64,000 nt of DNA, from positions 62,001 through 126,000 of the forward strand of contig NZ_LN879468.1 of assembly GCF_001403635.1 (NCBI RefSeq), in the 5' to 3' direction. This DNA is from Clostridium massiliamazoniense. Lineage in GTDB: Bacteria; Bacillota; Clostridia; Clostridiales; Clostridiaceae. Position numbers and translations under genes: made by a program. Under the pieces are notes generated by a model, which had not been told where the DNA came from, did not search any database, and saw only the letters and a list, made by a program, of their open reading frames with translations. This document shows positions 1-64,000 of this stretch, piece after piece. The number at the start of each line of letters is the position of its first letter. Positions within the stretch are counted from its first letter, which is position 1.

Positions 1-1
1 T

Positions 2-1030
2 GATTATAAAAATCCAACTAAAATAGCTGATTTTCTTCCTAGTCCAAAACTTTTTAATATATTTAAAGAAGCTCAAAGGTGGTTAAGTATATTAGAAGTT
101 TCTGATGTTGGAGCTTTAAATAAAAAGATATTGAATGGAGAAGCTGAAGATTTTATAAGAATTTCAGAAGCTTTGCATGAGAAAAAGATAGCACAAATTG
201 CAGATATGATAAATGAGAGAAAAGATGTTAAAGTAATTCTTGTGGCAGGACCTTCATCTTCAGGAAAAACTACTTTTACAAAAAGATTAGCAGTGCAACT
301 TAGGGTTAATGGTCTTATGCCTATTATGATATCCTTAGATGATTATTTTATAGATAGAGATAAAACACCACTAGGTGAGGATGGAAATCCAGATTATGAA
401 TCTTTAACAGCTTTAGATATAAATTTATTTAATGAAAATATTAAGGCAATTTTACGGGGAGAAGAAGCTCATATTCCAACCTATAATTTTAAAACAGGAA
501 TGAGGGAATGGGGGAATAATAAATTAAAACTACCTAAAAATGGAGTGCTTATAATAGAAGGAATACACGGTCTAAATGATGAATTAACAAGAGAAATTGA
601 AGAAAAATCTAAGTTTAAAATATATATATCTGCCTTAACTCAGCTTAATTTAGATAATCATAATAGAATATTAACAACAGATGTAAGAAAAATAAGAAGG
701 ATAGTAAGGGACTATTTATCAAGAGGTTATGGCTGTGAGCAAACATTAAAAATGTGGCCAGCAATTAAAAAAGGAGAGAAGAGAAATATTTTCGTATTTC
801 AAGAAAACGCAGACGTGATGTTTAACTCTAATTTAGTATATGAACTATGTGTATTAAAAAATTTAGCAATGAAAGAGTTAGAAAAAATAGAGGAGAGTAG
901 TGAAGTTTATCATGAAGCAAAGAGATTAAAGGCTTTCTTAAATTTCTTTGAGGATATAGATTTTTGTAAAGTTCCAGAGAATTCTATATTAAGAGAGTTT
1001 ATTGGAGGAAGTTGTTTCTATCAATATTAA
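2..1030 (+). CDS. Uridine kinase-like nucleoside kinase, 5'-truncated by the window edge
   Basis: The reading frame is open from base 2, so this is the C-terminal part of a longer protein whose start lies outside the window. It carries a P-loop, GPSSSGKT, at about base 248, followed by a DDYF motif typical of the uridine kinase/phosphoribulokinase family. Clostridia commonly encode a nucleoside kinase of about 550 residues in which this kinase follows an N-terminal TGS/threonyl-tRNA-synthetase-like region; the roughly 43 residues upstream of the TTG at 131 suit such an extension, so that TTG is not taken as the start. The expected reaction is ATP-dependent phosphorylation of uridine or a related nucleoside in the cytoplasm. 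The exact substrate is inferred from the family only. A terminator follows. Confidence 0.85.
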   Translation, partial: DYKNPTKIADFLPSPKLFNIFKEAQRWLSILEVSDVGALNKKILNGEAEDFIRISEALHEKKIAQIADMINERKDVKVILVAGPSSSGKTTFTKRLAVQLRVNGLMPIMISLDDYFIDRDKTPLGEDGNPDYESLTALDINLFNENIKAILRGEEAHIPTYNFKTGMREWGNNKLKLPKNGVLIIEGIHGLNDELTREIEEKSKFKIYISALTQLNLDNHNRILTTDVRKIRRIVRDYLSRGYGCEQTLKMWPAIKKGEKRNIFVFQENADVMFNSNLVYELCVLKNLAMKELEKIEESSEVYHEAKRLKAFLNFFEDIDFCKVPENSILREFIGGSCFYQY

Positions 1031-1104
1031 CATTTAGTATTTGCTGAAGAACTTTAAGAAAAAATTAAATTATAATTTAAATTAGAAAGTATTAAGAAAT
1101 TAAT

Positions 1105-1146
1105 AGGCTTTGCAATTTTTTTATAATTGCAAGGTCTATATTTTTA
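1105..1146 (+). terminator. Rho-independent terminator after the kinase gene
   Basis: Arms 1105-1117 and 1125-1137 form a 13-bp stem with two G-U wobbles around a 7-base loop, followed by a T-rich stretch ending near 1146. Confidence 0.8.
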
Positions 1147-1200
1147 TCCATAATTAGAAGTTCTATATTTAATTTTATAAATAATTTATGTCATGTATAT

Positions 1201-1228
1201 TTGACATTTTGACTTGTAAATTTATAAT
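1201..1228 (+). promoter_or_regulatory. Sigma-A-type promoter for the XRE regulator operon
   Basis: TTGACA at 1201-1206 and TATAAT at 1223-1228 are separated by 16 bases, a perfect-consensus match to both hexamers. The regulator gene begins 75 bases downstream. Confidence 0.75.
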
Positions 1229-1303
1229 TAAGGTAATTTATTGAATAAATAGGAAATAAGAAGTGACTTTAAAATAGAGAAATATTATTGAGAGGCAAAT
1301 CAA

Positions 1304-1498
1304 ATGAAGAATATAAAAATGAAAGTAGCTAGAGTTGAGAAAGATTTATCTCAAGAGGAGCTTGCAAACATTGTTAATGTGGCTAGGCAAACTATTAGTA
1401 TGATTGAATCAGGAAAGTACAATCCAACTATTAAACTTTGTATAGCCATTTGCAAAACCTTAGATAAAACTTTAGATGAATTATTTTGGGAGGAATAA
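1304..1498 (+). CDS. Small XRE-family helix-turn-helix regulator
   Basis: The 64-residue protein is essentially one HTH_3/Cro-C1 domain: the helix-turn-helix lies at about residues 15-35 (SQEELA...RQTISMIE) and ends with the usual DELFWEE tail of this small clostridial group. It should be a cytoplasmic DNA-binding repressor or activator. The start follows a GAGAGG Shine-Dalgarno. The stop codon is two bases before the next start, so the membrane protein downstream is translationally linked. Such XRE/membrane-protein pairs are common in Firmicutes and are often autoregulated; the promoter at 1201 precedes the pair. The target genes cannot be read from the sequence. Confidence 0.9.
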   Translation: MKNIKMKVARVEKDLSQEELANIVNVARQTISMIESGKYNPTIKLCIAICKTLDKTLDELFWEE

Positions 1499-1500
1499 GT

Positions 1501-2244
1501 ATGATATTTAGATTATTTAAAAATAATTATAAAAATGCAGATGAAAGAATACTTAAGGAAACTGATAAGATATTATTTTATTGTTATTTAATTATGGAAG
1601 TTCTCTCTCTTATATCAATTCCTCTAATATTTATGGGGAATTTTAAATTATGGGATTTTTGGGGTGTATTTTTAACTTTGATAATTTGTAATAGTTTTAT
1701 CTTAATAAAAATAAGAAATAATAAGTTGAAACTTTCTGATGCACTTAGAGGAAAAGATGAGTTTTTATTAGAATTTAGAAATAGGATTTTTAGAGAAAGT
1801 TATTACATAGCTATGGCTATAATAATGTCTGTAGATTTTTTTATAGTTTTTTATACTAATGTTAAAGGGATTTATAATATTAATTCAGTAAGTGGATTAA
1901 TAGAATTTAGTAAGCTTACTCTAATAAGTTTCATAATAGTAATGATTCCAGCATTTTGTTTTTGTGTGCTGGCAATTAAAAGAGGATTATTTTTAACTAA
2001 TTTAGATAAGATAAATAAAGTAAAAAATAAAAAAGTTAATTTAAATAGTTTTAGATTAAGATGTTTATATGCTTCAATTTTCTTTGGTGGATTTATGGCC
2101 ATAGGAGCTTTGCATAAGGGTATAGAAAATGCGTTAATAACAGGAATTTGTGCAGGAACATTTTGGGGTATATTCTTTTATATTACTATGAGAATGGTAA
2201 TGAAAATATCAGAAAGGAATGCTGATAAAAATATAAATAAATAA
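1501..2244 (+). CDS. Integral membrane protein paired with the XRE regulator (DUF3169-like)
   Basis: A 247-residue protein with about six hydrophobic segments and short charged loops. An in-frame TTG at 1486 was rejected because the GGGAGG Shine-Dalgarno lies between it and the ATG at 1501. Size, topology and position behind a small XRE regulator resemble the DUF3169-type membrane proteins of Firmicutes, but that family assignment is tentative. No catalytic motif is visible. It probably forms a two-gene operon with the regulator, and may be the regulator's signal input or main target; this is inference from pairing alone. Confidence 0.8.
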   Translation: MIFRLFKNNYKNADERILKETDKILFYCYLIMEVLSLISIPLIFMGNFKLWDFWGVFLTLIICNSFILIKIRNNKLKLSDALRGKDEFLLEFRNRIFRESYYIAMAIIMSVDFFIVFYTNVKGIYNINSVSGLIEFSKLTLISFIIVMIPAFCFCVLAIKRGLFLTNLDKINKVKNKKVNLNSFRLRCLYASIFFGGFMAIGALHKGIENALITGICAGTFWGIFFYITMRMVMKISERNADKNINK

Positions 2245-2340
2245 TTTAATAGGATACTTAATTATTATAACTATAGTAATAATTAATTCTAATACTACAT
2301 AATATATAATGTTTGAATTGATGAAAGGAGAGATTATATA

Positions 2341-3216
2341 TTGGTTATTAGAATTAAGAAATTATATATAGTTATTTTTTTGCTTATATTACTAGGGGTT
2401 GGTGGAGCAATATTTTATTTTACTAGAGGCAATAAAATTAATTTTGGAAGAAATCTTAATAATAAGTCTACTTTTTATAAAGAGGTAGTTTCTGAAAATG
2501 TAGAGCAGATTTCTGATGAAGAACTTGAAAAAAGTGCTTTTTCTATAGTTGAAAAATTAGATTTAGACTTAGGGGAACCTATAGATATAGCTAATAAAAA
2601 GAGTACTTTTGGTAATGGATATAATTATGATTTGATTTTTAGTAGAGGTAATGTTCAATTAAATGAAAATACAGGAGAGTTAGTTTCTATTGCTGTTGAA
2701 ACAACTGTTAAGGATGGAGATGCAGTTTTAACAGAAGAAGAGCTTATTAATAAAGCTTGTGAGTATTATAATATATTGGATTGCCCAAGCAGTTATGAAA
2801 TAAGAAAAAATGAAAGCTTAGGTGATGATTATTATAATGTAGTTTGGGAAAAGCAGTATGATGGTGATTTGTATTCTAAATATGAATCTGTAAATATGGT
2901 TTTAAATAAGAAGGATGGAACTATTAGCAAAATAACTATTAATAATTTACCTAATGTTGCTGATAAAGATAAAGAAATAATAGAAAAAAAAGAAGCAGAA
3001 AAATCTATTTCTTCATTTAAGGAATTAAAAGGATTTAATTATAGTGGAGAGATGGAAAAACAAATAGTAGTACCTAATACTAATTATATAAGTGATGATT
3101 ATGAAAGTGCTAGTTATGCTACTACAGCTTGGGTGGCAAAATTAAAAAATGATGCTGGTGAGGAAGCTTTTGTTTATATAGATGGGCTTAATGGAGAAAT
3201 TATTGGAGGAAATTAA
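2341..3216 (+). CDS. Membrane-anchored extracytoplasmic protein, PepSY/YpeB-like
   Basis: The 291-residue protein starts at TTG behind a clear AAAGGAG site. Residues 7-27 are a single hydrophobic anchor after a short basic leader, and the remainder is hydrophilic and predicted outside. Two segments with the pattern of alternating strands ending in conversion-like phrases (LNENTGELVSIAVET, LNKKDGTISKITI, IDGLNGEIIGG) look like PepSY/YcdB-type repeats, as in germination protein YpeB, but the resemblance is structural and not sequence-proven. It lies 86 bases before the first of two SH3-domain secreted proteins, suggesting a shared cell-envelope role. No enzyme motif was seen. Confidence 0.75.
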   Translation: MVIRIKKLYIVIFLLILLGVGGAIFYFTRGNKINFGRNLNNKSTFYKEVVSENVEQISDEELEKSAFSIVEKLDLDLGEPIDIANKKSTFGNGYNYDLIFSRGNVQLNENTGELVSIAVETTVKDGDAVLTEEELINKACEYYNILDCPSSYEIRKNESLGDDYYNVVWEKQYDGDLYSKYESVNMVLNKKDGTISKITINNLPNVADKDKEIIEKKEAEKSISSFKELKGFNYSGEMEKQIVVPNTNYISDDYESASYATTAWVAKLKNDAGEEAFVYIDGLNGEIIGGN

Positions 3217-3302
3217 TAGAATTTGAGATTATATTATCCTAGATATAATTTTCTATGTTAGAATTAAAATGACAACATATGAAAAAAACTAGGAGTGAAA
3301 CT

Positions 3303-5072
3303 ATGAAGAAAAGAAGTGTAGCTTCTTTGATTGCAGTAGCGGCTGTGGCTACATCTATAGGAACAAGCGCTACTGCCTATAAAGGAGCAGTAAAAAAATC
3401 TAAAAATAATGTACTATTATCTAATTCTACAACAGAAAGTAATAAATATGCTGTTGTTATAAATGGAGATAATTCTTTAGTTTTAAAGAGTGATCCTAAT
3501 AACAATAAAATTAGTAGTTATTTATCTGTTGGAGAAATGTTAACTATAGAAGCTAAAGTTGGAGATTATTACAAAGTAGTTGTACAGGAAACTGGTGCAA
3601 CTGGTTATATAAATATAAAGAATGCTGAAATTATTGAAAGTGGTGTTAATAGTCCTTTAGAAAGCCTAAAAGAAAAAGGTTCTATTATAAATGTTACTAC
3701 TGATGTTAGAATAAGAGAAAAAGCAACTATGAATTCTAAGGTATTATCTACTTTACATAATGGTGCTAGCCTACAAATAATTGGAAAGCAAGGAGAATGG
3801 TATGAAGTAGATAGTAATGGAATAAAGGGCTTTGTTTATTTTGAATATATAGAGACTAATATTAATTCTAATAGTAATAATAATTCTAATTCTAGTAGTA
3901 ATAATCTTAATAATAAAGTAAAACATAGTATTAAAAATAATAAGAAATTACTGTCAGTTAACGAAAATTCTTTAGAGGCAGAAAATTATTTGGGGAATTA
4001 TAGTGTTGCTAGTATTTTAGGCCCAAGTTATTCTGAGGGAAGAGAAAATGCTACTATAGGTCATAGTTTTACTATGAATAAAAACTTGTTTTCAATGGAA
4101 AATATTCCTGGTTCTATGAATTATAATATAGTTAATCCTAGTTATGAAATAAAAAAGCAAAGTGCTACTGATTTCGAAAAAAACTATGGTTATAATCCAG
4201 CTGAAATAGGACTTAAAGGAAATACTTTAACAGAGCTTGTAGTGGCAGGAAATAATAGTGCTAAGAATAATCCTTATGGATTAAATAGCTTTGGAAGCAA
4301 TAATGAAATGATTTTTTACGTTGAAAATGGGAATTTAATATTATTTGAACCTACAAGTAATATGGCTTACATTTGTGAAAATACAAATACATATAATAAA
4401 GAAATTTTAAGCTTTAATGAAAAAGTTAATGAAGGAAATAATAAAGAGTTTCCTATAAATGTTGATAATTATAAAGAAAGTAATAATTTTAGTGAAGCTG
4501 AAACTAATTTATATAACAGAATATTTGATATAGTTAAAGCAAAAATATGGACAACTCCTACGGATAATCAAAGAACTATGACTATGGATATGGGAAATAC
4601 ATATAAAAAAGATGGAAATAGTTATTATAGTGTTTATTTATATAGTATAAATAGTTCAGAAAAAACAAATATAGAGCATTACTATATAGGTACTAATGGA
4701 AAAATATTATCTGGAAATAGTTTTGAAGAAAATAATAATGTTAATTTAACTTATAATGAAAGAAAAAATATTATAAGTAAAATAGCAATGGAATATATGA
4801 GTCAAAGTACAGGAAATTCTATGTATACTTTCAATTATAATTTAAATAAAAGTATAGTTAGAAATGGCGTTAGATATTATCAAGTTAATGTTTGGTCTAA
4901 TAATCCAATATATCCTGGAGGACAAAGTATAGAAGAGGGTGATGTTATTTATGTAAGCCCATATGGAAATGTTATAAATACTTATAATAGGATAATTGGA
5001 AAGAGTTCCAATAATTTAGAACAAAATTCACTTCAAAATAAGGGAATTGGAAAGAGAGTAAAAAAAGGTTAA
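3303..5072 (+). CDS. Secreted protein with two bacterial SH3 domains
   Basis: The 589-residue product starts at the ATG 8 bases after AGGAG; an upstream in-frame ATG at 3279 lacks a site. It has a signal peptide (about residues 1-26), two SH3b domains (about residues 45-110 and 127-188, each with the GxWYxV/GYxVY-like core), an Asn/Ser-rich linker, and a C-terminal region of about 170 residues shared with the next gene (LYNRIFDIVKAKIW... versus LYNEIYNIVKANFW...). SH3b domains usually bind peptidoglycan. No catalytic domain or LPxTG signal is visible; the C-terminus is basic. It probably acts as a wall-bound protein. The conserved C-terminal domain is not one I recognise. Confidence 0.85.
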   Translation: MKKRSVASLIAVAAVATSIGTSATAYKGAVKKSKNNVLLSNSTTESNKYAVVINGDNSLVLKSDPNNNKISSYLSVGEMLTIEAKVGDYYKVVVQETGATGYINIKNAEIIESGVNSPLESLKEKGSIINVTTDVRIREKATMNSKVLSTLHNGASLQIIGKQGEWYEVDSNGIKGFVYFEYIETNINSNSNNNSNSSSNNLNNKVKHSIKNNKKLLSVNENSLEAENYLGNYSVASILGPSYSEGRENATIGHSFTMNKNLFSMENIPGSMNYNIVNPSYEIKKQSATDFEKNYGYNPAEIGLKGNTLTELVVAGNNSAKNNPYGLNSFGSNNEMIFYVENGNLILFEPTSNMAYICENTNTYNKEILSFNEKVNEGNNKEFPINVDNYKESNNFSEAETNLYNRIFDIVKAKIWTTPTDNQRTMTMDMGNTYKKDGNSYYSVYLYSINSSEKTNIEHYYIGTNGKILSGNSFEENNNVNLTYNERKNIISKIAMEYMSQSTGNSMYTFNYNLNKSIVRNGVRYYQVNVWSNNPIYPGGQSIEEGDVIYVSPYGNVINTYNRIIGKSSNNLEQNSLQNKGIGKRVKKG

Positions 5073-5190
5073 GTTATATAGGAAAAATATTATAATTCAG
5101 TAATAAAAATAGTGAATTTCATTAAATTAGGATGAAATTTATTAAATTTTTTAAGGATTGAATATTTTATCATAGGTTAATTTAGAAAGA

Positions 5191-5242
5191 AATGATAAGG
5201 AAAGTATTAATAAATTATTTAATTTATTAATACTTTATCATT
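5191..5242. terminator. Long A+T-rich hairpin between the two SH3 genes
   Basis: Arms 5191-5216 and 5221-5242 pair over 16 perfect inner base pairs, with a 4-base bulge before a further outer stem. Only a short TTTT follows, so termination is likely but not certain. Confidence 0.55.
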
Positions 5243-5360
5243 TTAAATGGATAAAAAATATGATAATAGCAATAAAGGAACATTGAAATAAAAAAGGCAA
5301 AGAAATATAATGCAAGATAAGAAAAGCATAGAAATAACTCTATCAGATTTAGGAGGCAGG

Positions 5361-7028
5361 ATGATGAAGAAAAAAACTTTGGCATCTATATTTGCATTTA
5401 CAGCAGTAGCAACAACAGTAGGGGCAGGAATGGTGTCACAAGGAACAGTAGCTAAGGATAATTCTAACAATAATGAAGTTTTATTAACACAAAATGATGG
5501 TGGAAATAATACAAATAAGGTTAGTAATACAGAAGCTACAACTACTAACAATACTCAAAATTCTCAAACTACAGGAACAGCTGTAGTTATTAATGGAAAT
5601 GGATCTTTAGCATTAATGGGATCTAATTCAGTAAAAAGTAATTTAGTAGGGTATTTATCAGCTGGAGAAATGTTAACTGTTCATGGACAAGATGGTAATT
5701 GGTATAAGGTTACAGTTCAAGAAACAGGAGAAACAGGATATATAAATGCAGCTAACCTTCAGTTTATTGAAAGTGGAGTAAATGATCCATTATCAATTTT
5801 AAAAGGAAATGGACAAGTTATAAATGTAAGCTCTAACTTAAGAATAAGAGCAGCTGCAACAATGGATTCCAACACTATAGGTCATTTATTAAATGGAAAT
5901 AGCTTTAAGATAGTTGGAAAAGAAGGTCAATGGTATAAAATAAATGCCAATGGAGTAACTGGATTTGTTTATTCAGAATATGTAGCTCCATCTATAATAA
6001 ATGCAGTAAGTAATAGTGGAAATGCTGGGAATTCAACAGTAAATAATAATGTTACTACAAATAAAGCAAAATCTGCATCAGAAGCTAATAGCGTAAGTAA
6101 GGCAACTTCAAGTAATAGTTCAGTAGCTAACAATAACAGTAAAGAAACAACAAGTACTAATAGTACTGTTAAAGCTAAAACTGTTGACAATAGTACTGCT
6201 AAGGCTACAGTTGCTACAAATAGTACTTCAACAGCAAGTAATTCTGCAAGTAAAGTTGAAGCAAATAGTAAGGCAGAAGCAAGTAGTACTGTTAAAAATG
6301 GAAATGCTACAGCAACTAGCAATTCAACTGCAAGTGCTACAACAAATAGTGGTTCAGAGGCAAATGCTACAGCAAGTAGTAAGGCAACAACAGTTGCAGG
6401 AAATAATGTTTTATTAAGTGGACCTGCACATCATGAAAATAGTGAAAGTGTAAAATCTAATGTTAGCAATTCACAATTATATAATGAAATTTATAATATA
6501 GTTAAAGCGAACTTCTGGACTAACCCTAATACAGAAGGTAGTACAATGTCAATGAATATGAATCAAACTTATAATAAAGGTGGAGTAAATTATTATAGTG
6601 TTTATGTTCATACAACTAACTCAGATAATGGAGAAGCTAATACAACACATTATTATATAAGTACAAATGGTACTATATTAAATGGAAATGCTTTCAGCAA
6701 TAATAATGCTCAAGGAGCAAAACAAAATCCTTCACAAGTAAAAGAAGAGGTATCTACTATAGCTAGTGAGTATTTAAATGGACAAGTTAATAGTGGAAGC
6801 TTAGTTTATAACATAGATATGAATAACACTACAGAAAGCAATGGAAGTACATTCTATGCAGTTCAAGTGTATAATGGTTCAGTAAATAGCAATAACTATA
6901 TATCAACTATATATGTAAGTCCAAATGGACAAGTTTTAGGTTCATTACCTAAACAAAATAGTAATGCTAAGAGTAATCATAAAATAGTTAAAAGAACAAA
7001 AAGTACAGCAGATGTTGTAAATAAATAA
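5361..7028 (+). CDS. Secreted protein with two bacterial SH3 domains, paralogue of the preceding gene
   Basis: The start is the ATG at 5361, five bases after AGGAGG; the frame extends upstream without a site. The 555-residue product has a signal peptide (about residues 1-27), two SH3b domains, then about 130 residues rich in Ala, Ser, Thr and Asn with poly-threonine-like repeats, and a C-terminal domain homologous to that of the upstream gene. The low-complexity linker is much longer here than in the paralogue, as in wall-spanning stalks. A strong terminator follows, which is also the left end of a family A repeat. The role is inferred to be cell-wall binding; there is no visible enzyme domain or sorting signal. 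Confidence 0.85.
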   Translation: MMKKKTLASIFAFTAVATTVGAGMVSQGTVAKDNSNNNEVLLTQNDGGNNTNKVSNTEATTTNNTQNSQTTGTAVVINGNGSLALMGSNSVKSNLVGYLSAGEMLTVHGQDGNWYKVTVQETGETGYINAANLQFIESGVNDPLSILKGNGQVINVSSNLRIRAAATMDSNTIGHLLNGNSFKIVGKEGQWYKINANGVTGFVYSEYVAPSIINAVSNSGNAGNSTVNNNVTTNKAKSASEANSVSKATSSNSSVANNNSKETTSTNSTVKAKTVDNSTAKATVATNSTSTASNSASKVEANSKAEASSTVKNGNATATSNSTASATTNSGSEANATASSKATTVAGNNVLLSGPAHHENSESVKSNVSNSQLYNEIYNIVKANFWTNPNTEGSTMSMNMNQTYNKGGVNYYSVYVHTTNSDNGEANTTHYYISTNGTILNGNAFSNNNAQGAKQNPSQVKEEVSTIASEYLNGQVNSGSLVYNIDMNNTTESNGSTFYAVQVYNGSVNSNNYISTIYVSPNGQVLGSLPKQNSNAKSNHKIVKRTKSTADVVNK

Positions 7029-7033
7029 AAAAG

Positions 7034-7079
7034 AGAGGATGTATCAAATTGCAGATACATCCTCTTTCTTTTTATTTAG
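7034..7079 (+). terminator. Strong terminator formed by the left end of repeat A1
   Basis: A 12-bp perfect stem (7034-7045 with 7054-7065) and an 8-base loop are followed by a T-rich tract. The same hairpin opens the other family A repeats, so the element supplies the terminator. Confidence 0.85.
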
Positions 7080-7296
7080 CTATATAGGTTCATCATTTGT
7101 GACCACTCACCTACGTAAAGAAGCTCTAATATTTTTTCTACAATAGTTTCTAAAATTTCCAAACTCACTTTGTTCAAACAATGGAAATTTTTTCACGAAA
7201 CTATTGTTCAAAAATAAAGAGCTTCTAGTACTAGTTCAATGGTCACAGCATTTTGTACCTATATAGCTATCTCGGCAGATGAAAAAATACATTTAT
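7034..7296 (+). repeat. Dispersed repeat family A, copy A1 (MITE-like, right end lost)
   Basis: The copy runs from the left-end hairpin through a long imperfect palindrome whose arms begin GCTATATAGGT and end ACCTATATAGC. It closely matches copies at 32779-33026 (inverted) and 56785-57075. The apex carries a 50-base sub-hairpin (AAATTTCC with GGAAATTT) shared with the 56785 copy. The right terminal repeat found in the other two copies is absent; from ATTTAT onward the sequence becomes family B. Confidence 0.85.
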
Positions 7297-7416
7297 CTGA
7301 TAGCTAGAGGTGTAATATTCCTATCTTTTATAAGCAGGAGATAAACAGCCTCACGCTTTTAGATAACGGTCACTAAGCATTCAGATGGAGTCAAAACTCA
7401 ACCTGAATTAAGTTTT
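7292..7416 (+). repeat. Dispersed repeat family B, copy B1
   Basis: A unit of about 125 bases opening with ATCTGATAGCTAGAGG and closing with GAATTAAGT. It aligns along its length with 17838-17964 and 48121-48234. It abuts repeat A1 directly and ends at the 3' end of the minus-strand HAD gene. Confidence 0.75.
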
Positions 7417-7422
7417 AATTTA

Positions 7423-8535
7423 CTATCCAAGTATTGCTAAAAGTTTTTCTTCTAGGCTCTCATCATCAAATGGATGCTTTTCTTCAAATATATCAAAGTC
7501 ATCAAATTCATCAAAGTCATCATTTGATGGTTCTTCTGAAGCAGCAACTTTCTTTTCAGCAGCAACTTTCTTTTCAACTTTTTTCTTTGTAGGAGCTGCA
7601 GCTTTTTTCTTTACTGGAGCTTCTTCAATAATTTCTTTTTCTATTATTTGAGGTTCAGAAACTTCAGAAGCTTCTATTATAGTTTTTTTCACAGGTATAG
7701 ATTCTTTGATTGTTTCAGAATCTACAGCTACTTCTTCTACAATAGGCTTTTCAGCAAGAACTTCTTTTTTTATTATTTCTAAAACACCATTGTTATTGTT
7801 TGATGGAGCTATAGCGAAGGCTAACTCTTTTAATTCTTCTACAGCATTCTCCATAGCATATGAGTATTTTGCAGACTTAATCATTTCTAAGTCGTTATTT
7901 CCATCTCCAAAGACCATTGTTTCTTCTGGGCTTATATTGAAGTGATTTTGTAAAGCTTGGACACCAAACCCTTTACTAACTTCTTTATTTATAATGTGTA
8001 GCCACTTAATTGTAGATACAGAAACTTTAACTTTTTTACCAACTAAGCCATCATAAATTTTAAAGGAGTTTTCTTTAGCACCTTTAGGATCAAATATAGT
8101 AAATTTAACTACGGGCTTGTCTATTTCTTTTAAGTCATTTACGAATGTAATATCTTCATAATATTTTCTTAACTCAGTTATAAATTCTTCATTTACGTTT
8201 TCAATATATGTCATATCCTCAGTACATAGAAGCATGTTATGAGAATTTTTTCTACCAATATCTACGAGTTTATGTACAATAGTTTTATCAAGCTCACTTC
8301 TGTATATATTTGTTCCATTAAGGGAACCACAACTACCATTTTCAAAAAGCATTATTAAATCATCTTTTATATCATTAAATTTAAGCTCGAGATTTTTTCT
8401 TTGTCTTCCACTTGCTACAGCAAAGAGAATATCTTTATTTCTTAACTCTTTATACACACTAAGAAACTCTTTATTGAGTTCTTCCTTTTCGTTAAGTAAA
8501 GTTCCATCCATATCTGTTACAATAAGCTTTATCAT
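7423..8535 (-). CDS. Cof-type HAD-superfamily phosphatase with a charged C-terminal extension
   Basis: Residues 1 to about 245 are a complete Cof/YidA-type HAD hydrolase: the DMDGT motif with nucleophile Asp8 and acid/base Asp10, and the GDGNND metal-binding motif near residue 205. Such enzymes dephosphorylate sugar phosphates or flavin precursors in the cytoplasm. The last 125 residues are unusual: a Glu/Val/Lys stretch, a Lys/Ala-rich block (KKKAAAPTKKK), then a strongly acidic Asp/Phe-rich end. This tail looks disordered and is not part of the family domain. The ATG at 8535 is chosen over the TTG at 8538 because of its spacing from GGGAGG. Confidence 0.88.
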   Translation of the reverse strand: MIKLIVTDMDGTLLNEKEELNKEFLSVYKELRNKDILFAVASGRQRKNLELKFNDIKDDLIMLFENGSCGSLNGTNIYRSELDKTIVHKLVDIGRKNSHNMLLCTEDMTYIENVNEEFITELRKYYEDITFVNDLKEIDKPVVKFTIFDPKGAKENSFKIYDGLVGKKVKVSVSTIKWLHIINKEVSKGFGVQALQNHFNISPEETMVFGDGNNDLEMIKSAKYSYAMENAVEELKELAFAIAPSNNNNGVLEIIKKEVLAEKPIVEEVAVDSETIKESIPVKKTIIEASEVSEPQIIEKEIIEEAPVKKKAAAPTKKKVEKKVAAEKKVAASEEPSNDDFDEFDDFDIFEEKHPFDDESLEEKLLAILG

Positions 8536-9218
8536 CAAGTAACCTCCCTAAATTTATTTTTAAATCTTTTGTTTTAAATCTATTTAAATTTATTTTGTAT
8601 TTCTAGAAAATAATTATATCATAAAAATCTTTTTATAGAAGGGTTTTTATAAATTTTAATTTTATTAATAGAATTGAAAAAAAGTAATTATACATATAAA
8701 TTTGTTTAATAATAGCTAATTTAGATATATAATGGATAACCAAATAGGAAAAATTTTAATAATTTATTCCAGAATAATTTTGGGATATTATGGGTTATTT
8801 TTTAAAGGGGTTAAATAAAGAGGAGTTGAAGCCTTTAATATTTTAGGAAGTGTCAGTTTATAAATTTATTAAAGGCTTCTTTAATAACTAGAGAGAATAC
8901 TTCCCTGTTACAATATTAGAATATGCATATTTAGTTATTTTATACATAGTAATATTCTGAAATAAGGAAGACTTAGTTTTTGTAATTAGATTTACAAAAT
9001 AGGTTTTAATTAGTGGAAGGATTAAAAAATGTTTATTAGATAATTTTTGAAATTATTAGTTTCTTGTAGTTGTGAGAAGATTAGAGCGTTTTTATTACTT
9101 TTTTTAGTGATTTTTAATTTGACAATAATTTAATGGGATTTTATACTTGATAAGTACAGATAATTTTAAAAATAAGTAAATAATTTTGAATTTTATATAA
9201 AAAGGGGCTTTAACCGAA
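8536..9218. other. Gene-less 683-base interval with one conspicuous hairpin
   Basis: No coding frame with a ribosome site was found. At 8828-8840 and 8867-8879 there is a perfect 13-bp inverted repeat (GAAGCCTTTAATA) around a 26-base loop, followed by a weak T-rich run. This could be the terminator of an unannotated small RNA. The rest is plain A+T-rich DNA. Confidence 0.45.
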
Positions 9219-9956
9219 ATGAGGATAAGGAAATTAAAAAATCAATCATTAGAGATTTTGAAGGGAAACTGGATAAATGTTATAGGAGCATCTTTAGTAT
9301 TTGCGGTAATTCCTTTTTTGATATTACAAGGATTAGATATGAAAGCTATTGGAATATTTGATAACTATAATTTCTATAAGCCTTTTTCTTCAAATATACT
9401 TAGATGGTTAATAGTAATTATAGTATTTATAATACAACCATATTTTGTATTATGCTTCATAAAATATTGTTCTAATTTAATGACGAGCAAAAGAAGAATA
9501 GCTTATATTGAATGTATTGTTCACTGGAGACAATATTTAAGATTTTTAGGAGTTGTAGTAGTTGATTTTATGATGATGTCTGTTGTTGGATTTATTATAT
9601 TACAAATAGCAGAAGTAACTTCTTCAAACATCGCTATATCAGCAATTTTCGTAATATTATTTTTTATAGAAGTCTTTGTGGTGTTTATATTTGCATTTCC
9701 AGCAGGATTTTTAATAGCTCAAAATCATGGGATAAGCTTTGAAGATGCTTTAAAAACTTCCTTACTTATAGTTAAAAGAAACTTTTGGAGTGTAGCCTAT
9801 CTTTGGTTAAGCTTTGTAGGTTGGGCAATAGTAGGAATAATAACATTAGGAATTGGATTCATATGGATAGCACCATATGCAACAAGTACAATGGCGCTTT
9901 ATGTAAATTCTAAGAACAGAGGATTCACTGGAGGAATAACATATTCACCATGGTAA
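9219..9956 (+). CDS. DUF975-family integral membrane protein
   Basis: The 245-residue protein opens with the LKNQSLEILKGNW signature of DUF975 proteins and has about six transmembrane segments spread over its length. The start follows AAGGGGC. The biochemical function of this family is not established. It is a single-gene unit: a gene-less stretch lies upstream and a strong terminator follows 21 bases after the stop. Confidence 0.85.
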   Translation: MRIRKLKNQSLEILKGNWINVIGASLVFAVIPFLILQGLDMKAIGIFDNYNFYKPFSSNILRWLIVIIVFIIQPYFVLCFIKYCSNLMTSKRRIAYIECIVHWRQYLRFLGVVVVDFMMMSVVGFIILQIAEVTSSNIAISAIFVILFFIEVFVVFIFAFPAGFLIAQNHGISFEDALKTSLLIVKRNFWSVAYLWLSFVGWAIVGIITLGIGFIWIAPYATSTMALYVNSKNRGFTGGITYSPW

Positions 9957-9977
9957 TTAATAAGTAAAATAAAAAAG

Positions 9978-10025
9978 GACTATTTCTAAAGAAAGATTTT
10001 ATTTCATATTAGAAATAGTCTTTTT
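9978..10025 (+). terminator. Terminator after the DUF975 gene
   Basis: A perfect 12-bp stem (9978-9989 with 10009-10020) is followed by five T residues. Confidence 0.85.
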
Positions 10026-10225
10026 GTATTTAGATATTTGATGCTTATAGTTACAAAAATAAATAGTGATTTAAATGTATAAAAAATTGGTGAAGTAAGT
10101 TTATAGATATAAGAATAATTAAAGATAAATAACAAGTGATAGATTAAGTATGATTATGCTAAAAATAAGATTAAAAGTTATGAAAAGATGTAAAGAAAAT
10201 ATTTTAAAAAGCACTAAAGAAAACG

Positions 10226-10254
10226 TTGACACAAAAGTTAATATTTGTTATTAT
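10226..10254 (+). promoter_or_regulatory. Promoter of the beta-glucoside operon
   Basis: TTGACA at 10226-10231 and TATTAT at 10249-10254 are spaced by 17 bases. Transcription would begin just upstream of the RAT element. Confidence 0.75.
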
Positions 10255-10281
10255 ATAAATAAGTAAATTTTAAATATGAAC

Positions 10282-10312
10282 GGATAGTGATTGTTTAAGT
10301 ACAAGCTAAACC
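10282..10312 (+). promoter_or_regulatory. Ribonucleic antiterminator (RAT) for LicT
   Basis: The 31 bases begin GGATAGTGATTG and end GCTAAACC, matching the LicT/BglG RAT layout. The last bases overlap the left arm of the following terminator, so binding of LicT and formation of the terminator are mutually exclusive, as known for this family. Confidence 0.8.
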
Positions 10313-10369
10313 TATTTATTGTTATAGACTCAAAGGAGTTTATTTAAGGTGCAATAAATAGGTTTTTTT
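10308..10369 (+). terminator. Regulated terminator in the licT leader
   Basis: A perfect 14-bp stem (10308-10321 with 10352-10365) leads into seven T residues at 10363-10369. It shares AAACC with the RAT element and should be read through only when LicT is active. Confidence 0.85.
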
Positions 10370-10440
10370 ATGTAGTAAAATAGATAATAGAATAAATAGA
10401 GGGGACAATCAATTTTAATATTAAAAAGGGGGGAATGATA

Positions 10441-11280
10441 ATGGTTATCGAAAAAATACTCAATAATAATGTAGTTATTACAACTGATGAAAATAATAAA
10501 GAGATAGTAGTTATGGGAAGGGGTATAGCTTTTAAAAAGCGAATAGGAGATCACATTCCGAAGGAGATTGTAGACAAGATATTCAAGCTTTCTGATCCTA
10601 ATATGTCTGATAATTTCAAAGAGTTAATAGCTGATATTCCTCTAGAATATATGAAGCTATCTGATAAAATAATTTTAAAATCTAAAGAGAAATTAGGTAA
10701 GAAATTAAATGATAGTATTTATATTACTTTAACAGATCATATGTATACTGCAATAGAAAGAGCAAAAGAAGGGATAAAGGTAAAGAATGCCTTGCTTTGG
10801 GACATAAAAAGATTTTATAAAGAAGAATTTGCAATAGGGCTAGAGGCTTTAGATTATATAGAAGAAAAATTTAAAGTTAGATTACCAGATGATGAAGCTG
10901 GTTTTATAGCATTGCATATAGTAAATGCACAAATGGATCAAGATATAAAAATAATATATGAAATAACTCAAATAATGCAAGAAATTACAAATGTAATTAA
11001 GTATTATTATGGCGTAACATTTGATGAAGAGTCAGTATATTATTATAGATTTATTACTCATTTAAAATACTTTGCAGAAAGACTTCTTAAGAATACATCC
11101 TATGATAATAATGAAGATGATTTATTAAATGTAATAAAAGTTAAATATAAAAATGCATATAATTGCATAGAAAAAATAGATGAATTTATAAATAAAAAAT
11201 ATAATTATAAGTTAACAGATGAAGAAAAGTTATATTTAACTATTCATGTTGAGAGAGCAATAAGTAAAAGTATTAAGTAG
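10441..11280 (+). CDS. licT: LicT/BglG-family transcription antiterminator
   Basis: The 279-residue protein has an N-terminal CAT RNA-binding domain (residues 1-55) and two PRD domains. The four regulatory histidines fall at residues 100, 159, 207 and 269, exactly the numbering known for Bacillus subtilis LicT, which supports the ATG at 10441 over the one at 10435 (also too close to the GGGGGG site). Function known for the family: it binds the RAT in the nascent RNA to prevent termination when beta-glucosides are present, and is inhibited by PTS phosphorylation at PRD1. It precedes its PTS permease and glycosidase genes. Confidence 0.95.
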   Translation: MVIEKILNNNVVITTDENNKEIVVMGRGIAFKKRIGDHIPKEIVDKIFKLSDPNMSDNFKELIADIPLEYMKLSDKIILKSKEKLGKKLNDSIYITLTDHMYTAIERAKEGIKVKNALLWDIKRFYKEEFAIGLEALDYIEEKFKVRLPDDEAGFIALHIVNAQMDQDIKIIYEITQIMQEITNVIKYYYGVTFDEESVYYYRFITHLKYFAERLLKNTSYDNNEDDLLNVIKVKYKNAYNCIEKIDEFINKKYNYKLTDEEKLYLTIHVERAISKSIK

Positions 11281-11287
11281 AATATAA

Positions 11288-13282
<1,995 letters not shown>

Positions 13283-13321
13283 AAGTATATTAGGAAAAAG
13301 ATTATAAGTGAAAACTATTAA

Positions 13322-14791
<1,470 letters not shown>

Positions 14792-14812
14792 TTAAAAAAT
14801 AATTTAAATAAA

Positions 14813-14866
14813 AAAGAAACATCTTATAACACTAAATTAAAGTATTATAAGATAGTTTCTTTTTGT
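14813..14866. terminator. Bidirectional terminator between the glucosidase and the minus-strand membrane gene
   Basis: Arms 14813-14829 and 14845-14862 pair with one bulge, flanked by an A-run on the left and a T-run on the right. Confidence 0.8.
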
Positions 14867-14868
14867 TT

Positions 14869-15198
14869 TTATACTATATTTTTTCTTACAGCTCCTAATA
14901 CTACAAAATAAGTTTCAAATATGATAGGTGCTATTATAGTCACTATTGAAGGGAATAAATAATCCCAAGAATTATAGCTTCCTAAAATTCCGTATGTTGT
15001 GAATACTGAGAATAAAGAGAAGCAGATTGATAAACCTATTGTTATAACAAAGCTACCCTTTGTTTCAGTTTTGCCCATTGATGTTAAAAGTTTTGTTCCT
15101 GCTATATTAACTAGGCATGCCCAAAATAGGCTGAAGAAAAACATTCCTAAAAATAACTCATTTTCGGAAATATATTTTATACCATGTGATAAAAGCAT
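14869..15198 (-). CDS. Small integral membrane protein of unknown function
   Basis: A 109-residue protein opening MLLSHGIKY with three hydrophobic segments. Two earlier in-frame ATGs exist (15240 and 15210). The first overlaps a possible promoter -10 and neither has a Shine-Dalgarno, whereas AAGGATGGTG precedes 15198, so that start is preferred with moderate confidence. No family is recognised. It may use a weak promoter with TTGATA near 15260 on the minus strand. It is transcribed towards the glucosidase operon and shares its terminator. Confidence 0.65.
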   Translation of the reverse strand: MLLSHGIKYISENELFLGMFFFSLFWACLVNIAGTKLLTSMGKTETKGSFVITIGLSICFSLFSVFTTYGILGSYNSWDYLFPSIVTIIAPIIFETYFVVLGAVRKNIV

Positions 15199-15306
15199 AA
15201 AATTCACCATCCTTATTTGTCTTTTGTTTAATTTGTACATAATATTACAAGTATAAGTATATCAACATATAGTAAAAATGTCCAAGTGATTATAATACTG
15301 GTATCA

Positions 15307-16665
15307 CTAATAACATTTAGAACAAGGGTCGTATTTTCCTATAACGGACTCTAATGATACAGCTCTAGCAGTATTTGGGTTCATCTTGCCACAATTGTTT
15401 TTTGAGTGATATTTACTACCTGTAGCAGAAAGATATACTGTTTTAGAATTTGTGTTATTGGCACTTTGACTTTCATTATTTTTATTAGAGGAAGATTGAA
15501 CCTGTTTATTACCATTAGAGTTATTAGAAGAAAATTGAACCTCTTTGTTGTTAGAGCTATTTATAGTATTATTATTAGAATTATTTGTAGTATTATTTTG
15601 CTTTGAAGTTATTGAATTTTCTTCTTTTTTTGTGTCTTCGATGTTTTTCTTTTTACCTGATTCATAATTTCCTTCTTTACAGTTAGTTTTTAATCCATTA
15701 CCAGTTGAAGTGAAGACTATAGTACCACATTGATCTGTTCTATGTAGTTTTAAGTTTTTAGATTTTAATTTATCCATAGTTTCTATATGTGGATGACCAT
15801 AGGAATTCCCTTCACCAACAGTTATAACTGCAAATTCTGGGTTAACTTTATTTAATAATTCTGCACTAGTACTTGTTCTTGAACCATGGTGGCCAATTTT
15901 TATTAAATCAACATCTTCAAGGTTATTTAGTATTTCATGTTCAGTTTCTTCTCCAGCATCACCCATAAATAGAGCTTTATCATTTCCATTTACATAAAGA
16001 GTAACTAAGGATTGCTCATTAGCATCAGAGCCACCATTACTGTTAAATAGCATCATATAAGAATTATTTCCAAGTTCAAATTTTTTCCCATCAATAGGAA
16101 CACTAGGTGGTAATTTTTTATTAGCAGCAGCAGTTATAAAATCTCTGTAAGTTTTAGTGTCTTTGCTTCCATTGGCAACTAAAAGATTTTTTACATCTAT
16201 ATTTTTTATTACAGCATCAAGAGCACCTATATGGTCAGCATCTGGATGGGTAGCAATTATATAATCTAAAGTTTTAACTCCTTGCTTATTTAAATAAGAA
16301 ACTAAAGAGTCTTCATCATCATTGTCTCCTCCATCAATTAAGACATTTTTCTCACCAGTAATTAAAATAGCATCACTGTTTCCTGTGTCTATAAAATGAA
16401 TAGAACTCTTTGAAGTTCTTTGAGTGGTAGCATTGTCATCTTTATTATTATCAGATATAGAATTGTGAGCAATATTATTATTTATATTTTCATTTAATTT
16501 AATTTTTGATTCATTAACAGTACCACAACCAACTAGTAAAGTAATTGTTAATGTTAAAGTTAAAAAAGTTAATGTTGGTTTTGAAAATTTTTTTAAGTTT
16601 AATATATTAAATTTTAATATTAAAAAACATAAAAAAATGCAAAAAATTAGTAACGTAATAAACAA
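15307..16665 (-). CDS. ComEC-like metallo-beta-lactamase-fold hydrolase, lipoprotein-like, with a C-terminal Cys/His motif
   Basis: The 452-residue protein starts at TTG seven bases after AAGGGGG. It has a hydrophobic N-terminus, then a second hydrophobic stretch ending LLVGCG, which resembles a lipobox and suggests an extracellular membrane-anchored protein. A metallo-beta-lactamase domain follows, with the THPDADHIG zinc motif and a later GHHGS motif, as in the C-terminal hydrolase domain of the competence protein ComEC. After an Asn/Ser-rich linker it ends in a compact motif with one His and four Cys (YHSKNNC...C..C) that may bind zinc. A nuclease or phosphodiesterase role outside the cell is inferred. 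It is monocistronic. Confidence 0.85.
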   Translation of the reverse strand: MFITLLIFCIFLCFLILKFNILNLKKFSKPTLTFLTLTLTITLLVGCGTVNESKIKLNENINNNIAHNSISDNNKDDNATTQRTSKSSIHFIDTGNSDAILITGEKNVLIDGGDNDDEDSLVSYLNKQGVKTLDYIIATHPDADHIGALDAVIKNIDVKNLLVANGSKDTKTYRDFITAAANKKLPPSVPIDGKKFELGNNSYMMLFNSNGGSDANEQSLVTLYVNGNDKALFMGDAGEETEHEILNNLEDVDLIKIGHHGSRTSTSAELLNKVNPEFAVITVGEGNSYGHPHIETMDKLKSKNLKLHRTDQCGTIVFTSTGNGLKTNCKEGNYESGKKKNIEDTKKEENSITSKQNNTTNNSNNNTINSSNNKEVQFSSNNSNGNKQVQSSSNKNNESQSANNTNSKTVYLSATGSKYHSKNNCGKMNPNTARAVSLESVIGKYDPCSKCY

Positions 16666-17192
16666 TTGAAGTTCCCCCTTAAATAATGATTTTTCTATAA
16701 CATAGGTAAATATACACTATTGTTAAAGTAATAACAAATCAAATAATTGTAAAAATAATGTATTTATTATTAAGTCATTATATTTTTATAGCTAGTTGAA
16801 TTAAATTAAAATTTAAAGGTGTAAAATTTAGTTAAAAAAAGTTGTCTTTGAATTAAGTTTCATTTTATGTAATATTTTTATAAAACCATTAATCAAATAA
16901 GTTTATAATTATAAATTTATAATTATTTGAATTTATTTTAGAAATAATATTTAAATATATGAATAATAATCTTGATAATAGAGTATTTATTTTTCTTTGT
17001 AAATTTTATTAAGAAAATATAAAATTATTGTAGTAAAAAAAAGGATATGAAATATTGAGAATTAGAGTGATTTTTTTTGGTTGATTTCTAATCGGATAGG
17101 GAGTTCTTTAATTTAAATAAATATAAGTGTTAGTTATTTTAATAAAAGTGCTAATTTATTTAAATTGATGGATAAATAAAGGGAGTAAACAT
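16666..17192. other. Gene-less A+T-rich interval (527 bases)
   Basis: It lies between two divergent genes. No coding frame, repeat family member or G+C-containing hairpin was found. A+T-only palindromic stretches near 16900-16930 are expected at this composition. Confidence 0.6.
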
Positions 17193-17768
17193 ATGATTAA
17201 AAATTTTAATTCACTAAAGTATATTTTGGCAATATCTAAATGTTCATCAACAATAATATTTATTGTCGGAATTATGAATTTAGTTGGCTTTCAGTATTTA
17301 GAAGGTATTGATAAATCAATATTATTTATATTGTTAGCAGCAGTAGCGGCTCTTGTGGCAGTACATATTAGTAAGGATATTTCATTTAGAACATTTACAG
17401 CGAGATGTAGAACTGAAAAGAATTTAGTAGGGAAGAAAGTAATAACAATAAAGTGGTACTTAAAGTTAATATTATTATTTGGTGGAGTTAAAGATTTTTT
17501 ATATGATAATCGTATTTTTTCAGAGAATGTGATTATTTTAAATGTATTTAGAGAGAATAAAATTTATTTAGATAAAGTTTTTATAAAAAAGAATAAAATA
17601 ACTATAGTAATAGAAAGTTTATTTTTAATATTATATACAGCGGGAGTTGTTTTATTTACAATAGTTTGTATTAATCACTTTATTATAATGGCATTACCAG
17701 TAGGTTTTCTATTTAATGGAGATAATATGACTATTGTACATAAACCTCTTAGAAAATTATTTTTATAA
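17193..17768 (+). CDS. Integral membrane protein of unknown function
   Basis: The 191-residue protein starts after AAAGGGAG and has about four transmembrane segments: two near residues 18-60, and two more near 130-180. Between them is a cytosolic basic region. No motif or family is recognised. It stands alone, ending in a strong terminator, with a repeat and then recQ downstream. Confidence 0.75.
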   Translation: MIKNFNSLKYILAISKCSSTIIFIVGIMNLVGFQYLEGIDKSILFILLAAVAALVAVHISKDISFRTFTARCRTEKNLVGKKVITIKWYLKLILLFGGVKDFLYDNRIFSENVIILNVFRENKIYLDKVFIKKNKITIVIESLFLILYTAGVVLFTIVCINHFIIMALPVGFLFNGDNMTIVHKPLRKLFL

Positions 17769-17772
17769 TTAG

Positions 17773-17841
17773 AATTAAGGTTATATCAAAGATCAATATG
17801 GATAGAATTATTCATAGGTTTTGATATAGCCTTAATTTTTT
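17773..17841 (+). terminator. Terminator after the unknown membrane protein
   Basis: An almost perfect 18-bp stem (17773-17790 with 17820-17837) is followed by a T-run; the loop is about 29 bases. The T-run merges with the start of repeat B2. Confidence 0.75.
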
Positions 17842-17964
17842 ATCTGATAGCTAGAGGTTGTAATATTCCTATCTTTTATAAGTAGGAGATAAACAATCTC
17901 ACGATTCTAGATAACTGCGATTAAACATTTAGATGGAGTTAAGACTCCACACGAATTAAGTCTA
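17838..17964 (+). repeat. Dispersed repeat family B, copy B2, upstream of recQ
   Basis: It aligns with B1 over its whole length (ATCTGATAGCTAGAGGTTG ... GAATTAAGTCTA). It contains a CTAGA/TCTAG-closed stem and a second hairpin with a GGAGT/ACTCC stem. It lies between the terminator of the preceding gene and recQ. Confidence 0.75.
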
Positions 17965-18042
17965 GGTTTATATTTTTAGAATAAAAAATTATATTAGAAT
18001 TATGTTACAATAATATATTATAAAGTATGTGGAGGTGGGAGT

Positions 18043-19836
18043 TTGAATAGAGAAACTATTTTACTTAATAAGTTTTATGGATATAATTCTTTTAAAGAAG
18101 GGCAATATGAGGTTATTTCTAAAATAATAAGTGGGAAAGATTGTTTTTGTGTATTACCAACAGGTGGTGGAAAATCAATTTGTTATCAAATTCCAGCTCT
18201 ACTTTTTGAGGGACTAACTATAGTTATAAGTCCTCTAGTATCTTTAATGAAAAATCAAGTAGATGATTTAAAAACTATAGGTATTAGTTCAGAATATATA
18301 CATGGAGGACTCTCATTAGAAGAAATAGATGGAATATTAAAAAGAGCTTATTTTGGGGAAATAAAAATATTGTACATAGCCCCAGAGAGACTGGACAGCG
18401 AAAGTTTTATAAAAAAAGTAGGAAAAATAGACATAAGCCAGATAGCTATAGATGAGGCGCATTGCGTTTCAATTTGGGGACATGACTTTAGAAAAAGCTA
18501 TTTAAATATAGGAAGATTTATAGAAACTTTACCAAGAAGACCTATAATAACAGCATTTACTGCTACGGCAACAAATCAAGTTTTAGAAGATTCTATAAAA
18601 CTTTTGAATTTAAAAAAACCTTTCATATATAAAGGAAATCCAAATAGAGAAAATCTTCAAATATATATTCATAAAGAAGAGGATAAATTAGAGTTTGTAA
18701 CAGACTTTATAAAAGAAAATAATAGTGGCTTTGGTATAATCTATTGTTTAACAACTAAAGAAGTTGATGGATTATATGGATATCTAAAGGATAGAGGTTA
18801 CAATGTAGGAAAATATCATGGGAAAATGTCCATAGAGGAAAGAAATTTTAATCAAGAGGAATTTTTAAATGATAATATAGAGGTAATAGTAGCTACTAAT
18901 GCTTTTGGTATGGGAATAGATAAATCTAACATATCTTTTATTATACACTTTACTATGGCAAAAAATATAGAAAGCTATTATCAGGAAGTGGGAAGGGCAG
19001 GAAGAGATGGAGAAAAAGCATATTGCCATCTTTTATATAATAGAGAAGATATAGCTTCGGTTGAATATCTTATAAATACTTCTATTGAATTTAATAGGAG
19101 AGAAGTAGAATTAAAGAAGCTACAAAATTTTATAGAATTTTGTGATTATGAAGGTTGCTTTAAATACTTTATTATGAATTATTTTGGAGAAAAAAATACT
19201 AAGGATTATTGTAATAGTTGTAGTAATTGCTTTAAAAATGAAGAGGTAAGAGATATGACTATTGAAGCACAAAAGATTTTATCCTGTATTTATAGAACTA
19301 AGGAAGAAGTTGGAGAGAGTGTTTTAGTAGATATACTTAGAGGAATAAGAGGGCCTAAAATAGAAGAAAGAAAATATTATGAATTATCTACTTTTGCCAT
19401 AATGAAGGAGTATTCTGGAACATTAATAAGAGATATAATTTCAGAACTTATAGAACAAGGGTATTTGTCTAGAAAGGAAAAAACCTATTCTATGATGAAA
19501 CTAAATAAAAAGTCCTTAGAAGTTTTAAAGGGAAGAGAAAAAGTATTTATAAAGTTAGAAGAAAAAAGTACAGATCTTTGTTTAGATCAAGAGTTATTTA
19601 AGAGGTTTAGAATTTTAAGGAAGGATTTATCTAGAAGAGAGGGGGTAAAGCCTTACATAATATTTACAGACAATCTTTTAATAGAAATAGTAAATAATTA
19701 TCCAAGGACAAAGGAAGAATTGTCAAAAATAAAAGGGCTTGGGGAAAATAAGCTTAATAAGTATGGGCCTTTTATTTTAACAGTAATTAGAGATTATGAT
19801 AAATATAAAAAAGCAATAGAAACGGGAGCCAATTAA
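18043..19836 (+). CDS. recQ: RecQ-family ATP-dependent DNA helicase
   Basis: The 597-residue protein starts at TTG after GGAGGTGG. Helicase motifs are complete: LPTGGGKSICYQ (Walker A), DEAH in IDEAHCVS, and QEVGRAGRDGE (motif VI). A four-Cys zinc cluster (CDYEGCF...YCNSC) closes the RecQ core at about residues 365-400, then a winged-helix region and an HRDC-like domain at the C-terminus (about residues 515-590). RecQ unwinds branched DNA during recombination and replication-fork repair. The gene is monocistronic and has a family B repeat immediately upstream, as does the SNF2 helicase at 48281. Confidence 0.93.
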   Translation: MNRETILLNKFYGYNSFKEGQYEVISKIISGKDCFCVLPTGGGKSICYQIPALLFEGLTIVISPLVSLMKNQVDDLKTIGISSEYIHGGLSLEEIDGILKRAYFGEIKILYIAPERLDSESFIKKVGKIDISQIAIDEAHCVSIWGHDFRKSYLNIGRFIETLPRRPIITAFTATATNQVLEDSIKLLNLKKPFIYKGNPNRENLQIYIHKEEDKLEFVTDFIKENNSGFGIIYCLTTKEVDGLYGYLKDRGYNVGKYHGKMSIEERNFNQEEFLNDNIEVIVATNAFGMGIDKSNISFIIHFTMAKNIESYYQEVGRAGRDGEKAYCHLLYNREDIASVEYLINTSIEFNRREVELKKLQNFIEFCDYEGCFKYFIMNYFGEKNTKDYCNSCSNCFKNEEVRDMTIEAQKILSCIYRTKEEVGESVLVDILRGIRGPKIEERKYYELSTFAIMKEYSGTLIRDIISELIEQGYLSRKEKTYSMMKLNKKSLEVLKGREKVFIKLEEKSTDLCLDQELFKRFRILRKDLSRREGVKPYIIFTDNLLIEIVNNYPRTKEELSKIKGLGENKLNKYGPFILTVIRDYDKYKKAIETGAN

Positions 19837-20326
19837 TATATTCATTTAAATTTCACAATGGATTCATTTTAATTATATTTAAGTAGATTAATATAAGTTT
19901 TGTAAGGTTCCTCAAAGGAATGTTAATAAGCACAAAACTAAAAATTATATATAGATTGAAAATTTAAATTTAACAGTAAATCTAATTATTCTCCATTGTT
20001 TAGTTGTTAATTTTAGTTGTGAATTTGATTGTGTTGAGTTAGTAATTTTTAATTAGGCGTAGTTAAGTTAAATTTTCAATCTGAGTTTTTAGTTAAAATT
20101 TTTTTAGCAAATAAAATATTCAAATAAATAAATTTTTGTTAGAAGTTCAAAGATTTTGAACTTTAATTTACAAGACACTATGATAAGGGAGATATCCTTC
20201 ATAGTGTTTTTTAATTTAGATGGGTGAGTAAATTATGGATAGGTCTTTTAACTTAGTTTATAATAAATTCTTAGAGAGACTAAAAATTTAGATAGAAACT
20301 AAAGGATAAAATTGGAGGATATACTA
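19837..20326. other. Intergenic interval with a large inverted repeat and a terminator
   Basis: A perfect 15-bp inverted repeat (AGATTGAAAATTTAA) at 19953-19967 and 20068-20082 encloses about 100 bases, and a clear terminator lies at 20175-20212. That terminator is 340 bases beyond recQ, so it may end an unannotated small RNA. An 18-codon frame at 20235-20291 (MDRSFNLVYN...) has only a weak GGGTGAG site. Confidence 0.45.
20175..20212 (+). terminator. Terminator upstream of the two-component operon
   Basis: ACACTATGATAAGG at 20175-20188 pairs with 20196-20207 with a small bulge, followed by six T residues. Confidence 0.8.
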
Positions 20327-21007
20327 ATGAAAAAAATATTAGTAGTAGAAGATGATATACAAATACAAGAACTTATAAGTGAATTTTTAAAGGCGCAAGA
20401 TTATGAGGTACATACAGCAAATGATGGTGTTCAAGGATACAATAAAGTGAAGAAAGAAAACTACGATTTAATAATAATGGATGTAATGATGCCTAATATG
20501 GATGGTTATTCTCTTTGTAAGATGGTAAGAAAGATAAGTAGAACACCTATAATATTTTTAACAGCTTTAGGGGAAGAACAGGATGAAATAAAAGGCTTTG
20601 AATTAGAGTGTGATGATTTTATAACCAAGCCATTTTCATTTAATATTTTAATAAGAAGAGTAGAAGCTGTTCTTAGAAGAGCTGAAAGTGTTGAAGAAAA
20701 AGATGACAGTAAGAAAGAATTAGTTTTTGAAAAGCTAAAATTAAATGAGGAAACTTATAAAGCAATTTTTGATGGGGAAGAAGTGGAATTAACTTTAAAG
20801 GAATTCAATATATTAAAGAATCTTATTGAATTTTACCCAAGAGTAATAACAAGAGAAATGTTAATGGATAAAGTATGGGGTTATGATTATTTTGGAGAGA
20901 TGAGAGTGGTTGATGCTCATATAAAGAATATTAGAAAAAAAATTGACCCTAATTACATAAAAACTATAAAAGGAGTGGGCTATGTACTTGAAAAACCGAT
21001 GGAATAA
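20327..21007 (+). CDS. OmpR-family response regulator
   Basis: The 226-residue protein begins MKKILVVEDD at the ATG after TTGGAGG (that TTG is part of the ribosome site and is not the start). The receiver domain has phosphoacceptor Asp52 in LIIMDVMMP and Lys in ITKPFS, and a winged-helix DNA-binding domain ends with GVGYVLEKP. It is co-transcribed with the histidine kinase, whose start overlaps its 3' end by 26 bases. The regulated genes are not evident; neither neighbouring operon is a canonical target. Confidence 0.92.
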   Translation: MKKILVVEDDIQIQELISEFLKAQDYEVHTANDGVQGYNKVKKENYDLIIMDVMMPNMDGYSLCKMVRKISRTPIIFLTALGEEQDEIKGFELECDDFITKPFSFNILIRRVEAVLRRAESVEEKDDSKKELVFEKLKLNEETYKAIFDGEEVELTLKEFNILKNLIEFYPRVITREMLMDKVWGYDYFGEMRVVDAHIKNIRKKIDPNYIKTIKGVGYVLEKPME

Positions 21008-22418
21008 GATGGGGATAACTAAGAAGATATTTATAGGATCATCTGCAATTATAATCATAAGTACTATATTAATATATAGTTGTTTATATGCAGCTTTTCC
21101 AAAGGTATACTCATTTTATAAATTAACTAAAAGTGAGGACGCAATTGAAAATGCAGTAAGTAATCCAGCTAATAATAATTTGGTAGCATTAAATAATGAA
21201 TTAAGTATATTAGCTTTTTGTAATAATATAGGTATATTAGTTAAGAATAGTAACGGAAATATATTAATGGTTACAGATGGATTTTTTAATGAATTAGGTA
21301 ATAGTAAATTACTTTTAGATGATGGGAATATAGTTCAAGAAAGATTTGGATTAAGTGGTAAAGTTGTTGAGATGAAAACTTACTCACAACCATTAAATGA
21401 GAAGTTAAATATAGAAGTAAGAATTCCTATGATGCCTGTTAAGGAAAGTGGAGAGGTTCTTATTTTATTCTTACCAATCGTTGTAATTATAACTATAATT
21501 ATGGCCATGGGAAGTTTCTACATATATTCTAGATTAATAGGAAGACCTCTTTTAAAAATAAATGAAATTGCAAAGGCAATGGCAAAGCTAGATTTTTCAC
21601 AAAAAATAGATATAGTTGGAGAAGATGAGCTTGGAGAACTATCTAGAAGTTTAAATGATATGAGTGACAGTTTAGAAGAAAGTATAAGAAATTTAGAAGA
21701 GAGTAATAAGAAACTTTTAAGTGATATAGAAAAGGAAAGAATAGAAGAAAAGAAACGTAGAGATTTTATAGCAACCATATCTCATGAATTAAAATCACCT
21801 ATAACTATAGTAAGTGGCCAATTAGAAGGAATGATATATAATATAGGTTCTTTTAAGGATAGAGATAAGTATTTAAGAAAAAGCTATGATGTTATAGGAG
21901 AAATGAGAGGGTTAGTTGAAGAAATTTTAACTTTAAATAAATATGAAAGTGATGCTTTTAAAGTAGAAATGGAAAAGTTTGATTTATCCATATTATTAGA
22001 TAAAACTATAGAAAATCAAAAATTTCATTTAGGGAATAGAGGAGTGAATTTAAAAAAGAATATAGAAAGCAACATTAATATATATGGAGATGTAAAATTA
22101 ATAAAAAGAGTGTTAGATAATATAATAAATAATGCTATTAAATATTCTAAAGATGATACAGATATAATAGTTGCTTTAAATAAGAAAGATAAAGCTACTT
22201 TGGTTGTAGAAAATATAGGGGATAATATTAATGAAGAGGAAATTAAAAAAATATTTGATCCTTTTTATAGATTAGAGAAATCAAGAAATAGAAAAACTGG
22301 TGGTAGTGGTTTAGGATTATATATTGTAAAAAGTATATTGGATAAACATCCTAACATGGAATATAAAATGCTAACAGAAGAGAATAAAATAGTATTTGAA
22401 ATAGAAATTGAACTATAA
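20982..22418 (+). CDS. Sensor histidine kinase partner of the OmpR-type regulator
   Basis: The 478-residue protein has two membrane segments (about residues 15-38 and 160-185) enclosing an extracytoplasmic sensor region of about 120 residues, a HAMP domain, a HisKA domain with phosphoacceptor His268 in ISHELKSP, and an HATPase_c domain with GGSGLGLYIV. The start at 20982 uses AAAGGAGTGGGCT inside the regulator gene. An alternative ATG at 21009, one base after the regulator stop, would remove nine residues. The stimulus is unknown. A bidirectional terminator follows. Confidence 0.9.
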   Translation: MYLKNRWNKMGITKKIFIGSSAIIIISTILIYSCLYAAFPKVYSFYKLTKSEDAIENAVSNPANNNLVALNNELSILAFCNNIGILVKNSNGNILMVTDGFFNELGNSKLLLDDGNIVQERFGLSGKVVEMKTYSQPLNEKLNIEVRIPMMPVKESGEVLILFLPIVVIITIIMAMGSFYIYSRLIGRPLLKINEIAKAMAKLDFSQKIDIVGEDELGELSRSLNDMSDSLEESIRNLEESNKKLLSDIEKERIEEKKRRDFIATISHELKSPITIVSGQLEGMIYNIGSFKDRDKYLRKSYDVIGEMRGLVEEILTLNKYESDAFKVEMEKFDLSILLDKTIENQKFHLGNRGVNLKKNIESNINIYGDVKLIKRVLDNIINNAIKYSKDDTDIIVALNKKDKATLVVENIGDNINEEEIKKIFDPFYRLEKSRNRKTGGSGLGLYIVKSILDKHPNMEYKMLTEENKIVFEIEIEL

Positions 22419-22427
22419 AGTAAAAGC

Positions 22428-22468
22428 AGTGAGATGATTAAAAAATTAGTACATCTCACTGTTTTTTA
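22428..22468. terminator. Bidirectional terminator between convergent operons
   Basis: A perfect 10-bp stem (22428-22437 with 22453-22462) is followed by six T residues. The minus-strand gene stop lies at its right edge. Confidence 0.8.
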
Positions 22469-22960
22469 TTTATTAACCTTTTGAAGTAATGACCTTAGAG
22501 GCTTTAATAGGAAAAGTGTTGCTAAGAAAGTGCAAGCAGCATTTCCTAGAGAAACTTGAAAACCAAGTATTAAATATGTTATTAAAGATTGACCAGCCAT
22601 TCCTGTCATTAATATATAAGGTATTTCTATTATAGTTCCTGTCATAAAGGATAGTATAAATCCTGCTATTGCATAAATGTATTCAGATTTAGTTAGTTTA
22701 GATAAGAAGTAATATATAAGAGTATATTGTGGAAAAACTACTAGATACATTAAGCTCCATGGAGCAATTCCCCTTGTTAGCATAACTAAGAAGGCAAAAA
22801 CTAAAGCCGCAAGGTATGATGTTCTTTTATTTAAAGAAACTCCATAAAGAAGAATTATAAACCCAACTAACTCTACATACATAAAAAATGAACCTAAAAA
22901 ATAAATACAGTATAGAATAGCTGCAAGAACAGCTACTCTAGTTAGTTCTTTAGCACTCAT
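22466..22960 (-). CDS. ECF-type transporter substrate-binding (S) component
   Basis: The protein of about 164 residues is almost entirely hydrophobic with five to six membrane segments and the loop arrangement of ECF S-components (LTRVAVLAAILYC near the start). The ATG at 22960 sits next to the stop of the upstream DUF4430 gene (22962), implying translational coupling; a TTG at 22984 has no site. S-components bind a vitamin and work with a shared energising module encoded elsewhere. The DUF4430 partner belongs to a domain also found in cobalamin-binding transcobalamins, so a corrinoid substrate is plausible but unproven. Confidence 0.8.
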   Translation of the reverse strand: MSAKELTRVAVLAAILYCIYFLGSFFMYVELVGFIILLYGVSLNKRTSYLAALVFAFLVMLTRGIAPWSLMYLVVFPQYTLIYYFLSKLTKSEYIYAIAGFILSFMTGTIIEIPYILMTGMAGQSLITYLILGFQVSLGNAACTFLATLFLLKPLRSLLQKVNK

Positions 22961-22961
22961 A

Positions 22962-23411
22962 TTAATAAGTATTTGTGAAAACAAAAGTCATATAATTTTG
23001 TTTTCCAAGATTTATTTTATCAATAGCAGGAGCTAAGCCAACTTTGTAGTCTAGTTTCTCAGATGGGGAAGAAAATGAATATATCCACCAAGGTCCTTTA
23101 TCCATATTAGTGGTTTTAAGTCCCTCAAGTCCAAGTAGAAGTGTTCCATATGGAGCTTCATTAGTAGTTTCTACTTTTAACTCATCTTTATTTTCATTTA
23201 AAAATTCTTTTAATGTAGTGGCATTAGTTTGGAAAGTTTCCTTATCCATAATTGTTTTATGATTTACTTGATCTTCTATAGTAATAGTTACTGTTTTATC
23301 GCCTATAGTTTTCTTTGTCGTAGTAAATTTGTTAGCTGCGATTATTCCAATTGCAACAAGAATTATAAGAATAATTGCAATTATAATTTTGCTTATATTA
23401 TTTTTTTTCAA
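22962..23411 (-). CDS. DUF4430-domain extracytoplasmic protein
   Basis: The 149-residue protein starts at TTG after AAAGGAG. It has one N-terminal hydrophobic anchor (residues 8-27) followed by a DUF4430 domain: an ATTLKEFL-like segment, then GPWWIYSF. This domain is related to the small domain of cobalamin carriers. It is likely membrane-tethered on the outer face and hands ligand to the S-component encoded directly downstream. CobT (34637) in the same window would be consistent with corrinoid metabolism, but it is not linked. Confidence 0.8.
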   Translation of the reverse strand: MKKNNISKIIIAIILIILVAIGIIAANKFTTTKKTIGDKTVTITIEDQVNHKTIMDKETFQTNATTLKEFLNENKDELKVETTNEAPYGTLLLGLEGLKTTNMDKGPWWIYSFSSPSEKLDYKVGLAPAIDKINLGKQNYMTFVFTNTY

Positions 23412-23930
23412 TTTTAAATCTCCTTTTCTTAATATATTCCTTAATATTTAAGCAATTTAGCTATAATTATACATTTGTAAATTATAATATATTATTAAAT
23501 TGTTAACAAGTGATAAAAAGAATATAAACCAAGATTTAATTTACAGAAAGTTTTGCTCTAATTAAATTTAAAAAATAGATTGGTTATTTAAAAAATGATG
23601 GAAATAGCAATTTTTATAGAAGTAATCTTTAATATGAATATAAAAACTTTGTTGAGCTTCTAATAATGAATAAAATGAAAACAACTTATTAATAAATTGT
23701 TAATGAGTAGTTCACAAAATATTAATATTTAGTTAATTGAATATTAATATTTAGAAATAAATATCAATAACAAATAAAAAAATAGTAAAAAATAAGAATT
23801 GTTTAATTTAATTTTATAAAGTTATATAATTAAAAAAAAAAAGAAAATTTACTTATCTTTACTTAATATCTAAATTGTTATATATTTTACCTACACGATT
23901 AATAATTAGGATATAAAGGAAGTGTAACAA
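23412..23930. other. Divergent regulatory interval before the LPHTG surface protein
   Basis: The 519 bases hold no gene. An A11 homopolymer lies at 23832-23842, about 90 bases upstream of the surface protein start, with a TATATT-like hexamer near 23880. The A-tract could be an UP-type element or a slippage-prone tract. No clear terminator or riboswitch was seen. Confidence 0.5.
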
Positions 23931-26900
23931 ATGATACAAAATTCAAGTATACAACAACCAGCTCAAATTAGAATGGCTGCAAATCAAAATAATAAAGATA
24001 AGCAAGCAAAAGCAGGCGATGTAAGAGAAAATACACAACAACAAAACAATACATCTGGAGCTCAAGGAAGTAATACTCAAGCACCAAAAGCAGGACAAGG
24101 AAGTAATACTCAAGCACCAAAAGCAGGACAAAGAAGTAATACTCAAACACCAAAAGCAGGACAAGGAAGTAATGCTCAAGCACCAAAAGCAGGACAAGGA
24201 AGTAATGCTCAAGCACCAAAAGTAGGACAAGGAAGCAATACTCAAGCTCCAAAAGCAAGCAATAAAAAGGATAATAAAATAAAAACTAAGACAACAGGAA
24301 AAACAGATGTGAAAAAGACTTCTAAAAAAGTTGTAAATAATCCTGAAAATGCTCCATTACAAAAACAAATTAAAAATGATCAAAATCAAATAAAAGAGAA
24401 TACATCTAATAATACTAAAAAAGTGAATGAATTACAAAATCAAATTAATCAAGATAAGGTTAATTCATTAAAATCACAAGTTACTTCAAATGAAAATCAA
24501 GCAAAAGCTTTAGAGGGACAAGCTAAAACAGAAGCAACAAATGCTAAAAAAGATAGTGATTGGGGTAAAACATTAGAAGGACAATCACAAAAGTTAAATA
24601 ATAAAATTAAGAAAATAGAAAATGATGCTAAAAGAGATGCACAACATCATAACGCAAAAGGAGCTAAATCAGATACTGAATATGGTAATTCATTAAAGAA
24701 ACAAGCTCAAGAATTAAATAATAAAATAGCTAACATTAAAAAAGATGCAGCTAAAGATACAGCAGCAGCTAAAAATGATGCTAAAAAAGCTTCAGAAGTA
24801 ACAGCTAATAATAAAAAATCAGAAAATCTTTTAAATAACATTGAACAACAACAAGCTCAATTAAAGAAAGATCAAGCTAATGCCAAAAAAGAAGCTGCTA
24901 ATGCTAAAGCAGATTCACAATGGGAAAATCACTTAGTGAGCAATATAAATAACCTAAAATATCAACAAGCACAACATAAGCTTACTTATAATTATGAAAG
25001 TCAAATAGGAAATAAGGCTAAAGCAGCTGTAGCACAACAAAAAGTAAAAGAATTACAAAAACAAATTGATGCTTTACAAACAAAAGCTGCTAAAACATTA
25101 AAATATGAACAAAACGACAATAGTTCAGTTCAAAAATATGATCAAAATATTTCAAAGTTAAATAAAGAACTTCAAAAAGAATATGATGAAATAACTCCAA
25201 ATAAAAAAGCAGCTAAAGATATAGCTAATGCTGAAAATGAAATCAAAGCAGATAATGCTAATACAGCAAAAGCAAATGCAGCATTACAAAAAGAAATAGC
25301 TAATGATCAAAAAACAATGCAAGAAAATAATAATAATTTAGAAGCTCAAAATGCACTTAATGCTAAGAAAAATACATTAGAAAAACAAGCTAATGAAAAT
25401 GCAAAAAAAGCTAATGAGTTAAAAGGTTTAGCAAATACAGATAAAACAAATGCAAAACATGATACAGATTGGGCTAATTCACTTCAAAAGAAAGTTAATG
25501 CTTTAAACAAAAAAGAAGCTGAAGCTAAGAAAGATGCAGCAAGAGATGCGAAACATCATGATGCAAAAGGTGCTAAAGCGGATACTGAATGGGCACATAG
25601 CTTACAATCACAAATAAATAAATTAAATAAAGAAATAAAAACAGTTAAAAATGATGCAGCTAAAGATACAGCAGCAGCTAATAAATATGAATCACAAGCT
25701 AAATCTCATGAAGCAGTAGCTAAGGCAGCTCAATCAAAATTAGATTCAGTAGCTAAAGCACAAAAAGAAATAACTGCTCAAAATAAAGTAGCTCAAACAG
25801 AGTCAACAAATGCAAAACATGATACAGACTGGGCAAATACTTTAAAAGGTAGAGTAGCTAAATTAAATTATGACAATGCAGAAGCAAAGCTTACTGAAAA
25901 TTATTATGGAGCTAACAGTACTCAAGGCAAAAAAGCCGCTAAAGAAATAGCTCAAAATAATAAAGAAATAGCAAAATTAAATAAAGAAATAAAAACAGTT
26001 GAAAATGATGCTAAAAAAGATCAAGCTGCAGCTAATAAAGCAGAAACTAAAATAGATTCTTCAGTTAAGAATGTAGAAAAAACTTTAGGATTAAATAATG
26101 TTTCAACTTCTGCATTAAAAAATGTTTTAGAAGGAACAACTACAAAGAAAACAGACGTTAAGAACGATACAAAGAAAACAGACGTTAAGAATGATACAAA
26201 GAAAACAGACGTTAAGAATGATACAAAGAAAACAGACGTTAAGAATGATACAAAGAAAACAGACGTTAAGAACGATACAAAGAAAACAGATGTTAAGAAT
26301 GATACAAAGAAAACAGACGTTAAGAACGATACAAAGAAAACAGACGTTAAGAACGATACAAAGAAAACAGACGTTAAGAATGATACAAAGAAAACAGATG
26401 TTAAGAACGATACAAATAAGACTGAAGGAACAACTTCATCAACTTCAAGTTCATCATCAAGTTCTTCAAGTTCATCATCACAAGTTAGTGGAGGAAAAGT
26501 AGAAACTACTTCAACTTCATCAACTAAAGTTACAGGAAATGGAACTGCAAATGCTAATGGAAGTGCATCAGCAAAAGATGGTTCAGCTACAGCACAATCA
26601 AAAACTTCAGCAGAAACTAAAGGAACTGGTAGTGCAAAAGGAACAAGCAGTTCATCAGCACAAGTTACTGGAACAAGCACAAAAGCTGATTCAAAAACTT
26701 CAGTAGAAACTAAAGGTGATTCAACTGCAACAGGAACAGCTAGTTCATCAGCTAAAACTGATAAAACAACTTCAGAAACAAATTCAAAAACTTCAGCAGA
26801 AACTAAAGGAACTGGTAGTGCAACAGGAACAAGTAGTTCATCAGCTAAGAGCACAGCAACAGGAACAATAGATTCTAGCTCAAATACATCAACAAAAGTA

Positions 26901-27725
26901 GATGGAACAGGATCAGCAACAGGAACAGCTAGTTCATCAGCAACAGGTAATAAAGCTGATTCAGCAACATCTAATTCAAGTTCATCAACAAAAGTAGATG
27001 GAAAAGGTTCAGCAACAGCAAACTCAAGTTCATCAGCAAAAACTGATAAAACAAGCTCAAAAACTGAATCAAGTTCATCATCAAAAGTAGATGGAACAGG
27101 ATCAGCATCAGCTAATTCAAGTTCATCAGCAAAAGCTAATGGAACAGGATCAGCATCAGCTAGCTCAAGTTCATCAGCAAAAGCAGATGGAACAGGATCA
27201 GCATCAGCTAATTCAAGTTCATCAGCAAAAGCTAATGGAACAGGATCAGCATCAGCTAATTCAAGTTCATCAGCAAAAGCAGATGGAACAGGATCAGCAT
27301 CAGCTAATTCAAGTTCATCAGCAAAAGCTAATGGAACAGGATCAGCAACAGCAAACTCAAGTTCATCAGCAAAAGCTAATGGAACAGGATCAGCAACAGC
27401 AAACTCAAGTTCATCAGCAACAGCTAATGGCAATGAGACAAGCAATAAAACTGTAAAAGTAAATGTTTCTAACTCAACTAAACATGATGTAACAGTAAGT
27501 TCAAATGCAAATGGTCAAACTGTAGTTAACCATAAAGTATATTCAGCTCCAGCTTCATCAGCAAAAGCTAATAACATGTTGCCAAAAGTTTCAGAAACAA
27601 ATACAAGCTCAGCATCATTACCTCATACAGGATTAAATGCTCCAAATAAAGCAGAATCAGCTTTAGGATTACTTGGATTAGCAGGTGTAATGGGAAGCTT
27701 ATTTACAATATTAAAAAGAAAATAA
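23931..27725 (+). CDS. Large repeat-rich LPHTG surface protein without a classical signal peptide
   Basis: The 1264-residue protein starts after AAAGGAAGTG; an in-frame stop lies two codons upstream, so the start is firm. The N-terminus is hydrophilic and shows no signal peptide. Order of parts: six 11-residue repeats GSNTQAPKAGQ (residues 45-110), a long charged helical region to about 735 with recurring AKHDTDWANSL- and AKKDAARDA-type units, ten exact KKTDVKNDT repeats (residues 739-828), a Ser run, about 300 residues of SSSSAKADGTGSASAN-type 16-residue repeats, and an LPHTG sorting signal (1230-1234) with hydrophobic segment and KRK tail. It should be covalently wall-anchored; export via the adjacent SecA2 is inferred. 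Confidence 0.92.
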   Translation: MIQNSSIQQPAQIRMAANQNNKDKQAKAGDVRENTQQQNNTSGAQGSNTQAPKAGQGSNTQAPKAGQRSNTQTPKAGQGSNAQAPKAGQGSNAQAPKVGQGSNTQAPKASNKKDNKIKTKTTGKTDVKKTSKKVVNNPENAPLQKQIKNDQNQIKENTSNNTKKVNELQNQINQDKVNSLKSQVTSNENQAKALEGQAKTEATNAKKDSDWGKTLEGQSQKLNNKIKKIENDAKRDAQHHNAKGAKSDTEYGNSLKKQAQELNNKIANIKKDAAKDTAAAKNDAKKASEVTANNKKSENLLNNIEQQQAQLKKDQANAKKEAANAKADSQWENHLVSNINNLKYQQAQHKLTYNYESQIGNKAKAAVAQQKVKELQKQIDALQTKAAKTLKYEQNDNSSVQKYDQNISKLNKELQKEYDEITPNKKAAKDIANAENEIKADNANTAKANAALQKEIANDQKTMQENNNNLEAQNALNAKKNTLEKQANENAKKANELKGLANTDKTNAKHDTDWANSLQKKVNALNKKEAEAKKDAARDAKHHDAKGAKADTEWAHSLQSQINKLNKEIKTVKNDAAKDTAAANKYESQAKSHEAVAKAAQSKLDSVAKAQKEITAQNKVAQTESTNAKHDTDWANTLKGRVAKLNYDNAEAKLTENYYGANSTQGKKAAKEIAQNNKEIAKLNKEIKTVENDAKKDQAAANKAETKIDSSVKNVEKTLGLNNVSTSALKNVLEGTTTKKTDVKNDTKKTDVKNDTKKTDVKNDTKKTDVKNDTKKTDVKNDTKKTDVKNDTKKTDVKNDTKKTDVKNDTKKTDVKNDTKKTDVKNDTNKTEGTTSSTSSSSSSSSSSSSQVSGGKVETTSTSSTKVTGNGTANANGSASAKDGSATAQSKTSAETKGTGSAKGTSSSSAQVTGTSTKADSKTSVETKGDSTATGTASSSAKTDKTTSETNSKTSAETKGTGSATGTSSSSAKSTATGTIDSSSNTSTKVDGTGSATGTASSSATGNKADSATSNSSSSTKVDGKGSATANSSSSAKTDKTSSKTESSSSSKVDGTGSASANSSSSAKANGTGSASASSSSSAKADGTGSASANSSSSAKANGTGSASANSSSSAKADGTGSASANSSSSAKANGTGSATANSSSSAKANGTGSATANSSSSATANGNETSNKTVKVNVSNSTKHDVTVSSNANGQTVVNHKVYSAPASSAKANNMLPKVSETNTSSASLPHTGLNAPNKAESALGLLGLAGVMGSLFTILKRK
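24063..24260 (+). repeat. Six tandem 33-bp coding repeats
   Basis: Six in-frame copies encode QGSNTQAPKAG with a few substitutions (R for G, A for T, T for A, V for A, S for G). Confidence 0.9.
26145..26414 (+). repeat. Ten tandem 27-bp coding repeats
   Basis: Ten consecutive units encode KKTDVKNDT without any amino-acid change. They differ only by silent C/T changes, indicating recent expansion or homogenisation. Confidence 0.95.
27025..27435 (+). repeat. Tandem 48-bp Ser/Ala/Gly-rich coding repeats
   Basis: About eight 16-residue units of the form SSSSAKADGTGSASAN. Alternate units exchange AD and AN at the same place, suggesting a 96-bp higher-order unit. Confidence 0.85.
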
Positions 27726-27757
27726 TTAAAATAGTTAATATTATTTAAGAGTGTTTT

Positions 27758-27839
27758 ATGGGTTTCAACTTTTCAAAGAAACCCATATTTAAATTTGTAT
27801 TTTAATCAAAGATATTTTATATGTAAAATATTTTTGATT
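27758..27839 (+). terminator. Two successive hairpins between the surface protein and secA2
   Basis: A perfect 9-bp stem (27758-27766 with 27778-27786) is followed by a 16-bp stem including one G-U pair (27804-27819 with 27824-27839). Neither has a strong T-run, so partial termination with read-through into secA2 is possible. Confidence 0.55.
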
Positions 27840-27911
27840 AGAAGATATTTAAGGAGTACTACGTTCATTGCATATTCTAGTATTAGTAAAGGAGTCTAAA
27901 GGTGAAGTCAT

Positions 27912-30281
27912 ATGTTAGGGTTTAATAATTATGATGAAAGAGAAATTAAAAAATTAGAAAAGAAAGCAGATAGCATTATTGCATTAGATAAAAAAATATC
28001 TATGTTATCTGATAAGGAATTATCAGGTATGACAAATATATTTAAAAAAAGATTATCTAATGGAGAAACATTAGATGATTTATTAGTAGAGGCTTTTGCT
28101 GTTTGTAGAGAGGCTTCTTATAGAATTTTAGGAAAAAAGCAATATAAAGTACAACTTATGGGAGGAATAGTTATTCACCAAGGTAGAGTTGCGGAAATGA
28201 AAACTGGAGAGGGAAAAACTCTTACTGAACTTTGTCCTGCATATTTAAATGCTTTAAGAGGAAAAGGGGTTCATGTAATAACTGTAAATGACTATCTTTC
28301 TGAGAGGGATAAGGAAGAAATGGAACCGTTATTTAATTTTTTAAATTTATCAGTAGGGCTAGTTATTGAAAGCACAGAAAATAGAAGGGTTGAATATAGA
28401 AAAGATATTACTTATAGTACAAATACTGAAATTGGCTTTGATTATTTAAGAGATAATATAGTTTATGAAGTTAAAGATAAGGTTATGAGAGCTTTAAATT
28501 ATGTTATTATTGACGAAATTGACTCAATTTTAATAGATGAAGCAAGAACCCCACTTATTATAAGTACTGTGGGAGAAGAGTCAACAGATATTTATAAATA
28601 TATAAATTCAATAATAAGTACTCTTCAGAAATCTGATTATGAAATAGATAGAGAAGATAATACTATTTTATTAAATGAAGATGGAATAGAAAAAGTAGAA
28701 AAGATGCTAAATGTAAAAAACATAGCTGATGTAAGACTTAGTGAGGTTAACCATATAATAGCACAGTCTTTAAGAGCAAATTTTCTTATGAAAAGAGATA
28801 AAGATTACATAATAAGAGATGGAGAAGTTGTTATTATTGATGAGGGAACTGGAAGAATATCAGAAGGAAGAAGATTCTCAGATGGGTTACATCAATGTTT
28901 AGAAGCGAAGGAAAATGTTGAGATAAATGAAGAAGCAAGAACTTTAGCTACTATAACTTATCAAAATTTATTTAAATTATATAATAAAGTATCAGGAATG
29001 AGTGGTACTGTAAAAACTGAAGAATGGGAATTTAAAGAGATATATGATCTTGATGTAGTTGTTATACCAACTAATAAAGAGATAAAAAGAATAGATTATA
29101 AGGACTTGGTTTACCCAACTAAAAAAGCAAAATTTAATGCTGTAATAAGAGATATAATATCAACTAATGAAGTTGGAAGACCTGTTTTAGTAGGAACATC
29201 TTCTATAGAAAATTCAGAGATATTATCTAGAATGCTTAATAAAAGAGGAATAAAACATAATCTTTTAAATGCTAAAAACAAGGCTGAGGAAGCTGAAATA
29301 GTAGCAAGAGCAGGTGAATATGGAGCTATTACCATAGCAACTAATATGGCTGGAAGAGGAACAGATATAAAAATAACAGATGCTATAAATAATTTAGGTG
29401 GGTTAAGGGTTATAGGAACAGAAAGAGCTGAAAGTAAAAGAATAGATAATCAGTTAATTGGTAGAGCTGGAAGACAGGGGAATAATGGGTCATCACAATT
29501 TTACATTTCTATAGAAGATGACCTTTTAGTAAATCATAGTAAGAAGAAATTTAGTAAAAAAGATGTTAAGACATCAATAGCTCAAATTAGGAAAGAAGTA
29601 GAGAAGGCTCAAAGGGTAGTTGGAGGTAAAAATTTCGAAACAAGAAAAGAAACTGTTAAATATAATGAAGTTATAAATAATCATAGAAAAATGATTTATA
29701 GAGAGAGAGATTTAATATTATTTGGTCAAGATATAAGAGTTAACATAACTAGAATGATTTTAGAATTAAATTCAGAAATAGTTAAGGAACTAGCGGAAGA
29801 ATATAAAATAAAAAATTTAAATCAATTATCAAGTTTTAATAGAAAAATATTTATGGGTAAGTTACTAGAAAAGTTAGATTTACATTATAGGTATTCCTTT
29901 GAAGAGCAGTATAAGGAATATAAGTTTAATAAATTAAGCACTTTAGATGAATTAGTAGTATTTTGTACAGATGAACTTATAGAGTACTTTAATAAATTAA
30001 TATTTTTAGATATAATAAATTTTGAAGAGCACATTAAAAGGACTATGTTAAGTATAATAGATGAAAACTGGGTAAGATATTTAAATAATATGGAGCTCCT
30101 TAAACAGAGAGTAAGAAGTGAAGTTTATATGCAAAAAGATCCTGTTCAAGTTTATAATAAAGAAAGTTTAAATATGTATAATGATTTAATTAAAGGTATA
30201 AAATATGACTTTATAGAAATGGTGTTTAAGGATATAATACCAGAAATCGTTATGGAATATAGTGAAAATTATTGCTCTTAA
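27912..30281 (+). CDS. secA2: Accessory Sec translocase ATPase SecA2
   Basis: The 789-residue SecA has Walker A MKTGEGKT (residues 97-104), the DEID box in IDEIDSILIDEARTP, and a second nucleotide-binding half with TNMAGRGTDIKI and QLIGRAGRQGN. It is shorter than housekeeping SecA and lacks the C-terminal CxCxSGxxxxxC zinc/SecB-binding tail, ending SENYCS. These are features of SecA2, which drives export of a limited set of proteins through the membrane channel. Its gene lies directly behind the signal-less LPHTG protein and ahead of an anchored partner and a sortase, but no SecY2 or Asp genes are present, so the general SecYEG channel is presumably used. Confidence 0.9.
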   Translation: MLGFNNYDEREIKKLEKKADSIIALDKKISMLSDKELSGMTNIFKKRLSNGETLDDLLVEAFAVCREASYRILGKKQYKVQLMGGIVIHQGRVAEMKTGEGKTLTELCPAYLNALRGKGVHVITVNDYLSERDKEEMEPLFNFLNLSVGLVIESTENRRVEYRKDITYSTNTEIGFDYLRDNIVYEVKDKVMRALNYVIIDEIDSILIDEARTPLIISTVGEESTDIYKYINSIISTLQKSDYEIDREDNTILLNEDGIEKVEKMLNVKNIADVRLSEVNHIIAQSLRANFLMKRDKDYIIRDGEVVIIDEGTGRISEGRRFSDGLHQCLEAKENVEINEEARTLATITYQNLFKLYNKVSGMSGTVKTEEWEFKEIYDLDVVVIPTNKEIKRIDYKDLVYPTKKAKFNAVIRDIISTNEVGRPVLVGTSSIENSEILSRMLNKRGIKHNLLNAKNKAEEAEIVARAGEYGAITIATNMAGRGTDIKITDAINNLGGLRVIGTERAESKRIDNQLIGRAGRQGNNGSSQFYISIEDDLLVNHSKKKFSKKDVKTSIAQIRKEVEKAQRVVGGKNFETRKETVKYNEVINNHRKMIYRERDLILFGQDIRVNITRMILELNSEIVKELAEEYKIKNLNQLSSFNRKIFMGKLLEKLDLHYRYSFEEQYKEYKFNKLSTLDELVVFCTDELIEYFNKLIFLDIINFEEHIKRTMLSIIDENWVRYLNNMELLKQRVRSEVYMQKDPVQVYNKESLNMYNDLIKGIKYDFIEMVFKDIIPEIVMEYSENYCS

Positions 30282-30330
30282 AATCTTCAAACAAAAGATA
30301 AAAGTGCAAAATTAGCAAAGGAGAATTAGT

Positions 30331-31257
30331 GTGAGGAAGAAAAGAATAATTTTATTAATGTCCTTAGGTCTTTCAGCTTTTGCCTTGAAGGGAGGAGCTA
30401 CAGAAGTAGTAAATCATAAGCCTGTAAGCACTAATAGGGTATTATTGGTGGCTAATAATTCTCAAGGGCAAAGCATTGAATATAAGGATAACAATTTATC
30501 GGATATATCATCTGCAAATCCAGAACAGTTTGATAATCCACAAGTAGGTCCAAGGGGAATTCTTGAAAGAATGCAGTCTACAACTATAAATACAAAATAT
30601 GGAGAAATGTCTATTGAAAGAGTTCAAGATGGGTTTCAATGTAAGAATTTAAGTAATCCGAATGCTCCAGTTTTGTTCGTATCAGCAGTTAATAATATAT
30701 ATGAAGTTGGTGGACAAACTGATTTAAAAGGATTTCTTAGTCCTAAAATAGTTAATGGACAAGGAACTATAATATTACCTAACGTAAATACTTCAGAAGC
30801 AAATTTTGGAGTAAAGTATGTGGAAGCTATAGGAACTAATGGAGCTATTACTATAGCACCTTTTATCTACAATACTGTTCAATTTAAAAATTCTGTTAAT
30901 GTAAAAGCAGAAGGAGATATAAATTCTCTAACTTTAAATGATGTATTAGAAGGTCCAAGCAATGACTTGAAGCTTTATATAGCCAATTATGATAAAGGAA
31001 GTAAAGTTGTAACTATAGGTTTAAGTAGAGGGGTAGCATCTATTCAAAAGGCATTACCACTAACTATTGGAAGTAGTACAGATACAAGTAAAACAAACGT
31101 AGATACAGGAACTGCAAATCAAAATACATCTGCAATTCAAAAAAATAATGTGAAAGTACCATTATTAATACAGATATTATTAAGTAAGTGGACTTACATA
31201 ATAGTTGGAATTATTTTAATTGCAATTGTTTCTTTTTTCTGTTTTACTGGATTATAA
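30331..31257 (+). CDS. Extracytoplasmic protein with signal peptide and C-terminal membrane anchor
   Basis: The 308-residue product starts at GTG after AAAGGAG. Residues 1 to about 23 form a signal peptide, the middle is a hydrophilic domain rich in Asn, Val and Ile strands, and residues 280-303 are a single membrane segment with a very short tail. There is no LPxTG motif. No family is recognised. It lies 49 bases after secA2 and before the sortase gene, so it is a candidate accessory factor or second surface component of the same export locus. That role is inferred from position only. Confidence 0.8.
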   Translation: MRKKRIILLMSLGLSAFALKGGATEVVNHKPVSTNRVLLVANNSQGQSIEYKDNNLSDISSANPEQFDNPQVGPRGILERMQSTTINTKYGEMSIERVQDGFQCKNLSNPNAPVLFVSAVNNIYEVGGQTDLKGFLSPKIVNGQGTIILPNVNTSEANFGVKYVEAIGTNGAITIAPFIYNTVQFKNSVNVKAEGDINSLTLNDVLEGPSNDLKLYIANYDKGSKVVTIGLSRGVASIQKALPLTIGSSTDTSKTNVDTGTANQNTSAIQKNNVKVPLLIQILLSKWTYIIVGIILIAIVSFFCFTGL

Positions 31258-31437
31258 GTTTTCCTAAAAACTAATTTGAAAATATTTAATTTTTTATTAT
31301 AAGAAAAGATTGTTGATATTTTATTTTTAGTGGAAGTGGTTACTATGCTTATGGATAAATTAGATGAAAATCATTAGAAATTTTAAAAAGTTTTTATATG
31401 AATTAAATCTTATTTTATAGAAACTGAGGTGTTACAA

Positions 31438-32190
31438 TTGAAAAGGAAAAAACCGGCAGTAGGGGTTCTACTGATAATCATAATAATAGGAGTATTATTT
31501 TCGATTTATAAATATTTAAACTTTACTTATGGTACATATTTGAATTCTGGAATGGCATTTAGTACAGGGCAAGGAGCTATCAGTGAATTAAGCACAATGA
31601 TAACAGGCGGAGACTGGACAAAAGCTATTTATAAAATGGGAAATTTAGAAGAAGAATATGATAAGGCCCATGCAATTAATAGTCAAGTAGTAGGATGGAT
31701 TTTCATAGATGGTACAAATATAAACTATCCTATAATGCATGGGGAAGAGGATCAATATTACTTAACACATAACTGGAAAGGTGAACCTTATTGGAACGGA
31801 AGTATATTTTTAGATCATGCAAATAGTGGATTTAATAATGTATCATTAATAAATGGACATAACATGTTAAATGGAATAATGTTTAGTCAATTAACTAATT
31901 TTGAAAATAAGGATTTCTTTGATGGAAATCATGATATATACATATATGATGGATTAAATAAGAAATTAGAGAAATTCAAAGCTATAGGAGCAATTTATTG
32001 TGAACCAACCATAGATTTATCTTTAGGTAATTTATCACCAGAAGAAAGAACAGCAGAGGTAAATAGACTTTTATCTCAATCAATGTATCCTAAAGAAAAT
32101 TATAATGGAAATAATGTATTACTTTTAAATACATGTCTTTCAAATGGTTCAGGAAAACATATATTAGTAATTGCAGAACAAGTTAATTAA
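31438..32190 (+). CDS. srtB: Class B sortase
   Basis: The start is TTG six bases after GAGGTG; the in-frame GTG at 31429 overlaps that site. The 250-residue protein has an N-terminal membrane anchor (residues 8-25) and a sortase fold of class B type, with catalytic His141 in INGHNM and Cys233 in LLNTC. The conserved arginine normally found after the cysteine, at the head of the last strand, appears replaced by Lys240-His241 (GSGKHILVIA). It would attach LPxTG-type substrates to peptidoglycan outside the membrane, the obvious candidate being the LPHTG protein of this locus. A strong terminator follows. Confidence 0.88.
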   Translation: MKRKKPAVGVLLIIIIIGVLFSIYKYLNFTYGTYLNSGMAFSTGQGAISELSTMITGGDWTKAIYKMGNLEEEYDKAHAINSQVVGWIFIDGTNINYPIMHGEEDQYYLTHNWKGEPYWNGSIFLDHANSGFNNVSLINGHNMLNGIMFSQLTNFENKDFFDGNHDIYIYDGLNKKLEKFKAIGAIYCEPTIDLSLGNLSPEERTAEVNRLLSQSMYPKENYNGNNVLLLNTCLSNGSGKHILVIAEQVN

Positions 32191-32205
32191 ATAGAAAATC
32201 TTAAT

Positions 32206-32250
32206 AAAAGGTGATGTTTCAAAATTTACTTTGAGACATCACCTTTTTTA
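32206..32250. terminator. Bidirectional terminator after the sortase
   Basis: Arms 32206-32223 and 32230-32247 form an 18-bp stem with one mismatch, with A-runs and T-runs at either side; it serves the sortase operon and the convergent glyoxalase gene. Confidence 0.85.
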
Positions 32251-32263
32251 TATATTTTAATAA

Positions 32264-32647
32264 TTATAAAGTTCTTATTACTTCTACTTGATAGCCATCT
32301 GGATCTACTACGAAGTAGTATCTTGGTGGTTCTCCTGGAAGTCCTTTTAGTGGAGTTACTTTATAACCCATTTCTATATGTTTTTCTCTTAGTGCTTCAA
32401 TATCTTCAACTCCGATTGCTGTATGGCTAAATCCATTTCCTATTTCATAAGGTTTTTCTTGATCATAGTTGTAAGTAAGTTCAATTTCGTAGCCACCTTC
32501 TTGATTTGAAAGATAAACTAATGTAAATTTATATTCTGGAAAATCTTTTCTTCTTGTTTCTATAAGACCTAAAGCTTCTTTATAGAATTTTAATGATGCT
32601 TCAAGATCTTTAACTCTAATACAAGTGTGTAACATTTGCACTTTCAT
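32264..32647 (-). CDS. gloA: Lactoylglutathione lyase (glyoxalase I family)
   Basis: The 127-residue protein has the two beta-alpha-beta-beta-beta motifs of glyoxalase I. Metal ligands are visible: His in MLHTCIRV, Glu in YEIELTYN, His in FSHTAIGV and Glu in YQVEVI. It isomerises the hemithioacetal of methylglyoxal in the cytoplasm; clostridia without glutathione may use another thiol. The ATG follows TAGGAGG at normal spacing. It is a single-gene unit on the minus strand. Confidence 0.93.
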   Translation of the reverse strand: MKVQMLHTCIRVKDLEASLKFYKEALGLIETRRKDFPEYKFTLVYLSNQEGGYEIELTYNYDQEKPYEIGNGFSHTAIGVEDIEALREKHIEMGYKVTPLKGLPGEPPRYYFVVDPDGYQVEVIRTL

Positions 32648-32778
32648 TATGTTTCCTCCTAGTTTTAATTATTTTATAAGCTAATGCTCTTTTTTATAAG
32701 ATACGCATAGCATTTAATAAAAACTTATAAAAGCTAAGTTTCTATTATAATTATATCATAAAGAGGGAGGAAAATAAG

Positions 32779-33026
32779 GAGCTGTATTAAATCAGCACCT
32801 TATTTTATATTACTTTTATAAATGTATTTTTTCATCTGCTGAGATAGCTATATAGGTACAAAATGCTGTGACCATTGAACTAGTACTAGAAGCTCTTTAT
32901 TTTTGATCAATAGTTTCGTAGAAAAAATATTAGAGCTTCTTTACGTAAGTGAGTGGTCACAAATGATGAACCTATATAGCTAGGTAAAATGCAGAGAGGA
33001 TGTATCTGTAATTTGATACATCCTCA
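32779..33026 (-). repeat. Dispersed repeat family A, copy A2 (inverted, shorter apex)
   Basis: Read on the minus strand this copy matches A1 and A3 from the GAGGATGTATC hairpin through the GCTATATAGGT palindrome to a terminal ATTTAATACAGC. It lacks about 50 bases at the palindrome apex that A1 and A3 keep. Both ends carry degenerate copies of the 13-bp terminal inverted repeat. Confidence 0.88.
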
Positions 33027-33042
33027 TATTTATAAAATAATA

Positions 33043-33732
33043 TTAGCAATTAGATTTTGCTAAAGCTGCTAAAGAACTATTTCTTAAAGTAATATCACAA
33101 ACATCTCCTTGATGAGAAATTTTAGAAACTACAACTCTGTAAGAAGCTCTACAGCAATCAAAAGAATTATTTGTATTTATATCTATTGTTGTATGAGTTA
33201 CTGGAATATCTAGTTCAATAAAATCATCTTTGTCTAATCTAGCTGCTTGGGTAACAGAAAAAGTATCTATAACTTCACTATCATTATTGAAAACATTATT
33301 GCAAACTTTAACTATATCAAAAGTTATAGTAAATTTAGAAGTTTTAGACTCATAATCTGAACCTCTAAGTTTAAAGTGTAATAATGAATTGAAATCAAGC
33401 TTTACAAAAGGAAATTTTAAACAGCAAACATCAAATCTTCTTAATGTTACTAGAGTTGTAGGTCTAAAACAAGATCTATCTATCATAACAGGTCCATCAT
33501 TTTTAGCAACATCAAATAATACTGGATGTGGGACAGGACTTAAAGAACGTCTACGATTTGTTCTGCAAAATTTTCTAGACTCACCACAATTAACGCAGTC
33601 TGGATCAAACCTTCTACTATCATCTGAACAAAATCTTCTACTATCATCGTCAAATCTTCTACTATCATCATCACATCTTCTTGAGTTCATAGATTCTTGA
33701 CCAAAGTTATTATCTGGGTATTTACAATTCAT
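33043..33732 (-). CDS. DUF4489-family, probable spore-surface protein
   Basis: The 229-residue protein starts after TGGAGG. Its N-terminal 50 residues contain DDDSRRF-type tandem repeats and several Cys; the remaining 170 residues form the DUF4489 region seen in clostridial proteins, again with paired Cys (DVCCLKF, FDCCRAS). Upstream on the minus strand is the sequence CATATTATATATTAA, which resembles a sporulation sigma -10 and is shared with the next gene. A spore coat or exosporium location is inferred from composition and family context, not shown. Confidence 0.75.
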   Translation of the reverse strand: MNCKYPDNNFGQESMNSRRCDDDSRRFDDDSRRFCSDDSRRFDPDCVNCGESRKFCRTNRRRSLSPVPHPVLFDVAKNDGPVMIDRSCFRPTTLVTLRRFDVCCLKFPFVKLDFNSLLHFKLRGSDYESKTSKFTITFDIVKVCNNVFNNDSEVIDTFSVTQAARLDKDDFIELDIPVTHTTIDINTNNSFDCCRASYRVVVSKISHQGDVCDITLRNSSLAALAKSNC

Positions 33733-33823
33733 TTGTGTACCTCCATATTATCTACAAGTATTTTTAATATATAATATGTTAAATGGTGCAAAAACGATAC
33801 AAAATAAAAAAATATGAATTTTC

Positions 33824-34483
33824 TTATTTTAATATTTTTCCTAATAATTTTTTATTAGAATCAACAGCGATATCAACAATTCTAGGATTGTTTCTACTTC
33901 CATTTCCCTTTTCCTCAACTATATCTACATCATCATAGGTGTCAGGGATAAAAACTTGTTGATGTTGTGTAATGGTAATATGAAAGACTAAGGAGGTTAA
34001 AAGTACTTTATTATTTTCAGAATCCAAATCTATAATCTCGTCTTTTATATTTATGGAGTTTATATAACATTGAATTTTATATAAATCATTAAATTCATAT
34101 AAACTATTTTCTTTAGAATTATATTGAGGATAAGTTGAATATTTTACTTTAATGATTGATTTAAAAGGTAAAATAAAGGTTGTTTTTATTTTTTCTTTAT
34201 TAGTTATAACAAGTGCTGTTTTTGAAATTTCTCCTGAAATTAATAGGTCATTATTATTTGGAAGTAATTCAAAGGCCTTTAAAGATATCTTGTTATTCAT
34301 ATGATTAATAGATAGTATGGGAGATTTAAAAGGTAATTCACATTTTACAGTTGTGGTAAAGTCAGATAAAACAACTGGAAAAATAGCAATTAAAGGACCA
34401 GAACGACCAAAAATTAAGTTTTTTTTAGTGGTATAATTATTATAGATTATTTTGTTATCTTTATTTCTATTAATATTTTTCAT
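33824..34483 (-). CDS. Probable spore-surface protein (CsxC/DUF3794-like)
   Basis: The 219-residue protein has an N-terminal basic, Asn-rich segment then repeated beta-strand units with small polar linkers (GPLIAIFPVVLSDFTTTVKCEL...). It resembles clostridial CsxC-type or DUF3794-type spore proteins, but this is tentative. The Shine-Dalgarno is poor: GAGGTG lies over 20 bases upstream. ATATTATATATTAA upstream matches the element before the DUF4489 gene 90 bases downstream, suggesting common sporulation control. Divergent from cobT. Confidence 0.65.
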   Translation of the reverse strand: MKNINRNKDNKIIYNNYTTKKNLIFGRSGPLIAIFPVVLSDFTTTVKCELPFKSPILSINHMNNKISLKAFELLPNNNDLLISGEISKTALVITNKEKIKTTFILPFKSIIKVKYSTYPQYNSKENSLYEFNDLYKIQCYINSINIKDEIIDLDSENNKVLLTSLVFHITITQHQQVFIPDTYDDVDIVEEKGNGSRNNPRIVDIAVDSNKKLLGKILK

Positions 34484-34636
34484 AAATAAAAAGGCTTAAA
34501 GCCAATACACCTCACAATAATTATTAATATATAATATTCATAGAATTTACATGGGTTAATGATAATAGTGTTTTTTTAGGATTTTTTGTATTATAGATAC
34601 ATAGAATTAAGTATTGATTTAATAAGGAGTTTATAT

Positions 34637-35707
34637 ATGGATTTAGATAAAATTTTAAATTTAATAGAACCAGCTTATGAAAATTCACTTAAAGCTGCAA
34701 TGAATAGAGTTAATGACTTAGCAAAGCCACCTAAAAGTTTAGGAGAATTAGAAAATATAGCTGTTAAGTTAGCTGGTATAACTGGTAAAGTAAATAATAG
34801 TATAGATAAAAAAGCTGTTATAATTTTTTCAGCTGATAATGGAGTTGTAGAAGAGGGCATTGCATCAACTCCACAATATGTAACCTTATCCCAAACTATT
34901 AATTTTGTGAAGGGAAAAACTGGTGTAGCAGCTTTAGCTAAGGAAAATAATACAGTTTTAAAGGTTATTGATGTTGGAATAAATAGTGATTATAAGATAG
35001 ATGGAGTTATAGATAAAAAGATAAGAAAAGGTACAAATAATATAAGGTTTGGACAAGCTATGTGTAGGAAAGAATGTTTAAAGGCCATAGAAATTGGATT
35101 TGAATCAGTTAGAACTTGTTATAATGAAGGATTTAGTATAATTGGTGTAGGAGAAATGGGAATAGGAAATACTACTACAAGTAGTGCTGTTTTAATGGCT
35201 ATTACAGGAGTTTCAGCAGAAGAGGCTGTTGGAATGGGAGCAGGCTTATCTATGGAAGGTTTTCAAAGAAAAAAGAAAGTTATAAATGAAGCTTTAAAGA
35301 TTAATGCTCCTAATAAGGAAGATATTATAGATATTGTTTCAAAGGTTGGAGGTTTTGATATAGGGGCTATGATTGGTGCTTATATTGGGGCTGCATATTA
35401 TAGAATTCCAATAATTATAGATGGTTTTATTTCTGTAGTAGCAGCTTTAGGAGCATCTATGTTAAATGAGAATATTAGGGATTTTCTTATAGCTTCACAT
35501 TGCTCAAGAGAAAGAGGTTATAAGATAGCTATAGAAAAATTAAATTTAAAGCCTATGTTAAATTTAGACATGGCACTAGGAGAAGGAAGTGGATGTCCCA
35601 TAGCTTTTTCTGTGGTAGGTTTTGCTTGTGCTATGATGAATAACATGGCTACTTTTAAGGAAGCAGAAATAGATTCATCATATTTAATGAAAAATATACT
35701 TGTATAA
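34637..35707 (+). CDS. cobT: Nicotinate-nucleotide:dimethylbenzimidazole phosphoribosyltransferase
   Basis: The 356-residue protein has normal CobT length when started at the ATG after AAGGAG; a TTG at 34586 would add an unlikely 17 residues. Motifs include GEMGIGNTTTSSA, and the catalytic-glutamate region ALGEGSGCP near the C-terminus. It transfers ribose phosphate from nicotinate mononucleotide to a lower-ligand base, giving alpha-ribazole phosphate for cobamide assembly. No other cobalamin gene or cobalamin riboswitch adjoins it; the Nudix gene follows 72 bases later. Confidence 0.93.
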   Translation: MDLDKILNLIEPAYENSLKAAMNRVNDLAKPPKSLGELENIAVKLAGITGKVNNSIDKKAVIIFSADNGVVEEGIASTPQYVTLSQTINFVKGKTGVAALAKENNTVLKVIDVGINSDYKIDGVIDKKIRKGTNNIRFGQAMCRKECLKAIEIGFESVRTCYNEGFSIIGVGEMGIGNTTTSSAVLMAITGVSAEEAVGMGAGLSMEGFQRKKKVINEALKINAPNKEDIIDIVSKVGGFDIGAMIGAYIGAAYYRIPIIIDGFISVVAALGASMLNENIRDFLIASHCSRERGYKIAIEKLNLKPMLNLDMALGEGSGCPIAFSVVGFACAMMNNMATFKEAEIDSSYLMKNILV

Positions 35708-35779
35708 TTAAAGAATAAAAAATATAAATAATTATATGAGGAAATAGCTTGTATTTTGTGCATAAAGGAGAAAAAAAGT

Positions 35780-36253
35780 ATGATAAATTTTAAAGGTGAG
35801 GAAGGAATTATATTTAATTTTAGGTCTGTTGCTATAGTTATTGATGAAGGATTTATTCTATTACACAAAAGTAATAAGGATGATTTTTGGTCATTGCCAG
35901 GAGGGCGAGTTGAATTTGGAGAAAAAACAGAGGATACCGTTATTAGAGAGCTCAAGGAAGAGGTTAATGTAGAAGGAAAAGTTTTAAGACAACTTTGGTA
36001 TGTAGAGGAGTTTTATAAATATAACGGTGAAAATTATCATGAAATAGGAACTTATTATTTAGTTAATGTAGATGATAAAATAAAGGAAAAGTATATAGAA
36101 TATAAGGGGCAAGATGGAGAAAAAATACTTACTTATAAATGGTTTAAAATTGATGAAATAAAGAATATAGAATTATATCCTAAATTTTTGAAAGAAAAAT
36201 TATCTAAATTACCAGAAAATCTAGAAAAAATAACTCATATACATGAAGGATAA
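35780..36253 (+). CDS. Nudix hydrolase
   Basis: The 157-residue protein starts at the ATG after AAAGGAG; the upstream TTG at 35756 precedes that site. The Nudix box is complete: GRVEFGE followed by RELKEEVNV at about residues 43-65, matching Gx5Ex7REUxEExGU. Such enzymes hydrolyse nucleoside diphosphates linked to another moiety. The substrate cannot be told. It probably shares a transcript with cobT but need not share its pathway. Confidence 0.88.
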   Translation: MINFKGEEGIIFNFRSVAIVIDEGFILLHKSNKDDFWSLPGGRVEFGEKTEDTVIRELKEEVNVEGKVLRQLWYVEEFYKYNGENYHEIGTYYLVNVDDKIKEKYIEYKGQDGEKILTYKWFKIDEIKNIELYPKFLKEKLSKLPENLEKITHIHEG

Positions 36254-36359
36254 AAAATGTAAAGGTTATCTTGAAAAAACATACAATTGATTATATAATT
36301 AAAAAAAGAATAAAAACTTTCAAAAAATTAAAATCAAATGATGAAGGGAGAAGCTACTT

Positions 36360-36783
36360 GACAAAATATCTGAAATTAATAGTTAAAGTGCTGAAGAAGC
36401 TTTAATTCTATTTGAATTAAGTTCAGTTTATAGATTAACAAAAGCTAGAAGTGATTATAGGAAAAATAAATGAGGATGTATTTGTCCATACTTTGAGTAG
36501 CAAAGATATAATAATGATAAAAATAGTTTTAACAGAAGATGAAAATTATGTTTATGTCAAGGAAAATAGTATAAGAGAGTTATTAAAAACTCATGTTCAT
36601 TCTGGACAATTAGTTTTAGAAAAGTTTGAGATAGCTTTAACTAATATTTGTTCAATTGATAATTTTAATGAAGTATCAGTAAATATGAGTAGTATAAAAG
36701 GCATGTATTCTTTTGTGGATGAAGATAGTAAAATGCCACCTGTAGATAGAATTAATCCAGTCTGGATGGGATTCTTAAAATAG
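36360..36783 (+). pseudogene. Degraded gene: stop and frameshift split a small protein
   Basis: Two frames read as one protein. The first, from about 36360, encodes DKISEINS, a TAA at 36384, then SAEEALILFELSSVYRLTK... to a TGA at 36471. The second frame from about 36466 encodes NEDVFVHTLSSKDI and continues 100 residues to 36783. The only start for the long second part would be a GTG at 36451 without a ribosome site. The simplest reading is a gene of about 140 codons inactivated by one nonsense change and one frameshift. The family is not recognised. Confidence 0.5.
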
Positions 36784-36818
36784 ATAGTTTTTATCTGATA
36801 TATAAATATAGTAATTAG

Positions 36819-36882
36819 AGCTCTTCATTTCTAATAAAAGTTATTTTAAATAACTTATTATTAGAAATGAAGAGCTTTTTTT
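36819..36882 (+). terminator. Very stable terminator
   Basis: Nearly perfect palindrome of about 27 bp (36819-36876) ending in seven T residues. Confidence 0.88.
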
Positions 36883-37036
36883 GTGTAGATGAAAGTTTAA
36901 AATGATAAAGTTAAGTATCTAGCAAAAAGTGAAAATCATACCTGTAATTTTAATGTTTTTTATTTTGAATAAATAGTCTTTAATTAAACAAAATAAAATG
37001 AGATCTAATTATTATAAAGGAAAAGAGGGATCGTCT

Positions 37037-38011
37037 ATGAAAAAATGGGAAAAACCTTTAATTGTTGTTAGTAAGTGCTTAGATAATTGTAATTGCAGAT
37101 ATAATGGCGAAGGATGTACTTGTAAAGCTTTAGAAGAACTAAAGGAATTTGCAGAGCTTATAGATATTTGTCCAGAGGAAGCTATAGGTCTTGGAACTCC
37201 TAGAAATGCTATAAGGCTTGTTGGAAATGAAAAAGAACATTTTTTAATAGATCCAAAAACTCTTAAGGACTATACAAAAACTATGAGTGAATTTGCAAGG
37301 GAGATATGTATTGATATTGAATATTTGAAGCCACAGGGGTTTATTTTAAGAACTAAGTCTCCATCTTGTGGAATAAATGATGTTAAAATCTATAGAAGCT
37401 TAGAGAAGGGTTCTGCATCAGTGAAAGGGAAAGGGATTTTTGGAGAGAAAATTTATGATGTTTTTAATTATTTGCCTATAGAAGATGATGGAAGATTAAA
37501 AAGTTTTAAAATAAGAGAAAATTTTTATATTAAAATATTTACTTTAGTTGCTTTTAAAAAAGTTTATGAAAGTAAAAACTTTGGTGAATTAGTAAATTTT
37601 CATGGAAATAATAAATTATTGTTTATGGTTTTCTCACAAAAGTTAACCAAGGAAATGGGACAACTAGTTAGTAATGGAAGATATAGAGATAAGAATAATA
37701 TTTTTGATAAATATAGTTTTTTCTTAAATGAACTCTTATCTAAAGGTGTGAGTTATAGAGGATACATAAATGTATTCTATAAAATATTAGGATACTTTTC
37801 AAAAGAATTATCTAAGGAAGAAAAAAACTTTTTTCTAAGAAAAGTAGAAGAGTTTAGAAGAGGAAAAATACCACACAGAGTTATTATGACTTTAATAGAG
37901 GCTTATGCTATAAGATTTAACAATAAATATATGTTAAATCAGAGTTTATTAGAACCTTATCCTTATGAATTATTAAATTTAGATGATTCAGGAAAAGGTA
38001 TAGAAAGATAA
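37037..38011 (+). CDS. DUF523/DUF1722 fusion protein
   Basis: The 324-residue protein starts at the ATG after GAGGGAT; an upstream ATG at 36998 would add 13 residues without a site. The N-terminal half is DUF523, with the SKCLDNCNCRYNG and KSPSCG cysteine signatures. The C-terminal half is DUF1722, basic and helical. Such fusions are widespread in bacteria. Recent family literature links DUF523 to thiouracil desulfidase-type chemistry, but I cannot assign that here from sequence alone. It is monocistronic. Confidence 0.85.
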   Translation: MKKWEKPLIVVSKCLDNCNCRYNGEGCTCKALEELKEFAELIDICPEEAIGLGTPRNAIRLVGNEKEHFLIDPKTLKDYTKTMSEFAREICIDIEYLKPQGFILRTKSPSCGINDVKIYRSLEKGSASVKGKGIFGEKIYDVFNYLPIEDDGRLKSFKIRENFYIKIFTLVAFKKVYESKNFGELVNFHGNNKLLFMVFSQKLTKEMGQLVSNGRYRDKNNIFDKYSFFLNELLSKGVSYRGYINVFYKILGYFSKELSKEEKNFFLRKVEEFRRGKIPHRVIMTLIEAYAIRFNNKYMLNQSLLEPYPYELLNLDDSGKGIER

Positions 38012-38199
38012 GAACTTTGTGTATTTAATAAACTTTAAATATTAATAATTTTAAATATTAAAATATGATTAAAAAATAAAAAACTGTCCAAAAGTGAATA
38101 TATAAATTATGTAATGTTAAAATGGTTGAAAAAATAGGAAAAAATAACTATAATTTAATTAAAAAATAAGAACATATGTTCGATTTTTTGGAGGGTGAA

Positions 38200-38769
38200 A
38201 TGAGGGGAGATTTAGAAAATTTAATAAGAGAAAGTAAAAATGGAAATAGATTAAGTACAGAAATATTATTAGAAAAATACAAACCTTTAATAAAAAAGGT
38301 TGCTTTTAATTATTATATAAAAGGTTATGAGAATGAGGATTTAATTCAAGTAGGATCAATGTGGTTTTTAGAATCATTGAAAAAATATGATTTAGAAAAG
38401 AAAGGGGACTTCAGTTCATATGTAATGAGAGCATTAAATAATAATATGAAGGCTTTAATAAGAAAAATGGCAAAAGAAAATTATGAGAAAAGTATTAATG
38501 ATAATAATGGTGGAACTTTATCATTAGAAGATACTTTAGTGGACAATTTTGATATAGTTGCATATTATGAGAGGAAAGAAAAATTAGAAAGGTTAAAAAA
38601 AGCTATTGATTTATTAAACGAGGAAGAAAAAGAAATAATATATTTTATTTATTCTAAAAAAAGTGGAAATTTATCAAAATTATCAAGACGAGACAATATA
38701 CCTTATGGAATTCTAAGAAAAAAGAGAGATAGAATTTTGGCAAAGCTCAGAAGATTCTTAGATTATTAA
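38200..38769 (+). CDS. Small sigma-70-family RNA polymerase sigma factor
   Basis: The start is the ATG five bases after GGAGG; an earlier in-frame ATG at 38176 lies before that site. The 189-residue protein contains a sigma region 2 (YIKGYENEDLIQVGSMWFLESLKKYD, about residues 40-65) and a C-terminal region 4 helix-turn-helix (LSRRDNIPYGILRKKRDRIL). It is of the small group that includes clostridial alternative sigma factors, but it has no visible anti-sigma partner. It is followed by two small unknown genes on the same strand. Confidence 0.82.
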   Translation: MRGDLENLIRESKNGNRLSTEILLEKYKPLIKKVAFNYYIKGYENEDLIQVGSMWFLESLKKYDLEKKGDFSSYVMRALNNNMKALIRKMAKENYEKSINDNNGGTLSLEDTLVDNFDIVAYYERKEKLERLKKAIDLLNEEEKEIIYFIYSKKSGNLSKLSRRDNIPYGILRKKRDRILAKLRRFLDY

Positions 38770-38857
38770 AACAATACAATAGAATAAAGTAGAAATTATT
38801 TTCTAGATGATGTAAAATAATAACTAAATTACTTAGAGTTTAAGGAAGTGACTTACA

Positions 38858-39145
38858 ATGGATAAAAAGAAAATTTTAGATGAAATAAACGAAAGAATAG
38901 AGATGCTTGAAGCTATAAAAGTATCTGTTAGTGAAGCTTATGATAGAAATCTTATTTTGGGGAAATTAGAAGCTTTAAAAGCCATAAAAATGGAAGTTGA
39001 TATATTAGATATGAACCCACATAGTTTAGCTGTAATATTAGAAGAAAAGTTTAGAAATAGAGAACTTGGAATAACTGGAAAATATGTGAGGGAAGGATTT
39101 GAAGCAGTAATAAATGAATATATAAATAAATTTAAAGAAGATTAG
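38858..39145 (+). CDS. Small helical protein of unknown function
   Basis: The 95-residue cytoplasmic protein starts after TAAGGAAGTG and is mostly charged amphipathic helix with no Cys or membrane segment. No family is recognised. It lies 88 bases after the sigma factor gene and may be co-transcribed, which would make it a candidate regulator or partner of that factor; this is inference from position. Confidence 0.7.
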   Translation: MDKKKILDEINERIEMLEAIKVSVSEAYDRNLILGKLEALKAIKMEVDILDMNPHSLAVILEEKFRNRELGITGKYVREGFEAVINEYINKFKED

Positions 39146-39489
39146 AAATATTTTTACTTTAATTTAATTTAATTGTTAATAATTGAGAGAAAATTTAAAT
39201 TATAATTAAAGAAAAATTAAAATATAAAAAGATAATAATTTTCAAATGAAAATTATTAATATTTTAGTAAAACAAATCTAATTTAGTTATTATCTTGTTA
39301 CTGTGTTATATAAAATGATAATAGAATGATAATTAAATTAGAGTTTTATTAACAAAAGGATAAATTATTGTTATATACGAGAGAATGGGTGAAAAATATT
39401 GTATAATTACAATGGTTAAACAGTATTTTAAACTAAGGTTTTTTAAAATTATTATTTGAATATTGCATTTAAAAAGAGGCGAGATTTTG
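39146..39489. other. Intergenic interval with an A+T-rich hairpin
   Basis: An 11-bp inverted repeat (AATAATTTTCA at 39234-39244 with 39247-39257) could be a weak terminator. Nothing else of note is seen. Confidence 0.45.
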
Positions 39490-39753
39490 ATGGAAAGTAT
39501 AGGAAAAAACAATAATGATTTAAAAGAAAAGAAAAAATATTATTTTAAGTTATCAGATGAGCAAGTAATAGCAAATTTTTTGCAATGTGAAAGTTTAAAT
39601 GATAAAACTGTTAATACATTCAAGGAAGTTATGCCAAAAGCTAAAGATGAAGTTGTTAGTGAGGATACTATGGCATATAAAATAAATAAAAGTGGATTTT
39701 TCTTAGAATTATTAAAAGAAAGAGAAAAAGCTTTGCAATTTGCAAGTAATTAA
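39490..39753 (+). CDS. Small unknown protein
   Basis: An 87-residue hydrophilic protein. The ATG at 39490 is preceded by AGAGGCGAG, whereas the TTG at 39463 is not. It is rich in Lys, Glu and Asn with no recognised motif. It ends before a strong bidirectional terminator. Confidence 0.65.
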   Translation: MESIGKNNNDLKEKKKYYFKLSDEQVIANFLQCESLNDKTVNTFKEVMPKAKDEVVSEDTMAYKINKSGFFLELLKEREKALQFASN

Positions 39754-39800
39754 AAATTATTATACAGCAATTATTTAATTTTATATTAATGATTTAAAAA

Positions 39801-39857
39801 GGGACTGTATGGAAAATAGATAGTTTTATTTATCTTCTTTCCATACAGTCCCTTTAT
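39801..39857. terminator. Bidirectional terminator shared with a minus-strand small gene
   Basis: A perfect 15-bp stem (39801-39815 with 39838-39852) has an A-run before it and a T-rich run after it. Confidence 0.9.
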
Positions 39858-39873
39858 TTGTTCTTCTACCATT

Positions 39874-39966
39874 TTATTTGTTTGTAACTGTACCTTTCTT
39901 TTTAGCCACACAAAGAGTAGTTATAGCTGTAGCAATAACAAGTGATCCAAAAATTAATTTTTTCAT
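39874..39966 (-). CDS. 30-residue membrane peptide
   Basis: On the minus strand the frame MKKLIFGSLVIATAITTLCV ... NK begins nine bases after a perfect AGGAGG and ends 17 bases before the bidirectional terminator. The peptide is a basic start, one hydrophobic segment of about 16 residues with a Cys, and a Lys-rich tail. This is the layout of a small single-span membrane peptide or a very short lipoprotein-like/leader peptide. It is too short for routine gene calls. The function is unknown. Confidence 0.7.
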   Translation of the reverse strand: MKKLIFGSLVIATAITTLCVAKKKGTVTNK

Positions 39967-40374
39967 AGTATAAACCTCCTAGCGTATGTTTTTATTTACT
40001 TACTTATTTTATATATTAAGTATAAAATATAAAAAAATCTTTGTCTAATGCTATAAATTTTTTAATATTTAGGGATTTATAATGATTTATTATAAAGTAA
40101 AACAAAAGGATAAATATTATTAACTTTTTGTTAATAAAGTTAATAATATTTAAATGAAATTAAAAATAAATTAATATAGAAATGATTTTTATTTGTTGAA
40201 ATTTTTCTTCAAAATAGGTGTATAGATAATACTTGATGATAGTTAATAACAAATATAAAATATAATTAACAGGAAAAGGTACAATATAAATGTTAAACAA
40301 TAGAATAATATGAAATACCATAGATACTAGTAAGGGAATAAGAATTAGAGTAATTATAGAAAAGGGGAAGTATT
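39967..40374. other. Upstream interval between the small peptide and manA
   Basis: 408 A+T-rich bases containing the divergent promoter regions. No repeat, gene or conserved leader was recognised. Confidence 0.5.
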
Positions 40375-41304
40375 ATGTATCCAATTAAATTTAAAAGTTT
40401 ATATTATGATAAAGTTTGGGGAGGTCGTGATTTAGAGAATTTTAGAAGTGATATTCCAGAAGGAAATATAGGGGAAAGTTGGGATATTGCTTGTCATAAT
40501 AATGGGACTGGAATTGTTGAAAATGGAGAATTTAAAGGGATGTCCTTTAAAGAGCTTCTTGAGAAACATGGAGATGAAATAATGGGGAATTATAATAAGG
40601 GAGAGAAATTTCCTTTGTTAGTTAAATTAATAAATTCAAGGGAAAAGTTATCGGTTCAAGTTCACCCTGGAGATAAATATGCAGAAATTAATGAAGGGGA
40701 TAGTGGAAAAACAGAAGCTTGGTATGTTATTGATGCAAAAGAAGGTGCAACTTTAATTGTTGGTACAAATGACTGTACAAAAGAAGAATTTAAAAATGCT
40801 ATTAAAAATAATGAAGTTGAAAAATATTTAAATAAAATAGAAGTAAAAAGAGGTGATTGTTTCTTAATAAATAGTGGTTTAGTTCATGCAATTTGTGAAG
40901 GTGTAATTATTGCTGAAATACAACAAAATAGTGATGTAACATATAGGGTTTATGATTATGGAAGACCAAGAGAGATTCATGTTAAAAAGGCTTTAGATGT
41001 TATAGATTTAAATTTAAAGGCTGAAAATTTAAGAGGAAAAGAAAATTTAGGGGATGTTACAAAGGGTATTTTGCTTTGTGAAAATGAATATTTCGGTATA
41101 ATTAAGTACAAAGTAAATGATGAGGTGAACTTAGAAGAAAATGAAAGATTTGCTATAATAACAGCAGTTGAGGGGGAAGGAGTTATAGTTGGAGAAGACT
41201 ATAAAGAAATTCTGAAAAAAGGGGATAGTTATCTAATTCCTGCTAATATAGGACAATATAAGGTGCAAGGAAATGTGACAATTTTAAAGAGTTATGCAGT
41301 GTAA
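40375..41304 (+). CDS. manA: Mannose-6-phosphate isomerase, class I
   Basis: The 309-residue protein is a short bacterial type I phosphomannose isomerase. It has the zinc-binding QVHPGDKYAE motif, the GKTEAWYVIDA motif, and LINSGLVHAI. It interconverts mannose-6-phosphate and fructose-6-phosphate in the cytoplasm, linking mannose use to glycolysis and sugar-nucleotide supply. It starts after AAAAGGGGAAG and is monocistronic with no visible PTS neighbour. Confidence 0.95.
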   Translation: MYPIKFKSLYYDKVWGGRDLENFRSDIPEGNIGESWDIACHNNGTGIVENGEFKGMSFKELLEKHGDEIMGNYNKGEKFPLLVKLINSREKLSVQVHPGDKYAEINEGDSGKTEAWYVIDAKEGATLIVGTNDCTKEEFKNAIKNNEVEKYLNKIEVKRGDCFLINSGLVHAICEGVIIAEIQQNSDVTYRVYDYGRPREIHVKKALDVIDLNLKAENLRGKENLGDVTKGILLCENEYFGIIKYKVNDEVNLEENERFAIITAVEGEGVIVGEDYKEILKKGDSYLIPANIGQYKVQGNVTILKSYAV

Positions 41305-41571
41305 TGGATAAAGAGTTTTTTAGAATTTAAAATAATTTTAAATTTTATTATTTTAGTGGAAGTTTCTAGGAAAATATATATAGTATTAAAGTTTTAGAAA
41401 AGTGAGAAAAATTTCAAAGTAAGGATTAAATAAGATATAAAGTGAATTAAATTGAAAAATCACTGAAAAAAGACCAAAAGACAATATCGACTTTAATCCA
41501 AGTAGGCTATATAATACCTTTGATGACTATATAAACATTTAGAACTAATGAGGAAAATAGGAGATGAACAA

Positions 41572-43524
41572 ATGAATAAGAAGTCCTTTCTAAGGGATAC
41601 TTTAATATTTATTCTGTCGGCAATAATAATTATTATATCTATTAAATGTTTAGGCAACAATAATTTGATGGTTGGAATAACAGGGCTGTTTTTATTTATA
41701 GCTATATTAAATAAAGATTTTTCAAGAACACCATTGAGGGGTATTATAAAAATATCATTTTTAATGGGATTAATAGCCTTTGTTCCATATTTAGCTAATT
41801 TAAATATTTATACTGGACTTGTGATAAATTTTTTAGCTATATTCTTTATTTTATATATTGTAGTATATACTTTAAACAAAACCATATATTTTCCCTTTGT
41901 TTTTGGATATACCCTATTTTTAACTACTGATGTATCTGGAAGAAATTTAGCTTTAAGAATTATTGGCTTAATTATCGTTGGTATAATAGCAGTTATATTT
42001 CAAATACTTTATACTAAATATACTTCTGAAAAATCTAATGAAAATAAAATTTTAACTGAAATGATAGAAGCTTTAGTAAGTAGTATAAATGATATAAAAA
42101 TAGGTAAGAGTAATCTAAAATCCAGAGAGAGGATAAAAGAATTAAGTACATATTGGAGCAGAGATATCCTAGAAAAGAGAAATAATAGTTTCTATCTTAA
42201 TGAAGATGAAAACATAGAATTAAACTTAATTGCTACTATTGAAAGGTTAGATAGGCTTTCTCAGAAAATAGGAGTTAAACTTAATACTGGGGAAGACAAA
42301 TATGAAGAACTATTGAGTCATATGGAAGATTTGTTAAATTCATTAAAGAATTTTATTAATAAAAAAATAGACATAAAAGAACTTAATAAATCTATAGATA
42401 AAATGAATTTAGCCTATAAGCATGAAAAGTTAAATGATATTATCATTTATGAGGCTATAGAAGCATTAGCTGTAATTGATAAATTAACAGATGCACTTTT
42501 AGTAGTTAATTCGAAAAAATATGTTGGATATAAATTTGGATGGAAAGAAATTGTTGAAACTAAAAATTTACTTGTTTCTGATTTCAATAGAAACTCTGTA
42601 AGGTTTATTTTTGCATTTAGAACAGCTCTTATAGTATCTTTATCATATTTTGCTATGGAGTATTTCCACATACAATTAGCTAAATGGGTGATATTCACAA
42701 TAACATCAGTATCACAACCATATAATGATACTATAAGAAGTAGAGCAAAAGGAAGAATCATAGGGACTTTAATAGGGGTAGTTATTTACTTACCATTAGC
42801 ATCAGTGTTTACTACAGTAGATGAAAGGTTAGTAATAATAGGAATAGCTGCTTATCTTATGATTTTATTTAAAGAGTATTCTTACAGTACAGCAATGCTA
42901 ACAGTACTATTTTTAGGTGTTATTACTATTGATGTTCAAAATATAATGGCATATGTTGAAGATAGATTATTCTTCGTTGCTTTAGGTGTAATAATAGTAT
43001 TATTAGCTAATAGATTTATATTCCCTTATAGTTTAAGGAAAGAAACAAAAGCTTTAGTTGAAAAATACTACAATACAGGTAATGAAATTATAGAAAAAAC
43101 AATGCTTTTATATAAGAAAAAGAATGTTAAAGATGATATAATAAATCTTATATTAGAAGCACAGGGCTTTGAAAATAAAATATTACTAAATAACGTGGCT
43201 TTAGATAATGATTTATTAAGAGAATTTAGAAATAACCAAAGAATACTTCTTAATAACGTAAATACCATTTTAAATAGAGTTGAATATTGTGAAATTAATT
43301 TAAAAGAATCAATGGAAGGTAAATTAAAGAATCTTAACTCTATGAGAGATGAAATTGAAAAAGAACTTGAGGTAAATAATTTAGATACTGAAAATATATT
43401 AAATAGATATTGTAATTTAGCACACAATACTACAGAAAAATTAATATATATAGATGTTTATGAAATGATTGTGGCAAAATATAAATGTGCTAGAATTAAA
43501 GATCATTTAATGGCAACAATATAA
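41572..43524 (+). CDS. FUSC-family membrane protein, first of a paralogous pair
   Basis: The 650-residue protein starts at the ATG after AGGAG (not at 41548). It has two sets of about six membrane segments (residues about 10-160 and 355-490), separated by a cytosolic helical region, and a cytosolic C-terminal helical domain; this is the FUSC/aromatic acid exporter layout. The second half begins with the family signature region SVRFIFAFRTALIVSLSYF. Such proteins are thought to export aromatic acids or act in envelope homeostasis. It is followed 143 bases later by a close paralogue. Confidence 0.85.
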   Translation: MNKKSFLRDTLIFILSAIIIIISIKCLGNNNLMVGITGLFLFIAILNKDFSRTPLRGIIKISFLMGLIAFVPYLANLNIYTGLVINFLAIFFILYIVVYTLNKTIYFPFVFGYTLFLTTDVSGRNLALRIIGLIIVGIIAVIFQILYTKYTSEKSNENKILTEMIEALVSSINDIKIGKSNLKSRERIKELSTYWSRDILEKRNNSFYLNEDENIELNLIATIERLDRLSQKIGVKLNTGEDKYEELLSHMEDLLNSLKNFINKKIDIKELNKSIDKMNLAYKHEKLNDIIIYEAIEALAVIDKLTDALLVVNSKKYVGYKFGWKEIVETKNLLVSDFNRNSVRFIFAFRTALIVSLSYFAMEYFHIQLAKWVIFTITSVSQPYNDTIRSRAKGRIIGTLIGVVIYLPLASVFTTVDERLVIIGIAAYLMILFKEYSYSTAMLTVLFLGVITIDVQNIMAYVEDRLFFVALGVIIVLLANRFIFPYSLRKETKALVEKYYNTGNEIIEKTMLLYKKKNVKDDIINLILEAQGFENKILLNNVALDNDLLREFRNNQRILLNNVNTILNRVEYCEINLKESMEGKLKNLNSMRDEIEKELEVNNLDTENILNRYCNLAHNTTEKLIYIDVYEMIVAKYKCARIKDHLMATI

Positions 43525-43554
43525 CATAATAAAATATTTACCTAATGACTAGTA

Positions 43555-43601
43555 GCTGCAATGTTCCAGATTAAGATGGAGTATTGCAGCATTATGTTTT
43601 T
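43555..43601 (+). terminator. Terminator between the two FUSC genes
   Basis: GCTGCAAT at 43555 pairs with its complement ending at 43590, with a further TTCCA/TGGAG inner stem, followed by TTTTT. Confidence 0.75.
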
Positions 43602-43667
43602 AAAGATAAATTAATACAATACAATATAATATAAGTATATTTATTTGACCTAAGGGAGATGACAAAA

Positions 43668-45476
43668 ATGAATAAAAAAGCCTTTATGGCTAATAACCTT
43701 ATATTTATTATTTCTTTAGCATTTGTTTATATGTCAATAGAACATTTAGGAAGTAATAATTTAATGGTTGGAATTACAGGGATGTTTTTATTAATAGCTA
43801 TTGTAAATAAGGACTTTTCAAGGAATCCTATAAGAGCAATAACTAAAATATCATTTTTAACAGCTTTTATAGCACTTGCACCCTACCTAGTAAATTTAAA
43901 TATATATTCTGGATTGATTATAAACTTTTTAGTTGTATTTATAATGATATATTTAGTTGTGTATACTTTAAATAAAACCATATACTTTCCTTTTTTATTT
44001 GGTTATACATTACTTTTAACAACTAATGTTTCAGGAAAGAACTTAGATTTAAGAATATTAGGAATGGTTTCTATTGGAATAATAGCTGTTATATTTCAAA
44101 TAATTTTTTCTAAAATAATATCTAAAAATACTAATAAAAACAAGGATTTAATAGAGATAATAGATTTACTTATTAAAACTATTGATGATTTTAAATTAGA
44201 AAATTTAAATTCAAACAATAAGGAAGCTTTAAAAGAAAGAATCACTTATTGGAGTAGAGATATACTAGAAAAAAGAAATAATAGTTTTTATTTAAGAGAT
44301 GTTGAGAACATAGAGCTAAATTTAATTGCAGCCATTGAAAAATTAAGTAGAGTATCTCAAAGAATGGCTGAAGAGAATAAGGATACATATAGTGATTTCC
44401 TAACAGATTTAGAGAAAACTTTAGGATATTTAAAAGACTCTTTGGAAAAAGGTCTAAAGGAAAATAATTTTGGAATATTAATAAATGAAATTAATAGTAA
44501 ATATGAATTATTAAAAATAGAAGATATAAAAGTTTATGAAGGAGTAGAAGCTTTAAATGTAATTGAAAGATTAGTGGACAAGCTTTTAGAAGTAAAAAAG
44601 AAAGATTATATAGAGATTAAATTTGGAAAGAAAGAAATTATAGAGACAAAAAATTTATTGATTTCTGATTTCAATAGAAACTCTGTAAGATTTATTTTTG
44701 CATTTAGGACAGCTCTTTTAGTGTCATTGTCATATTTTGTAATTCAGTATTTTCATATAGAGTTAGGAAAATGGATGCTATTTACTATAACATCTGTGTC
44801 ACAACCTTATAATGATACTGTTGAAGGAAGAGCTAAGGGAAGATTATATGGGACTGTAGCGGGAGTTTTAATTTATCTTCCATTATCTTATATGTTTACA
44901 TCAGTTCATTCTAGAATAATCATAATAGCTATAGCTGTATACTTCATGATTTCATTTAAAAAATATGCTTATAGCATATCTATGTTAACAATATTATTTT
45001 TAGGGGTTGTAACTATAAATGTACCTAATATATTAGCCTTTGCAGAAAGTAGAGTGCTTTTTGTAGCTTTAGGAATAGTAGTAGTTCTTTTAGGAAATAA
45101 ATTTATATTCCCTTATAGTTTAGAAAAAGAAACAAGGATTTTAATAAATAAGTATTATAATTGTTGTAATGAAATTTTAGATAAAACTTTATTATTATAT
45201 AAGGAAGATGGCATAAGGGAAGAAATAAGAAACTTAATAATTACAGCTCAAGGTATAGAAAATAAAATTTTATTAAATAATACAGCACTAGATAGTAATA
45301 TGATAAGGGAATTCAGAAATGAATCTAGAAACCTTTTAAATGATATACATAATGTATTAAATAGAGTAGAATATCTAGATAGCGACTTAAGAAGAAATGG
45401 CTATGAAAGAATGAATATTATAGCTGAAATGAGAAAAGAAATTGATAATGAAAAAGATAAAAAAAAATTTAGATAA
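43668..45476 (+). CDS. FUSC-family membrane protein, second paralogue, C-terminally frameshifted at an A9 run
   Basis: It starts after AAGGGAG and aligns with its neighbour along its length, including the shared SVRFIFAFRTALLVSLSYF segment. The frame ends early at 45476 after ...NEKDKKKFR. Nine consecutive A residues at 45459-45467 precede this. Removing one A restores a frame running to 45612 that encodes NLDNILNKYISSV...SEKLIYMDVYEMIV, matching the paralogue's C-terminus (NILNRY...TEKLIYIDVYEMIV). Either the tract is variable in nature or an assembly error is present. The membrane parts are unaffected. The function is as for the first paralogue. Confidence 0.83.
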   Translation: MNKKAFMANNLIFIISLAFVYMSIEHLGSNNLMVGITGMFLLIAIVNKDFSRNPIRAITKISFLTAFIALAPYLVNLNIYSGLIINFLVVFIMIYLVVYTLNKTIYFPFLFGYTLLLTTNVSGKNLDLRILGMVSIGIIAVIFQIIFSKIISKNTNKNKDLIEIIDLLIKTIDDFKLENLNSNNKEALKERITYWSRDILEKRNNSFYLRDVENIELNLIAAIEKLSRVSQRMAEENKDTYSDFLTDLEKTLGYLKDSLEKGLKENNFGILINEINSKYELLKIEDIKVYEGVEALNVIERLVDKLLEVKKKDYIEIKFGKKEIIETKNLLISDFNRNSVRFIFAFRTALLVSLSYFVIQYFHIELGKWMLFTITSVSQPYNDTVEGRAKGRLYGTVAGVLIYLPLSYMFTSVHSRIIIIAIAVYFMISFKKYAYSISMLTILFLGVVTINVPNILAFAESRVLFVALGIVVVLLGNKFIFPYSLEKETRILINKYYNCCNEILDKTLLLYKEDGIREEIRNLIITAQGIENKILLNNTALDSNMIREFRNESRNLLNDIHNVLNRVEYLDSDLRRNGYERMNIIAEMRKEIDNEKDKKKFR

Positions 45477-45624
45477 TATATTAAATAAATATATTAGTTC
45501 TGTTAAAAAGACAAGTGAAAAGCTAATATATATGGATGTATATGAAATGATAGTATGTAAAAATAATTGTGAAGAGTTAGTGTATAACTTAGGAGTTTCA
45601 AAAACAGTATAAGAAATGATTGCA

Positions 45625-45752
45625 TAAGACTTAATTCGGATAGAGTTTTACTCTAACTGAGTTAAGTCTTAATTATTTAGTAACTTATATCTGTTTATTT
45701 TAGACTTATAAAATATTACAATATTGCAAACGCTAGTTATTAGATAAAAATT
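45625..45752 (-). repeat. Dispersed repeat family B, copy B4 (inverted, diverged)
   Basis: Reverse-complemented, it matches B2 from TTTATCTAATAACTAG through TTTATAAG to GAATTAAGTCTT. Its closing hairpin (45626-45670, about 20 bp with one mismatch) doubles as a terminator-like structure after the FUSC gene. Confidence 0.65.
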
Positions 45753-45961
45753 AAAATTATTTTAATTTTAATTTTTGAGATGAAGGTGCTAATAGTCTAG
45801 GCTACTGCCTATAATAGGATTAAAATATGTATTTAAGTTTAGAAATGAGAAAAAAACATTAAAAAATATTAATAAAATGTTACTAAATTTAAAATAAAAA
45901 ATGTATAAATAGGATAAGATAAAAAGGAAAATAAAGAGGAAATGGACGGATTAGTAGATTT

Positions 45962-46573
45962 ATGAAAAAAGTAAGCCCAATAATGAGAAGGCATAGAATT
46001 TTTTCTATAATATTTGGAATAATGTTATTAATAACCTTAGGCTTTATATTATATGGAATAGATACAGGTTATTTAAATAAATTTTCTGAGAGGGAATTAT
46101 GGCAGTTAAGAAAGAACTTTGCTGTAGCTTGAGCTATATTATTTGCAGGTTCTGGTCTTTTATTTTGTGTTAGAGTATTTTTAAAATACACTACAGTAAA
46201 GGGATTTGAAAGTTTTGCAAGAAAAATAAATTTAAAGGTATCTCAAAGTTTTAATGAGAGTTTTTTAGAGGGAGATTTAATTAAAGCTTTAAGAATATTA
46301 ATGGTAATTATAGGGAAAATAGTTCAAAATCTTCATGTTATTTTTGCATTATTAGGAACTATATGTATATCAATTCATGTTTATATTGCATTTACTATGA
46401 ATATTAAATTTACTGTTGGATATATAGCTGGATATATTGCTTTAGTACTTTTAATTCTTCTTGTTTTATCATCAACAAGAAGAATATTTAATAAAGCAAT
46501 TAAAAGTCATAAATGGCTTGGAGTATGGTTTATTATATTTATGGGAATTCATTTATTATTTGTAAAACCTTAA
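45962..46573 (+). pseudogene. Cytochrome-b-like membrane protein gene with an in-frame TGA
   Basis: One frame from ATG 45962 to 46573 encodes a 203-residue four-helix membrane protein except for a single TGA at 46130-46132, in the phrase FAVA-stop-AILFAGSG, where TGG (Trp) is the obvious ancestral codon. The second half has two His pairs (HVIFALL...ISIH and HKWLGVW...GIH) about 14 residues apart, as in b-type haem-binding helices. It is probably a nonsense-inactivated gene; a 90-residue remnant could begin at 46301. No selenocysteine insertion context was recognised. Confidence 0.65.
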
Positions 46574-46583
46574 ATTTTTAAAG

Positions 46584-46627
46584 AGCTATCTAGAGTTTAC
46601 GAAGTAGATTCTAGGTAGCTTTTTTTA
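46584..46627 (+). terminator. Terminator after the cytochrome-b-like gene
   Basis: An 11-bp stem with one mismatch or wobble (46584-46594 with 46610-46620) is followed by seven T residues. Confidence 0.8.
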
Positions 46628-46629
46628 TA

Positions 46630-46762
46630 GATTGAGGATTAATTGAGATAGGATTAAGGTTTTATCTAAATTTTAAGGGAGTTATGGAGGGGACTGAAAT
46701 TGTTTATCTTCAGTTTATAGAATAATAGATTATTACAAATACTAATTATTAGGCAAAGTTTT
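46630..46762 (-). repeat. Probable diverged family B copy (B6, inverted)
   Basis: Weak alignment to inverted B4 and B5, mainly over CTATAA, TTGTAATA, and the closing AATTAAT. It ends 23 bases before the metallo-hydrolase start. It may be an old copy or chance similarity. Confidence 0.35.
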
Positions 46763-46785
46763 TATGAAATAGGAGGTTTTTTTGT

Positions 46786-47505
46786 ATGTTATGCTTTAGT
46801 GGAATTGGTGGCGCTTTTAATGGGGAATTAGGAAATAATAGTGCCTTTATTAAAAAAGGGAAGTCTTTATTTATTATTGATTGTGGTGGAACTGTATTTA
46901 GTAGACTTGAAAAGAGTGGATTATTAAAAGATGTTGAAAATATTTATATAGCTATAACTCATACTCATTTAGATCATATTGGAAGCTTAGGTGACTTAAT
47001 ACTTTATTGCCATCATATCTTAAAAGGAAAGGTGAGTATATTTTTCCCAGATAAAAATGTTATAGAAAAATTTCTTGAAATAGCAGGTGTTGAAAAGAAG
47101 CTTTATAAATTTCATAATGATATTTCAGAAGTAATAGAAGATAAATATTTAGGAAGTTTAAAAATAGATTTCAAGAAAACTTTACATGTTAAAAAAATCA
47201 ATAGCTTTGGAATTTTTATAGAATATGATGGAAGAAAGGTATATTATAGTGGAGATAGTAAAGAATTAAAAAAGGAAATAGTACATATGCTTCAGAATAA
47301 TGAAATAGAAGCTATATATCAAGATACTTTTAGTAAGGACTTTGAGGGAAGTGCTCATTTATCCTTTAAAAAGCTTAAGGAAATAGTACCTAGAGAACTT
47401 AGAAATAAGGTTTTTTCTATGCATTTAGATAAAGATTTAGATATTAATAATGTGATTTCAGAAGGATTTAATATTGTTAATGTAGATGAGAGAATAAAAT
47501 CTTGA
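46786..47505 (+). CDS. Metallo-beta-lactamase-fold hydrolase
   Basis: The 239-residue cytoplasmic protein starts after AGGAGG. It has the full THTHLDHIG zinc motif, an YSGDSKEL motif (bridging Asp) and a C-terminal MHLD His. It is related to the RNase Z/arylsulfatase-like group of hydrolases, but the substrate is not evident. It stands alone between family B repeats. Confidence 0.9.
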   Translation: MLCFSGIGGAFNGELGNNSAFIKKGKSLFIIDCGGTVFSRLEKSGLLKDVENIYIAITHTHLDHIGSLGDLILYCHHILKGKVSIFFPDKNVIEKFLEIAGVEKKLYKFHNDISEVIEDKYLGSLKIDFKKTLHVKKINSFGIFIEYDGRKVYYSGDSKELKKEIVHMLQNNEIEAIYQDTFSKDFEGSAHLSFKKLKEIVPRELRNKVFSMHLDKDLDINNVISEGFNIVNVDERIKS

Positions 47506-47517
47506 TGTTGATAAAGG

Positions 47518-47640
47518 TAGACTTAATTCATAGAAGTAAAATTTCCTTTGAAGTTTAAAAATTTTAGCTAGGAACTTATATTTACCTTAGGATTATAGAA
47601 AATTAGAACATTACAGATATTAATTACAAGATAAAAGTTT
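47518..47640 (-). repeat. Dispersed repeat family B, copy B5 (inverted, diverged)
   Basis: Reverse-complemented, it opens ATCTTGTAATTAATATCTGTAATG and closes GAATTAAGTCTACC. It aligns with B4 over much of its length and with B3 at its closing end. Confidence 0.5.
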
Positions 47641-47711
47641 AATAAAATAGATGTAAAATTTAACTTATGATAAGTATATTATAATTAAAGAGATATTTTG
47701 GAGATGTTAAT

Positions 47712-48035
47712 TTGGTTATAGTTAATAAAAAACAAGAGCTTAGAGATGCTTTAAAAAATAAAGAAAAAACTATACTTATTAGAGGAAAGCTTGCAAGAAA
47801 AGTAAGTAAGCTAGAGAAATTTAAAAAAGCAGAAAAATGTGATGAATTATGTGAAAATCTTAGTAAAGTTAGAGCTGTAGCTACAATGAGTTCCCTAGGG
47901 GTACCGGTTGTTGTAGCCATAACTTTAATAATAACTTTAGGAGTCGTTTCTATAGTAGCTATACTAAAGAATTACACTATTAAAGTAAAGAAGGGGGAAA
48001 AAAGTGGTTTTGAGGTAGAACTAAATAAAGAATAA
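47712..48035 (+). CDS. Small membrane protein of unknown function
   Basis: The 107-residue protein starts at TTG after TTTGGAG. The N-terminal 50 residues are strongly charged and helical (KKQELRDALKNKEKTI...), then a hydrophobic span at about residues 62-86 and a short charged tail. The N-terminal half is probably cytosolic. No family is recognised. It is followed by a terminator and a family B repeat before the SNF2 gene. Confidence 0.7.
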   Translation: MVIVNKKQELRDALKNKEKTILIRGKLARKVSKLEKFKKAEKCDELCENLSKVRAVATMSSLGVPVVVAITLIITLGVVSIVAILKNYTIKVKKGEKSGFEVELNKE

Positions 48036-48079
48036 GCTTAGCTGACAAGGAAAACCTATGATTTGATAAGTGGAAGTCA

Positions 48080-48109
48080 CTCAGCACATTTAGTGCTGAG
48101 CTTCTTTTT
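48080..48109 (+). terminator. Terminator after the small membrane protein
   Basis: CTCAGCAC/GTGCTGAG stem (48080-48100) with a 5-base loop, then a T-rich run to 48109. Confidence 0.85.
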
Positions 48110-48120
48110 AGTTATAAATT

Positions 48121-48234
48121 GAATCATGGCTAGAGGTTGTAATACTCCTAGTAGAGGAGAAGCAGCCTAACCCTTCTAGATAAGGTAGACTAAGCAATCA
48201 GATAGAGTAAAAACTCTATCTGAATTAAGTCTAC
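48121..48234 (+). repeat. Dispersed repeat family B, copy B3, upstream of the SNF2 helicase
   Basis: It aligns with B1 and B2 but lacks a short internal segment. It folds into a CTAGAGGTT/AACC...TCTAG stem and a perfect CAGATAGAGT/ACTCTATCTG hairpin inside a TAGACT-type outer stem. A GATATAAT-like hexamer follows at 48241, so the promoter of the SNF2 gene lies beyond it. Confidence 0.75.
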
Positions 48235-48280
48235 CTTTATGATATAATAAGATTTAGTATATTTTAAAGGAGTGAGATAG

Positions 48281-51200
48281 TTGAATATAGAGGAGTATAA
48301 AATTATTCTAGCTAAGAATATGAGCTCTAGTAATTATAAAAAGGGAAAAAGATGTTTTAATTCGAGACTTGTTAAAAGTATTAATGTTAATGAAGATAAA
48401 GAGTTTAATGCTTTAGATATATACGGTAAGGTTAGTTCTGAAAGTAGTCTTAGTGAATATTCAACTAATATTTCCATAGATTTGAATAATAACAGTTTAG
48501 TTTATACTAGTTGTGATTGTATGGATTTTGAGAAAAATAGTGATCTTCATTCTTTATATTTTTGTAAGCATTTAGCTGCAACAGGATTAGCTTATTTAGA
48601 GAAAATGAATAAAAAGCTAAATGAAGAGAAGTTCTCTATTTGGAAGGATAAAATTTATGATGCTAATAATTACAATAATGGCTTAACTAAAAAGGTGAAT
48701 ATTGATGATGGGGAAGATTTTGGAGAAAGATTCTTAAAAGACCTTAAATTAAAAGAGGATAATAAGACAATATTGAATATAGAAACTTATATGACTTTAA
48801 GTACTGATGATATTTATGATGGTATTAAGTTTTATGAAGTAGGCTTTAGAGTAGGTTTAGATAAGCTTTATGTTTTAAAAGATATAGAAGCTTTTATAAA
48901 TGCAATGGATAAAGGACTTAACTTGGATTATGGGAAGAACTTTTCTTTCAATGGAAAAATTCATCATTTTTCTGAAAAAGATGAAAGATTAATTAATTTT
49001 ATAAGAGAACAAATTGATTTAGATAATATGTTTAGTAGTAGCTATAGAAGATATGGTAGCGATTTAATTAAGGGAAAAACTTTAAAACTATTACCTAGTT
49101 CTATGAGAAGATTTCTAAAAATAATTTCTCATAGAGGAATTAATATAAATTATGATGGTGAGGAAAAACTTTATTACATAAAAGAAGAAAATATACCTTT
49201 AGAGTTAGAGATAGTAGAAAATGAAAATAATATTGAAATAAAAAATATAATGGAGTCTACACCTAAAATATTAGATTCTTATGGAGAAGTTTATTTATAT
49301 GAAGGAAATATCTATCTTATAAATAGAGAACAAAAAACAGTTTATGGTAAGCTTCATAAGGAACTTTTAAGTAAAGATAGCATAGCCTTTAAAAAGGAAG
49401 CTATAGGAGATTTATTTACATATGTTGTACCTAAAATAGAGGATGGAGCAAAAAATATAAAAATAGATTCAAATATAACAAAAAATATGGTAAGGGAAGA
49501 TTTAAAATTAGAGTTTTATTTAGATAAAAGTAGAAGCAGTATTTGGTTATCTATGAAGGTTATTTATGGAGATGAAAGCTTTGATTATATAAAGGGATAT
49601 AATAAAGAAAACTTAATAATAAGAGATTTATTAAGAGAAGAAGAGGGAAAAGAGCTTTTAGAAGAATATAAATTCTTCATTGAAGGTGATAAATTTGTTT
49701 TTAAGGGAAGTGATGAGGATTTATATTATTTCCTAAAGGATGGTATAGAAGAATTAGAGTCTTTAGGTGAAGTGTATTATTCAGAAAGTTTTGCTAGTCA
49801 AAAGCTTTATAAGGGTTCATCCATTAAGGCAGAAATAAAGGAAAGTAATCTAGGATATTTAGAATTTAATTTTAATATAGGTGACATGAAGGATGAAGAG
49901 ATAAAAAATATATTAAAAGCTTTAAAGGTAAATAAGAAATTTTATAAGCTTAAAAGTGGAAGTTTTATAAATTTAGAGGATAGGATTGTCACTGATTTCT
50001 TGAATATTTTAGATGATTTAACTATTGATAATAATTCTTTTAAAAGGAATATGAAAATCCATAAAAATAGAGTGTTATACTTAAATAAAGAATTAACAGA
50101 TAGTTCAGTAATAGAAGGAAGAAAAATATTAGGAGATTTAGCTAAAGACATAATAGAAAACAAAGAAATAGATTATAGTATACCAGATTTACTTAATGGA
50201 ACTCTTAGAGATTACCAAAGAGAAGGATTTAAGTGGTTTAAAAATCTAAGTACCTATTCCTTTGGAGGAATATTAGCTGATGAAATGGGACTTGGGAAGA
50301 CTATTCAAACTATAGTATTTTTATTATCAGAACCAAATAAAAAAACTATAATAGTAACCCCTACTTCACTTATTTATAATTGGAAGGATGAATTTGAAAA
50401 ATTTGCACCTTCTATGAAAGTATTACTTTTACATGGAAATAAAAGTGAAAGAGAAGAAGGAATGAAGGTCTTTGAAGATTATGATGTAATTTTAACTACT
50501 TATGGTACTTTGAAAAATGATTTTGAATTTTATAAAGATAAAAGCTTTGATTTTTCAATTATAGATGAAGGGCAAAATATAAAAAATTACAGTTCTTTAA
50601 GTAGTGAAGCTGTAAAAGCAATAAATGCAAAAGTAAAGTTTGCTTTAACTGGTACACCTATAGAAAATAATTTAATGGAACTTTGGTCAATATTTGATTA
50701 CGTAATGCCTACATACTTATATAATAAAAGTAAGTTTCAAGATAAATTTATGGGGAAAGATGGAGATATAAATAAGCTTAGAGCAATGATAAAACCATTT
50801 ATTTTAAGAAGATTGAAAAAAGATGTAATGTTAGAATTGCCAGAAAAAGTTGAGAAAAAGTTCTTTATTGAAATGAGTGAAGGACAAAAGAAGGTTTATA
50901 AAGCCTTTGCAGAGGATGTTAAAAATAAACTTTCAAGTGGAGAAGAAGATAACAATAAAATAACTATACTTTCTTATTTAACAAAGCTTAGACAAATATG
51001 TTTAGATCCATCTTTAGTTATGGAAGATTATGATGGGGAAAATAGCAAGTTAGATGTTGCTATGGAGATAATACTAGATAGAATAGAGAATAATAAAAAG
51101 ATATTATTATTTTCACAATTTACATCAGTTTTAGATGTGATTAAGAGAAAGCTTGATGAAGAAGAAATAGGTTATTATTATTTAGATGGTGGAACAAAGG

Positions 51201-51562
51201 CTAGTTCTAGAATAGAAATGGTTAATAAATTTAATGAAGATGAAGAAAAAAATATATTTTTAATTTCTTTAAAGGCTGGAGGAACAGGTTTGAATTTAAC
51301 AGGAGCTTCAACAGTTGTGCACTTTGACCCCTGGTGGAATCCAGCTATAGAAGACCAAGCAACAGATAGAGCACATAGAATGGGGCAAAAAAATTCTGTT
51401 GAGGTTATTAAATTAATAGGTAAGGGAACTATAGAAGAAAAAATATTAAAGTTACAAGAAAGTAAAAAGGAAATAATAGATAACATAATGGGAAGTAATT
51501 ATGAGAATGGAACATTGTTAAGTTCTCTGACAGAGGAAGAAATATTAGAACTATTTAATTAA
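48281..51562 (+). CDS. SWIM zinc finger/SNF2-family DNA-dependent ATPase
   Basis: The 1093-residue protein starts at TTG after AAAGGAG. Near residue 80 is a SWIM zinc finger (CDC...CKH). A long linker precedes the SNF2 ATPase: ADEMGLGKTIQT (Walker A), IDEGQN instead of the common DEAQ/DEGH form, LTGTPIENN, and a helicase C-terminal half with LKAGGTGLNL and DRAHRMGQ. It ends like typical bacterial Snf2 proteins (SSLTEEEILELF). Such proteins are thought to translocate on double-stranded DNA and remodel protein-DNA contacts. The second SWIM protein at 53708 may belong to the same process. Confidence 0.92.
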   Translation: MNIEEYKIILAKNMSSSNYKKGKRCFNSRLVKSINVNEDKEFNALDIYGKVSSESSLSEYSTNISIDLNNNSLVYTSCDCMDFEKNSDLHSLYFCKHLAATGLAYLEKMNKKLNEEKFSIWKDKIYDANNYNNGLTKKVNIDDGEDFGERFLKDLKLKEDNKTILNIETYMTLSTDDIYDGIKFYEVGFRVGLDKLYVLKDIEAFINAMDKGLNLDYGKNFSFNGKIHHFSEKDERLINFIREQIDLDNMFSSSYRRYGSDLIKGKTLKLLPSSMRRFLKIISHRGININYDGEEKLYYIKEENIPLELEIVENENNIEIKNIMESTPKILDSYGEVYLYEGNIYLINREQKTVYGKLHKELLSKDSIAFKKEAIGDLFTYVVPKIEDGAKNIKIDSNITKNMVREDLKLEFYLDKSRSSIWLSMKVIYGDESFDYIKGYNKENLIIRDLLREEEGKELLEEYKFFIEGDKFVFKGSDEDLYYFLKDGIEELESLGEVYYSESFASQKLYKGSSIKAEIKESNLGYLEFNFNIGDMKDEEIKNILKALKVNKKFYKLKSGSFINLEDRIVTDFLNILDDLTIDNNSFKRNMKIHKNRVLYLNKELTDSSVIEGRKILGDLAKDIIENKEIDYSIPDLLNGTLRDYQREGFKWFKNLSTYSFGGILADEMGLGKTIQTIVFLLSEPNKKTIIVTPTSLIYNWKDEFEKFAPSMKVLLLHGNKSEREEGMKVFEDYDVILTTYGTLKNDFEFYKDKSFDFSIIDEGQNIKNYSSLSSEAVKAINAKVKFALTGTPIENNLMELWSIFDYVMPTYLYNKSKFQDKFMGKDGDINKLRAMIKPFILRRLKKDVMLELPEKVEKKFFIEMSEGQKKVYKAFAEDVKNKLSSGEEDNNKITILSYLTKLRQICLDPSLVMEDYDGENSKLDVAMEIILDRIENNKKILLFSQFTSVLDVIKRKLDEEEIGYYYLDGGTKASSRIEMVNKFNEDEEKNIFLISLKAGGTGLNLTGASTVVHFDPWWNPAIEDQATDRAHRMGQKNSVEVIKLIGKGTIEEKILKLQESKKEIIDNIMGSNYENGTLLSSLTEEEILELFN

Positions 51563-51884
51563 TAATGAAATTAATATTTCATTTTATAAAAAAAATGCAT
51601 AAATTTAATTAAAATATAAAAATAATATTTATACAGTTTAATATATGGGAAAATAGATTTTTGAGCCTTGATTATTTATTTAAGTATCTAAATAATCAAG
51701 GTTTTATTATTATTTCATCAAAAGGATAAAAAGGATTTTTTGATAAAAGGGTATATAATATATATTTATTAACAATAAATTTAAAAAAAATTAATTATTC
51801 ATTACGTGAATTTAAAAAATATATAGATTACTTATGAAGTGAATAAGTAGTGAGCTTTGGTAGTGTAGGAGGAAGGTATAAAAA
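51563..51884. other. Intergenic interval with terminator
   Basis: It contains the terminator at 51666-51706 and otherwise A+T-rich sequence leading into the aspartate decarboxylase ribosome site. No other element was recognised. Confidence 0.5.
51666..51706 (+). terminator. Terminator after the SNF2 gene
   Basis: A perfect 13-bp stem (51666-51678 with 51689-51701) is followed by TTTT. Confidence 0.85.
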
Positions 51885-53510
51885 ATGAACTTAAAGGAAA
51901 AAGACATAGATAAAATATATGAAGAAGTAAGTCCTTTTGAATTTAAAGATATACTTATGGAATTAGCAAAGGAAAACTCAAAAGAATCTGATGAAATACT
52001 AGATGCTGGTAGAGGAAATCCTAACTGGGTATCAGTTACACCAAGAGAGGCATTTTTCACTTTTGGATATTTTGCAATGGAAGAATCAAGAAGAGTTTGG
52101 AGTGATTCTTATTTAGGTGGAATGGCCATTAAAAAGGGAATACATAAGAGATTTGAAAAATTCTTAGAAGATAATAAAAACTTAAAATCCATTGATTTAT
52201 TAGAAGAAATGATAAATTACGGTATTAAAGTAATGGGTTATGATGGCGATGAATTTATCTATGAATTAGTTGAAGGAATAATTGGAGATAATTATCCATC
52301 ACCAGATAGAATGCTTGTGTATGTTGAGGATATAGTACGTCAATATTTAATGAAAGAATTACAATATAATAAGGAGAAGGGTGGAAATTTTAATGTCTTT
52401 GCTGTTGAGGGTGCTACAGCAGCAATGTGTTATGTCTTTGATTCTTTAGTAGCTAATCATCTTTTAGAGAAAAAAGATAAAATAGCTATTATGGTTCCAG
52501 TATTTACACCTTATTTAGAAATACCTTTACTTCCAAATTATGATTTTGAAATAGTACCAATAAAGGCTAAGGAAGCTTCTATTAATGGTTATAGTTTATG
52601 GCAATATCCAGATAGTGAATTAGAAAAATTAAAAGATAATGATATAAAGGCTTTATTTATGGTTAATCCAGGAAATCCAAGTTCTATGGCCATAGATAAA
52701 GAAGGTATTAATAAAATTATAGAAGTCATTGAAAACCATAATAAAGACCTTATGGTAATATCAGATGATGTATATGGAACTTTTGTTGATGATTATAAGT
52801 CATTGATGTCTGAACTACCTTTTAATACTTTAGGAGTATATTCTTATTCAAAATACTTTGGAGTTACAGGTTGGAGATTAGGAACTATAGCATTACATGA
52901 TAATAATATATTTGACAAGCTTTTAAGAGAATTACCAAAAGAGAAGAAAGAAGATATAGCAAGAAGATATGCTCAAATGACACCTAATATTGAAAAAGTA
53001 TCGTTCTTAGATAGAATTGTTGCTGATAGTAGACAAGTTGCTTTAAATCATACAGCAGGACTTTCAACTCCCCAACAAGTTCAAATGGCGTTCTTTAGTT
53101 TATTATCATTATTAGATAGTAAAGGTGAGTATAGAAGGCTAACAAATAGAATATGTCATAAGAGACAAAAGTTATTCTATGAGGGATTAGGTCTTGAGAT
53201 TAAGAGATGTGAAAATGATGCAGCATATTATGCAGAGCTTGATTTTATAGAGTGGTCAAAGTGTCATTATGGAGAAGAATTTGCTACATACTTAAAGAAT
53301 CAGTATAAACCTGTTGATATATTAACAGAATTAGCTGATAAATATGGAATAATTCTTTTAGGTTGTGGTGGATTTGAAGGACCAGAATGGTCAGTTAGAG
53401 TATCATTAGCCAATTTAAATGATGAGGATTATGTTAAAATAGGAACAGCGCTTCATGACATAATAAAAGAATATATTGATTTGTTTGAAGAAGCAAAAGT
53501 TTTAGTGTAA
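51885..53510 (+). CDS. asdA: Aspartate 4-decarboxylase (bifunctional with aspartate aminotransferase)
   Basis: The 541-residue protein is a class I aminotransferase-fold PLP enzyme with the length and N-terminal extension of bacterial aspartate beta-decarboxylases. PLP lysine is Lys323 in YSYSKYFG, and the DAGRGNPNW motif lies near residue 45. It converts aspartate to alanine and CO2; in organisms with an AspT antiporter this gives a proton-motive cycle, but no antiporter gene adjoins it here. The start follows AGGAGG. It sits alone between two SWIM-protein genes. Confidence 0.93.
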   Translation: MNLKEKDIDKIYEEVSPFEFKDILMELAKENSKESDEILDAGRGNPNWVSVTPREAFFTFGYFAMEESRRVWSDSYLGGMAIKKGIHKRFEKFLEDNKNLKSIDLLEEMINYGIKVMGYDGDEFIYELVEGIIGDNYPSPDRMLVYVEDIVRQYLMKELQYNKEKGGNFNVFAVEGATAAMCYVFDSLVANHLLEKKDKIAIMVPVFTPYLEIPLLPNYDFEIVPIKAKEASINGYSLWQYPDSELEKLKDNDIKALFMVNPGNPSSMAIDKEGINKIIEVIENHNKDLMVISDDVYGTFVDDYKSLMSELPFNTLGVYSYSKYFGVTGWRLGTIALHDNNIFDKLLRELPKEKKEDIARRYAQMTPNIEKVSFLDRIVADSRQVALNHTAGLSTPQQVQMAFFSLLSLLDSKGEYRRLTNRICHKRQKLFYEGLGLEIKRCENDAAYYAELDFIEWSKCHYGEEFATYLKNQYKPVDILTELADKYGIILLGCGGFEGPEWSVRVSLANLNDEDYVKIGTALHDIIKEYIDLFEEAKVLV

Positions 53511-53527
53511 TTTTTTAAATATTCAAA

Positions 53528-53586
53528 AGATTGTATTATAAATAGAAATTTTTGATTTTTATTTAGTTAATACAGTCTTTTTTTAT
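53528..53586 (+). terminator. Terminator after the aspartate decarboxylase gene
   Basis: An 11-bp stem including one G-U pair (53528-53538 with 53568-53578), then seven T residues. Confidence 0.75.
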
Positions 53587-53707
53587 TGTAAATAAGTCTT
53601 AAATACTTTAATATATAAAATATTGTTATAAACGAAAATGATAAAATTAGATATAATATTTTTAGTAAAATATTAAGATGTTAAATGAGTGTAGGAGAGT
53701 TAAGTTT

Positions 53708-55390
53708 ATGAATTTAGATAATTTTGTTAAAAATGTTGATAGTAAAATATTGGAAGTTGGTGAAGAAATCTATATAAAAAATAATATAGTAGATATATAT
53801 AAAGGAATAAACCATTATGCTATGAGTGTTGAAAATAAAGGTTTAGATTACATAGTAGACGTAGAAATAAGTGATGATGGTGATATTCTTTATACTCATT
53901 GTGATTGTTCTAATAATATAGCAACTGCCTGTGAACATGCTGTGGCAGTTTATTTTAGATTGAGGTCATTAATTAATAAGAAGACAGTAACAAAAAACAA
54001 TATAGATATTAAAAAAATAGATTTTAATAAAGTATTAGAGGAAAGAACAAAGGAGGAGCTTATAGAAATAATAAAAGAGTATACTATCAATAATAAGTAT
54101 ATAAGAAATGAAATAATATACAAATATTCACCTATAAGTGAAGAAATAGAGTTAAATAGCGTAAAAGAACAATTAGAAACTATTATAAGAAAGTATAGTG
54201 GAAGAGGAGGTTTTATTGAACATAGAAATATAATTTTTCTTTCAAAGGATATAGAAGAACTTTTAGATAGTGCTATGGATATGTTCTATGATGATGATGA
54301 GGTTGTAGCTCCTTTAGAAATTATACTTTATATAATAGAAAATTTAGTAAGACTTTCAGATTATATGGATGATCCAGGAAAAACATTATTTGATGTAATA
54401 AATAAAGCTATTTTATCCATTGATGAAATAATTGTAGAATCCTATGATTTATCAGAAGGGGTTAAAGAAAAGATATTTAAAAAATTCTTTGAAGAAGTAG
54501 ATAAAGATATTTATAATTTATGGACAGAATGGAAATTAGAAATATTAAATCAATCTATGCATTTTGCTGATAATGAAAAATTAAGAACAGAACTTAAATA
54601 TAAGCTTAATAGCATACTAAAAGATTTAGATGAAAGTGATTATGATTTAAAGGCAAAAGATAAAATCATAACAATGCTATTTACTTTAGTTAAATCTTAT
54701 GGAAGTAAAGAAGAAGAGTTAAAGTTTATAAGAGAACATATAGATTATAGAGACTTTAGAGAGATGCTTATGAAAACAGCTAAAAAGAATAAGGATTATA
54801 AGAAAGTTATAGAACTTGCACTTGATGGTGAAAAGAAGGCTAAAAGTAAAGAAGAAATTTATAAGTGGAAAGTTGAAAGATATAAAGCTTATAAGAATGC
54901 AGAAATGAAAAAAGAACAAGTAGATTTAGCTATGGAACTTTTAATATTAAGTAATGATATTAAATTCTATATAGATATAAAGAAACTCCACTTAAAAGAA
55001 GGAAAAGATCTTTATCCTATATTTAAGGAAAAAATGAGCAAGGAATTTATTAATGCAGGTAAGGTTTATATTGATATAATATTCGAAGAAAAGGATTATG
55101 ATGCTGTAATCAAATATTTAGAAATGAATCAGGCAGAAATTGAAAAGTTTGCACCAAAGGTAATAGATAAAAAGTTCAATGCAGTGAAAAAAATTTATAA
55201 AAGTTATATATCTGAACTAATAAGAGCAGCTTCTACTAGAAAAGAATATAAAAAATTATGCTTAAGTATAAAAAATTATAAGGAGTTAATGGGAGAAGAA
55301 TTAGGAAATAAGTTAATTGATAAGTTAATAGAGGAAAATAAAAAAAGACCAGCTCTATTAGATGAACTTGAGAATTTAAAAAGAGAGTAA
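53708..55390 (+). CDS. SWIM zinc finger protein
   Basis: The 560-residue protein starts at the ATG after TAGGAG. The N-terminal half contains a SWIM finger (HCDCSNN...CEHAVA) at about residue 65-80; the rest is a helical repeat-like region with many Lys and Glu residues, like TPR or HEAT solenoids. No ATPase domain is present. SWIM proteins bind DNA or proteins, and this one is encoded 2.1 kb after a SWIM-SNF2 ATPase. A functional pairing is plausible but not shown. Confidence 0.83.
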   Translation: MNLDNFVKNVDSKILEVGEEIYIKNNIVDIYKGINHYAMSVENKGLDYIVDVEISDDGDILYTHCDCSNNIATACEHAVAVYFRLRSLINKKTVTKNNIDIKKIDFNKVLEERTKEELIEIIKEYTINNKYIRNEIIYKYSPISEEIELNSVKEQLETIIRKYSGRGGFIEHRNIIFLSKDIEELLDSAMDMFYDDDEVVAPLEIILYIIENLVRLSDYMDDPGKTLFDVINKAILSIDEIIVESYDLSEGVKEKIFKKFFEEVDKDIYNLWTEWKLEILNQSMHFADNEKLRTELKYKLNSILKDLDESDYDLKAKDKIITMLFTLVKSYGSKEEELKFIREHIDYRDFREMLMKTAKKNKDYKKVIELALDGEKKAKSKEEIYKWKVERYKAYKNAEMKKEQVDLAMELLILSNDIKFYIDIKKLHLKEGKDLYPIFKEKMSKEFINAGKVYIDIIFEEKDYDAVIKYLEMNQAEIEKFAPKVIDKKFNAVKKIYKSYISELIRAASTRKEYKKLCLSIKNYKELMGEELGNKLIDKLIEENKKRPALLDELENLKRE

Positions 55391-55423
55391 TTTATGTTTT
55401 TTATATATGCTTACAAATAATAT

Positions 55424-55488
55424 CTGCCAAGGTGGCTATATAGGTGTGTAGTGAAAAGGAAGCACCTATATAGTCGATTTAAAGGCAG
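55424..55488. repeat. Short derivative of repeat family A
   Basis: CTGCC...CTATATAGGTG at 55424-55446 is mirrored by CACCTATATAG...GGCAG at 55463-55488. These are the outer and inner arms of the family A palindrome with the central part deleted. It lies between convergent genes and may terminate transcription. Confidence 0.65.
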
Positions 55489-55503
55489 AGGAATTTTATT
55501 ATT

Positions 55504-56139
55504 TTAGAATGTTTTTGCTAATTCAATAGCTTTTTTTGAAGCTTGTTTTTTTAGATAATCTCTTTTATCTTTATAAACATCTAAACCATCTATAAATATT
55601 CCATCTATAGTTTCAGTTCCTAGAAAGTTCATTATGTATTTTAAATATTTGTGTCCAAAGTCACTACTTTCTATGTCGTTATGTTTATAAACTCCACCAC
55701 TAGATTGGATATGTAATGCTTTTTTTTCTTTTAATAATCCTATAGGACCATTTGAGTTGAATTTTATTGTTTTTCCAATCATAGAAATAGCATCAAGATA
55801 TGCTTTTAATTTGTTTGGTAAAAAATGATTAAACATAGGGTTAACAAAAATATATTTGTCTGCTGAAATAAATTGATCAGCAAATTTATTAAATTTTGAT
55901 ATTATATTTTGTTCAGATGTTGTAAGGTCAGAAGGTTGTATTCCACATTTAAGTTTGTTGAATATGTCAACAAATTCATTATCAATTGAAGGAATATTTT
56001 CCTTAGATAAATTAATAGTTATTATTTTATCTTCTGGATGAGATTTTTTATATTCACGTAAAAACCTTTCTCCAACCCATGATGAAATTGATTTTCTTTC
56101 TTTTTGATTGTGTTCAGTAATGTAAAGTACTGTAGTCAT
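55504..56139 (-). CDS. azoR: FMN-dependent NADH-azoreductase (flavodoxin-like fold)
   Basis: The 211-residue protein starts at the ATG after AGGAG; the frame opens six codons earlier. It has the flavodoxin-like fold of AzoR: N-terminal VLYITEH strand, the NPMFNHFLPNKLKAYLDAI flavin-site region, and SSGGVY near residue 145. It reduces azo dyes and quinones with NADH. Single-gene minus-strand unit. Confidence 0.9.
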   Translation of the reverse strand: MTTVLYITEHNQKERKSISSWVGERFLREYKKSHPEDKIITINLSKENIPSIDNEFVDIFNKLKCGIQPSDLTTSEQNIISKFNKFADQFISADKYIFVNPMFNHFLPNKLKAYLDAISMIGKTIKFNSNGPIGLLKEKKALHIQSSGGVYKHNDIESSDFGHKYLKYIMNFLGTETIDGIFIDGLDVYKDKRDYLKKQASKKAIELAKTF

Positions 56140-56390
56140 TTGTATCTCTCCTAACATAATTTTACAAACTAAGATATTAATATAGTATTTTGCAAAATAT
56201 ATATTAATTATACGTCCTTATAGTACATGGCACAAATAATTCAATATATATAAAATATCAATTAATTAAGGAATATAGTTAATAAATTTAAATAAACAAA
56301 GAATAATATATATAAATAAGTAAATTTATCTATAATAACTTTAAATTATATTAAATTGTTTATATACTTATAATAAAGGGGGCGATGTTA

Positions 56391-56741
56391 ATGCTTAAAA
56401 AATTATTTAGAAGTAATGAAGAAATAGAAGTAGATGAAGAACTTCTAAGAGAGGAAGAAGAAAGAAAAAAAAAGCTTAAAAAGTTTTTAAGAAAAGCAAC
56501 TTTTGAGGAGTTTAAAAACCCAGGTACATATAGAACAGTTATAAGAGTGAGAGATATACGTGAAGGCAATATTGATATAAATAGCAGTTCAGATGTTGAA
56601 AAATGGATAAATAGAATTTTATATAATAGATTTCAAGTAATGAATATACATTGTCAAAGTAATAAGGAAGGCATATCAGAGTACATAATTACTTATTGGG
56701 AAGTTATACCACCTAAAGATTGGGAAAGTAGAACTCAATAA
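56391..56741 (+). CDS. Small charged protein of unknown function
   Basis: A 116-residue protein starting at the ATG eight bases after AAGGGGG; the ATG at 56385 is too close to that site. Residues 10-40 form an acidic-then-basic coiled-coil-like helix (EEEERKKKLKKF), followed by a small folded part (RTVIRVRDIREGNID...). No family is recognised. Confidence 0.65.
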   Translation: MLKKLFRSNEEIEVDEELLREEEERKKKLKKFLRKATFEEFKNPGTYRTVIRVRDIREGNIDINSSSDVEKWINRILYNRFQVMNIHCQSNKEGISEYIITYWEVIPPKDWESRTQ

Positions 56742-56784
56742 ATAAAAAATAAAAAAAGTTGTATACTAAATTAAAAGGTAGATA

Positions 56785-57075
56785 GGGGCTGTATCAAATT
56801 ATAGATGCATTCTCTCTGCCTTTTATCTAGCTATATAGGTTCATCATTTGTGACCACTCACCTACGTAAAGAAGCTCTAATATTTTTTCCACAATAGTTT
56901 CTAAAATTTCCAAACTCACTCTGCTCAAACAGTGGAAATTTTTTCACGCAACTATTGTTCAAAAATAAAGAGCTTCTAGTACTAGTTCAATGGTCACAGC
57001 ATTTTGTACCTACATAGCTATCTCGGCAGATGAAAAAAATATATTTATGAAAAGGTGCTGATTTGATACAGCCAC
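56785..57075 (+). repeat. Dispersed repeat family A, copy A3 (complete, with terminal inverted repeats)
   Basis: The most complete copy: perfect 13-bp terminal inverted repeats GGCTGTATCAAAT at 56787-56799 and 57061-57073, then a CTGCC/GGCAG pair, then the long palindrome (GCTATATAGGT ... ACCTACATAGC) with the apex sub-hairpin. At 287 bases with no coding frame it has the form of a miniature inverted-repeat transposable element. Confidence 0.88.
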
Positions 57076-57087
57076 TTTGTCTTTTCT

Positions 57088-57116
57088 TTGACAATGATAT
57101 ATTAAATTTGTAAACT
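57088..57116 (+). promoter_or_regulatory. Promoter of the ABC exporter operon
   Basis: TTGACA at 57088-57093 and TAAACT at 57111-57116 are spaced by 17 bases, immediately downstream of repeat A3 and 60 bases before the ATPase gene. Confidence 0.6.
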
Positions 57117-57176
57117 AAGGATGAACATAAAATAAACTAAGACTTAATTCCAAATAACTAAAGAGGAGATAGGCAA

Positions 57177-57860
57177 ATGATAGAAATAAAAAATGTAAGA
57201 AAAGAATACAAAATGGGAAAGGAAATTGTTGTAGCTTTAAATGGAGTATCTCTTAATATTGATGAGGGAGAATTTTTAGCTATAGTAGGACCTTCTGGTT
57301 CTGGGAAGTCTACTCTTATGCACATTGTTGGTGGATTGGATAGACCTACAGAGGGGGAGGTTCTTTTTGATGGGAAAAATATTTCAAAATATAAGGATAA
57401 AGAAATGTCTAGGTTTAGGAATAGTTCTATAGGTTTTGTTTTTCAGGCTTTTAACTTAGAGAATACCCAAACTGCTCTTGAAAATGTAATGATGCCACTT
57501 ATCTTTTCAGGAATGGGAAAGGCTGAAAGAAAAAAAAGAGCTATGGAAGCTTTAGAAAAGGTTGAACTTGCACATCTTGCTAAGCATAAGCCAAATGAAA
57601 TGTCTGGAGGACAACGTCAAAGGGTTTCTATTGCCAGAGCTATAGTTAATGATCCTAAAATAATTTTTGCAGATGAGCCTACAGGAAATTTAGATTCAAA
57701 AACAGGGAAGAATATAATGGATTTATTTTATAGTTTAAATGATAAGGGTTATACAATAATCATGGTTACTCATAATCCTGAAGAGGCAGAAAAGGCTAAA
57801 AGAGTTGTTCAAATAAAGGATGGAAATATAACAAGTGATAAAGTGAATAAGGTGGTGTAG
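57177..57860 (+). CDS. ABC transporter ATPase, MacB/LolD type
   Basis: The 227-residue protein starts after AGAGGAGAT. Motifs: GPSGSGKST (residues 38-46), MSGGQRQRVSIARA signature, IIFADEPTGNLDS (Walker B). It energises the two FtsX-type permeases directly downstream; the next gene begins three bases after its stop. Such MacB-like transporters act on substrates at the outer face of the membrane, often peptides or antibiotics. Confidence 0.93.
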   Translation: MIEIKNVRKEYKMGKEIVVALNGVSLNIDEGEFLAIVGPSGSGKSTLMHIVGGLDRPTEGEVLFDGKNISKYKDKEMSRFRNSSIGFVFQAFNLENTQTALENVMMPLIFSGMGKAERKKRAMEALEKVELAHLAKHKPNEMSGGQRQRVSIARAIVNDPKIIFADEPTGNLDSKTGKNIMDLFYSLNDKGYTIIMVTHNPEEAEKAKRVVQIKDGNITSDKVNKVV

Positions 57861-57863
57861 ACT

Positions 57864-59198
57864 ATGAGGTTTAGTGACAATGTCTCTATGGCTTTTAGGG
57901 ATTTAGGTAGAAGAAAGAAAAGAACTTTCTTTACCTCTCTAGGAATTACTATAGGTTCTATATTAATTTTACTTATGGTTTCACTAGGGCTTATGCTTAA
58001 TCAGTTTTTAGTTAGTACTATAAATAGTGGTTCTAACACAAAACAAATAACAGTTAATCCTTTAAAAGCTGATGCTCAAATGCCTAGTAATAGCAAAGAA
58101 GCAATGGAAAATATGCCAAAGTGGCTTAAAGAGAACTTTAAGAAAATGGATAATAATACTGTAAATGAAATTTTAAAATTAAATGGTGTTGAAGGTGTTA
58201 AAGCATCAATAGGTGCCACAGTAGTTGAAGTGAATTATGATAATAAAATTCATTACGGTAATTTTGGAATTAAGGGATATGATTTAAATAATGATATTTA
58301 CTTTAATAGTGAAGTTCAATCAGCTAAGAGTAATTCAGGTAATAAAGATTTTAACCCAATTATTGCAGGTCAGAATTTAACAAAGGAAAATAAGAATGAT
58401 GTGTTAGTAGGAGAAAGCTTATTAAATTCTTTAGGTGTCACTAATCCTAAGGATATAGTAGGAAAGACTATAACTATAGAAATTAACAATATTAATGGAA
58501 CTCCTGTAAAACCATTTAAGAAAAGTTTTAAGGTTGCAGGTGTTATGAGCAAGTATATGCCAGATGGTAATGATATAGTTATGGATGAAACTAATGCAGC
58601 TGATATTGCTGGGTTCTTACAATATACTCCAAATTTCATGAAAACCTATGGTTATAATTCTGTAACTGTGGAAGCAAAAAATATAAATGATGTAACTACT
58701 ATCACTAATGCTATAAAAAATATAGGTTATAGTGCAACTTCTAATGAAGCTACAGCTAAGGAGATAAATAGCAGTTTTAATAATATAACTTTAGTTTTAT
58801 CTATATTAGGGATTATAGTTTTAATTGTGGCAGCTATAGGAATAGTTAATACCATGGTTATGGCTGTTAACGAAAGAACAAAAAGTATTGGTGTTATGAA
58901 GTCCGTTGGTGCTAGTAATTCAGAAATAAGATCAATGTTTATTGTACAATCAGGAGCCATTGGTTTTGTTGGAGGAGTTATTGGTTCTATAATAAGTGTT
59001 ATAATATTTAGAATTATTACTATGGCTATGGAAGCTAATTTTAGCTCAAAGGGACACTCCGTTACCATAATGAATAATATACCTTGGTGGCTTGTTTTAG
59101 GAACTATAGTATTCTCTGTAATAATAGCAGTCATTGCTGGCATTTATCCTGCACATAGAGCATCAAAATTAAATCCAATAGATGCTTTAAGACAGTAG
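57864..59198 (+). CDS. ABC transporter permease, MacB/FtsX family (first)
   Basis: The 444-residue protein has an N-terminal membrane segment (residues about 22-44), a large extracytoplasmic MacB periplasmic-core-like domain (about 45-305), and three C-terminal membrane segments of FtsX type ending HRASKLNPIDALR. The final PxxAL-type ending is typical of permeases contacting the ATPase. It forms a three-gene operon with the ATPase and a second permease 15 bases later, likely a heterodimeric transporter. Confidence 0.9.
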   Translation: MRFSDNVSMAFRDLGRRKKRTFFTSLGITIGSILILLMVSLGLMLNQFLVSTINSGSNTKQITVNPLKADAQMPSNSKEAMENMPKWLKENFKKMDNNTVNEILKLNGVEGVKASIGATVVEVNYDNKIHYGNFGIKGYDLNNDIYFNSEVQSAKSNSGNKDFNPIIAGQNLTKENKNDVLVGESLLNSLGVTNPKDIVGKTITIEINNINGTPVKPFKKSFKVAGVMSKYMPDGNDIVMDETNAADIAGFLQYTPNFMKTYGYNSVTVEAKNINDVTTITNAIKNIGYSATSNEATAKEINSSFNNITLVLSILGIIVLIVAAIGIVNTMVMAVNERTKSIGVMKSVGASNSEIRSMFIVQSGAIGFVGGVIGSIISVIIFRIITMAMEANFSSKGHSVTIMNNIPWWLVLGTIVFSVIIAVIAGIYPAHRASKLNPIDALRQ

Positions 59199-59213
59199 AA
59201 AGGAGAATAAATT

Positions 59214-60545
59214 ATGAAATTTTCAGATGGAATTTCTATGTCTGCAAGGGATATTAGAAGAAGAAAATTAAGAAGTATATTAACTATAATAGCTATAGCT
59301 GTAGGAACTATGCTTTTAGTTGCTATGCAAGGTATAGGAACTAGTATTACCAATACTACAAACTCATTTATAGAGAGTTTTGGAAATATGAATGAAGTTA
59401 TGGTATTACCACAAAAATATAATGCTAATGCAAATTTTGCTACACAATTCCAAGGGCAGTCACAAAGTAGTAATCAAATATTACCTTATACTCCTAATGT
59501 GCCTTTAAATCCTAAGGAAGAAAATAATACAAAGCCTATAACTAATGATACTTTAGAGAGTTTATCAAAAATTGCTAATGTGCAAAAGTTAAGTGCTTAT
59601 GAAGCATCTAAGGTTAGTAGTGTTAATATAGAATCAGTTAATAAGACTGGTGAAAGTGCTGTAATTTTAGGCTATGATAAAAACTTTGATTATAAACAAG
59701 AAGGTAAAATAGTAGCAGGAACAGCTTTAACTGGAGCTCCTAATGAATTTTTAGTTAAGGAAAGCTATATAAAAGATATGGGAATAACAGATTATAATTC
59801 TGTAGTAGGAAAGAAAATAACTTTAACAGTGAAAATGCCATATATACCAGGAATGCCAGAGGTAAAACCTTTAACTATAACAGGAACTATAAAAGGAGTT
59901 TACACAGAGAAAAATGCATATTCCCCTGGAAATATAATAACACTTAGCAACATAACAAATGAAATAAATGCTTATTATCAAGGGAAAAATAAGAGTGATG
60001 TAAAAGCAAATTATTCTATGGTAACTTTAGATGTTAATTCACAAAGTGAAATTCCAGCTATAGTAAAGAGTATTAATAAAAATTTAGGTTATTCTACATT
60101 TTATTTAGGTGAAATTATTGGATTTGCAAGTATATTTACAGGTTTTGTAGGCAGTATTTTAGACATCGCAGCTATAATAGTAATTGCAGTGGCTGCCATA
60201 GGTCTTGCTAATACAATGACCATGACTATTCAGGAGAAGAGAAAATGGATTGGTATAATGAGATCACTTGGAGCTACTAAAGGAAATATAAGCCTAATAT
60301 TTTTAGTGCAATCATTGATTTTAGGGATAATTGGTGGAATAGTAGGTTGTATAGTAGCAGCTATAGGTATAGAAGGAATAAATATGTGGTTATCAGCAAC
60401 AGGAAAAGATTTTACTATAAGTCTAACATCAAATAATTTAGGTCTTGGATTTATAGTAGCTATTATAGTATCTCTGCTTGCAGGATATATGCCTTCAAGA
60501 AGAGCAGCTAAAATGGATGTTGTAGAAACCATTAATGAAGAATAA
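59214..60545 (+). CDS. ABC transporter permease, MacB/FtsX family (second)
   Basis: A 443-residue protein starting after AAAGGAG, of the same layout as the first permease: N-terminal anchor, extracytoplasmic core of about 270 residues, three FtsX-type segments and a PSRRAAKMDVVETINEE tail. Overall similarity to its neighbour is clear but moderate, so the pair probably forms an asymmetric channel. The operon ends with the solo family A end at 60559. Confidence 0.9.
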   Translation: MKFSDGISMSARDIRRRKLRSILTIIAIAVGTMLLVAMQGIGTSITNTTNSFIESFGNMNEVMVLPQKYNANANFATQFQGQSQSSNQILPYTPNVPLNPKEENNTKPITNDTLESLSKIANVQKLSAYEASKVSSVNIESVNKTGESAVILGYDKNFDYKQEGKIVAGTALTGAPNEFLVKESYIKDMGITDYNSVVGKKITLTVKMPYIPGMPEVKPLTITGTIKGVYTEKNAYSPGNIITLSNITNEINAYYQGKNKSDVKANYSMVTLDVNSQSEIPAIVKSINKNLGYSTFYLGEIIGFASIFTGFVGSILDIAAIIVIAVAAIGLANTMTMTIQEKRKWIGIMRSLGATKGNISLIFLVQSLILGIIGGIVGCIVAAIGIEGINMWLSATGKDFTISLTSNNLGLGFIVAIIVSLLAGYMPSRRAAKMDVVETINEE

Positions 60546-60558
60546 AAGTTAATTAAAA

Positions 60559-60603
60559 GGCAGAGAGAATGTATCTATAATTTGGTACATTCTCTTTTTT
60601 TCT
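60559..60603 (+). terminator. Terminator formed by a solo family A end
   Basis: AGAGAATGTA/TACATTCTCT stem (60564-60573 with 60586-60595) with a T-run. Its reverse complement matches the left end of repeat A3 for about 30 bases, including CTCTCTGCC. Confidence 0.8.
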
Positions 60604-60627
60604 AGAAAAATAATTAAAAATTTTTAC

Positions 60628-60658
60628 TTTACATTGCCCTAATGGGAAGGTTTATAAT
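60628..60658 (+). promoter_or_regulatory. MerR-type promoter with 19-base spacer
   Basis: TTTACA at 60628-60633 and TATAAT at 60653-60658 are spaced by 19 bases, with the dyad-rich CCCTAATGGGAAGG between them. This long spacer is the hallmark of MerR-activated promoters. Confidence 0.75.
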
Positions 60659-60689
60659 TTATTTAAATTCTTGAAGGGAGATAGTTTTT

Positions 60690-60845
60690 ATGTTCACAAT
60701 AGGTGAATTTGCTAAGTTATGTGATATATCTACGAAAACATTAAAGTACTATGATAAAATCAATACCTATAAAATAATAAAAAATATAAGTATCTGTATG
60801 AACTTGCTTCTTGTTAGCAATAATACAGATACTTTTTTTATTTAA
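60690..60845 (+). pseudogene. Truncated MerR-family regulator
   Basis: The frame begins MFTIGEFAKLCDISTKTLKYYDKIN after AAGGGAG, a perfect MerR N-terminal helix-turn-helix, but after about 25 residues it runs into unrelated sequence and the bidirectional terminator at 60788-60839. The wing, dimerisation helix and effector domain are missing. The promoter of the MerR type is intact, so this is a recently truncated regulator or a 3' deletion product. Confidence 0.75.
60788..60839. terminator. Bidirectional terminator before the BASS-family gene
   Basis: A perfect 12-bp stem (60788-60799 with 60823-60834) is followed by T-runs in both readings. Confidence 0.85.
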
Positions 60846-61785
60846 GCTTTAGTAAGGTCTTTGATATTATGAATAGAACAGGTAATTCTATTAAAGGACC
60901 TATAACTAGGGCTAATGCTATAAGTGGTTTATGTGGAAAAGATGATACTGCTATAGTTAAGGCTATAGGTGAATTTCTTGCTAATGTTGTTAGATTTAAT
61001 GCTACATTATCCTCAAAGGGTAATTTTATAACTCTACCTATAAGTTGTCCAAATAGAAAGTTGATTATAAAAAATAGTAGCAATGGTATTAATATTATTA
61101 GTAAAACCTTAGGATTTTTTAATATTAATGAACCTTTGGAAGCAAACATAGCTATAATGGCTATGTCTAAAAAGTAGCCTTGGTAATCATAAGCCTTAGG
61201 AATTATATGATTTTCAAGTATTTCTATTCCTTTTGTTTTTATTATAATTTGTCTAAATAATATTGCTAGTATAAGAGGAATTACTAAGCTTATTATAATT
61301 CCTTTTAAAAGTTCATATATATTTATATTTACGGATGTACCACTAAGTAACAATATGTATATAGGTAATAAAAGCACTTGAAGTATAAAGTTTAGTGGTA
61401 GTAATGAAGCACCAAGAGCAACATTTCCATTAGCTTTTTCAGTAAATATTAAATACCAATCTGTGCAAGGTGTTACTGTTAACATTATAAAACCTATTCT
61501 TAAATCTGGATAGTTTCTTAAAAATATAAAACCTAATATAAATGTTATAAAAGGAGTCCATAAAAAGTTTATCCCAAGTGCTGTAAAGGTGAATTTTACA
61601 TTTTTAAATGAGTTTGTTATATCTCTTAATGGTATTTGGATGAATATTAAAAATAACATTATCATTAAGGTTGGTGTTATGAAGTAGCCAGATAAGTCAC
61701 CTATTATAGGAATTTTACTTATGAAAATTCCCAGTAAAGCCAATAATAATATTATTAAGCTTTGGAATTTAGTTATTATGTCCAT
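60838..61785 (-). CDS. BASS/ACR3-type membrane transporter
   Basis: The 315-residue protein starts after AGGAGAA on the minus strand. It has about ten membrane segments and the TPCTDWYLIF motif in the place of the ACR3 APCT motif, plus late NSPIALT-type residues. ACR3 exports arsenite and related BASS carriers move organic anions; the substrate here is not clear, and the Cys in TPCT does not settle it. No arsR or arsC gene is visible; the truncated MerR gene overlaps its end. Confidence 0.8.
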   Translation of the reverse strand: MDIITKFQSLIILLLALLGIFISKIPIIGDLSGYFITPTLMIMLFLIFIQIPLRDITNSFKNVKFTFTALGINFLWTPFITFILGFIFLRNYPDLRIGFIMLTVTPCTDWYLIFTEKANGNVALGASLLPLNFILQVLLLPIYILLLSGTSVNINIYELLKGIIISLVIPLILAILFRQIIIKTKGIEILENHIIPKAYDYQGYFLDIAIIAMFASKGSLILKNPKVLLIILIPLLLFFIINFLFGQLIGRVIKLPFEDNVALNLTTLARNSPIALTIAVSSFPHKPLIALALVIGPLIELPVLFIISKTLLKLK

Positions 61786-62012
61786 TGATTTTCTCCTATA
61801 TATAATTTTGATTATGTGGAGTAAAGATTCAGTTAAAAATATCTAATTTTATTAGAAAAGTTTAAAAGAATAAAAACTCATTTCATAATTATATCATAGT
61901 TAAATACTCATGTTTTATTTTAAATTTGACATAATTCTGTAAAATATATAAGGTAAAATATCATAAACACAATCAAATTCAACTGTAGAATAAAAGGAGG
62001 TTGAATTTCATT

Positions 62013-62867
62013 ATGAAAGATGAGATTAAAAAAGATGATTTAGGGAAAGAGAATATTAAGAATAACGGTAATGGTAATAACTTTTATAAGAAAATATGGT
62101 TTTGGGTTCTTGTTGTAGTTGCTATTGTAGGGGTTGCTGGTACAGCAGCTTATGCTCAGCATAAAGAAAACAACGCAAAAAATGAAATAATAAAGCAAAT
62201 AGAAGTACAAGCACAAAATAATGCTAATAATAGCAATACAAATAGTGGAAATGCTGTAAGTAGTAGTTCTTTTTCAGAAAGTGTTAATGGACAAAACCAA
62301 AGTATAACTATAGAGAGCAATGGGAATATACTACAAGAAAATCCTAATACAGATAATTCTACTGCAAAGGAAGTTGACTTAAAAGTTGGAAACTATGAAG
62401 TAGGAAAAGAGATTATGCCTGGGTATTATAGTGTTGCAGTGACAGGAACAGGAAAAATAGATGTATATGATAGTGCTGGTAATGAACTTTTAAATGGTTC
62501 TGTAAAAGAAGGTTCAAAAACAGGAGTAGCAACTTTTAAAATGCAATTGAATAAGGGGGAAAAGGTTGACTTACAAGGATTCCAAGGAGTTAAATTTACT
62601 CCATATACACATAAATATTTATCAACATTAAATGAAGGTTCTTATGTGGTTGGAGAATCAGTAAAACCAGGAAATTATTCAATGGAAATTCCAGCAGGAA
62701 CAGGTTCAGTATCTGTATTAGATGCTATAGGAATTCCAGTATATAATGAAATGATTACAGAGGGGCAAAATAATAATCAAAGTCAAAAGGTTAACTTAGA
62801 CTTAAAATCAGGAGATGTTATAAACATAAATGGTATTAACGGAGTAAAGTTAACAGTTAATAGTTAA
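62013..62867 (+). CDS. Membrane-anchored protein with two repeated extracytoplasmic modules
   Basis: The 284-residue protein starts at the ATG at 62013; AGGAGG lies 12 bases upstream and the in-frame TTG at 62001 is too close to it. A short cytosolic Lys-rich N-terminus precedes one membrane segment (residues 24-46), an Asn-rich linker, and two similar modules of about 65 residues (YEVGKEIMPGYYSV... and YVVGESVKPGNYSM...). The modules look like small beta folds. No family is recognised. It may be a wall-facing sensor or accessory protein of the following two-component system, which is inference from adjacency. Confidence 0.75.
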   Translation: MKDEIKKDDLGKENIKNNGNGNNFYKKIWFWVLVVVAIVGVAGTAAYAQHKENNAKNEIIKQIEVQAQNNANNSNTNSGNAVSSSSFSESVNGQNQSITIESNGNILQENPNTDNSTAKEVDLKVGNYEVGKEIMPGYYSVAVTGTGKIDVYDSAGNELLNGSVKEGSKTGVATFKMQLNKGEKVDLQGFQGVKFTPYTHKYLSTLNEGSYVVGESVKPGNYSMEIPAGTGSVSVLDAIGIPVYNEMITEGQNNNQSQKVNLDLKSGDVININGINGVKLTVNS

Positions 62868-62907
62868 GAAGAATTACTTGTACATGTTTATATATAATTA
62901 TGAAAAT

Positions 62908-62945
62908 AATACTGAGATGTTAAAGCTCTCAGTATTATTTTTTTT
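62908..62945 (+). terminator. Terminator after the repeat-module protein
   Basis: A 10-bp stem (62908-62917 with 62927-62936) and a T-run of eight. Confidence 0.85.
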
Positions 62946-63074
62946 CTTATTGGAATACTAGAAATAGTTTTATTTTATAATAGTGACATTAAAATTTTTT
63001 TGTTAAGTTATGATATAATGAAATAAGTTTTTAAGACAAGTGAAAAATTTATATATTTATGGGGAGCTGTACTT

Positions 63075-63746
63075 ATGAAGAGAATTATAATAATTGAAGA
63101 CTCGGAGGTTATTAGAGAAGAGCTTAAGAGTTTTTTAAGTAAATATGGATATGATGTTGTTCTAGCAATGGATTTTGAAAATATACTAGAGGAAGTTAAA
63201 GACCTTAATGGAGATTTGATTCTTCTTGATGTAAATTTACCTGTTTTTGATGGTTATTATATTTGTAGAGAAATTAGAAAAGAATCTGATGTACCTATAA
63301 TTATTGTCACTAGTAGAGATAGTGAACTTGATGAGCTTATGAGTATGAATTTAGGTGCTGATGATTTTGTTACAAAGCCTTATAATACTCAAATATTATT
63401 AGCTAGAATTGAATCAGTTTTAAGAAGAGCATCTAGAGTTGTTGAAAGTTCAGATTTATTAGAGCATAAGGGAATAATTTTAAATCTTTCTAATGGCACT
63501 GTTAACTATGAGGGAAAAAGTTTAGAGATAACTAAAAATGAACTTAAAATATTATCTTACTTAATGAAAAATAAAGGGAATATAGTTTCTAGAGAAGATT
63601 TAATGACTTATCTTTGGAATTCAGATTTCTTTGTTGATGATAATACCTTATCTGTTAATGTAACTAGGTTAAGAAAAAAGCTTGAATCTATAGGAGTTAA
63701 GGATGCTATAGAAACTAGAAGAGGTCTTGGGTATATAATGCAATGA
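63075..63746 (+). CDS. OmpR-family response regulator, BceR-like
   Basis: The 223-residue protein starts after GGGGAGC. Receiver Asp52 is in LILLDVNLP, and the GADDFVTKPYNTQILLARI segment is typical of BceR/VraR-like regulators of antimicrobial-peptide resistance. A winged-helix domain ends RRGLGYIMQ. Its stop overlaps the kinase start by ATGA. The relatives respond to cell-wall antibiotics; a matching ABC transporter may lie beyond the window edge, or be the MacB-type operon at 57177, which I cannot decide. Confidence 0.88.
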   Translation: MKRIIIIEDSEVIREELKSFLSKYGYDVVLAMDFENILEEVKDLNGDLILLDVNLPVFDGYYICREIRKESDVPIIIVTSRDSELDELMSMNLGADDFVTKPYNTQILLARIESVLRRASRVVESSDLLEHKGIILNLSNGTVNYEGKSLEITKNELKILSYLMKNKGNIVSREDLMTYLWNSDFFVDDNTLSVNVTRLRKKLESIGVKDAIETRRGLGYIMQ

Positions 63747-64000
63747 ATTTAAGAGGATATTTTAAAGAAAGATTTTATTATCTCCTTATAAATTTAATAA
63801 TGTTTATGGCAATTGTTTTTATAATGAAATTGGTTAATATCCCTAATGTAATAATATTTTTAGTATTTTTAATTTGGTTTGCACCTTTAGTTTTATATAT
63901 TTTTTTCGAATATTTTAAATCTAAAAGATACTATGGAGATCTTTACAGTGTAAATGAAAATCTTGATAAGAAATATTTATTGCCAGAAATAATTGAAGAG
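63743..64000 (+). CDS. Sensor histidine kinase, Bce-like, N-terminal part only
   Basis: The frame opens at the ATG overlapping the regulator stop (ATGA) and is open to the window end. Two membrane segments (about residues 13-30 and 35-55) are joined by only a few outer residues, the layout of intramembrane-sensing BceS-type kinases. The catalytic domains lie outside the window. Confidence 0.82.
   Translation, partial: MNLRGYFKERFYYLLINLIMFMAIVFIMKLVNIPNVIIFLVFLIWFAPLVLYIFFEYFKSKRYYGDLYSVNENLDKKYLLPEIIEE

What the first reader, a model, noticed from the sequence alone, without database searches (positions are those of the whole stretch)
23931..32190. Candidate export-and-anchoring system: signal-less LPHTG protein, SecA2, anchored partner and sortase B
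Four same-strand genes in 8.3 kb form a coherent set: a substrate lacking a signal peptide, an accessory SecA without the zinc tail, a membrane-tethered extracellular protein, and a sortase. No secY2 or asp genes are present, unlike the streptococcal accessory Sec system. This locus layout is not one I know as characterised.
Basis: partly seen in the sequence, partly recalled or inferred. Interest (0 to 1): 0.8.

Follow-up and report, generated by a model that had tools for sequence, protein, structure and literature searches.

The report
Arginine-less sortase beside signal-less surface protein
A clostridial locus places a large wall-anchor-type protein that has no export signal next to an extra export motor and a wall-attaching enzyme whose usual essential arginine is replaced by histidine, so export and anchoring here may work in an unusual way.

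Summary
The four genes are real and at the stated places. The 1264-aa LPHTG protein shows no signal peptide by hydropathy, and stops lie within 28 nt upstream in all frames. The SecA is SecA2-like, without Zn tail; its nearest relative found is a second SecA in genome G573 (55%). As a conserved four-gene system the reading fails: the last two genes travel together without SecA2 in 3 of 7 genomes of a Sarcina-related genus, and G573's SecA2 relative is unlinked. What is conserved is a partner-sortase pair; LPXTG-type genes lie near the sortase in 4 of 5 loci. The unexpected finding is the sortase: the arginine 8 residues after the catalytic cysteine, reported essential, is histidine in 5 of 5 family members, against arginine in 27 of 27 compared Clostridiaceae sortases. 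Best reading: a surface-anchoring module with a non-canonical class B-like sortase and a membrane partner, plus, in this genome only, a SecA2 that plausibly exports the signal-less protein. That last step is inferred.

The parts
23931..27725 (+). Large repeat-rich LPHTG surface-type protein without signal peptide (1264 aa); Lys/Ala/Asn-rich middle, Ser/Ala/Thr-rich segment; tandem repeats of 33, 27 and 48 bp
27618..27725 (+). C-terminal sorting signal: LPHTG, hydrophobic stretch, KRK tail, stop
   Evidence: sequence
27757..27843 (+). Two hairpins between the LPHTG gene and secA2 (10-bp perfect stem, arms 27757-27766 and 27778-27787; 20-nt stem 90% paired, arms 27800-27819 and 27824-27843), possible terminator or attenuator
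   Evidence: fold z-score -3.84
27912..30281 (+). SecA2-like accessory SecA ATPase, 789 aa, no Zn-binding tail
30331..31257 (+). Membrane-tethered extracellular partner protein (signal-like N-terminus, about 250-aa ectodomain, C-terminal TM); conserved companion of the sortase
31429..32190 (+). Class B-like sortase with Cys236 and His144 but His244 in place of the catalytic Arg (probable start TTG 31438)
32206..32247 (+). Intrinsic-terminator-like hairpin closing the group
   Evidence: 6 such sites found in the region, 3.0 expected

Best explanation
This is a cell-surface display locus built around a conserved two-gene anchoring module: a membrane-tethered partner and a divergent class B-like sortase that uses Cys236 and His144 with His244 where other sortases have their catalytic arginine. 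The module joins LPXTG surface proteins encoded beside it (here the LPHTG protein) to the wall or to each other, the partner presenting substrate or assisting the enzyme at the membrane. In this genome a SecA2-like motor has become part of the locus and most likely powers export, through the housekeeping SecYEG channel, of the LPHTG protein that lacks a signal peptide. Shown: the genes, absence of a signal peptide, pairing of partner and sortase, the Arg-to-His change, and the SecA grouping. Inferred: LPHTG is the substrate, SecA2 exports it, the partner helps the sortase, and the sortase is active.
For: Full-length partner and sortase adjacent, same order and strand, in 4 of 4 loci. An LPXTG-type gene lies within two intervening genes of the sortase in 4 of 5 loci: window; G574, a cut LPDTG gene directly before the partner; G570, LPHTG, convergent and next to the sortase; Sarcina sp. 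JB2 plasmid p3, LPDTG SpaA-domain protein directly before the sortase. His at Cys+8 in 5 of 5, Arg in 27 of 27 comparators; C. difficile SrtB has C226 and R234, also +8 (PMC4371152, passages). The 67 invariant columns in five sequences include NGHNMLNGIMFSQL and NTCLSNG, which argues for a working enzyme. The SecA groups with G573's second SecA at support 1.0, apart from the 17 Zn-tailed rows. Export of signal-less proteins by SecA2 systems is known elsewhere (recalled).
Against: SecA2 is next to the sortase in 1 of 5 loci. In G570 the LPHTG reading frame starts with a signal-peptide-like sequence (it crosses a 4011-N gap), and so does the JB2 SpaA protein: in the 2 neighbouring proteins outside the window whose start could be read, the usual route is available. 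In G573, which has the SecA2 relative, no signal-less LPXTG protein was found: 38 sites gave 4 automatic matches, of which I judge 2 real, one with a normal signal peptide, one cut by a contig start. Hairpins separate the LPHTG gene from secA2, so co-transcription is doubtful. JB2's plasmid has no partner. The SecA scores below all four NCBIfam SecA2 cut-offs. No direct functional data.
Confidence: 0.42

Rival explanations
1. Chance neighbours: a sortase-partner module beside an LPXTG gene, with an unrelated SecA2 between them that serves other cargo. The LPHTG protein has lost its signal peptide by recent 5' truncation and is no longer exported.
For: SecA2 beside the sortase in 1 of 5 loci; SecA2 relative in G573 unlinked; hairpins between LPHTG and secA2; the 2 readable neighbouring LPXTG proteins elsewhere have signal-like starts; no homolog of the LPHTG protein found.
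Against: The 1264-codon frame is intact through long repeat arrays, with strong coding bias (GC3 0.088), a good Shine-Dalgarno directly before the ATG and an intact sorting signal; I saw no signal-peptide-like remnant among the upstream ORFs.
Confidence: 0.35
2. The sortase is a pseudoenzyme: without the arginine it cannot catalyse and acts, with the partner, only as a substrate-holding membrane scaffold.
For: Arg is reported essential in sortases (PMC13257024 passages) and is absent at this place in 5 of 5.
Against: Cys, His and the surrounding motifs are invariant in 5 of 5 while +7 varies (K, E, K, K, N), and His at +8 is itself invariant, a pattern of an altered active site under selection rather than decay.
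Confidence: 0.15
3. The LPHTG protein leaves the cell without SecA2, by riding with another exported protein or by lysis, and is then captured.
For: Export of signal-less tail-anchored proteins with a Tat-dependent partner is discussed in PMC10924467 (passages).
Against: No Tat component among the 39 window ORFs scanned (the rest of the genome is not held); a 1264-aa repetitive protein is an unlikely Tat passenger (inference).
Confidence: 0.08

Closest known systems
Class B sortases (C. difficile SrtB; PDB 5b23, 4y4q, whose organisms the output does not name)
   Same: N-terminal TM; relation to 5b23 E 3.5e-27 with the 4-sequence profile and 2.1e-20 with the window protein alone; catalytic His and Cys; spacing of 8 from Cys to the third residue
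   Different: His instead of Arg at Cys+8; neighbouring proteins carry LPHTG or LPDTG; paired with a membrane partner in 4 of 5
SecA2 with solved structure (PDB 6t4h; C. difficile, organism recalled)
   Same: Closest solved relative (E 5.9e-215); SecA without Zn tail; no SecY2 among scanned window ORFs
   Different: Groups with G573's second SecA, apart from the C. difficile-like rows G123, G147, G191 (likeness recalled); the 10 other SecA2 loci read have no window-type sortase or partner nearby
SecA2/SecY2 accessory Sec locus of streptococci (GspB type; PMC3297441 passages)
   Same: SecA2 next to a serine-rich LPXTG protein
   Different: No SecY2, Asp or glycosyltransferase found; no 90-residue signal peptide; a sortase is in the locus
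Sortase beside pilin-like gene (Sarcina sp. JB2 plasmid p3)
   Same: Same His-type sortase family (48%), directly after an LPDTG SpaA-domain protein
   Different: No SecA2 and no partner on the plasmid; the SpaA protein has a signal-peptide-like start

Membership tests
Class B sortase | Match to the class B model over its curated cut-off | tested here: not met
   TIGR03064 114.8 bits against cut-off 153.75; the general Pfam Sortase model is just met, 26.7 against 26.6
Sortase (all classes) | Catalytic Cys in a TLXTC-like motif and catalytic His | tested here: met
   LNTC Cys236 and GHNML His144, invariant in 5 of 5
Sortase (all classes) | Catalytic Arg at start of strand 8 | tested here: not met
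   His at Cys+8 in 5 of 5; Arg in 27 of 27 comparators
Accessory SecA2/SecY2 system | secY2 and asp genes in the locus | tested here: not met
   None among 39 window ORFs scanned with Pfam
SecA2-only system | Second SecA besides a housekeeping SecA in the same genome | tested here: inconclusive
   Window genome not held; the SecA lacks the Zn tail and groups with the second SecA of G573
SecA2-only system | Intact SecA ATPase | tested here: met
   GEGKT, DEID, GTGR, GRAGRQG present
SecA2-only system | Over an NCBIfam SecA2 cut-off | tested here: not met
   TIGR04397, TIGR03714, NF012136 and TIGR04221 all below cut-off; three general SecA models pass theirs
Sortase substrate | C-terminal LPXTG, hydrophobic stretch, basic tail | tested here: met
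   LPHTG plus KRK tail
Sortase substrate | N-terminal signal peptide | tested here: not met
   (hydropathy and reading frames; no predictor)

The most novel reading that the evidence does not exclude
A dedicated display pathway in which a SecA2 exports a signal-less LPXTG protein directly to an arginine-free Cys-His-His sortase whose membrane partner completes the active site or hands over the substrate (the partner has an Arg233 in SRG, invariant in 4 of 4), i.e. a new sortase subclass and an unrecorded way of delivering a sortase substrate.
Probability: 0.15. Interest if true: 0.85.

Novelty: new variant of a known kind. Interest (0 to 1): 0.55.

Why it matters
Sortases are described as His-Cys-Arg enzymes with Cys and Arg indispensable (PMC13257024 passages). 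A conserved subfamily with His in place of the Arg, usually tied to a membrane partner, gives a natural test of what the Arg does and whether sortases can be multi-subunit. A signal-less sortase substrate beside SecA2 would make the open question of what SecA2 recognises directly testable in one small locus.

Tried and rejected
A signal peptide hidden upstream by a non-ATG start or one frameshift: rejected, stops in all three frames within 28 nt. Streptococcal-type accessory Sec: rejected (no SecY2, Asp or glycosyltransferase among the 39 scanned ORFs). Zn-tailed housekeeping SecA: rejected. Isd haem cluster, described as the home of srtB (PMC3297441 passages): no NEAT-type protein among the scanned ORFs. 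Partner as a known domain: no Pfam match for the window protein even at E 5, and two weak chance-like names, each for one other member; no solved relative with the profile, one E 0.77 match for the single protein. Its single-sequence fold was poor (pLDDT 41.6) and was not searched; the sortase model was poor too (55.7), only its strand at 244-252 is mentioned. A marginal partner-profile match in G493 (E 0.0036) lies in a large LPKTG surface protein and was not used. Viral-contig scans gave no relatives. A class-sample search for the partner gave 0 of 391, without a positive control; one search set too strict an E-value and shows nothing. No Rfam match in the window. Paper searches: among the titles and abstract beginnings listed (lists capped, e.g. 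12 of 263, 8 of 48, 8 of 70) I saw none that describes an Arg-less sortase or a secA2-sortase locus; this says no more than that. PMC7859188 (Sarcina of chimpanzees) has no occurrence of sortase, SecA2 or LPXTG in its main text. The 52 LPXTG-codon sites of G574 were not examined.

Full report
Observation. The four ORFs are present on the + strand at the stated coordinates. The LPHTG protein (23931-27725) has only one hydrophobic segment, that of its C-terminal sorting signal. The nearest upstream stops in the three frames are 6, 28 and 17 nt before the ATG, so no single frameshift or alternative start can supply a signal peptide. It carries tandem arrays of 33, 27 and 48 bp units, a Lys/Ala/Asn-rich middle and a Ser/Ala/Thr-rich segment (30% Ser at residues 880-1215). 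Signal peptides throughout are judged by hydropathy or by eye; no predictor was at hand.

SecA. The 789-aa protein has the SecA domains and intact ATPase motifs, and lacks the Cys-rich tail that 17 of 27 compared rows show (two rows, L048 and L073, are the same gene). NCBIfam's four SecA2 models match below their cut-offs while three general SecA models pass. In the tree it groups only with the second SecA of G573 (support 1.0), which is also the best match in 206 family genomes (55%, E 2.1e-258, next 4.7e-237). Each of the 7 genus genomes has a Zn-tailed SecA, and 2 of 7 (G573, G576) show a second SecA at E 1e-200. The window's own genome is not held, so its housekeeping SecA is assumed.

The conserved unit. 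The sortase has relatives at 57-66% in 3 of 206 family genomes (G570, G573, G574), all of one 7-genome genus; the next by score is 33% identical, E 2.8e-25. The partner is found in the same 3 of 7, in those 3 of 225 order genomes with strong scores plus one marginal match, and in 0 of 391 class-sample genomes (no positive control). In window, G570, G573 and G574 a full-length partner stands directly before the sortase; G570 has a second, broken partner copy without a sortase after it. None of the three relatives has a SecA2 beside the pair; G573's is on another contig. Of 10 other SecA2 loci read (16-20 kb each), 0 have an ORF matching the window sortase or partner; G576's has an LPYTG gene with a signal-peptide-like start, and two other pattern matches there (L071, L072) do not look like sorting signals.

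Neighbours of the sortase. Sarcina sp. JB2 plasmid p3 carries a 48% relative directly after an LPDTG SpaA-domain protein with a signal-peptide-like start, without SecA2 or partner. G574 has an LPDTG gene, cut by the contig end, just before the pair, and G570 a convergent LPHTG gene after it, whose frame opens with a signal-peptide-like sequence but crosses a 4011-N gap, so it is not one proven protein. G573 shows no sorting signal on the 16.6-kb contig of the pair. In all, 4 of 5 sortase loci have an LPXTG-type gene close by. The unnamed genus is taken as Sarcina-related from the JB2 match; this is inference.

The missing arginine. Sortases are described as His-Cys-Arg enzymes with Cys and Arg indispensable (PMC13257024, passages). 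C. difficile SrtB has C226, H133 and R234, the Arg in the first part of strand 8 (PMC4371152, passages), eight residues after Cys. At Cys+8 the window sortase has His244. His is there in 5 of 5 members (4, JB2) and Arg in 27 of 27 other Clostridiaceae sortases from the same search (these 27 are the ones with loci, of 65 further matches listed). HMMER aligns this His without a gap to the Arg of 5b23, but for 4y4q puts a one-residue gap that pairs the Lys column with the Arg. That column is K, E, K, K, N in the family, so by either alignment the Arg is gone. After the Cys, 4 of 5 have no Arg at all and L115 has one near its C-terminus; the only invariant basic residues are His114, His144 and His244. 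The single-sequence model, of low confidence, begins a strand at residue 244.

Mechanism. Most likely the pair anchors or links the neighbouring LPXTG protein, with the partner as a membrane-held helper, and in this genome SecA2 drives the signal-less LPHTG protein through SecYEG. The linkage is a single case and the two other neighbours with a readable start have signal-like starts, so the export step is inferred. In G573, which has the SecA2 relative, 38 LPXTG-codon sites gave 4 automatic matches, of which I judge 2 to be real sorting signals, one on a protein with a normal signal peptide and one cut by a contig start. Two hairpins between the LPHTG gene and secA2 and a terminator-like site after the sortase suggest that secA2, partner and sortase form one unit and the LPHTG gene another; no transcript data exist here.

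Verdict. The gene list was read correctly and the four-gene system is not conserved in the relatives at hand; the lasting find is an Arg-to-His sortase subfamily, in 4 of 5 cases with a membrane partner beside it.

Noticed in passing
window 3279-7028: Two adjacent secreted-type proteins with bacterial SH3 domains, possibly a tandem duplication.
   Followed up: no
window 41548-45476: Two adjacent FUSC-family membrane proteins; a 27-28% relative is the third gene after the His-type sortase on the Sarcina JB2 plasmid.
   Followed up: partly
window 22466-23411 (-): Two overlapping reverse-strand genes, a membrane protein and a secreted-type one, no Pfam match; order recalls an ECF transporter S component with a binding protein (recalled, untested).
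   Followed up: no
L113 6410-6952 and 8902-9804: G570 has a second, broken partner copy beside repeated surface-protein copies, suggesting tandem duplication or assembly trouble.
   Followed up: no
L126 (G493): Weak partner-profile match, E 0.0036, in a 2510-codon open frame; the stretch read ends in an LPKTG sorting signal.
   Followed up: partly
window 23832-23842: A run of 11 A about 90 nt before the LPHTG start, which might allow phase variation of expression (read).
   Followed up: no
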